Below are positions 1-39,223 of a stretch of 39,223 nucleotides of DNA, in pieces; positions within the stretch are counted from its first letter, which is position 1, and every line of letters starts with the position of its first letter. The DNA comes from an uncultured Acidobacteriia bacterium (GTDB taxonomy: Bacteria > Acidobacteriota > Terriglobia > Bryobacterales > Bryobacteraceae): assembly GCA_903900705.1 (NCBI GenBank), contig CAIUOG010000168.1:1-39223 (forward strand), written 5' to 3'. Position numbers and translations under genes: made by a program. The notes under the pieces were generated by a model. It was given only the letters and a program-made list of their open reading frames with translations, did no database searches and was not told the origin of the DNA.

Positions 1-2406
1 ATTGTGCCCACCCGCCTGGTCCACAGCGCCAAGTCCTGGCTTTCGAATCCCGACGTTGACCGCAACGCAAAAATCCTGCCGTGGGACGCCGGCGAAGGCG
101 GCCGCGTCCTCTCCCCCGTCGAAGTCTCCGCGCGCCTCATCAGCACCCTTCGCGAAGCCTGGGATAAATCCGGCCGCTTCCGCCCGCTTTCCGAACTCGA
201 CGTCGTTCTCACCGTGCCCGCCTCCTTCGATGAAGAGGCCCGCGAACTCACCGTCAGGGCCGCCGAAGAGGCCGGTCTCCCGAAACTCACCCTCCTCGAA
301 GAGCCCGCCGCCGCGTTCTATTCCTGGATCGCCAACAACTTCGCCCGCTCCCGCCGCCTGCTCTTCGATGGTCAGGTGGTGCTCATCTGCGACGTGGGCG
401 GCGGCACCAGTGACTTCTCTCTCATCAAAGTCGCACGCGATGGCGACCGCATCGATTTCACCCGCACCGCCGTCGGCAAACACCTTCTGCTCGGCGGCGA
501 CAACCTCGATCTCACCCTTGCCTGGCTGGCCGAATCCAAGCTCGGCAAACAGCTCTCCATCCGCCAGCGCAGCGCCCTGCGGCGGCAGTGTTCGGCGGCG
601 AAAGAAATTCTGCTGGGCGATGAAAACCGCCAGTCCGTGGAAATTGTCATCGCCGGCGCAGGCTCCTCCCTCATCGGCGGCACGCTCCGCACCGAGATCA
701 CCCGCCAGGAAGCGCTCGAACTTGCGCTCGAAGGCTTCCTGCCCATCACACCGCTCGGCGAGAAACCGAAGGAAGACAAACGCAGCCTGTTCCGGGAACT
801 CGGTCTGCCCTATGTGTCCGATCCCGCCATCAGCCGCCACCTCTCGGCCTTCCTCGAATCCGCTGGTCAGGTGCCGGACGCCATTCTCTTCAACGGCGGC
901 TTCTTCATCCCGGAAATCCTGCGGCAGCGCGTCGCCGATATTCTCCAAAACTGGTACGGCAAACGCCCGGAAATCTTCGAAAACCGTGATCTCGACCTCG
1001 CCGTCGCCAGCGGTGCGGCTTACTATTCCTACGTTCGTTCCACCGGTTCCGGCGTGCTGGTGCGCGGCGGCCTGCCCCGCGCCTATTACGTCGGGCTGAA
1101 TGATGATTCCGCCGTCTGCCTGGTGCCCCGCGGCGCGGAAGAAGGCGACACCGTCAACGTGGAGCGCGAAGATCTGCAACTCGTGGCCAACAAGCCCGTC
1201 GCCTTCCGCCTGCTCAGTTCACTCACCCGTACCGATGACAAACCCGGTGAAGTGGTCCGGTTTGAGCCTGGCGAAGACATCCACCAGCATGCGCCGCTTG
1301 AAGCCGTCATCCGCTTCGGCAAGGGCGGGGAACGCCTGGTGCCCGTCTCTCTGGGGGCCCGGCTCACTGAAACCGGCACACTCGAAACCTGGTGCGATTC
1401 AAAGATCAGTGACAACCGCTGGCGGCTGCAGTTCCAGTTGCGCAAGGCCGCGCCCGCCGGCAGTTCGGCCGTCTCCCGCCGTCCCGCCGCCGTGGTCAGC
1501 CAGGAAGCGGTCGACGCCGCTGCCGCCCTGGTTCGCGCCGCCTTTGTGAAAGGCGAAATCGCCCCCGAAGAACTGCCCGCCCGCCTCGAAGCCGCACTCG
1601 GTCTGGGCCGCAACTCCTGGCCCGTCGATGTGGCCCGCAAACTGGCCGATGTCTTCATCGAACTCATCGAACAGCGCAGGCGCGGCGCGGCGTATGAAGT
1701 CCGCTGGCTGAATCTCGCCGGTTTCTGTCTGCGCCCTGGCTTCGGCTACATCGGTGACGAGTTCCGCATTGAACAGGTGCGCCGTATCTATGCCGGCGGC
1801 CCGCAGTTCGCCAACCAGGTCCAGAACGAAATCGACTGGTGGATCTTCTGGGGCCGCCTCGCCGGTGGTCTCAATCGCAACCAGCAGACCGACATCATGC
1901 AGCGTCTGCTGCCCAGCCTCATGCCGAAGCCCGGCAAGAAGCCGCAGCGCATCAACAACAGCCTGTTCCGCGAAATGTGGCGCACCGCCGCCAGCATGGA
2001 ACTGATCCCGGCCTCCAACCGCGCGCAACTGGGCGACGCCCTGCTCCGGCAGGGCAGGGAATCCGGCTTCCACGATTTCGTGCTCTGGTGCCTCTCCCGT
2101 CTGGGCGCGCGCCAGCTGTTCTACGGACCCATCAATCAGGTGCTGTCACCCGCCGTCGCCACCCGCTGGATTGAAGCGCTGGTCAGCATTCCCAAATCCG
2201 ACGACGCCCTGGTCTCGCTGGCCCGCCGCACCGGCGACCCCGTGCGCGACGTCTCCGGCGTCACCCTGTCCGCCGTGCGCGCCCGGCTGACGGACGCCGG
2301 CCTGCTGGCACAACTGGATGGAGACGCCGAACGCGACGAACGCGCGCTCGGCCGTATCTTCGGCGAAGATCTGCCCTCGGGTCTGGTGCTGGGCGGAAGC
2401 GCGTAG
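1..2406 (+). CDS. Hsp70 family protein, 5' end outside the window
   Basis: The frame is open from base 1, so the N-terminal part of the nucleotide-binding domain (including the usual DLGTT phosphate loop) lies upstream of the window. About 800 residues remain. The second phosphate loop is visible as CDVGGGTSDF near residue 130, a GGDNLD segment follows, and FNGGFFIPEILRQRV corresponds to the adenosine-binding GG..RIP..R region. The roughly 300 C-terminal residues do not look like a DnaK substrate-binding domain. Motifs such as RWLNLAGFCLRPGFG and WWIFWGRLAGGLNRNQQ fit the DUF3731-type extension found on large DnaK-related proteins of unknown client. It is probably a cytoplasmic ATP-dependent chaperone-like protein and not the housekeeping DnaK. 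The next gene converges on it. Confidence 0.85.
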   Translation: MVPTRLVHSAKSWLSNPDVDRNAKILPWDAGEGGRVLSPVEVSARLISTLREAWDKSGRFRPLSELDVVLTVPASFDEEARELTVRAAEEAGLPKLTLLEEPAAAFYSWIANNFARSRRLLFDGQVVLICDVGGGTSDFSLIKVARDGDRIDFTRTAVGKHLLLGGDNLDLTLAWLAESKLGKQLSIRQRSALRRQCSAAKEILLGDENRQSVEIVIAGAGSSLIGGTLRTEITRQEALELALEGFLPITPLGEKPKEDKRSLFRELGLPYVSDPAISRHLSAFLESAGQVPDAILFNGGFFIPEILRQRVADILQNWYGKRPEIFENRDLDLAVASGAAYYSYVRSTGSGVLVRGGLPRAYYVGLNDDSAVCLVPRGAEEGDTVNVEREDLQLVANKPVAFRLLSSLTRTDDKPGEVVRFEPGEDIHQHAPLEAVIRFGKGGERLVPVSLGARLTETGTLETWCDSKISDNRWRLQFQLRKAAPAGSSAVSRRPAAVVSQEAVDAAAALVRAAFVKGEIAPEELPARLEAALGLGRNSWPVDVARKLADVFIELIEQRRRGAAYEVRWLNLAGFCLRPGFGYIGDEFRIEQVRRIYAGGPQFANQVQNEIDWWIFWGRLAGGLNRNQQTDIMQRLLPSLMPKPGKKPQRINNSLFREMWRTAASMELIPASNRAQLGDALLRQGRESGFHDFVLWCLSRLGARQLFYGPINQVLSPAVATRWIEALVSIPKSDDALVSLARRTGDPVRDVSGVTLSAVRARLTDAGLLAQLDGDAERDERALGRIFGEDLPSGLVLGGSA

Positions 2407-2429
2407 GCCTCAGCCTTCCAGCTGAGCCC
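2406..2429. terminator. Hairpin between convergent genes
   Basis: CTCAGC-CTTCCA-GCTGAG forms a perfect 6-bp stem with a 6-base loop, and outer GG/CC pairs flank one mismatch. It starts at the stop codon of the Hsp70-like gene, in the gap before the convergent beta-barrel gene. No T-run follows, so it is at best a weak or factor-assisted terminator. The rest of the gap, to 2504, shows nothing else. Confidence 0.35.
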
Positions 2430-2504
2430 GCCTCGTCAAAGCGTTCCGGCTTCAACGCGACCCGATCGACCGATTCAGAGCCTCAAACGCGTTCTTCGAT
2501 GTCC

Positions 2505-4484
2505 TCAGAACGCCCAGAGCAGACTCGTATAGCCCGTATTCGCCCGGTAATTCTGGTTCACGGAGAGTAAACCGAAGTCTTCCCGGTAGCCGTAATACTG
2601 ATACCCCACATTCCACCGCAGCTTCTCCGTCACCCGCACGGAAAGCCGCAGTACCGGCGAATGATAAGTCAGCGGGAACGTCTGCGCGTTATAGAAAACC
2701 TGCGCCGCCGCCGTCGCCTGCGTCGCCAGACCCGATCTCCCATCGCCCGTATCCTTCGTCAGGTTGTACCCGACATAAAGATCCGCATACTGCCGCACCG
2801 CGAACCGCAGTCCCACATTCGCCGCGTGGATGTTGCTGATATAAATCGACTGCAGCCCCGTCACTTCCTGTGAGCGCGGCGAACCGGCGAAGAAATCAAT
2901 GCCGCCGATGGTATCCAGATGCAGCTTCGAATACGAACCGTCCACCGACACCCAGGACTTCGCATTCCACGAGCCTTCACCCTGATACGTGCGGGCATGC
3001 GAACTATAAGCCGTGATCTGGATCGAATTGTCGTTGTAGTTGTCCTGATAGCCGCCGCCCAGCAGCAGCGTCTTCTTCCGGTACTGCACTTTGGCGCGCG
3101 CCGCATGATAATCGCGCAGACTCTGCGGCGTGAACGGATTATCGTTGCGCCCCACTTCGAACTCCGCATGCGCCCGGATGTACTTCATCAGAATCCAGTT
3201 CACGCCGCCCACGCCCGCCTTCGTGTGGTTCGATTGCGAAGCCGAAATGCCGTCCAGCGCAGTCCCCGGTGACCCCGAGTCTTCAATCGACCGGATCTCC
3301 CGGTCCGCATACCGGAACCCGCCAAACAGATCGAAGGTCTTCGTGAACCGGTACCGCACATCCGTCGCGTTGGTCACAAGGCGCACTCCCAGGAACTGGA
3401 AGTTCACTGAGGAAAACGAGAACGTCTTGTTGTCGAACTGCTGGAAAAAGTTGTTCCCCGTCATCCGCGTGTTCGACGCCGAAACGTGGTTGATGATGGT
3501 GAACCGGCCCACCGGAAATATCGTGATGTTCACGTCTCCGGTCACCACCGGCCTGTCCCCGTTACCCGTCACGATCACCTGGCGGTTCTGCGCGGAGCCA
3601 AAACGATCCGTGCCAATGGCCGTTTCATTCTGCACAAACGCGCCGCGTCCGCCCGCATACGTGAACCGGCCCGTGAGCGCGATCCACTTGTACTCGCCGT
3701 AAACATTGCCCATCCAGCCCGGCGTGGTGCCTCGATACGGCTGCGCGCGCTGGAAAGACGCCAGCGCTCCGGTACTGGTCAGGCTGTCCGCCGAGTCTTC
3801 TTTGAAGTATTCCCACTGCCGCTGAACGGTAAACCGAAGCCCCTTCCACTGGCCATCCGCGCCCAGGCGGAAGTCGTTGAACTGACGCCGCACCTTGCGG
3901 AAGATCGGGAACACGTCACTGCGGCCGTCAAATTCCTGCTCCGTCGTCAGCGCCGGGCCATTCTCCGCCACCCGGCTGTACCCGGCGCGAATGCGGAAAT
4001 GCGACTGCGGGAACAGCGTCAGTTCATGATCCTGCCAGCCATGGCGCGTCGTTTCCAGATGCTCGCCGTTGGCCACCGTCAGGCCCGGATTGAAATAGTC
4101 GTTCTGCCGCCACAACAGGTCATAGCGGTATAGCTGATTCTTCTGCACCCGCAGCGTGGCAGCTTCGTACGGATCGTTCCCCAGGCCCTGCGTGGACAGC
4201 ACAATTTCGTCAAACCACCTGCCGTGCCCGTCCTTCGAGTTCACCGTGAGATTGCTGCCCAGCAGCCGGATGCCGTCGTGATAGTTCACGTCGCTGCGGT
4301 ACTTATCGGCATTGCCGCCAACAGCCGCGAACCGGTACCCCAGTTCCCACGACTGCACAATGTTGTAGTCGCCCTTGCTCTCACCCCGCGGCGGACCCAC
4401 TTTCTCGTCCACCGTCGGCGCCACCGTTTCCTGCGCGGCCAGCATTCCGGAGAGGCAGAAGATCGCAAATAGTGTCTTTTTCAT
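2505..4484 (-). CDS. MtrB/PioB-like outer-membrane beta-barrel protein
   Basis: This 659-residue protein has a short signal peptide (MKKTLFAIFCLSGMLAAQ). The mature chain is rich in alternating aromatic and polar segments and ends in Phe (YTSLLWAF), as expected for an outer-membrane beta-barrel. It starts 15 bp after the decahaem cytochrome gene, behind AGAGGAGA, so the pair is almost certainly one operon. That pairing and the length (MtrB/PioB proteins are roughly 650-800 residues) point to the porin that sheathes a decahaem cytochrome and lets electrons cross the outer membrane. The mature part has no cysteine, so the N-terminal CXXC of Shewanella MtrB is absent, which is common in distant homologues. 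The identification rests mainly on context plus barrel character; another large porin remains possible. Confidence 0.7.
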   Translation of the reverse strand: MKKTLFAIFCLSGMLAAQETVAPTVDEKVGPPRGESKGDYNIVQSWELGYRFAAVGGNADKYRSDVNYHDGIRLLGSNLTVNSKDGHGRWFDEIVLSTQGLGNDPYEAATLRVQKNQLYRYDLLWRQNDYFNPGLTVANGEHLETTRHGWQDHELTLFPQSHFRIRAGYSRVAENGPALTTEQEFDGRSDVFPIFRKVRRQFNDFRLGADGQWKGLRFTVQRQWEYFKEDSADSLTSTGALASFQRAQPYRGTTPGWMGNVYGEYKWIALTGRFTYAGGRGAFVQNETAIGTDRFGSAQNRQVIVTGNGDRPVVTGDVNITIFPVGRFTIINHVSASNTRMTGNNFFQQFDNKTFSFSSVNFQFLGVRLVTNATDVRYRFTKTFDLFGGFRYADREIRSIEDSGSPGTALDGISASQSNHTKAGVGGVNWILMKYIRAHAEFEVGRNDNPFTPQSLRDYHAARAKVQYRKKTLLLGGGYQDNYNDNSIQITAYSSHARTYQGEGSWNAKSWVSVDGSYSKLHLDTIGGIDFFAGSPRSQEVTGLQSIYISNIHAANVGLRFAVRQYADLYVGYNLTKDTGDGRSGLATQATAAAQVFYNAQTFPLTYHSPVLRLSVRVTEKLRWNVGYQYYGYREDFGLLSVNQNYRANTGYTSLLWAF

Positions 4485-4499
4485 GGCGCTGATCTCCTC

Positions 4500-5453
4500 T
4501 TATCTCAGGAACATCGGGTCGACGTTCGACCCGTGAAGCCGCACGTGGCAGAGCGTGCATCTCTGGTATTTCGGATCCAGCATGTTATGCGTGGCCGATT
4601 GCGTGATCACGCCCGCATTCTGCCGCCCGAACGTGCCCGCGCCGTTGTGGCATTCCAGACAAAGCGTGAACACCACGGGTCTCCGCAGCAGCTTGGCATT
4701 GGTCGAGCCGTGCGGCATGTGGCAGTTGTCGCAGCCTTCCACGCGAACGCTGGCATGTTCGAAGACGAACGGCCCGCGCTTGTCCACGTGGCACTTCAGG
4801 CAGGGCATCTCGTTATCGTGCGCCGGGGCGAGCATGGCGGAACTGGTACCGGTCTTCCACGTGGGAGCGGCGGAACCATGCGGATTATGGCAGTCCGTAC
4901 ACTGCACGGACCCTTCATTCACCCGATGCTTCACCGGCATATCGAACTGCGCCCGCACCCCGGCATGGCACGAATAGCAGAGCTGCGTCTGCTGCTTTGC
5001 CAACAGAAACTTCGGGCTCTGCGACTTGTGAATCGAGTGGCAGCTGTTGCACACCACATCCGCTTCCGTGTGCGCCGACGCGCGCACAAACCCGCGCGCC
5101 ACATCCTTCGAATGGCATTCCAGACAGGTATTGAGCGCCTGATCGGGGCTCATCTGTGAGAACGCCCGGATCGTCGGCTTCCCCCCACCCGCCGCCACGT
5201 GGTTGCCTCCCGGACCGTGACACCCCTCGCACCCCGTCTTCGCGGGCTCTTCTTTGCCGCTGGCGATGGAACGGAAGTGCGGATTCTTATTGAAGTTGAG
5301 CCAGACGTCCGGGTGGCAGGTCTTGCACACCGCACTGCCCACGAACTTGTTCTCCGCCTTCGGTGCTGTCTGGGCGGGCGCGCACAAAGGGAGCGCGAGC
5401 AGCGCCAGTCTGAGAATTGTCAGGGGTCTCATCAATGTTACCCATTTGAACAT
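4500..5453 (-). CDS. DmsE/MtrA-like decahaem c-type cytochrome
   Basis: This 317-residue exported protein has exactly ten CXXCH haem-binding motifs: CKTCH, CEGCH, CLECH, CNSCH, CYSCH, CTDCH, CLKCH, CDNCH, CLECH and CTLCH. They are evenly spread with recurring CH.PHGS segments. Number, spacing and size match the MtrA/DmsE/PioA family, periplasmic multihaem wires that insert into an MtrB-type barrel. I chose ATG 5453 because AGGGGCG lies just upstream; ATG 5432 is an alternative. Both give a signal peptide ending near LCAPAQT. The open frame runs upstream to 6689 but overlaps gatB and has no haem motif there. The gene is first in a two-gene operon. No extracellular MtrC-type cytochrome or quinol-oxidising partner is nearby, so the direction of electron flow cannot be inferred. 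Confidence 0.88.
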   Translation of the reverse strand: MFKWVTLMRPLTILRLALLALPLCAPAQTAPKAENKFVGSAVCKTCHPDVWLNFNKNPHFRSIASGKEEPAKTGCEGCHGPGGNHVAAGGGKPTIRAFSQMSPDQALNTCLECHSKDVARGFVRASAHTEADVVCNSCHSIHKSQSPKFLLAKQQTQLCYSCHAGVRAQFDMPVKHRVNEGSVQCTDCHNPHGSAAPTWKTGTSSAMLAPAHDNEMPCLKCHVDKRGPFVFEHASVRVEGCDNCHMPHGSTNAKLLRRPVVFTLCLECHNGAGTFGRQNAGVITQSATHNMLDPKYQRCTLCHVRLHGSNVDPMFLR

Positions 5454-5488
5454 ATTACGCCCCTGATTGTTGTTCCGCAGTTGTGAAA

Positions 5489-5517
5489 TTCCTGTACACG
5501 TCCTCACCGGATATCCT
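5489..5517 (+). promoter_or_regulatory. Possible gatB promoter
   Basis: A -10-like TATCCT (5512-5517) sits 11 bp before the gatB ATG, with a weak -35-like TTCCTG (5489-5494) 17 bp upstream. The -10 resembles those of ppc (TATCCT) and dabB (TACCCT). No good Shine-Dalgarno sequence precedes the ATG, so a very short leader is plausible. Confidence 0.35.
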
Positions 5518-5528
5518 GATAAAGAACC

Positions 5529-7007
5529 ATGTCGACTGCCTATATGGAAGTTGCCCCGCCTGAACTGATCGCGAAGTACGAAGTCGTGATCGGTCTGGAG
5601 GTCCACGTCCAGCTCGCCACCCGAACCAAGATCTTTTGCGGCTGCCCCACCAGTTTCGGCGCTTCCCCCAATTCGAACGTCTGCCCCACCTGTCTGGGCT
5701 TGCCCGGCGCTCTGCCTGTGCTCAGCCGCGAAGCCGTCGAACTGGGCATGAAGGGAGCCATGGCGCTCAACTGCGCCATCCGTCCCGTGTCCCGCTTCGC
5801 CCGCAAGAATTACTTCTATCCGGATCTCCCCAAGGGCTACCAGATTTCCCAATACGATGAGCCGCTCGCCGAACACGGCTGGGTCGATATCGTGGTGGAC
5901 GGCGTTTCGAAGCGCGTCGGCGTCACCCGCGTCCACATGGAAGATGATGCCGGCAAGAGCCAGCACGACGGCTTTCGGGATTCCGAGCAATACACCTACG
6001 TCGATCTGAATCGCAGCGGCACGCCCCTGATTGAAATCGTCAGCGAGCCCGACATGCGCTCCTCCGACGAAGCCTTCGCCTACGTGACCGAGCTGAAGCA
6101 GAGCATCCAGTTCATGGACGTTTCCACCTGCGACATGGAGAAAGGCCATCTCCGCTGCGATGCCAACGTTTCCGTGCGCCTGTGGGGAGCGCCCGAATTC
6201 GGCACCAAGGTCGAGGTGAAGAACCTGAACTCCTTCCGCAACATGAAGCTCGCCATCGATTACGAAGTCGCCCGTCAGGTGGCCGTCATCGAAAGCGGCG
6301 GCAGGATCCATCAGGAAACGCGGCTCTACAATCCCGATACCGGCGTCACGGCCGGCATGCGCAGCAAAGAGCAGGCGCACGACTACCGCTACTTCCCCGA
6401 ACCCGACCTCGTCCCGCTGCGCATCAGCGACGCCTGGCAGGAGGAGATCCGCCGCACCATGCCCGAACTGCCGGCCGTCAAGCGCCGCCGCTTCATCGAA
6501 GAGCATGGCCTGAAAGAATATGACGCGGGCGTGCTCACCGCCACCCGCGCCAATTCCGAATACTACGAAGCCGTTGTCGAGATCGCCAAAGACGCCAAAA
6601 TCGCCGCCAACTGGGTGATGGGCGACCTCGCCGGACTCCTCAAGGCCGCCGGCCGGGAGATTGAAAATTCGCCCGTCAGCGCCACTCACCTGGGCGAACT
6701 GGTGGCCCTGATCGTCAAAGGCGAACTCACCGGCAAACTCGCCAAGGAAGTTCTGCCGAAGATGTTCGAATCCGGAGAGGCCCCTTCCGTCATCGTGGAA
6801 AGGGAAGGCCTGAAAACCATCAGCGATTCCGGCGCGATCGAAAAAATAGTCGACGAAGTCATCGCCGCGAATCCGAAGCAGGTGGAGCAGTACAAGGGTG
6901 GCAAGACAACCGTGATCGGCTTCCTCGTAGGCCAGGTGATGAAGCTCTCGCGCGGCCAGGCCAACCCCGCTTCCGTCAACGAGTTGATGAAAAAGAAACT
7001 GGATTAG
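5529..7007 (+). CDS. gatB: Asp-tRNA(Asn)/Glu-tRNA(Gln) amidotransferase subunit B
   Basis: This 492-residue protein is GatB of the GatCAB amidotransferase. The complex converts Glu-tRNA(Gln) and Asp-tRNA(Asn) to the correct amidated forms; GatB binds the tRNA and activates the carboxylate. The start VIGLEVHVQLATRTKIFCGC is diagnostic, and C37, C39, C52 and C55 match the zinc-binding cysteines of the catalytic cradle. Other signatures are FARKNYFYPDLPKGYQISQYD, VDLNRSG.PLIEIVSEPD and KVEVKNLNSFRN. The last 80 residues form the YqeY-like tRNA-binding tail (FLVGQVMKLSRGQANPASVNELMKKKL). Length is normal. Neither gatA nor gatC is adjacent, which is common when gat genes are dispersed. The bcp gene follows after 13 bp. 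Confidence 0.97.
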   Translation: MSTAYMEVAPPELIAKYEVVIGLEVHVQLATRTKIFCGCPTSFGASPNSNVCPTCLGLPGALPVLSREAVELGMKGAMALNCAIRPVSRFARKNYFYPDLPKGYQISQYDEPLAEHGWVDIVVDGVSKRVGVTRVHMEDDAGKSQHDGFRDSEQYTYVDLNRSGTPLIEIVSEPDMRSSDEAFAYVTELKQSIQFMDVSTCDMEKGHLRCDANVSVRLWGAPEFGTKVEVKNLNSFRNMKLAIDYEVARQVAVIESGGRIHQETRLYNPDTGVTAGMRSKEQAHDYRYFPEPDLVPLRISDAWQEEIRRTMPELPAVKRRRFIEEHGLKEYDAGVLTATRANSEYYEAVVEIAKDAKIAANWVMGDLAGLLKAAGREIENSPVSATHLGELVALIVKGELTGKLAKEVLPKMFESGEAPSVIVEREGLKTISDSGAIEKIVDEVIAANPKQVEQYKGGKTTVIGFLVGQVMKLSRGQANPASVNELMKKKLD

Positions 7008-7020
7008 GAGAAATCAAAAC

Positions 7021-7470
7021 ATGCTGCAGGAAGGCGATCTCGCCCCCACATTCAAAGTGCTCACGGATTCCGGCGAGGAATTCGATCTGAGCGCGCACCA
7101 GAGCGAACGGATTGTCCTGTATTTCTACCCCCGCGCGGATACCCCAGGCTGCACCATCGAATCCTGTGAATTCCGGGATTCCGTGCAGAAGTTCACAGCG
7201 AAAGGCGTCACGGTCATCGGCGTCTCGCCGGACACCACGAAAGATCAGGCGAAATTCAAACAGAAGTTCGACCTCAACTTCACGCTCCTCGCGGATGCTT
7301 CCAAAGAGATCGCGAATCTCTACGGCGTCATGAAGGAAAAGAACATGTACGGCAAGAAGGTGATGGGAGTGGCCCGCACCACCTTCCTCATCGACAACGG
7401 GAAGATCGCGAAGATCTTCACCGGCGTGAAGCCCGAAGGCCACGCCGAAGAAGTTCTCGCGGCCCTGTAA
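7021..7470 (+). CDS. bcp: Bcp/PrxQ-type peroxiredoxin
   Basis: This 149-residue thiol peroxidase of the BCP/PrxQ family reduces hydroperoxides, usually with thioredoxin as donor. The active-site segment YFYPRADTPGCTIESCEFRD carries the peroxidatic Cys44 and the resolving Cys49, the classic five-residue spacing of this family. G.K.MGVARTTFLID and the C-terminal HAEEVLAAL are also typical. It has no signal peptide, so it is cytoplasmic. AGGAGAAA lies before the ATG, which is 13 bp after gatB, so co-transcription is likely. It converges on the HEAT-repeat gene with a 16-bp gap. Confidence 0.95.
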   Translation: MLQEGDLAPTFKVLTDSGEEFDLSAHQSERIVLYFYPRADTPGCTIESCEFRDSVQKFTAKGVTVIGVSPDTTKDQAKFKQKFDLNFTLLADASKEIANLYGVMKEKNMYGKKVMGVARTTFLIDNGKIAKIFTGVKPEGHAEEVLAAL

Positions 7471-7486
7471 TTCTCAGCGTATTGCT

Positions 7487-8212
7487 TCAGCGCGCCGCCC
7501 GGGCTTCGATCAATTGGATCGCAGTCCGGGCCGCGCGTGAAATACTGATCGCCGGCATCAGCCCAAAGCCCCGGCTTCCCGAACTCAGAGCCGTGTCATC
7601 CTTCGCCAGTTCCCGCAGTTTCGGCAGATCCGCCGCACTCCCGGTCAGGCCAACCGCCCGGATTCCGATCAGCTGATCACCCGGCTCCCGGTGCGCCATC
7701 AGCTTCCGCGCAATCGTGATCACCTCCGGGTCATTCCAGTCGACCAGCGTATCGAACGCCAGCGAAGTCAGCACCCCGCCCAGCATCGCGATTTCCCGCA
7801 GTTCCGGCGCGGTGGAGTGGTCTTCATACCGAACCAGGCCCTCCACCGCATTGCTGGCTGCCAGAAGGTCCGCATCCCCGGCGGCCCGGCGCAGCGGCGC
7901 AATGAACTCGCGCTTCTGCATTGTGCCGAGTTCCCTCGCGGCCACCGCCCGGGCTGCCGGGTCCCTATCCTCCAGTCCACCCAGCAACTCATCCGTCGCG
8001 CCGGCGATGCGCAGATTCGCTCCCGCGCAGGCCTGTAGTTTCGCGTCCGCCAGAGCCGCGCGCATCGCGGCGACCACCTCCGGAGCCCTGTTTCCGCGCA
8101 GCGCGAGGCAGGCCGTATTTCGCTGCGTGGCGTTGAGCGAATTATCGAGGAACGTCTCCACATCACCCGCGAAGGCGGGCACAGCCATCAATAAGAACGC
8201 GGCGATTCTCAT
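7487..8212 (-). CDS. Exported HEAT-repeat protein
   Basis: This 241-residue protein has a short signal peptide (MRIAAFLLMAVPAFA). About five helical repeats follow, of the form D..AR..AA..LG....(E/A).L..L, for example LEDRDPAARAVAARELGTMQKREFIAPLRRAAGDAD, which is HEAT/PBS-lyase style. No catalytic motif is visible, and it probably acts as a protein-binding scaffold in the periplasm. Its ATG overlaps the stop of the upstream TPR gene by 4 bp (ATGA), so the two are translationally coupled and likely work together. It is last in the DUF4331-TPR-HEAT operon. Confidence 0.75.
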   Translation of the reverse strand: MRIAAFLLMAVPAFAGDVETFLDNSLNATQRNTACLALRGNRAPEVVAAMRAALADAKLQACAGANLRIAGATDELLGGLEDRDPAARAVAARELGTMQKREFIAPLRRAAGDADLLAASNAVEGLVRYEDHSTAPELREIAMLGGVLTSLAFDTLVDWNDPEVITIARKLMAHREPGDQLIGIRAVGLTGSAADLPKLRELAKDDTALSSGSRGFGLMPAISISRAARTAIQLIEARAAR

Positions 8213-9492
8213 GACAACTCCTTCAGCGCTTCACCCGCGAAAGCGGCCTGTCGCGCGTCAAACCGGGGATTCAGATCCAGCGCTTTCTTCAGCATTTCCC
8301 GCGCTTCCTCCTTCTTCCCCAGCGCGTTCGCGATCAACCCGGCGTGGTAGTAAAACATCGGTTCCGGCGTCTGGAACCGCAGGGCTTTTTTCATCGCTTC
8401 CCCCGCTTCGGCATACTGTCGGTTCTTGAACAGCGCCCATGCCAGCGCATCGTAAGTGTAGATATCGCCGCGCACCTCCAGTTCGTTCTTCGCCAGTTCC
8501 AGCGCTCGCCCCGGGTTCCAGTCATGGTCGGCATAGATCATGGCAATATTGCGGTTCGCCTTCTCTTTCGCCGCCTGGCCTACTTCGTCGATCACCTGAA
8601 TCAGTTCCTTCTGCTTCGCGGCCTCGGCCGCATTTCCGGCGGCGGTGTAGTAATCAAAGAGCGCGGCCGAATAGTCGGGCAGCGGTGTGGCCGCCTGAGC
8701 CTGCCGCATGTAAGCGATCGCCGTCTTCCAGTCGTTTTCCGCCGCGGCCGCCTGTGCCGCTCCGGCCAGCGCCGGATGATAGTTCGGGAAGCGCCGCAAC
8801 GCCGCGCCAAAGGTCTGCGCGGCCTCTTTTGCGCGCCCGGTCTTGAGATAGATCTTGCCCAGTTCCACCTCGCACCAGGCCGTGTTCTCGGCCATGGGGC
8901 TTCCCGCGCTGATGGCCATTTTCATGATCTTCACCGCGTTCTCCACGTCGCCATAAAGAAAGCGGAAATAGGCCGCGCGGTTGTAGCTCGAAAGATCCGG
9001 ACGCAGCGAAACCATCTTCTGGTAAGCCTCGGCCGCCCGGTCATAGTTGCCCAGTTCCGTCATCGCGTCGCCCAGCGTGCCCCAGTTCCACGAGTCGTTC
9101 GGCGCCCATTCCGTGAGTTTCTCCGAATATTCCGCGGCCAGCCGGAATTCATGGCGTTCCAGCGCGATTTCCGTGCGCAGCCGCGCCGCCTCATAGTTCT
9201 TCGCATCCGCCCCGATCACCGCGTTCACCAGTTGCGAGGCCCGCTCCAGATAGCTGTAGTCCATCGACTCCCGCACTTTCTGGATATAAGCCCCCGCCAG
9301 CAGATTCTGGTAGTGCGGTACATCAGGCTGCACTTTGACAAGCGTCTCGTACATCGAGATATGCTCGTCTGTCTTCAGCATCGAAGTCGACTCTGTCAGG
9401 ATCCGGTCCTGATACGCCTGAGCCAGGCGATCCGCCGCGCCCGTCATCTGCGCGAACGCGGGAAGTGCGAGAAAAAAGAGTAGGGATTTCAT
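8209..9492 (-). CDS. Exported tetratricopeptide-repeat protein
   Basis: This 427-residue protein has a signal peptide (MKSLLFFLALPAFAQ) and TPR units through most of its length. Examples are WNWGTLGDAMTELGNYDRAAEAYQKMVSLRPD near residue 140 and YHAGLIANALGKKEEAREMLKKALDLNPR near the C-terminus. It is likely a periplasmic assembly or interaction platform. GAGGACTTT precedes the ATG, and a stem-loop at 9513-9540 separates it from the upstream DUF4331 gene. It overlaps the downstream HEAT gene by 4 bp. I cannot assign a specific partner beyond its two operon neighbours. Confidence 0.8.
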   Translation of the reverse strand: MKSLLFFLALPAFAQMTGAADRLAQAYQDRILTESTSMLKTDEHISMYETLVKVQPDVPHYQNLLAGAYIQKVRESMDYSYLERASQLVNAVIGADAKNYEAARLRTEIALERHEFRLAAEYSEKLTEWAPNDSWNWGTLGDAMTELGNYDRAAEAYQKMVSLRPDLSSYNRAAYFRFLYGDVENAVKIMKMAISAGSPMAENTAWCEVELGKIYLKTGRAKEAAQTFGAALRRFPNYHPALAGAAQAAAAENDWKTAIAYMRQAQAATPLPDYSAALFDYYTAAGNAAEAAKQKELIQVIDEVGQAAKEKANRNIAMIYADHDWNPGRALELAKNELEVRGDIYTYDALAWALFKNRQYAEAGEAMKKALRFQTPEPMFYYHAGLIANALGKKEEAREMLKKALDLNPRFDARQAAFAGEALKELS

Positions 9493-9512
9493 AGATAAAG
9501 TCCTCGAGTTTC

Positions 9513-9540
9513 GGGCAGGCTCCCTTTCAGGAACCTGCCC
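9513..9540 (-). promoter_or_regulatory. Intercistronic stem-loop
   Basis: GGGCAGGCTCC and GGAACCTGCCC form an 11-bp stem with one mismatch around a 6-base loop. It lies between the DUF4331 stop and the TPR start, on the same strand as both. No T-run follows, so it looks less like a terminator than an mRNA-stabilising or attenuating hairpin that would set unequal expression of the two genes. Confidence 0.45.
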
Positions 9541-9547
9541 TCGCCTC

Positions 9548-10984
9548 TTAGTTGCCGGTTAACAGACCCCTGCCGTTGGTGCCTTCCACCTGGCTGTGCT
9601 TATAGCCCGCGTGAGGAGCCGCGTGGAACGGGAAATGGTCGAGCAGCGGAACGTCATTCTGGTTGACGCCATCGCCCAACTGGTTATTCGGAGCGTTGCC
9701 GTAACCCGGCACCAGCACGCCCGCCAGCGCGCGGAAGCCGATATCCACCACATCGTCGATCGGCCTGCGGCCACCAAACGGCCAGCCCGCATTGTCGCCG
9801 GCCAGCGGTCCCAGACGGTTCTGGTTCGCCACCGGCGTCGGCGGAATGGTCAGGTCAACGCGCGTGATATCCGGCACAAATACGCCGAGAATATCGTTCC
9901 TCGGCGCGGGCGGAACCTTCAGGCCAAAGACGCCGTTCAGGATGCCGCTCGCGAAGAACGGGTCTCCGATGAACTTCGCAAACTGCTGGTCGTTTGCCGG
10001 CTCGCTGCGGTTCCAGTAATCCTTCATGGGCAGCGGGATGAGCGCTTCCACCGTGAGCGGATTGCCCACACGGTCCACCTGCACGTAGTTGCCATAGTTG
10101 ATGGGGTCCTGCGGGCTGGGGCGCACTGTCACGATCTGGCGGTGGGTGGAGGCCCAGACGCCAATCTTCGCGTTGGGCGACTTCGGATCCGTGGGGACCG
10201 AACCATCCGCCGTGAGCATGTTGATGGGCACTTCCAGCGCGATCAGGCTGATGTTGTAACCGGCAAAGCCGTCCACCGCCGCCGGAGCCGCCGCGCCCGG
10301 ACCCGTGTCCGCCGAACCCGCCAGAACCGGAGCGGGAGTGCGGAAATTCAGCGTGTCGAACGTCGCGCCGCTGTCGAAGTAAAACGCGTCGTCACGCGGC
10401 CCCGCAAACACGCGCATCCCATTGGCGAGCGTGAACACGGAAGGCTGGCCAAGCGTCGCTTCATACGCGGGCGTGGACTTCGGCCCCAGATTCGGCGGCG
10501 CAACCGAAAGCGGGTGACCCTTGGCGTCGTTGTAAATAAACGTGGCCTGGTTGGTCTTCAGATTCCGGATCACGACCACATAGGTCTGGTAGAGGAAAAT
10601 CCCGGGATCGTCAATGCCCTTCAGCGTGCCGAAGTAAGAGACGAACGTGGGATTGGGGCGCAGCTGGGTCTGGAAGACAAGGTCGATCTGCAGATCGGGA
10701 TTGCCGTCCAGACCGCGGGCGTTGTTGACGTTGAATCGGTACAGAACGCTGTCCGAGAACTTGTAGTAGCTGGGACCGTTGTCAGGATTCTGAAAACCCT
10801 GAACGCTCATGCTCATGACCACGCGATCAGACCTGCCCGCTTCATAACTGCGGAAAACATACAGGTCATTCAGATTCGCGGTTTGATCCTCGAGCAGCAG
10901 CGGGCCGTTCCGGTGACTGGCGGCGAATACCGACGCGCAGGCCAGAGCGGCCAGTGCGACGGTTCGCTTTGCGGTGGGGAACAT
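9548..10984 (-). CDS. DUF4331 domain exported protein
   Basis: This 478-residue protein has a signal peptide (MFPTAKRTVALAALACASVFA). The mature protein opens with ASHRNGPLLLEDQTANLNDLYVFRS, the SHR..P...D..A...DLY.F signature of DUF4331, and the family covers nearly the whole length. The biochemical function of DUF4331 is not established. The end of the protein (PLLDHFPFHAAPHAGYKHSQ) is His-rich, which could mean metal binding, but that is speculation. A strong AAGGAG lies 9 bp before the ATG. It is first in an operon with exported TPR and HEAT-repeat proteins and is divergent from ppc across a 239-bp regulatory region. Confidence 0.88.
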   Translation of the reverse strand: MFPTAKRTVALAALACASVFAASHRNGPLLLEDQTANLNDLYVFRSYEAGRSDRVVMSMSVQGFQNPDNGPSYYKFSDSVLYRFNVNNARGLDGNPDLQIDLVFQTQLRPNPTFVSYFGTLKGIDDPGIFLYQTYVVVIRNLKTNQATFIYNDAKGHPLSVAPPNLGPKSTPAYEATLGQPSVFTLANGMRVFAGPRDDAFYFDSGATFDTLNFRTPAPVLAGSADTGPGAAAPAAVDGFAGYNISLIALEVPINMLTADGSVPTDPKSPNAKIGVWASTHRQIVTVRPSPQDPINYGNYVQVDRVGNPLTVEALIPLPMKDYWNRSEPANDQQFAKFIGDPFFASGILNGVFGLKVPPAPRNDILGVFVPDITRVDLTIPPTPVANQNRLGPLAGDNAGWPFGGRRPIDDVVDIGFRALAGVLVPGYGNAPNNQLGDGVNQNDVPLLDHFPFHAAPHAGYKHSQVEGTNGRGLLTGN

Positions 10985-11080
10985 AGATGCTTCTCCTTAA
11001 TTTGTGTTTGAGGGGTCCTGATATGCGACGCCTTCAGCAGCAAGTACGGAGAGTGCGCGCAATCGGATTTAGCGTTTTCA

Positions 11081-11096
11081 GATCCGGTGCGGATTC
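11081..11096. promoter_or_regulatory. ATCCG-CGGAT inverted repeat
   Basis: ATCCG-GTG-CGGAT forms a perfect short dyad (11082-11094). Its ATCCG half-site is the core of the three tandem units that begin at 11092, so it may be another site for the same protein. It lies in the DUF4331/ppc divergent gap. Confidence 0.35.
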
Positions 11097-11160
11097 ATCC
11101 GTTTTCATGGGATCGATTCATCCGTTTTCATGGGATCGACATATCCGCTTCCATAAAACG
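11092..11160. repeat. Three tandem 23-bp iteron-like units upstream of ppc
   Basis: Units 11092-11114 and 11115-11137 are identical over all 23 bp. The third (11138-11160) is degenerate but keeps ATCCGyTTyCAT. The 23-bp period is close to two helical turns, so the sites face the same side of the DNA, as with operators for a cooperatively binding regulator. The array sits about 80 bp upstream of the inferred ppc promoter, in the divergent gap, and could act on either gene. Confidence 0.7.
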
Positions 11161-11170
11161 GAACGTACTC

Positions 11171-11223
11171 ATATAGAACTTCTATTGGATATAAGCGTCC
11201 CTCGTTCGCTATCCTCGAAAAGC
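11171..11223 (+). promoter_or_regulatory. ppc promoter with palindromic regulator box
   Basis: ATAGAACTTCTAT (11173-11185) is a perfect palindrome around its central C. It runs into a -35-like TTGGAT (11185-11190), then 19 bp, then TATCCT (11210-11215), 8 bp before ATG 11224. The same block with identical spacing precedes dabB. I infer a LysR-type box and a leaderless or near-leaderless ppc transcript. Confidence 0.65.
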
Positions 11224-13977
11224 ATGAACAGTACCGCTTCCGGGGATTTGAGCAAGGGGAACATCAGCAGGCAGGAACTGCGCCTGGCGGAACTCGCCAA
11301 GTGCGACCAGGATGGCGAGTTTCTGCTGGAAGCCTTTCGCCACGCCCTTTCGGCCATGGGCGAGGCCGCGCTGGCGGAGTTCGTCGGACGGGCTTTCGCG
11401 GGCGCCGCGCAGGACTCTCCCGGCTTCCCCTCGCGCGGCGCGGAAGCGCTTTCCGTCGCCTTCCAGTTGCTCGGCATGGCGGAGGAAAACGCGGGCAATC
11501 AGGCGCGCCGCCTGAATGAAATCGCCCACGGCCCCGATAGTTCGCCCGGCACCTGGCCCAACCAGTTGCGGCTGCTTCGCGAGGCGTCCTGGACGCCCGC
11601 GCAGATCAGCGGGGTGATTCCCCGGATCGAAGTGCAGCCCGTGCTGACCGCGCATCCCACCGAAGCCCGCCGCACCTCCGTCCTCGAACGCCATCGCGAA
11701 ATCTACCTGATGCTGGTGGAACGCGAAAGCACCCTGCTCACGCCGCTCGAACAGACCGGCCTCCGCACGCGCATCCAGACCGCAATTGAAGCGCTCTGGA
11801 GAACCGGCGAAATGATTCTCGACCGGCCCGATGTGGACGCGGAAATCCGCGGCACTCTGCACTACATTTCGCACGTCTTCCCCAGCGTGCTCCAACTCAT
11901 GTCGGAGCGCTTCCGCCAATCCTGGGAATGGGTCTTTCCGGAGGAAAAAGTTCCCGCGCCACCGCGCCTGTCCTTCGGCAGCTGGGTCGGGGGGGATCGC
12001 GACGGGCACCCGTTCGTCACCACCGACGTGACGCGCGGTTCGCTCGAACTGTTGCGCTCCCAGGCGATTGAAGTGCTTCGCACGCATCTCGCCTCTCTGG
12101 CAACAAAGCTGACCCTCTCAGACGCGGTCCAGCCCGCGCCCCGGTCCCTCTACGATCACCTCGCCCGCTTCGAGCGCACCAAAGCCACGGAACGGGCCAG
12201 TGAACCCTGGCGTCGCTCCGTGCACGTCATGATGGACCGTCTGCCCCGGCCGTCTGCATCTCCTGACGCCTACCGCCGCCACGAGGAACTGGAAGAGGAT
12301 CTCCGCCGCCTCGCCGCGTCCCTCGAAGAAGTTGGCGCGCAGGCCATCGTGCGGGACCACGTGGCCCCCCTGCAGGACCTGGTGTCCGCCTATGGCTTTC
12401 ACGGCGCCGCGCTCGATATCCGGCAGAACAGCACCTTTCACAACCGCGCCATCGGGCAGTTACTGGAGGCCGCGGGCGCGACGCCCGATGGCGCATCCTA
12501 TGCGGATTGGCCGGAAGCCCGTCGCCGCGAATGGATCGATCGGGAACTGGCGTCGCCGCGGCCATTCACGGTTTCAACGGCGTCCCTCGCGCCGGAAGCC
12601 GCGGCCTCGGTCGGCCTGTTCCGCCTGGTGCGGGAATGGCTTGCGGCGAACGGCAGCGCCGGCCTGGGTTCCTTCATCGTCAGCATGACCCACGCCGCTT
12701 CCGACCTGCTCGTTGTATATCTGCTCGCTCGCGAGGCCGGTCTGGCGCATGGCGCGGCGGGCGAACTCACGCCGGAGATCGCGGTGACCCCGCTCTTCGA
12801 AACCATCGACGACCTCGAAGCCAGCCCGGACATCATGGCGGAGTTCCTCGCGCATCCCGCCGCGCGACGGTCTCTCGACTACATTCAGCGGCGTGACAAA
12901 ACCGCGCGGCCGGTGCAGGAAATCATGATCGGCTACAGCGACAGCAACAAGGATGGTGGCATCCTCGCCAGCCAGTGGCACCTTCGCAAGGCACAGTTGC
13001 GGCTCACCGCCGTGGCGGAGCGGGCCGGCGTGGAACTGCGGTTTTTCCACGGCCGCGGCGGTACCATCGGGCGCGGCGCGGGTCCCTTCAACGCCTTCCT
13101 CGCGGGCCTGCCGGCCGGAACTCTGAAAGGCGGCCTGCGCACCACGGAGCAGGGCGAAGTGATCGCCCAGAAGTATGCCAACCGGCTCACCGCCGCCCTG
13201 CATCTGGAACGCATGCTGGCGGGCGCGACACGCCGGACCCTGATGCACCAGACGCTGGAGCGCGAGACGTCCGACTCTGTGGAAGAAGCCACCGAAGCGA
13301 TTGCCGCCGCCAGCCGCCGCGTCTACCGAAGTCTCATCGCGGCGCCCGGTTTCATGGAGTTTTTCGCGCAGGCCACGCCGATTGACGCCATCGAAAACAG
13401 CCGCATCGGTTCGCGCCCCTCGCGGCGCACCGGCCGCCGCACGCTCGAAGATCTGCGCGCCATCCCCTGGGTCTTCAGCTGGAGCCAGGCCCGTTATAAT
13501 CTCCCCGGCTGGTACGGTGTGGGCAGCGCCTTTCATGAGGTTTGCGGGGACGATCCGGCGCGCTGGGACCTTTTCGCACATGCCGCGAAAGACTGGCCGT
13601 TTCTTTCCTACGTGCTCCACAACGTGGAGTTCAGCGTGGCCGCGGCCGACCCCGAACTGATGGCCGAATATGCCTCCCTGGTGGAGGATGCCGAAGTACG
13701 GGAACGCTTCCTCGAAAGGATTCTGGCCGAGTATGAACTGACGCGGAGCGTCCTCGCGCGGCTCTATCCGAACGAACGCGGCGTGCGGCGGCCCAGGATG
13801 GAGAAGGCCATCGCCATCCGCCGCCATGCGCTCACCCTCCTGCATCGCGAACAGATCGCGGCATTGAAGCGTTGGCGCGAAGCCGTGCGCACACGCGCGG
13901 CGGACGCCGAGCAGTGCCTGCAATCCCTGCTCGTCACCGTGAACGCCATCGCCGGCGGCCTGAAAACCACGGGCTGA
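11224..13977 (+). CDS. ppc: Phosphoenolpyruvate carboxylase
   Basis: This protein carboxylates PEP with bicarbonate to oxaloacetate, the anaplerotic feed of the TCA cycle. From ATG 11224 it is 917 residues, normal for the bacterial enzyme. Signatures are VQPVLTAHPTEARR with catalytic His144, GSWVGGDRDGHPFVTT, IGYSDSNKDGG and the glycine-rich loop FHGRGGTIGRGAGP. The frame is open back to 10987, but that stretch encodes the iteron repeats and lies before the inferred promoter, so I reject it. The allosteric aspartate site looks altered: the Lys of the E. coli RPAKR motif is Arg (RPSRR), and the C-terminal RNTG is KTTG, losing the inhibitor-binding Asn. The gene converges on lysR with a 9-bp gap and shares its promoter design with dabB. 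Confidence 0.96.
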   Translation: MNSTASGDLSKGNISRQELRLAELAKCDQDGEFLLEAFRHALSAMGEAALAEFVGRAFAGAAQDSPGFPSRGAEALSVAFQLLGMAEENAGNQARRLNEIAHGPDSSPGTWPNQLRLLREASWTPAQISGVIPRIEVQPVLTAHPTEARRTSVLERHREIYLMLVERESTLLTPLEQTGLRTRIQTAIEALWRTGEMILDRPDVDAEIRGTLHYISHVFPSVLQLMSERFRQSWEWVFPEEKVPAPPRLSFGSWVGGDRDGHPFVTTDVTRGSLELLRSQAIEVLRTHLASLATKLTLSDAVQPAPRSLYDHLARFERTKATERASEPWRRSVHVMMDRLPRPSASPDAYRRHEELEEDLRRLAASLEEVGAQAIVRDHVAPLQDLVSAYGFHGAALDIRQNSTFHNRAIGQLLEAAGATPDGASYADWPEARRREWIDRELASPRPFTVSTASLAPEAAASVGLFRLVREWLAANGSAGLGSFIVSMTHAASDLLVVYLLAREAGLAHGAAGELTPEIAVTPLFETIDDLEASPDIMAEFLAHPAARRSLDYIQRRDKTARPVQEIMIGYSDSNKDGGILASQWHLRKAQLRLTAVAERAGVELRFFHGRGGTIGRGAGPFNAFLAGLPAGTLKGGLRTTEQGEVIAQKYANRLTAALHLERMLAGATRRTLMHQTLERETSDSVEEATEAIAAASRRVYRSLIAAPGFMEFFAQATPIDAIENSRIGSRPSRRTGRRTLEDLRAIPWVFSWSQARYNLPGWYGVGSAFHEVCGDDPARWDLFAHAAKDWPFLSYVLHNVEFSVAAADPELMAEYASLVEDAEVRERFLERILAEYELTRSVLARLYPNERGVRRPRMEKAIAIRRHALTLLHREQIAALKRWREAVRTRAADAEQCLQSLLVTVNAIAGGLKTTG

Positions 13978-13986
13978 TCCAGCCCC

Positions 13987-14925
13987 TCAGGGCTCCGGTT
14001 TTGCAACCGGCCGCGCCTTGCTCTTTCGCTCCCCCGGTGTGGCGTGCTGCAGCAGTTCCTTCACCAGAATGTTGGGAAAGGTGCGGCTCGGCGTAATGGC
14101 GTAAAACTTCTCCGTGATGGCGGAAAGACGGAAGCGCTCCACCAGCATGCCGGTGCGCAGTTCATCCTGCACCACCACCTTCGGCACCAGCGCCACGGCC
14201 TTGAGCCGCAGCGCCAGCACGCGCAGCATCGCCATGTCGTCCACTTCCGCCGCAATCACCGGGCGTATGCCGGCCTGCTCCAGAATCAGATCGAAGGACG
14301 AACGGACGTCGCTTTCGAGGCTCGGCAACAGCACGGGCGTCCCCCGGAAGTCCTCCGGAAAGCGGAACGCCTTCTGGCCCGCCACAGGCCTCGCGACCAG
14401 ACTGATTTCCTGTTCGGCGAGCAACTGGCATTGATATCCGGTCTCGGCGTCGCGGCGCAGCGCCTGGTTCGTCAGCACCACATCCACTTCGTGATTCCGC
14501 AATTGCGCGATCATGTCACGCACGCCACCGGTTCGCAGCACCAGTTCCACGTCGCGCCGGTTCCGCAGCGGCTTCACGAACTCCCACTGGAAGTTGCGGG
14601 AAAGTGTCGCCACCGCCCCCACGCGCAGCACCTGACGCGTCCGCGGAGAGCGGTGCTGCAGCGTGTCCACCAGTTCGTCTCCGGTCCGAAAAATCGAGTC
14701 CGCGTATTGCAGTGCCAGCCTGCCGGCTTCCGTCAGTGCCAGCCGCCGGTTCTGCCGCGTGAACAGCGGGTGCCCCAGACTTTCTTCAAGGTGCCGGAGC
14801 TGCACGCTGAGCGCGGATTGCGCCACATTCAGCATCGCCGCGGCCCTTGTCAGGCTGCCTTCATGTGCGATCACGCGGAAGTAGCGCAGGTGATGGTAGT
14901 TCAGCGTTGCATGAGTGGAAATCAT
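13987..14925 (-). CDS. LysR-family transcriptional regulator
   Basis: This 312-residue regulator has an N-terminal winged helix-turn-helix at residues 10-70 (LRYFRVIAHEGSLTRAAAMLNVAQSALSVQLRHLEESLGHPLFTR). A periplasmic-binding-protein-like effector domain follows from about residue 95. It is divergent from dabB across 73 bp and convergent with ppc. LysR proteins commonly control divergent neighbours and themselves, and CbbR-type members regulate carbon-fixation and DAB genes in autotrophs. The palindromic box shared by the ppc and dabB promoters is the obvious candidate target. The box also lies directly upstream of a perfect TATAAT for this gene, which fits autorepression. The effector is unknown. 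The first ATG is used; no Shine-Dalgarno sequence is apparent. Confidence 0.92.
   Translation of the reverse strand: MISTHATLNYHHLRYFRVIAHEGSLTRAAAMLNVAQSALSVQLRHLEESLGHPLFTRQNRRLALTEAGRLALQYADSIFRTGDELVDTLQHRSPRTRQVLRVGAVATLSRNFQWEFVKPLRNRRDVELVLRTGGVRDMIAQLRNHEVDVVLTNQALRRDAETGYQCQLLAEQEISLVARPVAGQKAFRFPEDFRGTPVLLPSLESDVRSSFDLILEQAGIRPVIAAEVDDMAMLRVLALRLKAVALVPKVVVQDELRTGMLVERFRLSAITEKFYAITPSRTFPNILVKELLQHATPGERKSKARPVAKPEP
13995..14010. terminator. Small hairpin at the ppc/lysR junction
   Basis: CCGGTT-TTGC-AACCGG forms a perfect 6-bp stem just inside the 3' end of lysR and 18 bp past the ppc stop. It could help terminate one or both convergent transcripts. It is short and lacks a clear T-run. 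Confidence 0.25.
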
Positions 14926-14942
14926 ATAGAGAACAGAACAAA

Positions 14943-14998
14943 ATTATATAAAACTTCTATTGGATCTATTGATCTTCCGCTCGCTACCCTGATACAGG
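14943..14998. promoter_or_regulatory. lysR/dabB divergent promoter with regulator box
   Basis: ATAAAACTTCTAT (14948-14960) differs by one base from the palindrome upstream of ppc. As there, it leads into TTGGAT (14960-14965), 19 bp, TACCCT (14985-14990), then 8 bp to ATG 14999. On the other strand a perfect TATAAT (14948-14943) lies 17 bp before the lysR ATG. A bound regulator could therefore activate dabB and block lysR together. Confidence 0.65.
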
Positions 14999-16444
14999 AT
15001 GCTTACAACACAGAAAGTGGCGCGTTCTTCCGCCTCCGCCGCCGCGCTGAGAGGACAGTACTTCGCGGCCCTCTGTCTTGCCGGGGCCATCGCCGCCGGT
15101 TTCTTTATGGACGCGCTGACCAGCGTGCTCCTGGTGCTCAGCACGTCTCTGTTTTTCGCCGTGGTTCGCTACTCCCGCCGCTACCTCGCGGGCGACCCCG
15201 GCCAGGGCCGCTTCACCTTCTGGCTCTGCGGCGCGGGCGCTTGTGTCTTCGCTCTCATACTGGTACAAAACCTTCTGTTGTTTGCACTGGCCTGGACGGG
15301 CATCAGCCTCAGTCTCCACCAGTTGCTGCAGTTCTACTCCCACCGTCCCGGCGCTCGCCTCGCGGCGCGGAAAAAGTTCCTCATCAGCCGCCTGGGCGAT
15401 TGCGCGCTGGCAGCCGCTCTGGCGCTGGCTTACGCAACGTTCGGCACGTGGGACTTCGCCGCCATGTTCACCGCCGCGGACCACCTGCGGCAACAGGGCC
15501 CCGCGCCGCTGCCAGCCACCGTACACTGGCTCGCCTGCCTGCTGGCCTTCGCGGCCCTGCTGAAATCCGCCCAGTTCCCCTTTCACAGCTGGTTGCCGGA
15601 CACCATGGAGACGCCCACGCCCGTCTCCGCGCTCATGCACGCCGGAATCATCAACGGCGGCGGCATCCTGATCCTCCGCCTGCGCCCCATCATTGCGCTT
15701 TCCGATGCGGCGCTGCTGCTGCTCGCGCTCACAGGCGGCTTCACGGCCCTCTTCGCCTCCGTGGTGATGCTCACCCAGGCCAGCGTGAAGCGCCAGCTGG
15801 CCTTCTCCACCGTTGCGCAAATGGGTTTCATGATGCTCGAATGCGGCGTTGGCGCATTCCACCTCGCCCTGCTGCACATCGTGGCGCACTCCTTCTATAA
15901 GGCCTTCACGTTCCTGTCCTCCGGCAGCGTGGTGGCTGATCGCAAAACCTCGGGCCTCATCGCTCCCCGCCGGCCCGTCCCCGCCGGAGTCCTTCTCTCC
16001 GGCCTCGCCGCCGCACTGGCTGTGGTCTTCGCTGTCAGCTACGGCTTCGGCGCGCACACTCCGGAGCAACCGGTGCTCACCGGCATCTTCACGCTCGCAC
16101 TGGCGCAACTTTTCTGGACTTCCTGGACCGCCCCGCGAACCTTCGCCCGACTCCCCTTCGGCCTGCTGCTGGGCGTGGCCTTCACCGTGGCCTACTTCCT
16201 CGCGGGCTTTGCCGCATCACACGTCCTCGCGCCCCTGCAAAGGGACAACCCGGTGGTCACCGCGGCCCTGCTGTGTATGTTCTGCGTCGTCGCTGTGATG
16301 CAGACGCAGTTGCCGCGCGCCGCGCAGGTCCCCTGGCTCGGCCGGATGTATGTGCACGCCCGCAACGGCTTCTACTTCAACACCCTCGCCAACAGAATCA
16401 CCATGGCGATCTGGCCGGTCCGGATGACCGGGGAAGGTCTCTAG
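14999..16444 (+). CDS. dabB: DabB, NuoL-like membrane subunit of the DAB bicarbonate-accumulation system
   Basis: This 481-residue polytopic membrane protein belongs to the proton-translocating NuoL/NdhF/MrpA family. The core motif LLKSAQFPFHSWLPDTMETPTPVSALMHAGIINGGG (Lys189, His196) and HIVAHSFYKAFTFLSSGSV carry the conserved Lys and His residues of the proton path. It is shorter than NuoL (about 610 residues), lacks the long lateral helix, and no other complex I gene is near. The 3' neighbour is DabA, so this is DabB, which couples the cation gradient to unidirectional CO2 hydration at the cytoplasmic face. Four bases separate its stop from dabA. The -10 box ends 8 bp before the ATG, so the transcript is probably leaderless. 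Confidence 0.9.
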   Translation: MLTTQKVARSSASAAALRGQYFAALCLAGAIAAGFFMDALTSVLLVLSTSLFFAVVRYSRRYLAGDPGQGRFTFWLCGAGACVFALILVQNLLLFALAWTGISLSLHQLLQFYSHRPGARLAARKKFLISRLGDCALAAALALAYATFGTWDFAAMFTAADHLRQQGPAPLPATVHWLACLLAFAALLKSAQFPFHSWLPDTMETPTPVSALMHAGIINGGGILILRLRPIIALSDAALLLLALTGGFTALFASVVMLTQASVKRQLAFSTVAQMGFMMLECGVGAFHLALLHIVAHSFYKAFTFLSSGSVVADRKTSGLIAPRRPVPAGVLLSGLAAALAVVFAVSYGFGAHTPEQPVLTGIFTLALAQLFWTSWTAPRTFARLPFGLLLGVAFTVAYFLAGFAASHVLAPLQRDNPVVTAALLCMFCVVAVMQTQLPRAAQVPWLGRMYVHARNGFYFNTLANRITMAIWPVRMTGEGL

Positions 16445-16448
16445 AGAT

Positions 16449-18746
16449 ATGCCAATGACGCTCGATCCTCCGCGGACAACCATGCGGGAAAACCTCGCCG
16501 CCCAGGCCATTGACCAGGCCTGCGGACGCATTCCGCCACTGTGGCCGCTGCAAAACTTCGTCGCCGTAAATCCGTTTCTCGGCCTCGCGGACCTCCGCTT
16601 CACCGATGCCTCGCAACTGCTGGAACGCGTGGCGCACAAGGGCCTGCTGATGGAGCCCGCGTATTATCTCGGGCTGCTGCGCGACGGCGTCATCTCGGAC
16701 GAAGACATCCGCGCGGCCTTTGCCGATTCCTCCGGCGCCATGCCGCCGGCCAGCCCCCGCGCGTGGCTCGAACAGGAATTGCTCCTCCCCTCGCAAACTC
16801 TCCGGGTTCTCACCGTCGCCGACCAGCTGGATCGCGCGCACGGCGCCGCGTGGAGCACTTTCGTCACCGACGAGATTTCCAAGTGGTGCTCGTCTTACTT
16901 CGATGAGGCGCAGGGCTCGTGGTCCATGCCCTGGCGCGATCATTCCCTCTATCAGGCCTGGCGGCTGTCCGCCATGGCCGATGCCAATCCGGAAGTGTTC
17001 GGACTGCGCGGCTTCCGGTCCTTCGTCAGCCACCTCCCGGAATCGCGCGACGAGGCTCTCAGCCAGTTGCTGACGCACCTGCGGAAACACGTCGCCATCC
17101 CCGCCGAACGCACGCCCGATTTCCTGCATCGCGAACTGGTCAGCGTCTTCGGCTGGAGCGCCTGGGCCACTTATCATGATCGCCGGCGCGGCAGCGCCAA
17201 TCTGGTGCGGGACGTGCTCGCGATCCGGCTCGCCTACGACGCCGCGCTGGCTTCCGCCTTCACCGTTACGGGGTCCTGTGAGAGCCCGTCCGCAAACGGC
17301 GTCACTCCGGCCCGACACATCGCGCAAATCGCCGCCGAAACAGCCTTCCGGCGCACAGTTGCGGCAAAGCTCGCCACGCACGCTGCGCAGCCTTCCGCCA
17401 GAGCGTCCCTGCAGGCCGCCTTCTGCATCGACGTCCGATCCGAAGCCTATCGGCGCGCGCTCGAAGCCCAGGCCCCCGGCATTCAGACGCTTGGCTTCGC
17501 CGGCTTCTTCGGCATCGCCCTCGAATTCGAAGGTTCCGCCCGCTGCCCCGTGCTGCTCTCGCCCGCGCACAAGGTGGCGCAGCGGCGCGCCGTCGATCCT
17601 CTCAGCGGTCTCGCGGCACGCGCCACCGCTGTCTGGAAGAACCTGACCACCTCCGCGTCGGCCTGCTTCTCGTCCGTTGAAACCGGAGGCCTGCTCTTTG
17701 CCGCCAGCCTGCTCAAAAGACTCACCGGCTCCGCGAAACCCCCGGCCGGCAATGCGTCCGTACTCATTTCCCAAATCCCCACCGAAACCGGCGTGGACCT
17801 GGTGGCGGGAGCACTGAAGAACATGAGTCTGGACCCCGCCACTCTCGCCCCGGTCGTACTGCTCTGCGGTCACGGCAGTCGGACGGAAAACAACCCCTAC
17901 GCCGCCAGCCTCGATTGCGGCGCCTGTGGCGGACACAAAGGCGACGTCAACGCCCGCATCGCCGCGGCGCTGATGAACGATCCCGCCATTCGCGAAGGCC
18001 TGCAACAGCGTGGCATCCGGATCCCCGCCGATACCGTGTTCGTCGCCGGCCTGCACATCACCACCACAGACGAGGTGATTCTGTATGACACCGAACGCCT
18101 GCCGGAAGCGACGCGCATCGAACTGGTTCGCCTGGTAAGTGACGCTTCCGCGCTGGCTCTCCGCGAACGCAGCGGGCAGTCGGCAGACGAGGCCCGGCGG
18201 CGCAGCACGGACTGGTCCGAAGTCCGCCCCGAATGGGGCCTGGCCGGCAACGCCGCTTTCATCGCCGCCCCCCGGTCCAGAACGCGCGATATCAATCTGC
18301 ACGGCCGCGCCTTTCTGCACGATTACGATGCCGCCGCCGATCCCGATTCCGCCGTGCTGACCATGATTCTCACGGCGCCCGTCATTGTCGCCGGCTGGAT
18401 CAATCTGCAGTACTACGGCTCAGTCGTGAACAACGCCCTGTTTGGCAGCGGCAACAAAGTGCTGCACAACGTGGTGGGCGCGTTCGGCGTGTGGGAGGGC
18501 AACGCGGGCGACCTCCGCACCGGCCTGCCTCTGCAATCCCTCCACGACGGCACGAAGTGGGTGCACGAACCGCTCCGCCTGCAGGTCTTCATTGAAGCGC
18601 CGCGCGAACGGATCGACGCCGTTCTGCGCGCGAACCCGGACGTCCTGCGCCTCATCGAAAACGAGTGGATCCACCTGATCGCCATCGAAGGCAGCACCTT
18701 CTTCGATTGGCGGGGACGCGCGGCCTGGCGCGACCTCTCCGCCTGA
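16449..18746 (+). CDS. dabA: DabA (DUF2309/UPF0753), zinc-binding CO2 hydration subunit
   Basis: This 765-residue protein belongs to the DUF2309 family, the soluble beta-carbonic-anhydrase-like partner of DabB. The expected zinc/catalytic residues are present: Cys326 and Asp328 in AAFCIDVRSE, His475 in LLCGHGSRTENN, and Cys490 in SLDCGACGGH. The His-Cys spacing of 15 equals that of the Halothiobacillus protein (H524, C539). Other family motifs are PLWPLQNFVAVNPFLG near the N-terminus and AGWINLQYYGSVVNNALFGSGNKVLHNVVG near the end. The complex is thought to hydrate CO2 to bicarbonate vectorially, driven by the membrane potential. The gene sits 4 bp after dabB in a two-gene operon. ATG 16455 is an alternative start. 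Confidence 0.94.
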   Translation: MPMTLDPPRTTMRENLAAQAIDQACGRIPPLWPLQNFVAVNPFLGLADLRFTDASQLLERVAHKGLLMEPAYYLGLLRDGVISDEDIRAAFADSSGAMPPASPRAWLEQELLLPSQTLRVLTVADQLDRAHGAAWSTFVTDEISKWCSSYFDEAQGSWSMPWRDHSLYQAWRLSAMADANPEVFGLRGFRSFVSHLPESRDEALSQLLTHLRKHVAIPAERTPDFLHRELVSVFGWSAWATYHDRRRGSANLVRDVLAIRLAYDAALASAFTVTGSCESPSANGVTPARHIAQIAAETAFRRTVAAKLATHAAQPSARASLQAAFCIDVRSEAYRRALEAQAPGIQTLGFAGFFGIALEFEGSARCPVLLSPAHKVAQRRAVDPLSGLAARATAVWKNLTTSASACFSSVETGGLLFAASLLKRLTGSAKPPAGNASVLISQIPTETGVDLVAGALKNMSLDPATLAPVVLLCGHGSRTENNPYAASLDCGACGGHKGDVNARIAAALMNDPAIREGLQQRGIRIPADTVFVAGLHITTTDEVILYDTERLPEATRIELVRLVSDASALALRERSGQSADEARRRSTDWSEVRPEWGLAGNAAFIAAPRSRTRDINLHGRAFLHDYDAAADPDSAVLTMILTAPVIVAGWINLQYYGSVVNNALFGSGNKVLHNVVGAFGVWEGNAGDLRTGLPLQSLHDGTKWVHEPLRLQVFIEAPRERIDAVLRANPDVLRLIENEWIHLIAIEGSTFFDWRGRAAWRDLSA

Positions 18747-18748
18747 TG

Positions 18749-18799
18749 TGAAATTTCAGATTTGACGCTCGCTCGCCCCCGGGGATATGATGGGGAACG
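18749..18799 (+). promoter_or_regulatory. Promoter of the FAD oxidoreductase-glycosidase pair
   Basis: TTGACG (18762-18767), 18 bp, TATGAT (18786-18791), then 8 bp to ATG 18800: the best sigma70-like promoter in the window. TGAAATTTCAGAT (18749-18761) abuts the -35 and recurs in two other intergenic regions. GGGGAA before the ATG could serve as a Shine-Dalgarno sequence only if transcription starts further upstream. Confidence 0.6.
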
Positions 18800-20740
18800 A
18801 TGCGGCGTCGAGACGTTCTGAATTCCATGATGGGCGGTTATTCGCTGGTGGTTCTGGCCGGCGAGAGTGCTTCCGGGCAGTCGCCCCAGGCTCCTCTGGT
18901 TCCCCCGGCCCCCGACCGCTTCACTCCCATTGCTCCTCACACCGCCGGCGCGCCCGCTTCCCCGGAGCCGCACATGCGTCTGGTGGACCTGCGGACAGAC
19001 GTGCTGGTGGCCGGCGGCGGCCTCGCCGGCGTCTGCGCCGCCCTCTCCGCCGCGCGTCACGGGGCGCGCGTCGTGCTCGTACAGGATCGTTCCCGTCTGG
19101 GAGGCAATTCTTCGAGCGAAGTGAAGATGCACGTCGTCGGAGCAAACAACCACACCGGGCGTCCCGGCTGGCGTGACAGCGGCATCATTGAGGAACTCCG
19201 CCTGGATGACGCCGCGAACAATCCCCACCGCTCGTTTGAGATGTGGGATCTGCTGCTTTACGACAAGGTGATGAGCGAACCCAACATCACCCTGCTGCTT
19301 GAAACCGCGGTCTATTCAGTGGAGAAATCCGGCGACAGCATTCGTCGCGTCATGGCCCGTTGCGACAAGAGCGAGCATCTTTACCGCATCGAAGCGGAGA
19401 TGTTTTGTGATTGCACGGGCGATAGCCGCCTCGGCATTGAAGCCGGTGCTGATTTCCGGACCGGCCGTGAGGCCCGTTCCGAATTCCAGGAACCTCTCGC
19501 GCCGGAAAAGGCCGATGGCGATACGCTCGGTTCCAGCATCCTTTTCACCTCGAAGCGCTTCCGGCGGAAAGTGCCCTTCACCGCGCCGCAATGGGCCCGC
19601 AAAATCACGAAAGAGCAGTTGATTCACCGCAAAATCGATACCTGGGAGTACGGCTACTGGTGGGTCGAGTGGGGCGGCGATTTCGACACCATCGCCGACA
19701 ACGAACGGATCCGCTTCGAACTGCTCTCCATCACCCTCGGCGTCTGGGATTACATCAAAAACAGCGGCGATTTTCCGGATTCCGCCAACTGGGGCATGGA
19801 CTGGATCGGCATGATGCCGGGCAAGCGCGGCAGTCGCCGTCTGCTGGGCGATCACATCCTCACCCAGCAGGATCTCTTCGCCGGAAAATTCGAAGACGCC
19901 GTTGCCATCGGCGGCTGGCCGCTTGATGACCATCCACCCGCCGGTTTCGATAAGCCCGAACTCAAGCCCAACGTCGCCATCCGCACGCCGGAGGTCTACA
20001 ACATTCCGCTGCGGGCGCTCTACAGCCGCAACGTGCGCAATCTCTTCATGGCCGGCCGCAACATCAGCGCCACGCACGTGGCTTTCACGTCGGCGCGCGT
20101 CATGGCCACCTGCGCCGTCATCGGGCAGGCGGCTGGCGCCGCCGCCGCGCAGTGCGTCGAAAAATCCATCACCCCGCGCGCTCTCGCGGCGGACGCGAAA
20201 CAGGTGCGGCGCCTGCAGCAGACACTGTTGCGGGATGACCAGACCATCAAAGGCATGGGCAACGAAGACGCCCTCGACCATGCCCGCACGGCCCGCGTCT
20301 CCGCTTCCGGCGAACTCGGTAAGGCGAAGGCGGCCCTCGTGATCGACGGCCACACCCGCGATATTCCAGACGCCCATGGCGACCCCGTCGAATTCCATCA
20401 CTGGGAAGGTCAGCTTCCCGCCTGGCTTCAGCTCGATTGGCCGGAGGCAAAGCAGATTCGCGAAATCCAGCTCACCTTCGACACCGGCTTCAAGCGTGAA
20501 CTCACGCTCTCCGCGCAGGACTCCGTCAGCGCCCACGTCATCCGCGAGCCGCAGCCTGAAACCGTGCGCGACTACCGCGTGAAAGCCGGCGACAAAGTGC
20601 TCGTCTCCGTGAACGGCAATCACCAGCGGCTCAACCGCCACCGCTTCGAACCGATCCGCACGAACTCCCTGCGCGTGGAAGTGGACGCGGCCAACGGCGG
20701 CGACGAAGCGCGCATCTTTGAGATTCGCTGCTACAGCTGA
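18800..20740 (+). CDS. Tat-exported FAD-dependent oxidoreductase
   Basis: This 646-residue protein starts MRRRDVLNSMMGGYSLVVLAG, a twin-arginine signal. The Rossmann dinucleotide fold carries GGGLAG at residues 72-77, followed by RLGGNSSSEV, and ends with RNLFMAGRNISATHVAFTSARVMATCAVIGQAAGAAAA, the typical FAD-contact block of the FAD_oxidored (PF12831) family. The 150 C-terminal residues look like a beta-sandwich of galactose-binding/discoidin type. Members of this family often accompany glycosidases in polysaccharide-degrading loci, but the substrate is not known. Tat export of a folded FAD protein fits periplasmic oxidation of a sugar or related compound. The GH16 fusion follows after 8 bp. 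Confidence 0.82.
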   Translation: MRRRDVLNSMMGGYSLVVLAGESASGQSPQAPLVPPAPDRFTPIAPHTAGAPASPEPHMRLVDLRTDVLVAGGGLAGVCAALSAARHGARVVLVQDRSRLGGNSSSEVKMHVVGANNHTGRPGWRDSGIIEELRLDDAANNPHRSFEMWDLLLYDKVMSEPNITLLLETAVYSVEKSGDSIRRVMARCDKSEHLYRIEAEMFCDCTGDSRLGIEAGADFRTGREARSEFQEPLAPEKADGDTLGSSILFTSKRFRRKVPFTAPQWARKITKEQLIHRKIDTWEYGYWWVEWGGDFDTIADNERIRFELLSITLGVWDYIKNSGDFPDSANWGMDWIGMMPGKRGSRRLLGDHILTQQDLFAGKFEDAVAIGGWPLDDHPPAGFDKPELKPNVAIRTPEVYNIPLRALYSRNVRNLFMAGRNISATHVAFTSARVMATCAVIGQAAGAAAAQCVEKSITPRALAADAKQVRRLQQTLLRDDQTIKGMGNEDALDHARTARVSASGELGKAKAALVIDGHTRDIPDAHGDPVEFHHWEGQLPAWLQLDWPEAKQIREIQLTFDTGFKRELTLSAQDSVSAHVIREPQPETVRDYRVKAGDKVLVSVNGNHQRLNRHRFEPIRTNSLRVEVDAANGGDEARIFEIRCYS

Positions 20741-20748
20741 TTCGGTTT

Positions 20749-22506
20749 ATGAAGACTGCAGTTTTTCTGGCGCTCACGCTCACGGCGCTGCTCCCGGCCG
20801 CGCCGCCCGCGGGCACTCCGTGGCGTCTCGCGTTTTCCGACGAATTCAACGGCAATTCGCTCGATACTTCGAAATGGACCTACCGCACCGGCCCCCGTTT
20901 CTGGAGCGATCAGAAGGCCGCCAACGTGACCGTCAGCGACGGCATGCTGCGCATCGCGCTCCGCCGCGAGAAGTCCGGCGACCTCGATTACACGGCGGGT
21001 GGCGTCATCAGCCGCCAGGAGTTTCGTTACGGCTATTACGAAGCCCGCCTGCAACTGCCCCGCGGCAAAGGCTGGCACACCTCGTTCTGGATGATGAAGC
21101 AGTCCGGCCAGGAAAGCGAGGCGCGGTATCAGGAGATCGACGTCTGCGAGCAGGACTCCGTCGATCCCACCAGCTACAGCGCCAACTTCCACATCTACCA
21201 CCCGCACAGCTCGTTCGGCTACAAGCGCATCTCGAAGCCCGATCTGCAGCAGGGCTTTCACGTCTACGGGGCCAACTTCACCCCGGATCGCGTCGACTTT
21301 TATCTCGATGATGTGCTGGTGAATTCCGCCGATATTTCCGCCCTCCCGCACTTCGATCAGAACATCTGGCTCACCTCCATCGCGGCCAGCCTGCGCAACA
21401 CCGATCACGTGGATGACTCGCGCCTGCCCGAAGTCGCGCTGTTTGACTGGGTGCGTTACTACCAGCCCGCTCAACCGCCCGCTCCGCATCCTGTGAGTGA
21501 CCTTGACCTTGCCGCCATGCTTCGTCCCGCGCCCGAATCGGCGCGCATGACCGATCCCGATTACTACATCTGGTGCGGCTCCATGGTTCGCGCGGATGAT
21601 GGCAAATACCATCTCTACTACTCCCGCTGGCCGCGTAAGCTGGGCCACTACGCCTGGGTCACCAGTTCAGAGGTCGCCCACGCCGTCAGCAATTCCGCTG
21701 AGGGCCCCTTCAAATTCGTCGATGTCGCCCTGCCCGCGCGCGGCAAAGGCTTCTGGGACGGCCTCTGCACGCACAACCCCACCGTGCTGCGCATCGGCAC
21801 GAAGTATTACCTCTACTACATGGGCAACACGGGGGACGGCAAGCTGATGGCGGACCTCAACTGGGACCACCGCAACCACCAGCGCATTGGCGTCGCCGTA
21901 GCGGACAACCCCAACGGCCCCTGGCAGCGTTTCGACAAACCCGTGGTGGACGTGAGCGCCGATCCGAACGCCCCCGATGCCCTGGTCACCACCAATCCCA
22001 CCGTCACCGCGCGGCCGGAAGGCGGCGTCCTGATGATCTACAAGGGCGTGGCGCGCCGGCGTCCGCTGCCGTTTGGTGGCCCCGTTGTGTTGCTCACGGC
22101 CACCGCGGATTCGCCCGTGGGGCCCTTTGTCAAACAGTCGCGCCCCGTCTTCAGCCTGCCCGGTGTGAACTTCGCCGCCGAAGATCCCTTCGTTTGGTAC
22201 GACTACGCGCGCACCCGCTATTACGCCATCATCAAGGACAACGAGGGCTACTTCACCCACGCCGGAAAATCGCTGTCTTTATGGGAATCGACGAACGGCT
22301 TTGACTGGGCTCTCTCGCCGCATCCGCTCGTCTCAAAAATCGAGATCGACTGGCAGGGGCGCGGCAGGCAAACGCTGAACTCACTCGAACGCCCGCAACT
22401 CACTTTCGGGCCCGATGGCAAACCACAGTTCCTGCTCTGCGCAGTGGACGAATCCCCCGCGCGAACGCATTCCTACAACGTGCGCATTCCGCTGCAGTCG
22501 CAATAG
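20749..22506 (+). CDS. GH16 endoglycosidase fused to a GH43-like beta-propeller
   Basis: This 585-residue protein has an N-terminal signal peptide (MKTAVFLALTLTALLPAAP). Residues 25-240 are a GH16 jelly-roll: WRLAFSDEFNG at the start and the catalytic EIDVCE with Glu129, Asp131 and Glu134, matching the family pattern E-[ILV]-D-x-x-E. From about residue 255 a five-bladed-propeller-like domain follows, with acidic residues at blade starts (DPDYYIWCGSMVRADDGKYHLYYSR, THNPTVLRIGTKYYLYYMG, AEDPFVWYDYARTRYYAIIKD), as in the GH43/GH117-type clans. One exported protein could thus cut an internal bond and trim the product. The exact glycan cannot be read. It is co-transcribed with the upstream Tat FAD enzyme and converges on the cytochrome-TPR gene. 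Confidence 0.82.
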   Translation: MKTAVFLALTLTALLPAAPPAGTPWRLAFSDEFNGNSLDTSKWTYRTGPRFWSDQKAANVTVSDGMLRIALRREKSGDLDYTAGGVISRQEFRYGYYEARLQLPRGKGWHTSFWMMKQSGQESEARYQEIDVCEQDSVDPTSYSANFHIYHPHSSFGYKRISKPDLQQGFHVYGANFTPDRVDFYLDDVLVNSADISALPHFDQNIWLTSIAASLRNTDHVDDSRLPEVALFDWVRYYQPAQPPAPHPVSDLDLAAMLRPAPESARMTDPDYYIWCGSMVRADDGKYHLYYSRWPRKLGHYAWVTSSEVAHAVSNSAEGPFKFVDVALPARGKGFWDGLCTHNPTVLRIGTKYYLYYMGNTGDGKLMADLNWDHRNHQRIGVAVADNPNGPWQRFDKPVVDVSADPNAPDALVTTNPTVTARPEGGVLMIYKGVARRRPLPFGGPVVLLTATADSPVGPFVKQSRPVFSLPGVNFAAEDPFVWYDYARTRYYAIIKDNEGYFTHAGKSLSLWESTNGFDWALSPHPLVSKIEIDWQGRGRQTLNSLERPQLTFGPDGKPQFLLCAVDESPARTHSYNVRIPLQSQ

Positions 22507-22512
22507 CGGGAG

Positions 22513-24735
22513 CTACTTCCCGCCGATGGCTCGCAGCGAAGCTTCGGCCTGCTGCCGGATCCCGGGCTCGGCATCGGCCAGAGCCTTTCGGAAATGCTCC
22601 GCGGCCTCCGCCAACTCGCGCCGGTTTGCCAGCAACGTGCCGAGATCCAGCTGCGCCTTCCCGAACCCGGGACGAAGCCGCACGGCCTCTGCATACTCCC
22701 GCAACGCCGCCCCCGTCTGGCCGCGCTGTTCCAGCAGCCCGCCCAGCAAATCATGCGCCTCGGCCAGCCCCGGCTCAGCTTTCACGGCGGTGGCCAGATG
22801 CCGCTCCGCGTCGTTGTAATTCCCTTCGCGCGCCAGCGTAACGCCGTAGTTGAACTCGTACAGCGCCTTACCGGGGGCCAGCCGCACCGCCTTTTCAAAA
22901 TGCCAGGCGGCTTCCGCGGTCCGGCCACGGGAAGCCAGCAGTGCAGCCAGATTCGCGTGCGCGTCGGCAAGGAAGGGATCCAGCCGCAACGCTGCCAGAA
23001 ACGCCTGCTCCGCTGGCTCCGTCGCGCCGGTCTCCACCAGCACCGCGCCCCGGCTGTTCTGTGCGTCGGCCATGCCCGGATCGAGCGCGGCCGCCTTTTC
23101 GAACGACGCCAGCGCCTCCGCCTTCCTGCCCTGTTCCGCTTCCAGCAGGCCCAGGTCATACCACGCGCCGGCATCGTCCGGACTGGTGCGCACCGCCCTG
23201 CGCAGAAGCTCACCATCCTTCGTCACGCCGGCGAGGCGGCGCGCGATCAGCGCGGAATCCGGCCGGAGCCGCTGCGCTTCGCGGTAAGCGGCGGCGGCCT
23301 TCTCGCTCACGCCCCGGTCCCGATACGCGTCACCCAGTTCCACCCACGGCTCCGGCCGCTGGTTCGTGCCCTTGCGCAGTTCGGCCTCCAGCCGCGGGAT
23401 GCCCGCGTCAACGTTGCTCTTCGCCACCAGCTGCGCCATCGCCGCGTAGAGCGGGTCATCTCCGTAATACGGCACTACTTCGCCCCGATATTCGTACGCC
23501 GCCTTAGCGGCAGGTTCGAAGGTCTTCCCGATACGGTGGTCGGTCATCATGGCATGCGCCACATCATCCGTGCGCCGCTTCGGCATATGGCACTCCACGC
23601 AATTCGCCTCAACCGTATGCTTCCGGCCGGCCGTCAGCGAAGCATGGCACTGTCGACAAACGGCGTTGTAATGTGTGGCTGCCTCCGGGCCATGCGGAAC
23701 ATCATGCGGGTTGTGACACGTGGTGCACGTCAGCGCGCCGCCGCTTTTCAGAAAGCACTGCGATTGCCGCAGGCGGTACGCCGAACTCACGATCTCAAAC
23801 TTCTTCTCATGGCCCGTGCCCGGTGCGTGGTCGAAGAAAACCCGGAAAGCACTCAGCGGTTCGCCCGCGCGATACGAGAACGGCCCGCGCCCGAACCTTC
23901 GGATGGCATCGGGCAGCGGAAAGCTGGTCGTCTCCAGGTGGCACTGCAGGCAGACCTCCATGCGCTCCTTCGCGGGCAGTCGCGCCGGATTCACAATCGC
24001 GCGCCGGACTGCCTCTGCCGTCACGCCCTTCGCCTGCGCCGCCGCCACGTGCTGCGCCCCGGGACCGTGGCAGCGCTGGCAGTCGATCCCCTCCGGCATC
24101 GTCCCCGTGAACACCGGCTCCGCGCCGCCATCGTCATGGCCCGCCGGAATCGAGGGATAAGCATTGTGGCAAAACATGCAGTCATAGCCCACCTTGCGGC
24201 GCGCGGGCCACCGCTCGGAATCGTACCCCGGATTCAGCGCCCAGACCCCGCCCCGCTCGGCATACCACGCGAGCGGAAGTTCAATCAGCGTGCCATGCCC
24301 GGTGTCAGGCACGCCCGTCTGATGCAGGCCAGTTCGATGCAGGAAGGTCCGCACATGGATTCCTGAGCCCATGACGAAGTCCACCTTCAACTCCTCGGCA
24401 TTGACTTCCTCACCGTGCGGCCCCGTCTGCCAGCGCCGCTGGTAGAGTCCGTCCGCGCGCCGCAACATGCTGAACCAGCTTCCGGAGGGCTTGTGATAAA
24501 CCGGCGCGACCGTGGTGAAATCCCCCGTCGGCTGATAGAAAGACCGCCCCATGCCCGTCCGCCGATAGGTCTCGAAGATCTGTGCATGGCAGCCGGCACA
24601 CACGCGGGAATCGGCAACGGATTCCGCCGCGGGCGGGGCAGAGGGCGGGGCGGGGGAACGCGAACAACTCGTGGTCACCAGCAGCGCGCAGAAGAGCGCG
24701 GAGCGGAAAACCTTGTTCTGGTGGGCGGGTCTCAC
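22513..24735 (-). CDS. Heptahaem c-type cytochrome with C-terminal TPR domain
   Basis: From GTG 24735 this is a protein of about 740 residues. The N-terminal half has seven CXXCH motifs (CAGCH, CMFCH, CQRCH, CLQCH, CTTCH, CRQCH, CVECH) with the layout of cytochrome c554-like proteins. The last 300 residues are about eight TPRs (AWYDLGLLEAEQGRKAEALASFEKAAALDP and similar). I prefer the GTG because it leaves a normal signal peptide (FRSALFCALLVTTSC, possibly a lipoprotein) and a TACGAT box lies 9 bp upstream. ATG 24786 or 24774 would add a hydrophilic extension. Such cytochrome-TPR fusions are frequent in acidobacteria and planctomycetes; the role is presumably periplasmic electron transfer within a protein complex, but the partner is unknown. 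Confidence 0.82.
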   Translation of the reverse strand: MRPAHQNKVFRSALFCALLVTTSCSRSPAPPSAPPAAESVADSRVCAGCHAQIFETYRRTGMGRSFYQPTGDFTTVAPVYHKPSGSWFSMLRRADGLYQRRWQTGPHGEEVNAEELKVDFVMGSGIHVRTFLHRTGLHQTGVPDTGHGTLIELPLAWYAERGGVWALNPGYDSERWPARRKVGYDCMFCHNAYPSIPAGHDDGGAEPVFTGTMPEGIDCQRCHGPGAQHVAAAQAKGVTAEAVRRAIVNPARLPAKERMEVCLQCHLETTSFPLPDAIRRFGRGPFSYRAGEPLSAFRVFFDHAPGTGHEKKFEIVSSAYRLRQSQCFLKSGGALTCTTCHNPHDVPHGPEAATHYNAVCRQCHASLTAGRKHTVEANCVECHMPKRRTDDVAHAMMTDHRIGKTFEPAAKAAYEYRGEVVPYYGDDPLYAAMAQLVAKSNVDAGIPRLEAELRKGTNQRPEPWVELGDAYRDRGVSEKAAAAYREAQRLRPDSALIARRLAGVTKDGELLRRAVRTSPDDAGAWYDLGLLEAEQGRKAEALASFEKAAALDPGMADAQNSRGAVLVETGATEPAEQAFLAALRLDPFLADAHANLAALLASRGRTAEAAWHFEKAVRLAPGKALYEFNYGVTLAREGNYNDAERHLATAVKAEPGLAEAHDLLGGLLEQRGQTGAALREYAEAVRLRPGFGKAQLDLGTLLANRRELAEAAEHFRKALADAEPGIRQQAEASLRAIGGK

Positions 24736-24772
24736 GGAACAACCATCGTACTCCGCGACCCCTCCTTTTGCC

Positions 24773-24811
24773 ATCTGAAATTTCACACTTTACATTACAG
24801 ATGCGATCTGT
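24773..24811. promoter_or_regulatory. Divergent intergenic operator-like sequences
   Basis: This gap between the cytochrome-TPR gene and the TonB receptor has two dyads. ATCTGAAATTTCA (24773-24785) is the same element as at 18749 and 33663, here in reverse. ACAGAT-GCG-ATCTGT (24797-24811) is a perfect 6-3-6 palindrome. I see no convincing -35/-10 pair for the plus-strand gene. Confidence 0.45.
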
Positions 24812-24858
24812 CACCATAGTCACAAATCGGGTCTGGCCCCGCAGCCAGAGGAGTTTCC

Positions 24859-27800
24859 ATGTTCAGGCAAATCGCTCGCGCACTCTGCATAGTTGCGTTT
24901 CTTTCCGCCCCGCTGGCTGCACAACAGGGCAGGGGTACCATCGTTGGCACAGTTACGGATCAGAGTAACGCCGCCGTCAAAGGCGTGAAAATCACCATCC
25001 TCAACACGGATACAAACGCCGCTGTTGTCACGCAGAGCAATGGCGAGGGCTTCTACACCTCCCCGCCGCTGAGCGTCGGAAACTATCAGGTTGAGGCCGA
25101 GCATCCCGGCTTCCGCAAAGAAATCCGCAAGGGCATTCTCCTCCAGGTGGATCAGCGCGCCGAGATTTCCCTGCAACTCCAGATCGGCGCGGTGGGCGAA
25201 TCGATTTCCATCACCGCCGAAGCCTCCCTGGTGAATACGGAAAACGCCTCGGTCGGCCAGGTCATTGAGAACAAGCGCGTGGTCGACCTTCCCCTGAACG
25301 GTCGCAACGCCTTCGCCCTCGTGCAACTCGCGCCGGACGTGCATTCCAACGCCGGTCCGAATCAGAGCGGCTTTGCCGATCGCGGCACCAGCCTCAGTGA
25401 CTGGTCCATCAACGGTGGCCCCAACGCCGCCAACAACATGATGGTGGATGGCACCGTGGCCCAGAACAGCTACTATCCCGATCTCAACGCCAACCTCGCC
25501 GTGGATTCCGTCGAGGAGTTCAAAGTGCAGTCCGGCTCCATGTCGGCTGAGTATGGCTTCACCCTCGGCGGCGTGATCAACGTCGCCAGCAAGGGCGGCA
25601 CAAATCAGTATCACGGCACGCTCTACGAATTCGTCCGCAACAATAACTTCGACGCGCGCAACACCTTCTCCTCCGTGCTGCTGCCCTTCCACTACAACCA
25701 GTACGGCCTGTCTCTCGGCGGTCCCGCGCAGATCCCGCACATCTATAACGGGAAGAACAAAACCTTCTTCTTTGGCAACTGGGAACAATACAAATACATC
25801 AGCACCGGTTCCGGCATCACCTCCATGCCGCCCCTGGAGCAGCGCAACGGTGACTTCTCCACGCTCAAGACCGCCTCAGGCGTGCTGATTCCCATTTATG
25901 ACACCGCCACCACGGCAGTCAATCCCACCGGCAGCGGCTATGTCCGCAGTGTCTTCCCCGGCAACATGATTCCGGCCAGCCGCATCGACCCCGTCGCGAA
26001 GGCCATGAATCAGTTCTATCCCGCGCCCAACCTGACGCCCGCCAACGCCTTCACGCAATCGAACAATTACCTCTACAACAGCTCCGGGCTGCAGACCATG
26101 CAGCAGTACACCATCCGCGTCGATCAGCACGTCGGCGATAAGGACGTGATGTTCGCGCGCTATTCCTTCTTCAACGCCTACACGAACAACTGCCCCTGCT
26201 CACTGCCCTCTTTCGCCGTCGCGGGACGCTATGACAGCTTCGGCACCAAAAACGTTGCGGTGGATGAAACGCATACCTTCAGCAGCACGGTGATCAACGA
26301 TCTGAAACTGGGCATCGCCCGTCAGGACTTCCCGTTCCAGTCGGCCAGCTACAACCAGAACTGGCCCTCCAAACTGGGCCTTCCCGCCAGTGTGCCGAAC
26401 ACCGTCTTCCCCAGCATCTCCAATGGCTACACGGCTCTCGGCAACGGCACCGTCGGTTATCGCGGCGCTCTCACGTGGGATGCCGTGGATACCGTCACGC
26501 TCATCCTCGGCCGTCATTCCCTCAAAATCGGCGCGGACTACCGGCTTCTCTTCGGCAACAACTACCAGACCGCCACGCCTTCCGGCAGCTTCAGCTTCGC
26601 CGCCGGTCTCACCGGGAATCCGCAGAATCAGACCGGCACCGGCAGCGCCTACGCCGACTTCCTGCTCGGCGCCGTCAGCAGCGCCTCCGGCGCAACCTAT
26701 CTGGGCGAATCCGAAAAGGGCGACACCTGGAGCGCCTTCATTCAGGACGACTGGCGGCTGACCAAAACCATCAACGTCAACCTCGGTCTGCGTTACGACT
26801 ATCAGCAGCCTCCCTACGAGCGCAACTGCGGCACCAGCAATTTCAATCCCACCGCGACCAATCCCCTCGTCAACCTGAAGGGGGCCATGCAGTACGCCTG
26901 TAAGAACTACGGCAGCACGTTTCTGCTGCCGGATTACAAGGATTTCGCGCCCCGTTTCGGCATCGCCTGGGATCCCCGCGGCAATGGCAGGACCGTTGTC
27001 CGCGCCGGCTACGCCATCTTCTATCCCGGCACGTTCAATATCACTTACTTCGGCAATACGTCGGGCTTTGCCTCCACCAGCACCAGCTACAACGCTCCGG
27101 GCGGCAATTCCAATCTGCCCGCCTTCCAGCTCAGCCAGGGCTTCCCGACGCCTCTCACCCCGCCTCTCGGCTCGGCCCTCGGACCGAGCTTCCTGCTGGG
27201 TCAGGGAGTCTCTTATGACCAGCCCGGCCAGCGGACGCCGATGTCGCAGCAATGGAACGTTTCGGTGCAAAAACAGATCTGGGGCGGGTGGGTTCTTGAC
27301 GCCACTTATACCGGCAATCACGGCACCCATCTGGTGGGTGGCGGCTACAATCTCGATCAGCTCGATCCGAAGTACCTGAGCCTCGGCAATGCCCTGCAGA
27401 ACCCGGTGCCGAACCCCTACGCCAACGTCGTCCCCGGCTCTCTCGGTTCGGCCACCATCACGCAGCAGCAGTCCCTGCTCCCGTATCCGTACTACACCAG
27501 CATCGGCGTCCGCAATCCGCACCTCGGCAATTCCATTTATCACGCCGGCCTGCTCTCCGCGCAGAAGCGTTTCTCCGGCGGCCTCACGCTGCTGGCCTCC
27601 TACACCAAAGGCAAGCTCATCAGCGACAGCGTCGCCGCGCCCATCAATTTCGGCTCCATCGAGCAGGTCACCAACAACGGCTATCAGAACGGCCTCTACG
27701 CCCGCAATCTGGAGCGTTCGGTTGACCCCACAGACGTGCCACAGCGCCTCGTCATCAGCGCCGTCTATGAACTTCCCATCGGAAAAGGCAAGCTGCTCGA

Positions 27801-28284
27801 CGGGCACAACACCATCCTGAACGCCATCATCGGCGGCTGGCAGGGCCAGACCATCATCACGCTGCAGGAAGGCCTGCCCGTACTGATCTCCGGCGCATCC
27901 AACAACCTCGCCAGCCGGCCCAATTCCACCGGACAATCGGCGAAGCTGAGTAACCCCACGCAATACGCCTGGTTCAATACCTCGGTCTTCGTGAATCCGC
28001 CCAACTACACCTACGGGAACCTCGGCAGAGCCCTGCCGGACGTCCGCAATCCCGGCTTCTTCAACTGCGACTTCTCTCTCATCCGCAACACCCACATCAA
28101 AGAGAAGATCAACGCCCAGCTCCGCGCCGAGGTTTTCAATCTCGATAACCACGTCAACTTCGGCTTTGTAAACGCGGGCTTCTCGCCCGGCGCCAATGGT
28201 CTGAATGCCAGCAGCACGTTCGGAACCATCACTTCCGCCCGTGCCGCGCGCAGCCTGCAGTTGGGGATGAAGATCATATTCTAA
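24859..28284 (+). CDS. Oar-like TonB-dependent receptor with carboxypeptidase-regulatory N-terminus
   Basis: This 1141-residue outer-membrane protein has a signal peptide ending at LAAQQ. Residues 20-115 are a carboxypeptidase-regulatory-like fold (GTIVGTVTDQSNAAVKGVKITILNTDTNA...GFYTSPPLSVGNYQVEAEHPGF). The plug domain follows (VVDLPLNGRNAFALVQLAPDV, VDSVEEFKVQSGSMSAEYGFTLGGVINVASKGGTNQYHG), then a very large beta-barrel ending in aromatic-rich strands. This is the standard acidobacterial Oar-like receptor, present in many copies per genome. It likely imports a large or complexed substrate with TonB energy; nothing shows which. AGAGGAG precedes the ATG. The GntR gene starts 4 bp after its stop, so the receptor is probably co-transcribed with the regulator and the sugar-acid enzyme. 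Confidence 0.93.
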   Translation: MFRQIARALCIVAFLSAPLAAQQGRGTIVGTVTDQSNAAVKGVKITILNTDTNAAVVTQSNGEGFYTSPPLSVGNYQVEAEHPGFRKEIRKGILLQVDQRAEISLQLQIGAVGESISITAEASLVNTENASVGQVIENKRVVDLPLNGRNAFALVQLAPDVHSNAGPNQSGFADRGTSLSDWSINGGPNAANNMMVDGTVAQNSYYPDLNANLAVDSVEEFKVQSGSMSAEYGFTLGGVINVASKGGTNQYHGTLYEFVRNNNFDARNTFSSVLLPFHYNQYGLSLGGPAQIPHIYNGKNKTFFFGNWEQYKYISTGSGITSMPPLEQRNGDFSTLKTASGVLIPIYDTATTAVNPTGSGYVRSVFPGNMIPASRIDPVAKAMNQFYPAPNLTPANAFTQSNNYLYNSSGLQTMQQYTIRVDQHVGDKDVMFARYSFFNAYTNNCPCSLPSFAVAGRYDSFGTKNVAVDETHTFSSTVINDLKLGIARQDFPFQSASYNQNWPSKLGLPASVPNTVFPSISNGYTALGNGTVGYRGALTWDAVDTVTLILGRHSLKIGADYRLLFGNNYQTATPSGSFSFAAGLTGNPQNQTGTGSAYADFLLGAVSSASGATYLGESEKGDTWSAFIQDDWRLTKTINVNLGLRYDYQQPPYERNCGTSNFNPTATNPLVNLKGAMQYACKNYGSTFLLPDYKDFAPRFGIAWDPRGNGRTVVRAGYAIFYPGTFNITYFGNTSGFASTSTSYNAPGGNSNLPAFQLSQGFPTPLTPPLGSALGPSFLLGQGVSYDQPGQRTPMSQQWNVSVQKQIWGGWVLDATYTGNHGTHLVGGGYNLDQLDPKYLSLGNALQNPVPNPYANVVPGSLGSATITQQQSLLPYPYYTSIGVRNPHLGNSIYHAGLLSAQKRFSGGLTLLASYTKGKLISDSVAAPINFGSIEQVTNNGYQNGLYARNLERSVDPTDVPQRLVISAVYELPIGKGKLLDGHNTILNAIIGGWQGQTIITLQEGLPVLISGASNNLASRPNSTGQSAKLSNPTQYAWFNTSVFVNPPNYTYGNLGRALPDVRNPGFFNCDFSLIRNTHIKEKINAQLRAEVFNLDNHVNFGFVNAGFSPGANGLNASSTFGTITSARAARSLQLGMKIIF

Positions 28285-28288
28285 AGTG

Positions 28289-28981
28289 ATGAATATGGCG
28301 ACAGAGCGCGGCGTCGGGTTGGGGAGAATTGATCGTCGGCGGGCCGTCGACGACGTGCACGCGGCCATCCGCGAGGCGATCCTCACCCGGCGGTTCGCTC
28401 CGGGCATGCGGCTCAACGTCGAGGAACTCGCCGCCCAGCTGGGCGTGAGTCTCACGCCCGTCCGCAGCGCCCTGCAATTACTGGCGGCCGAAGGCATCGT
28501 GGATGTCCATTCGCGCAGCGGCACCTACGTCGCCACGCTCTCGCGGACGGATCTCGCCGAAACCTTCGATATTCGCTGTGCCCTCGAATGCCTCGCTGCC
28601 GAAGCCGCCGGACGGCTTACCGATGAGCAGATCGCAAAAGCCCGCCTGCAGCTGGGAATTCTCGCGCGACCCATTCGCAGTGAGGCCCAGCGCAAGGCGC
28701 ACGAACAGGCCAATACGGAACTGCACCAGATTGTGATTGAGGCCGCCGGCAACCGGAAGCTCGCCGAAATGTATGACAGTCTCCAGGCTCATATCGCCAT
28801 GGGCCGTCTGCACCGGCAGGATCAGACCTGGCAGTCGCGCCTCCTCGTCGAGCAGGAAGAGCATGAGGCCATCGTCGCCGCCATGGAAAAGCGCGACATC
28901 ACAGAGCTCGTGGCGGCACTGCGACGTCACATCATGCGGGCCAAGGCGGTCATGCTCGAATCGCTGCCGCAGGAAGAATAA
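28289..28981 (+). CDS. GntR-family regulator with FCD effector domain
   Basis: This protein of about 230 residues has the N-terminal winged helix of the GntR family at residues 20-85 (AIREAILTRRFAPGMRLNVEELAAQLGVSLTPVRSALQLLAAEGIVDVHSRSGTYVATLS). A mostly helical FCD-type domain follows (ETFDIRCALECLAAEAA, HEQANTELHQIVIEAAGN, EEHEAIVAAMEKRDITELVAALRRHIMRAKA). FCD regulators usually sense carboxylated metabolites such as sugar acids, and the adjacent enolase-superfamily genes, MFS carrier and DapA-family gene fit that. Possible starts are GTG 28286, ATG 28289 and ATG 28295; I use 28289. It is likely the local repressor of the flanking catabolic genes. Confidence 0.9.
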   Translation: MNMATERGVGLGRIDRRRAVDDVHAAIREAILTRRFAPGMRLNVEELAAQLGVSLTPVRSALQLLAAEGIVDVHSRSGTYVATLSRTDLAETFDIRCALECLAAEAAGRLTDEQIAKARLQLGILARPIRSEAQRKAHEQANTELHQIVIEAAGNRKLAEMYDSLQAHIAMGRLHRQDQTWQSRLLVEQEEHEAIVAAMEKRDITELVAALRRHIMRAKAVMLESLPQEE

Positions 28982-28992
28982 CTCCGAATTTC

Positions 28993-30165
28993 ATGAAAAT
29001 TGCCAAAGTCGAAGCGATTCCTTTCCATGAGGATCGTGATCGGGCCGTCGTGTCCGGCACAGCCGGGTCGCCCGCGCAATTGCAATCCGGCGCCTCCGCC
29101 TACCGCTGGGCGGAAAACTACCCGGTGCTCTATTCCACCCGCTTTGAAACCGCCCTCGTGCGCGTCACGCTCGAATCCGGTCTGTCCGGCTGGGGCGAGG
29201 CCCAGGCGCCAGTGGCCCCGGAAGTCGCCTGCGCCGTAGTGAATCACATTCTCGCGCCGGTGCTCGAAGGGCGCGAGTTCGGCGGCGACATCCTCGAAAT
29301 CGAACAGCTTTGGTGGCGCATGTATTCCGCCATGCGCGTGCGCGGCCAGACCGGCGGCTTCATGCTCGATGGCATCGCCGGCGTCGACCTCGCTCTGTGG
29401 GACCTCGCCGGCAAGCTCGCCCGCCGTTCCGTCAGCGAACTGCTCCGCGGCACGCGAACCCTGATGCCCGCCTACCTGAGTGGACTCCCCGGTCGCGACC
29501 CCGAACGCGTCCGTGAATTCGCCGCCGCCGGCTTCACCACCGTCAAGATTTTTCACGACACCGACGAAGCCTCGCTGCTGCGAAATATCGACGCCGTGCG
29601 GAAGATCCTGCCCGCCGGGGGCAGTGTGGCCGGGAGCAGTGTGGCCGGGGGCAGTGTGGCAGTCGATGCGCTCTGGCGGCTCGACGCCACCTCCGCGCCG
29701 CAACTGGCCTCGGAACTACAGGCGCGCGACTGCCGCTGGCTGGAAGCCCCGCTGGCCCCCGAAAGCGCCCGTGAGCACGGCGCTCTCGCGGCACGCGTCG
29801 GCATCCCCATAGCCCTTGGCGAAAGCTACCGCACGCTCTTCGAACTCGAGCCGTTCTTTGAAGCCTCCGCCATGGGAATCGTCCAGCCCGACCTCGGCCG
29901 CACCGGCATCACCGAAGGCCTCCGCATTGCCCGCGCCGCCCAAGCCCGCGGCCTCCAGGTGATTCCGCACGTCAGCATCGCCCTCGGCCCGCAACTCGCC
30001 GCCGCCATCCACTTCGCCGCGGCGTTGCCCAACTGCCCGCTGCTCGAATTCAACCCCACGGTGCTCGAAACCGCCAACCGTCACCTGCTCGAGCCCATCC
30101 GCATGGAAGGCGCGGCCTACCAGCTTCCCGCGGGGCCCGGCCTCGGCGTCCACCTGCGCTCCTGA
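28993..30165 (+). CDS. Enolase-superfamily enzyme, mandelate racemase subgroup (sugar-acid dehydratase-like)
   Basis: This 390-residue cytoplasmic enzyme has an N-terminal capping domain and a barrel. Metal ligands are Asp225, Glu251 and Glu277, with the 26-26 spacing of mandelate racemase. His326 (VIPHVS) matches the general base/acid His. The KxK motif on strand 2 is KIF: Lys185 is kept, but the second Lys is Phe187. A dehydratase using the His is therefore more likely than a racemase. A 15-bp unit repeated nearly three times (29620-29660) adds about 10 residues just before the Asp225 strand. The gene follows gntR by 11 bp and converges on a Tat-exported relative 6 bp away. The substrate is unknown, most likely an aldonic or uronic acid. 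Confidence 0.87.
   Translation: MKIAKVEAIPFHEDRDRAVVSGTAGSPAQLQSGASAYRWAENYPVLYSTRFETALVRVTLESGLSGWGEAQAPVAPEVACAVVNHILAPVLEGREFGGDILEIEQLWWRMYSAMRVRGQTGGFMLDGIAGVDLALWDLAGKLARRSVSELLRGTRTLMPAYLSGLPGRDPERVREFAAAGFTTVKIFHDTDEASLLRNIDAVRKILPAGGSVAGSSVAGGSVAVDALWRLDATSAPQLASELQARDCRWLEAPLAPESAREHGALAARVGIPIALGESYRTLFELEPFFEASAMGIVQPDLGRTGITEGLRIARAAQARGLQVIPHVSIALGPQLAAAIHFAAALPNCPLLEFNPTVLETANRHLLEPIRMEGAAYQLPAGPGLGVHLRS
29620..29660 (+). repeat. In-frame 15-bp tandem repeat inside the enolase-superfamily gene
   Basis: The units 29620-29634 (GGCAGTGTGGCCGGG) and 29635-29649 (one change) and a partial third copy (29650-29660) encode GSVAG-SSVAG-GSVA. Removing two units restores a continuous AGGSVAVDALWRL strand typical of the family, so this looks like a recent slippage expansion that keeps the frame. 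Confidence 0.8.
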
Positions 30166-30171
30166 AGCCTG

Positions 30172-31488
30172 CTACGCCGCGATCACTTTTCGCAGTTCCT
30201 TTTCGTCGAACTCCACGCCCAGCCCCGGGCTTTCCGACACCGTCGCATGTCCCGGCGTCCACGCGAACGGCTGCTTCAGCAGCGCATTCCCCAGCGGTCC
30301 CGCGAAGATATTGCCGCCTTCCATAATCAGGAAGTTCGGCGTCGCGCAGGCCAGGTGAATCGACGCCGAAACGTATGGCGCCGTTCCCGTGCTCACATGC
30401 GGAGCCCACAGGATTCCATGCGCGTCCGCCAGCACCGCAATCCGCTTCATCTCCGTGATGCCTCCCGCGCGGCACACGTCGGGGTTCACAATATCCACTG
30501 ACTTCTTCGCGAACAGATCGCGGAACTGGAACCGGTTCGACAGCTCTTCGCCCGCCACAATCGCCGTGTCCAGCGCATCCGCGAGCTTCGGATAGCTCTC
30601 CGTGTCATCCGGCGTCAGCGGGTCTTCCCACCACCCGATGTTGCCATTCCGGTCCAGCTCCCGGCCCACCTTGATCGCTTCATACAGCTTGTACCCGCCC
30701 AGCGAATCCACCAGCAGCTGCGCCTTGCCGCGAATCGATTCCGCCACCTCCAGCACGCGGTTCAGATCATTCGTCCCCGCGCCTTTGCTGAGGCTCATCT
30801 TCACCGCGCCGTAGCCTTCCCGCACCGCCTTCGCCGCGCTGGCCTTCAAGGCCGGAATGTCATTGCCCCCAATGCCCACGTACGTCGGAATCTCCCTCCG
30901 GTACCTGCCGCCCAGCAACTGATAAACGGGCTGCCCCGTGAACTTGCCCAGAATGTCCCACAGCGCGAGATCCGCGCCCGCGATGGCTTCGGTGTAGAAG
31001 CCGTCCGAGTACCCGCGAAGCCGCTGCGTCGAGTACATCTTCTCCCAGAGCGGCTCCACGTCCAGCGCGTTCTGCCCCAGCAGCACCGGCGCCAGCAGAT
31101 CGCTCACCACCGTCTGATGGACGCGCGGCGCGGCGGGCGCATGGCACTCGCCCCAGCCCACCAGATCCTGATTCGTCGTGATCTTCACCAGCACCGCCTG
31201 CGTGTGCCCGAAGAACCGGGACGGCGACGCGTGGTCCAGGCGGTTCCACAGACCCGGTCCCCCCGTCATCGCACCCACCGGAGGCATTTCGATCAGCTGA
31301 TCGGCGGGCCTGTTGTCGTTCGGCGTTCGCACCACAAACGCCTCCACCTTCACAATTCGCAATGGACTCGTGCCATTGCGCGCGCGGCTCACCGCCGGAT
31401 TCTGTGAGGTGCTTTGCGCCATCAGCGCGGGCATGCCCAGGCAAGGGGCCAGGGCAGGAGCAAGTTTAAGCAGGTCGCGGCGTCGCAT
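30172..31488 (-). CDS. Tat-exported enolase-superfamily enzyme, mandelate racemase subgroup
   Basis: From ATG 31488 the protein is 438 residues and starts MRRRDLLKLAPALAPCLGMPALMAQ, a twin-arginine signal. GAGGATC lies upstream. The barrel shows metal-ligand strands VDSLGGY, WWEDPL and VAGEELS, plus the catalytic His in WAPHVSTG. The KxK position reads VKMSLSKG, again without the second Lys. It is a distant paralogue of the convergent cytoplasmic enzyme. Export is unusual for this superfamily and suggests periplasmic processing of a sugar acid before uptake. The start lies 23 bp inside the 3' end of the MFS gene, so it is the third gene of the dapA-like/MFS/enolase operon. The frame extends to 31548, but that part would bury the Tat signal. 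Confidence 0.88.
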   Translation of the reverse strand: MRRRDLLKLAPALAPCLGMPALMAQSTSQNPAVSRARNGTSPLRIVKVEAFVVRTPNDNRPADQLIEMPPVGAMTGGPGLWNRLDHASPSRFFGHTQAVLVKITTNQDLVGWGECHAPAAPRVHQTVVSDLLAPVLLGQNALDVEPLWEKMYSTQRLRGYSDGFYTEAIAGADLALWDILGKFTGQPVYQLLGGRYRREIPTYVGIGGNDIPALKASAAKAVREGYGAVKMSLSKGAGTNDLNRVLEVAESIRGKAQLLVDSLGGYKLYEAIKVGRELDRNGNIGWWEDPLTPDDTESYPKLADALDTAIVAGEELSNRFQFRDLFAKKSVDIVNPDVCRAGGITEMKRIAVLADAHGILWAPHVSTGTAPYVSASIHLACATPNFLIMEGGNIFAGPLGNALLKQPFAWTPGHATVSESPGLGVEFDEKELRKVIAA

Positions 31489-32752
31489 AAATCGGATCCT
31501 CGGCGGCAGGGGGAAGCGGAAGCGGTTCGCGGACCAGAAGTCGCACAATCACCCAGGAGATCGGGTGCAGAAAGCACATGATCACAAAGACCACGGTGTA
31601 CGAATAGTGCTGCACCATCTGCCCGGTCAGGCTGGTGAACAGCGTGCCCCCCAGACCGCTTCCAAACGCAATCACGCCGGAAACGGAACCCACCACCCGC
31701 GCCGGATAGATGTCGTTGGTGATCGTCATCAGGTTGGTCTTCCAGCCCATATGCGCAAATGTAACCAGCGAGATAATCGCCATCGCCCCGGCGGCCGGAG
31801 CGTCCGGAATAAAGTAGCTCAGCGGCATCACCATCGCGAACGGCAGCAGCACCACTTTGCGTGCGCGCAGCGGTTCCCAGCCGCGCCGCACCAGCCAGCC
31901 GGAGAGCAGTCCGCCGCCAAAAGATCCAAGGTCCGCCGTCAGATAGGGCAGCCACGCAAGCATGCCCATCTGCACCATGCTGAAGTGCCGCTGCTCCACC
32001 AGATACTTCGGCAGCCAGAACAGATAGAACCACCAGACCGGGTCGGAGATGAAACGCGCCAGCAGCAACCCTCGCGTCTGCGGGGCGCGCAGCAGTGTCA
32101 TCAGACTGGTTTTCGCCGCCTCCGGATTTGCCGCCTGAACCCCTTTTCTCACCAGCGCCAGCTCTTCCGGCGTAATCATCGGATGCTTTTCCGGCAGGTA
32201 ATAAAGAATCAGCCAGAAAATCAGCCACACGAACCCCAGCGCGCCGGTGGCGACAAAGGCGTACTGCCAGCCGAAGCGGACCGTGAGCCACACCACCAAT
32301 GGCGCGGCAATAATGGCGCCCACAGCCGAACCCGCGTTCAGCAGGCCATTCACAAAGCCCTTCTCCGTGGCCGGATACCATTCCGAAATCGCCCGGAACC
32401 CGGCCATGAAATTCCCCGGTTCCCCCATCCCCAGCAACGCGCGGAAGATCCCCAGTTGCAGCGCGCTGCGGGCAAACCCGTGCAGCATATTGCTGATCGA
32501 CCAGAACACCATGAACGCCGCCAGGGAAAAGCGCGTGCCCCAGCGGTCCACCAGAAAGCCGGAGCCCAGATACATCGCCGTATACGCAATCAGGAAGGCG
32601 TTGAGGATGTTCGAATACTGCACCGGCGAAAGATGCAGTTCCTTCGTGATGATGGGCGCCACCACCGACAGCGTCTGCCGGTCAATGTAGTTAATGACGG
32701 AGGAGAGGAACAGGAGCGCCGCAATGTACCAGCGGACATTCCGCAGTTTCAT
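31466..32752 (-). CDS. MFS transporter, anion/sugar-acid (ExuT/ACS-like) type
   Basis: This 428-residue, 12-helix inner-membrane carrier begins WYIAALLFLSSVINYIDRQTLSVVAPIITKEL, the characteristic start of the anion:cation symporter family that includes hexuronate and galactonate transporters (NYxDR.....AP.I..EL). FLVDRWGTRFSL is the MFS loop 2-3 motif, and RALLGMGEPGNFMAGFRAISEWYP is the family's helix 4-5 signature. It most likely brings a hexuronate or aldonate into the cell by proton symport. Its ATG overlaps the stop of the dapA-like gene by 4 bp (ATGA), and the Tat enolase-superfamily gene starts inside its 3' end, so translation of all three is tightly coupled. Confidence 0.92.
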   Translation of the reverse strand: MKLRNVRWYIAALLFLSSVINYIDRQTLSVVAPIITKELHLSPVQYSNILNAFLIAYTAMYLGSGFLVDRWGTRFSLAAFMVFWSISNMLHGFARSALQLGIFRALLGMGEPGNFMAGFRAISEWYPATEKGFVNGLLNAGSAVGAIIAAPLVVWLTVRFGWQYAFVATGALGFVWLIFWLILYYLPEKHPMITPEELALVRKGVQAANPEAAKTSLMTLLRAPQTRGLLLARFISDPVWWFYLFWLPKYLVEQRHFSMVQMGMLAWLPYLTADLGSFGGGLLSGWLVRRGWEPLRARKVVLLPFAMVMPLSYFIPDAPAAGAMAIISLVTFAHMGWKTNLMTITNDIYPARVVGSVSGVIAFGSGLGGTLFTSLTGQMVQHYSYTVVFVIMCFLHPISWVIVRLLVREPLPLPPAAEDPIYATPRPA

Positions 32753-33648
32753 GCCCGATCCTGAGCCGCGATCCGGTCCACCAGAAAGTTCAGTTCCCCG
32801 GCCGCTTTCCCGTCAATCCGTCCCGTGGGGTGACGGACCACCGGGCACGCGATCACACCCGCCCGGTGCAGATTGTGCTTCATCGCGGAAACGCCCAGAC
32901 CCGGCTGCAACTCGAAACGAATCAATGGCAGAATGCGCGTGAACACGTTCCACGCCTCTTCCCGGTCCCCGGCTTCCAGCGCCTTCCAGATCTGAACGAA
33001 ATGCCCGATCATGTCGCTGCCCGGCATAATCCCGGTCGCGCCCCGGTCGAATTCCTCAATCAGAAAATTGCCGTTCAGACCACCGAATGCCGAAATCCCC
33101 CCGAGTTGCTGCACCGCCGAGACCTTCGGCGCGGTCGGCGGCGCTTCCACCTTGGCGTAAACAACGTTTTCAATCTCGCGCCCCATCCGGCAGAGCAGCG
33201 CGGCGGGCATCACCACCTGCGTCATCAGCGGCGCGTCCTGTACCATGATCGGTATATGCACGGCCTTCGAGATCGAGTCGAAGTAATGCATCAGCCCCTC
33301 GGCGTCGGTCTTCATGAAAGAGGGCGGCAACACCATCAGCGCATCGGCGCCCAGATCCTCGGCCTTTCGGCTCAGTTCCACCGCAATCTGCGTGCCGGAA
33401 TGGCCTGTGCTCGCAATCAGCGGCACCTCCGGACCCGCCACCTCCCGCACCAGGCGAAGCAGTTCCATCCGCTCCGCATCCGTCAGCGCATACCCCTCGC
33501 TGGCGTTGCCGAACAGACCGAGTCCGTGCGCGCCCTGGGCAAGCAGGTGGCGCACAAGGTTTGACTGACTTTCCCGATCCAGAGAGCCGTCCTCATGGAA
33601 GGTTGTGTTCAGAATGGGAAAGACGCCGCGCAGCACTTTGGATGACAT
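32749..33648 (-). CDS. DapA-family Schiff-base aldolase/dehydratase
   Basis: This 299-residue TIM-barrel enzyme belongs to the dihydrodipicolinate synthase/N-acetylneuraminate lyase family. The Schiff-base Lys is Lys166 (VVYAKVEAP). The substrate-loop motif GLFGNASEGYALTDAER matches the G..GE..L....R signature with Asn-Ala-Ser in place of T-T-G. The conserved Tyr of YNVP (Tyr133 in E. coli DapA) is missing; the segment reads MVQDAP (Gln137). True lysine biosynthesis is therefore unlikely, and a 2-keto-3-deoxy-sugar-acid aldolase or dehydratase fits better. It leads an operon with the MFS carrier and the exported enolase-superfamily enzyme, which would supply such a keto acid. A good promoter precedes it. 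Confidence 0.87.
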   Translation of the reverse strand: MSSKVLRGVFPILNTTFHEDGSLDRESQSNLVRHLLAQGAHGLGLFGNASEGYALTDAERMELLRLVREVAGPEVPLIASTGHSGTQIAVELSRKAEDLGADALMVLPPSFMKTDAEGLMHYFDSISKAVHIPIMVQDAPLMTQVVMPAALLCRMGREIENVVYAKVEAPPTAPKVSAVQQLGGISAFGGLNGNFLIEEFDRGATGIMPGSDMIGHFVQIWKALEAGDREEAWNVFTRILPLIRFELQPGLGVSAMKHNLHRAGVIACPVVRHPTGRIDGKAAGELNFLVDRIAAQDRA

Positions 33649-33685
33649 GAAGCACCATGTTATGAAATTTCAGATTTCAGATCAA
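33649..33685 (-). promoter_or_regulatory. Promoter of the dapA-like/MFS/enolase operon
   Basis: On the minus strand: TTGATC (33685-33680), 17 bp, TAACAT (33662-33657), then 8 bp to the ATG. The 17-bp spacer holds TGAAATTTCA (33663-33672), part of an element also found near 18749 and 24773, so a bound protein would block RNA polymerase. No Shine-Dalgarno sequence is visible, so the transcript may be leaderless. Confidence 0.55.
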
Positions 33686-33750
33686 GTCGCCTCCCGCGAA
33701 GAAGTCCACCTCCCGCCCAATCCAAAATCCTCCCGCGCTCGTATTGTCTG

Positions 33751-33780
33751 GTGATACGATTTCCCGAATCGTGATACGCT
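33751..33780 (+). promoter_or_regulatory. Direct repeat and dyad upstream of the TonB receptor
   Basis: GTGATACG occurs at 33751 and 33771, exactly 20 bp apart. Between and overlapping them is the perfect dyad ACGATT-TCCCG-AATCGT (33756-33772). TACGCT (33775-33780) could be a -10. This is a likely operator for the receptor gene, 20 bp before its TTG start. Confidence 0.45.
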
Positions 33781-33799
33781 GACAAGGACGGCAGATCTC

Positions 33800-36079
33800 T
33801 TGAATACCGCCAGAACCCTCATCCTGCTCCTCAGTGCCGCTGCCTCTCTTCGCAGCCAGGCCCTGCCGCTTGCGGGCCACGTCACGGACCCCCAGGGCCG
33901 TTCGGTACCCGGCGCCACTATCCATCTGCAGGGCATGCAGGCTGAGCCCGGCCTCGCGAAATCCGACGGCGAAGGCCGCTTCCTCTTCAAGTCCCTGCCG
34001 GCCGGTACCTATCGCCTTTCCGCCGAAGCCCCCGGCTTCGTCGCCGTCGCCCGGGAACTTCACTTCCCCGTCACGGACACCACGGCTGACCTGCAATTCA
34101 CCCAGGTTTCCGCGCAGAACCAAAGCCTCGTCATCTCCGCCAAAACTCTGGAACCCGGCATCGACCTCCGCAACTCGGCCGTATTTGACCGCACCCTTTT
34201 TACCCGCGACGATCAGGTCCTGCAGCAACTCAACGGCGGCATCGATGCGGGCCAGCACGAAGGCGGCGGCAAATCCCTCGAAATCCGACGCTTCGGCTTC
34301 AATCTCGATCACGGCGGCGTCAACGGCGGCCTCAAAGTCCTGGTGGATGACGTCCAGCAGAACCAGGGCACCCAGGGCCACGGCCAGGGCTACCTCGGCG
34401 CGCTGAAGGCCCTCAGCCCCGAACTCATCCAGGAAGTGAACATGGTCAACGGGCCGTTCAGCGCGGAGTACGGGGATTTCAGCGGCCTCGGCGTGGTCCA
34501 CATCCGCCAGCGCGAGAGCCTGCCCGATCAGTTCACGGCCCGCCTCCAGGGCGGCAATTTCGATACCGGCCGCGGCTTTCTCGCCTTCAGCCCGGACGCC
34601 GCCCGCACCGACGCCTACCTCGCTTACGAAGGCTCCTACACAGACGGACCCTTTCTCAGCCCCGGCCGCTACCGGCGCGACAATATCAACGCCAACTACA
34701 CCAAAACGCTCCGGGAAAATCAGAAATTCGGCGCGCGCTTTCTCTTCGGCCGCAATAACTTCTATTCCTCCGGCCAGGTCCCCCTCGACCTCGTGAACTC
34801 CGGGCAGCTCAGCCGCTTCGGCTACATCGACCCCACCGATGGCGGCCACGTCAAACTCGGCACCCTCTCCGCCTATTACAGCCGCGCCTTCGCCAACGGC
34901 GACACCTTCCGCGCCGATGGCTTTATCGGTCGTTCCCTCTTCGACCTCTACTCGAACTTCACCTACTACCGCGATGATCCCGTCAATGGCGACGCCTTCC
35001 AGCAGCACGATTCACGTCTGCAGCAGGGCTCAAACGCGCAGTACCTCCACCCCCATCAGTTCGGTCCGGTCCTCGCGATCCTCACCACCGGCGCGAACTT
35101 CCACGACAACCAGATCAACGTGGGCCTGTACCCGCGCGAAGGCCGCGATCCCGTCGGCGTCACCACCCGCGCCCACGCCCACGTCACCAACGAAGCCGGC
35201 TACGCGCAGGAAAGCCTCAGCCTGTTCAATGGACGCCTGCTCCTCGGCGGCGGCGTGCGCTTTGATGTCTTCCGCTATGGCGTGAACGATCTCATCAATC
35301 CCTCGCAGAGCGGCGCGCAGTGGGCCAGCCGCTGGCAGGGCAAGGGAAACCTCGCGCTCACTCCCGTCCGGCGTCTCCCGCTCACCCTGCACGCCAACTA
35401 CGGCCGCGGCATCAACAGCGTCGACGCTCGCGGCGTCGTCCAGATGCCCTCCATGCCACGCCTCGCCACCACGGATTTCTATCAGCTGGGCGCTTCCTCC
35501 ACCTTCGGCCGCTTCTCGCTCAGTTCCGATCTCTTCCTCATCGATCACTCGAACGAACAGGTCTATATTCCTGACGACGGCAGCTTCGAATTCCACGGCC
35601 CCAGCCGCGCCTATGGCTTCGAAGCGAAGGCGTCCGTGGAACTCACGCACCACCTTTCCCTGAACGGCGGCCTCACAAAGATCTCGAACGCGTTCTACCG
35701 CGGCGGCGACCACCGCGTTTACGTCGACAGCGCTCCCCACTTCGTCTCCAACGCCGCGCTCACGCTCTCCGAATGGCATCGCTGGAGCGGCTCGCTCCGC
35801 ATGCGCGCCATCAACCATTACCGGCTCGATGGTGAGGATGCCTCCATCGTCGCCTCCGGCCACACCGTCTTCGATCTCGGCCTCGCCCGCCGCCTCACCC
35901 ACCGCGTCGAACTCAATCTCAGCCTGGACAATCTGACCAGCCGCGATTACTACGAGACCCAGAACTATTTCGAAAGCCGCGTCACGCCGCTGGCCCCCGT
36001 GGTGGCGCGCATTCACGGCACGCCCGGTTACCCGCTCAGCGCCGTGGCGGGCCTGACCATGCGCTTTGGCGGCAAATAG
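33800..36079 (+). CDS. TonB-dependent receptor with carboxypeptidase-regulatory N-terminus
   Basis: This 759-residue outer-membrane protein appears to use a TTG start, with AAGGACGG upstream. The signal peptide is MNTARTLILLLSAAASLRSQA. Residues 23-95 form a carboxypeptidase-regulatory-like fold (LAGHVTDPQGRSVPGATIHLQG...FKSLPAGTYRLSAEAPGF). The plug spans about 115-230 (SLEIRRFGFNLDHGGVNGGLKVLVDDV, LIQEVNMVNGPFSAEYGDFSGLGVVHIR) and the barrel follows, ending VAGLTMRFGGK. It is much shorter than the receptor at 24859 and closer to classical siderophore/vitamin-type receptors (LNLSLDNLTSRDYYETQNYFESR near the end). No TonB box is obvious. The ligand is unknown. It is monocistronic, with the MetE-like gene convergent 6 bp away. 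Confidence 0.9.
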   Translation: MNTARTLILLLSAAASLRSQALPLAGHVTDPQGRSVPGATIHLQGMQAEPGLAKSDGEGRFLFKSLPAGTYRLSAEAPGFVAVARELHFPVTDTTADLQFTQVSAQNQSLVISAKTLEPGIDLRNSAVFDRTLFTRDDQVLQQLNGGIDAGQHEGGGKSLEIRRFGFNLDHGGVNGGLKVLVDDVQQNQGTQGHGQGYLGALKALSPELIQEVNMVNGPFSAEYGDFSGLGVVHIRQRESLPDQFTARLQGGNFDTGRGFLAFSPDAARTDAYLAYEGSYTDGPFLSPGRYRRDNINANYTKTLRENQKFGARFLFGRNNFYSSGQVPLDLVNSGQLSRFGYIDPTDGGHVKLGTLSAYYSRAFANGDTFRADGFIGRSLFDLYSNFTYYRDDPVNGDAFQQHDSRLQQGSNAQYLHPHQFGPVLAILTTGANFHDNQINVGLYPREGRDPVGVTTRAHAHVTNEAGYAQESLSLFNGRLLLGGGVRFDVFRYGVNDLINPSQSGAQWASRWQGKGNLALTPVRRLPLTLHANYGRGINSVDARGVVQMPSMPRLATTDFYQLGASSTFGRFSLSSDLFLIDHSNEQVYIPDDGSFEFHGPSRAYGFEAKASVELTHHLSLNGGLTKISNAFYRGGDHRVYVDSAPHFVSNAALTLSEWHRWSGSLRMRAINHYRLDGEDASIVASGHTVFDLGLARRLTHRVELNLSLDNLTSRDYYETQNYFESRVTPLAPVVARIHGTPGYPLSAVAGLTMRFGGK

Positions 36080-36085
36080 CGGCCC

Positions 36086-37201
36086 TTACGCGCCCCACAC
36101 GCGCTCCGCCACTTCCACAATCCGCCGCAACTTCGCCCACTGCTCCTCCTCGCTCAGCACATTGCCCTCTTCCGTGCTGGCAAAACCGCACTGGGGGCTC
36201 AGGCAAAGCTGGTCGAGGTCCACATGCCGCGCCGCGCTGTGGATGCGGCGTTCCAGTTCCTCCGCCGATTCGAGCGCGCCGCTCTTCGATGTCACCAGCC
36301 CCAGCACCACCTGCTTATTCTTCGGTACCAGTCGCAGCGGCTCAAAGCCCCCGGCCCGCTCCGTATCGAATTCCATGAAATAGCCATTCACGCCGATCTG
36401 CTGAAACAGAATCTCCGCCACCGGCTCGTACCCGCCCTGCGCAATCCAGCTGGAACGGAAATTCCCCCGGCAGAGGTGCATCGTAATCGTCATATCGGCG
36501 GGCCGGTCCGCAATCGCCGTATTGATCATCCGCGCGTAGATGGCGGGCAGCCGGTCCGGGTCGTCCCCGCGTTCCGCCAGGCGCTGTCTCTGCTCCGCAT
36601 CGCAGAGATACGCGAGGTTCACTTCGTCCAGCTGCAGGTACCGGCAGCCGGCCTCGGCGAAGGCCTGCACCGCGCCCCGATACGCCTGCGCAAGGTCGTG
36701 ATAAAACTCCTCCATATCCGGATAAATCGCGGGATCAATCGCCTGCCGTCCACCCCGGAAGTGGAGCACGCTCGGCGAGGGGATTGTCATTTTCGGAGTA
36801 ACCCCGGGCGCGGCATGTTCCCGCAGGAACCGGAAGTGATCCAGCATGGGGTGTCCGTCGAAGCGGATCTTTCCCGTAACCCGCAGCCCTTTCGGCGCAG
36901 TCTCCATGCCCCCGCGAAACGCAATGCCGTGGTCAGAACGGAATGACTCCACGCCCTCCAGTTTTTCAAGGAAATCAAAGTGCCACATGGCGCGACGGAA
37001 CTCGCCGTCGGTCGCGCTGCGCAGACCCGTCGCCGCCTGTTGCGCGATCAGCCGTTCAATCGCCGCGTCTTCAAGCGATCGCAAGTCTTCCGGCGTGATC
37101 TCCCCCCGTTCCCGGCGTGCCCGGGCTTCTTTCAGGGAAGCCGGGCGCAGCAGACTGCCGACGTGATCGGCTCGAAACGGAGGAGCGGTGCGGGATGCCA
37201 T
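36086..37201 (-). CDS. MetE C-terminal-domain methyltransferase (YxjG-like)
   Basis: This 371-residue enzyme resembles the C-terminal catalytic half of cobalamin-independent methionine synthase. The zinc ligands are present: His242 and Cys244 (TMHLCRGN), Glu277 (FMEFDTE) and Cys338 (LSPQCGF). The N-terminus (FRADHVGSLLRPASL) is typical of the stand-alone YxjG/YxjH-type family, and SATDGEFRR and LQLDEVNLAYL also match. It binds a homocysteine-like thiol, but the methyl donor of stand-alone proteins is often not the usual polyglutamyl-folate, because the N-terminal MetE domain is absent. It lies 18 bp downstream of the ABC permease gene on the same strand; I see no functional link between them. 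Confidence 0.9.
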   Translation of the reverse strand: MASRTAPPFRADHVGSLLRPASLKEARARRERGEITPEDLRSLEDAAIERLIAQQAATGLRSATDGEFRRAMWHFDFLEKLEGVESFRSDHGIAFRGGMETAPKGLRVTGKIRFDGHPMLDHFRFLREHAAPGVTPKMTIPSPSVLHFRGGRQAIDPAIYPDMEEFYHDLAQAYRGAVQAFAEAGCRYLQLDEVNLAYLCDAEQRQRLAERGDDPDRLPAIYARMINTAIADRPADMTITMHLCRGNFRSSWIAQGGYEPVAEILFQQIGVNGYFMEFDTERAGGFEPLRLVPKNKQVVLGLVTSKSGALESAEELERRIHSAARHVDLDQLCLSPQCGFASTEEGNVLSEEEQWAKLRRIVEVAERVWGA

Positions 37202-37219
37202 GCAGCGGTCATTCTATCC

Positions 37220-39223
37220 CTATTCCATCCGTAACGAAGATTGCGGATCCACCCGTGCCGCCCGCCACGCCGGAATTCCCGCCGCGCACAGCGCCACCAG
37301 CGTCACCAGCACCGCCACGCCCGCCAGTGTCCCCGCGTCCAGCGGCCGCACGCCGTACAGCAGACCTTTCAGCGCGCCCGTTACTCCCGCCACTCCCGCC
37401 AGCCCCAGCGCCGTCCCCGCCAGCGCCAGCAACACGCCTTCGCGCAGCACCAGCGTCAGAATCGCCCGGCTCCCCGAACCCAGCGCGAGCCGGATGCCGA
37501 ACTCCCGGGTCCGCCGCGAAGTCAGGTAGGCCATGGTGCCGTACAGACCCACCGCCGCCAGCAGCACGGACGCAATCGCAAACGCCGCCAGCACCGCCAG
37601 CAGGAAGCGCGTTCCCCCAATTGACGCGTCCACGTACGCGCTCATGCCCACAATGCGGAACGCCGGCCAGCCACCGTGCGCCGCGTCCGCCGCCTGCCGA
37701 ATCCCCGGCGCAAGCGTCTCAGCCCTCTCGCGCGTCTTCACCACCAGAGACATTTCCGGATACGTGCTGTAGGGCAGCAGGAAATTCGGCACATCGTCAT
37801 CCCGCACCCGCGTCATCCGCACCGGCGCGGTGATCCCGATCACCTCCAGATCATTCCGCCAGCCCGTGCGGAAAACGGAAAGCCGCTTCCCCAGCGCGCC
37901 CTCCGGCCAGAGCCGTTTCGCCAGACGCTCGTCGATCAACGTTACCGGGCGTTCCTGCGTGATGTCCTCCGCCGTGAAATCGCGGCCCCGCAGCAGCGGC
38001 GTGCCGATGTCCCGCAGATAACCCGGCGTCGCGAACTGCTGCGTGGCCAGAAGCGGCAACGCCTCGGGCTGATCGGCCCGCCCCACCCGCCGCCGCTCCT
38101 GCTCCGGCGCAAGCGGCAGCGGACTCGCCGCGCTCACCGCTTCCACCCCCGGCAGCGCCCGCACCCGCGTCATCACATCCTGCAGCCACAGCCATCTCTG
38201 CCCAATCTGCGGATACCGCTGGAAGTTGACCGGCGCCTTCGCCGTCACCACGTTCGCTGCGTTGAAACCCAGCGGCGTATGCGTCAGATTGACGAACGAC
38301 CGCAGCATCAGCCCCCCGCCCGCCAGCGGCAGAATCGAGAGCGCCACTTCCGCCACCACCAGAGCGCGGTGCAGTCCCCGCGCGCCCGTCCCGGAAGATT
38401 CCGTGCGCCCCGCGCGCAGCGCGTCGTCTGAGCCCGCCGTCAGCTGCCACGCCGGCAGCAGTCCGAAGAAAACGCTCGATGCGATCGCCATCGCCAGCGC
38501 CACCGCAGCCGCCGTCGCATCCAGTTCCACGCGGGATTCCAGCGGGATGTGCGAACTCGCCAGGTGTGCAATCGCCGCCAGTCCAAAACGGGCCAACAGC
38601 AGCCCCGCGGCCGCCGAGATCAGCGCAGGCGTCAGGCTTTCCACCAGCAGCTGCCGGATCACCCGCGCGCGGTCCGCGCCCAGCGCCCGGCGGATCGCCA
38701 GTTCGCGCTGCCGCGCCGTTCCCCGCGCCAGCAGCAGATTCGCCACGTTCACGCACGCAATCAGCAGCAGAAATCCCACCGCGCCCGCCAGCAGAAACAG
38801 CGCCGGTCTCGCCTCCCGCGTCATCTCTTCATGCAAGGGCTTCGCCGTGAACCGGACCCTGCCATCGCCCTTCCGCAACGACGCGGGGTCGGACGCGAAC
38901 GTGTACGCGGCCGGGTATTCGCGCGCGAACTGCGCCACCAGCGTCGCCAGTTCCGCGTTCGCCTGCTCCGTCGTCACCCCCGCCCGCAGCCGCCCGATCA
39001 GCGGCACGCCCCGGTACTTCCTCGAAGGGTCCGGCGCGCGCGGAAACCAGATGTCGATCTGCTCTTCATCCACCACCGGAGCGAGGAAAAGCCGGAAACC
39101 CGGCGCGAGCACCCCCGCAATCCGCAGGTCCTGACCATTCACCCGCAGCGACTGCCCCAGCACTCTCTCGTCCGCCCCAAAACGGCGATGCCACAGGGCG
39201 TCGCTGATCATCACGGCGTCCAG
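37220..39223 (-). CDS. MacB/FtsX-like ABC transporter permease, 5' end outside the window
   Basis: The reading frame runs off the right edge, so the N-terminus (first membrane helix and part of the first periplasmic domain) is missing; about 668 residues are present. Visible parts are the end of a MacB-type periplasmic domain (ISDALWHRRFGADERVLGQSLRVNGQDLRIAGV), a first FtsX block (FLLLIACVNVANLLLARGTARQRELAIRRALGADRARVIRQLLVES), a second periplasmic domain, and a second FtsX block (YGTMAYLTSRRTREFGIRLALGSGSRAILTLVLREGVLLA) ending IPAWRAARVDPQSSLRME. Two FtsX blocks and no ATPase domain match the acidobacterial duplicated orphan permeases. Members of this group are inner-membrane proteins with unknown cargo. 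No ATPase gene is adjacent inside the window. Confidence 0.93.
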   Translation of the reverse strand: MDAVMISDALWHRRFGADERVLGQSLRVNGQDLRIAGVLAPGFRLFLAPVVDEEQIDIWFPRAPDPSRKYRGVPLIGRLRAGVTTEQANAELATLVAQFAREYPAAYTFASDPASLRKGDGRVRFTAKPLHEEMTREARPALFLLAGAVGFLLLIACVNVANLLLARGTARQRELAIRRALGADRARVIRQLLVESLTPALISAAAGLLLARFGLAAIAHLASSHIPLESRVELDATAAAVALAMAIASSVFFGLLPAWQLTAGSDDALRAGRTESSGTGARGLHRALVVAEVALSILPLAGGGLMLRSFVNLTHTPLGFNAANVVTAKAPVNFQRYPQIGQRWLWLQDVMTRVRALPGVEAVSAASPLPLAPEQERRRVGRADQPEALPLLATQQFATPGYLRDIGTPLLRGRDFTAEDITQERPVTLIDERLAKRLWPEGALGKRLSVFRTGWRNDLEVIGITAPVRMTRVRDDDVPNFLLPYSTYPEMSLVVKTRERAETLAPGIRQAADAAHGGWPAFRIVGMSAYVDASIGGTRFLLAVLAAFAIASVLLAAVGLYGTMAYLTSRRTREFGIRLALGSGSRAILTLVLREGVLLALAGTALGLAGVAGVTGALKGLLYGVRPLDAGTLAGVAVLVTLVALCAAGIPAWRAARVDPQSSLRME

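Follow-up and report, generated by a model that had tools for sequence, protein, structure and literature searches.

A ppc gene beside a compact dabBA locus

The window, which is the whole 39,223-nucleotide stretch of DNA analyzed here, carries ppc, lysR, dabB, and dabA together, as an earlier note on this DNA had claimed, and Pfam profiles match all four products (Table 1). The lysR gene converges on ppc and diverges from dabB, and 4 nt separate dabA from its NuoL-like partner gene. The ppc open reading frame opens at 10987, and at position 11092, given previously as the gene start, a 23-bp tandem repeat begins; the ATG at 11224, directly 3′ of a predicted operator, is more likely to be the ppc start.

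Table 1. Genes and predicted operators of the ppc-lysR-dabBA region; operator scores are from the relatives-only matrix
Feature	Position	Strand	Details
LysR-type operator (predicted) 5′ of ppc	11157..11196	+	40 bp; 27 nt to proposed ATG; 45.7 bits
ppc, phosphoenolpyruvate carboxylase	11224..13977	+	917 aa from proposed ATG 11224; Pfam PF00311 (PEPcase), 732 bits
lysR, LysR-type regulator	13987..14925	-	PF00126 (HTH_1) and PF03466 (LysR_substrate)
LysR-type operator (predicted), lysR-dabB gap	14932..14971	+	40 bp; 27 nt to dabB ATG; 46.9 bits
dabB, NuoL-like membrane subunit	14999..16444	+	481 aa, short N-terminus; PF00361 (Proton_antipo_M)
dabA, zinc beta-CA-like subunit	16449..18746	+	Compact, 765 aa; PF10070, 775 bits

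The ppc product covers positions 66–919 of the 919 in the PEPcase profile and contains TAHPT and FHGRGG, the motifs that matter for PEP carboxylase (PEPC), as well as GYSDS. With this catalytic domain and these motifs it qualifies as a PEPC; PDB PEPC homologues were also found, and its NCBIfam equivalog score of 719 lies below the cut-off of 815.

DAB2 (DabA2-DabB2, PDB 9rd0), which we take from its gene tag hneap to be from Halothiobacillus neapolitanus, has two subunits in common with the DabAB of the window. The four DabA residues named earlier as metal-binding or catalytic (C326, D328, H475, and C490) are all confirmed and align with Cys351, Asp353, His524, and Cys539 of DAB2, whose catalytic and zinc-site roles are given in the available text of PMC13144422. 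DabA R330, E411, and the Leu of EWGLAGN align with Arg355, Glu444, and Leu658, such that the Cys2His zinc site, the Asp-Arg dyad, and the equivalents of the finger residues Glu444 and Leu658 are all kept. The partner encoded alongside matches DabB2 (9rd0_B) with 237 bits in an alignment that begins at residue 29. The window's proteins differ from DAB2 in the compact DabA, set against 870 aa in DabA2, and in a DabB N-terminus ~50 residues shorter than that of DabB2, a trait shared by eight aligned compact relatives; the neighboring ppc and lysR are a further difference.

A predicted operator at both dabB and ppc

The regulator has both LysR domains, a divergent target, and a conserved site in the intervening gap, as expected of a LysR-type regulator with a divergent target. 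A homologue with 70–82% identity adjoins dabB in 16 of the 17 loci from relatives; the contig of the remaining one (L122) begins within dabB. A 40-bp LysR-type operator is conserved in the relatives' lysR-dabB gaps, and here it is predicted at dabB and also at ppc, in each case beginning 67 nt upstream of an ATG. The shared promoter block, which the earlier note had mentioned only as something whose absence from relatives would count against its proposal, exists in the form of the same predicted operator at both genes.

To score the sites, which were aligned by eye, we used a matrix built from 15 of the 17 relatives' dabB operators with the window excluded, leaving out L116 (then scored 39.3) and L180 (not scanned). 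Beyond the two sites in Table 1, the next unrelated site in the window scores -1.0, and the best score outside lysR-dabB gaps is 8.3 among 1.27 million positions in 39 loci. With up to three mismatches allowed, the window contains the pattern ATATARAACTTCTATTGGATMTA twice and none of 100 shuffles contains it, and AACTTCTATTGGAT, allowing one, occurs only twice in the whole 6.1-Mb genome; no operator beyond the dabB and ppc sites was found in this genome by pattern searches. A degenerate operator pattern with up to one mismatch gives 25 matches in the 18 genomes with compact dabA, and its reversed-pattern control gives one. Eighteen of the 25 are exact, with 17 in lysR-dabB gaps (the placement of the G079 site being judged from ORFs) and one at this genome's ppc, where exactness depends on a first letter, R, broadened to take in that site; with A, it is a one-mismatch match. 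We rejected the idea that the operator is a common repeat, as it is near-unique in scans of the window, the genome, and the relatives' loci.

The 67 bases 5′ of the ppc and dabB ATGs share 46 identities, and in up to 200,000 draws of random pairs of window 67-mers the highest count is 38. A sigma-70 scan of positions 10950–19000 called no promoter at ppc or dabB, the sole promoter-like match lying at 18762. Across phyla, 30 of 40 divergent-LysR loci have one of their two best matrix matches between lysR and dabB, in the orientation of dabB; the scores are mostly weak, and a cross-phylum operator is suggestive only.

We consider it probable that these genes form a two-promoter regulon in which this LysR would bind the same operator 5′ of both dabB and ppc, and the suggestion that the four genes are one module under one likely regulator is supported by the shared predicted operator. 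The bicarbonate-producing DabAB and the bicarbonate-consuming PEPC would then be made together, probably when CO2 or bicarbonate is short or oxaloacetate demand is high. DabAB would use proton-motive force to drive one-way hydration of CO2 to HCO3- at its zinc site, and PEPC would combine HCO3- with PEP to give oxaloacetate. Relatives could reach a similar coupling with ppc in the dab gene string, or with ppc beside lysR and no operator of its own. The analysis directly shows the genes, the catalytic residues, the similarity, spacing, and genomic near-uniqueness of the operators, and the repeated linkage among relatives, and from there we infer LysR binding at both sites, the sign and signal of control, the activity of the pump, and the flux.

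Neighbors of dab genes in related genomes

For comparison we took 17 genomes in addition to this one in which DabA is compact by match length, leaving out fragment-only genomes (such as G159, G185, and G246); G217, with a ppc remnant, is excluded from ppc counts, and G250 is covered for PEPC only. Wherever a genus member has an intact ppc (five genomes), no more than 3 kb separates that gene from dabA, and a linkage confined to this strain is rejected. The linked genus genomes carry two distant PEPC types, ~32% identical and assigned to clades from a quick tree, in three arrangements, so either the ppc-dab pairing has two origins or one enzyme replaced the other at the same site. Among relatives, ppc lies within the dab gene string, with or without purEK, or adjoins lysR and has no operator of its own. 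The promoter block is conserved in relatives at dabB, and none was seen 5′ of ppc in the other four genomes with the linkage.

Conservation of the ppc-dab order among acidobacteria, which had been proposed as a check, holds as a recurrent linkage of varied arrangement within the genus and was not seen beyond it: seven genomes from other genera yielded both genes, and in none were they found linked. These are two from the order (G098, with a long-type DabA, and G228) and five from the phylum, all but one being fragmented assemblies. Nor was ppc found in any of the 80 loci of a wider dab set, within the sequence examined. In 16 further PEPC loci (L131–L146), of which only that of G228 (L138) is from a compact-DabA genome, no operator lies just 5′ of ppc, and no lysR, dabB, dabA, cysD, or purEK match was found at E 1e-5. 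In one of them, L133 (G032), a β-carbonic anhydrase gene lies 4 kb from ppc.

Linkage in a single genus, the differing arrangements of relatives, and the tandem repeat just 5′ of ppc could also be explained if neither the linkage nor the repetition of the promoter piece had metabolic meaning and both were neutral, reflecting promoter duplication or a rearrangement hotspot. We regard this as quite improbable, as two distant PEPC clades occupy the same address, the operator is better kept than the leader between ppc and dabB (30/40 versus 16/27 positions), and the distance from operator to ATG is identical at the two genes.

A commoner dab neighbor than ppc is cysD, coding for the ATP sulfurylase small subunit, which lies downstream of dabA in nine of the 18 compact loci and is present in 14 of the 80 wider-set loci, directly behind dabA in 11. 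The LysR regulon could accordingly respond to another cue, such as sulfur, Na+, or pH, with bicarbonate supply secondary; the best NCBIfam match of the regulator, below its cut-off, is NhaR (117 of 219 bits). We think this unlikely: the window has no cysD match, the DabA active site is intact, and ppc encodes an HCO3- user with no sulfur link. PurK likewise uses HCO3- and has no sulfur link. Because the dab cluster carries cysD more often than ppc, supplying PEPC seems to be a use of the pump particular to this lineage and not what the pump is for in general.

Nearly as good a case can be made as against it for DabAB supplying bicarbonate generally, to all biosynthetic carboxylations (acetyl-CoA carboxylase, PurK, carbamoyl phosphate, and PEPC), with PEPC one client that happened to come under the same regulator in this lineage. 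LysR-dabBA without ppc is present in many phyla, six of the 11 genus genomes examined that have a compact dab locus lack an intact ppc, and purE-purK lies within the dab gene string in two of the 18 compact loci (G064 and G228). Such a role has been proposed for MpsAB of Staphylococcus aureus, in anaplerotic, fatty-acid, and purine carboxylations, with PEP carboxylase also named in the accessible part of PMC6689103. Against it, dabB and ppc are the only genes of this genome at which the operator was found. General supply is compatible with the two-promoter regulon, the difference being the pump's purpose. We would give an even chance to a broader reading, a regulon of heterotrophs dedicated to bicarbonate, in which the LysR of compact DabAB has repeatedly captured bicarbonate users, giving an anaplerotic carbon-concentrating mechanism that works without RuBisCO and alongside a β-carbonic anhydrase; the captured enzymes would be two distant PEPCs, and PurK with PurE, recruited through the shared operator or by placement in the dab string.

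Carboxylases, carbonic anhydrase, and known pumps

This genome has no PYC_OADA match, and the search for anaplerotic enzymes of the bicarbonate type found PEPC alone. PYC_OADA is absent from five of six genomes with an intact ppc and present in nine of 12 without (Fisher p 0.043, kinship ignored), and in none of the 10 genomes carrying it does it lie near the compact dabA; G064 carries both ppc and a PYC_OADA protein. One RuBisCO-superfamily match in the genome, on another contig, speaks for a pump that supplies RuBisCO or some other autotrophic route, a reading we judge extremely improbable: the match is nearest to OiaX (447 bits, cut-off 700; type III RuBisCO 244), and its gene adjoins one for a kinase resembling OiaK (466 bits against a cut-off of 700), making sugar-acid breakdown the likelier role, by sequence, than CO2 fixation. 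With no canonical RuBisCO gene found in the locus or elsewhere in the genome to indicate a RuBisCO-linked CO2-concentrating mechanism, RuBisCO is rejected as the pump's client. The earlier proposal of a pump serving anaplerosis and not RuBisCO agrees with these gene contents, and it is qualified by the commoner cysD neighbor, by a β-carbonic anhydrase gene outside the window, and by the failure to find the linkage beyond the genus; as a whole, that interpretation is partly supported.

MpsAB is likewise a DAB homologue in a heterotroph, and it complements an E. coli carbonic anhydrase mutant (PMC6689103, in part). It differs in that S. aureus lacks carbonic anhydrase (PMC8567241, in the portion available), unlike this genome, and in that the text of PMC6689103 at hand describes no operator shared with a carboxylase. 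The lysR < > dabB dabA layout is that of COGNAT clade A, noted in 2017 as nuoL-ybcC with a reverse LysR gene; in the excerpt of PMC5700660 its function is unknown, and neither ppc nor an operator is mentioned. The cyanobacterial CcmR/NdhR and CmpR are LysR regulators of inorganic-carbon uptake, with cmpR of Synechocystis divergent from its transporter operon, although these are photoautotrophs and the relevant part of PMC4390856 names uptake systems (and psbA) as targets, with no mention of ppc among them. In E. coli engineered to express ppc or pck together with sbtA or bicA, a significant rise in succinate was obtained only by co-expressing a carboxylating gene and a transporter gene (PMC4667291, excerpt), but that system is artificial and its transporters are not DabAB. 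Autotrophs place inorganic-carbon transporter genes beside carboxylation-pathway genes; these are CBB and rTCA autotrophs, and section 7 of PMC10880623, from the text available, names no ppc-DAC pair.

DAB-type pumps feeding anaplerosis in heterotrophs (proposed in Staphylococcus) and the LysR/nuoL-ybcC (DabBA) layout are thus already published; new are the predicted shared operator and the repeated association with bicarbonate-using enzymes, no ppc-DAB regulon being described in the titles and abstract openings of the papers listed in searches of the open-licence PMC literature. Arguments about the role of DAB in heterotrophs have rested chiefly on growth in air and on the rescue of carbonic anhydrase mutants, as in the accessible text of PMC6689103. 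The shared operator and recurrent PEPC and PurK linkage would point to probable clients within one lineage, and the idea of matched supply and demand becomes directly testable.

A cytoplasmic carbonic anhydrase could dissipate an accumulated bicarbonate pool. A search beyond the window found one β-carbonic anhydrase gene (G000:C166), and this bacterium is therefore not a carbonic anhydrase-free heterotroph of the S. aureus type. DAB and β-carbonic anhydrase are said rarely to coexist in one species (PMC8552792, in part), yet a PF00484 match is present in each of the 18 genomes with compact dab genes, such that the two can coexist and DabAB need not be the sole bicarbonate source.

The ppc-lysR-dabB-dabA cluster and its proteins

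Profile searches of the window bear out the four-gene cluster that an earlier note had described: ppc, lysR, dabB and dabA adjoin, with lysR convergent with ppc (9-nt gap) and dabB divergent from lysR, and dabA starts 4 nt past dabB. The genome containing the window (G000; the window is its contig C168) is 6.1 Mb and 99.9% complete. The alternative ATG appears to be the better-fitting ppc start, because the longer ORF would place the operator, a 40-bp putative LysR-type site, inside the gene, and because, counted from the alternative ATG, the Pfam match begins only at residue 73. No closer identity of LysR was obtained, the best NCBIfam model being NhaR with a score under its cut-off.

The DabA residues named in the note, C326, D328, H475 and C490, are all present and align to Cys351, Asp353, His524 and Cys539 of DAB2, the solved DabA2-DabB2 complex (PDB 9rd0); likewise, R330, E411 and the Leu of EWGLAGN align to Arg355, Glu444 and Leu658, and passages of PMC13144422 give the roles of these DAB2 residues. 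Both subunits are compact compared with DAB2. DabA is 765 aa long, and DabB is ~50 residues shorter than DabB2 at its N-terminus, as are the eight compact relatives aligned; this N-terminal stretch of other DabB proteins is missing in the clade. Elsewhere, the window codes for multihaem-type (CXXCH) proteins, of which one also has TPR repeats.

Positions of features in the window (strand in brackets where noted) and in relatives
Feature	Position	Remark
CXXCH proteins	4500-6689; 22513-24786	
ppc ORF opening	10987	
ppc alternative ATG	11224	
Tandem repeat, 23 bp	11092-11154	directly 5' of ppc operator
ppc operator	11157-11196 (+)	ATATARAACTTCTATTGGATMTA at 11171
lysR-dabB operator	14932-14971 (+)	ATATARAACTTCTATTGGATMTA at 14946
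GCTAnCCT element	11208-11223; 14983-14998	8 nt before ppc and dabB start codons
dabB	14999-16444	
purE and purK, two relatives	L123:12847-14489; L121:7288-8954	within dab gene string
purE and purK	L015:2837-4440	~2 kb before dabB
ppc remnant (G217:C240)	L179:7797-8224	frame-broken, away from dab

A putative operator at ppc and dabB

ATATARAACTTCTATTGGATMTA, which matches at both window operators, is absent from all 100 shuffles, and AACTTCTATTGGAT, allowing one mismatch, has two matches genome-wide, at ppc and dabB. When the lysR-dabB gaps of 16 relatives were compared by eye, a longer common pattern emerged, approximately RGAAC-N7-YAYV-N4-WTMTATTKG. At ≤1 mismatch, it has 25 matches in the 18 genomes with compact (short-type) dabA, 18 of them exact: 17 in lysR-dabB gaps (that of G079 assigned by ORFs) and one at the window's ppc, with the seven one-mismatch matches elsewhere. 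The reversed pattern has one match in total in these genomes, and G087 has none to the forward pattern at this threshold.

Because one letter of the pattern had been broadened so that the ppc site would fit, a matrix of 15 relatives' sites only, with the window excluded, provides the fair test. It scores the dabB site at 46.9 bits and the ppc site at 45.7, with the next unrelated window site at -1.0 and reverse-strand echoes of the two operators at 9.6 and 9.2. Across 39 other loci (1,265,828 positions), nothing outside lysR-dabB gaps scores above 8.3; the site in L116, from a relative left out of the matrix, scores 39.3. Both window operators start 67 nt 5' of an ATG, and these 67-base segments agree at 46 positions (the maximum for 67-mers paired at random within the window is 38), the operator part being more alike (30/40) than the leader (16/27). 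At the sequence level, regulatory coupling of ppc and dab is well supported. The shared promoter block that the note expected in relatives is present in their lysR-dabB gaps, but not at ppc: gap comparison and matrix scan revealed no operator upstream of ppc in the four linked relatives.

In the tandem repeat next to the ppc operator, 2.1 copies are perfect and a third is degenerate. Looser likenesses to GCTAnCCT precede dabB in several relatives; if this element is a -10 box, the ppc and dabB mRNAs would be nearly leaderless.

ppc-dab linkage among relatives

Of 250 genomes sampled across the order, DabA matches turned up in 89 and PEPC matches in 26. PEPC is intact in five of the 19 genus genomes searched, and in all five ppc lies <3 kb from compact dabA. 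G000, G101 and G085 share the arrangement ppc > < lysR, dabB > dabA >; ppc is behind dabA and cysD in G087, and behind dabA, cysD, purE, purK and a 129-aa ORF in G064. The window PEPC is ~32% identical to that of the other four linked genomes and falls in a different clade, while the sister clade of the window DabA holds eight genus members, those four among them. Because the PEPC clades differ although the DabA proteins are related, either the pairing would have arisen at least twice or PEPC was swapped in place, and either origin would speak for a kept association. G217, the sister of G101 (whose ppc still adjoins lysR), retains no more than a remnant of ppc, which matches the relatives' PEPC type at up to 62% identity.

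The linkage recurs within the genus. The check across acidobacterial genomes that the note proposed showed none further out: ppc and dab are unlinked on the assemblies of seven other genomes with both genes (G098 and G228 from the order; G362, G522, G524, G573 and G597 from the phylum). DabA was found in nine and PEPC in 106 of 396 phylum genomes. No ppc lies near dab in 80 multi-phylum loci (flanks covered: 8 kb per side at most, frequently shorter), one of which, L004, is very probably genus member G045. A general ppc-DAB module across Acidobacteria beyond the genus is not supported. G032 has no DabA match, but its locus L133 (G032:C4) carries a beta-CA gene ~4 kb away from a ppc whose product falls in the clade of the window PEPC.

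Bicarbonate use and other dab neighbours

According to a table in PMC10880623, PEPC and pyruvate carboxylase use HCO3-, and RuBisCO and PEP carboxykinase use CO2. PYC_OADA has no match in G000; it is missing in five of six compact-dab genomes with intact ppc and present in nine of 12 without (Fisher p 0.043, kinship ignored). G064 has both, and G045, G079 and G217 have neither PYC_OADA nor an intact ppc. The note's check for carbonic anhydrase and RuBisCO elsewhere in the genome turned up one beta-CA (contig C166) and, as the sole RuBisCO-family match, a gene nearest OiaX (under that model's cut-off) adjoining an OiaK-like kinase; nine other genomes also have RuBisCO-family matches, the OiaX assignment covering that of G000 only. 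PF00484 matches occur in all 18 compact-dab genomes. The proposed flux from pump to PEPC is plausible. In G063:C50, G233:C41 and G159:C196, a dabA (long type or fragment) lies ~3-4.5 kb from a beta-CA gene.

Parts of this system are in print. PMC6689103 reports DAB homologues in heterotrophs and proposes that they serve purine carboxylation as well as acetyl-CoA carboxylase and pyruvate carboxylase; one sentence there also mentions PEP carboxylase. The layout of LysR with nuoL-ybcC is published (PMC5700660), cyanobacterial carbon uptake is described as LysR-controlled (PMC4390856), and a bicarbonate transporter has been combined with ppc or pck in engineered E. coli (PMC4667291). Since no description of ppc and dab under one operator was found in searches of open-licence literature, we count the common operator as new, and the whole as a new form of a known system.

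cysD (sulfate adenylyltransferase small subunit) lies 3' of dabA in nine of the 18 compact loci (L118, L119, L121, L123 and L125-L129) and occurs in 14 of the 80 multi-phylum loci, directly behind dabA in 11, from several phyla (L005, L012, L014, L019, L024, L026, L028, L040, L073, L076 and L083). This neighbourhood joins a predicted bicarbonate pump to sulfate activation, and the frequency of cysD beside dabA weakens a PEPC-only reading of the pump. A DUF6671 gene follows cysD in all four loci scanned (L005, L019, L040 and L076). In G064 and G228, the PurK encoded within the dab gene string passes NCBIfam cut-offs; PurK uses ATP and HCO3-.
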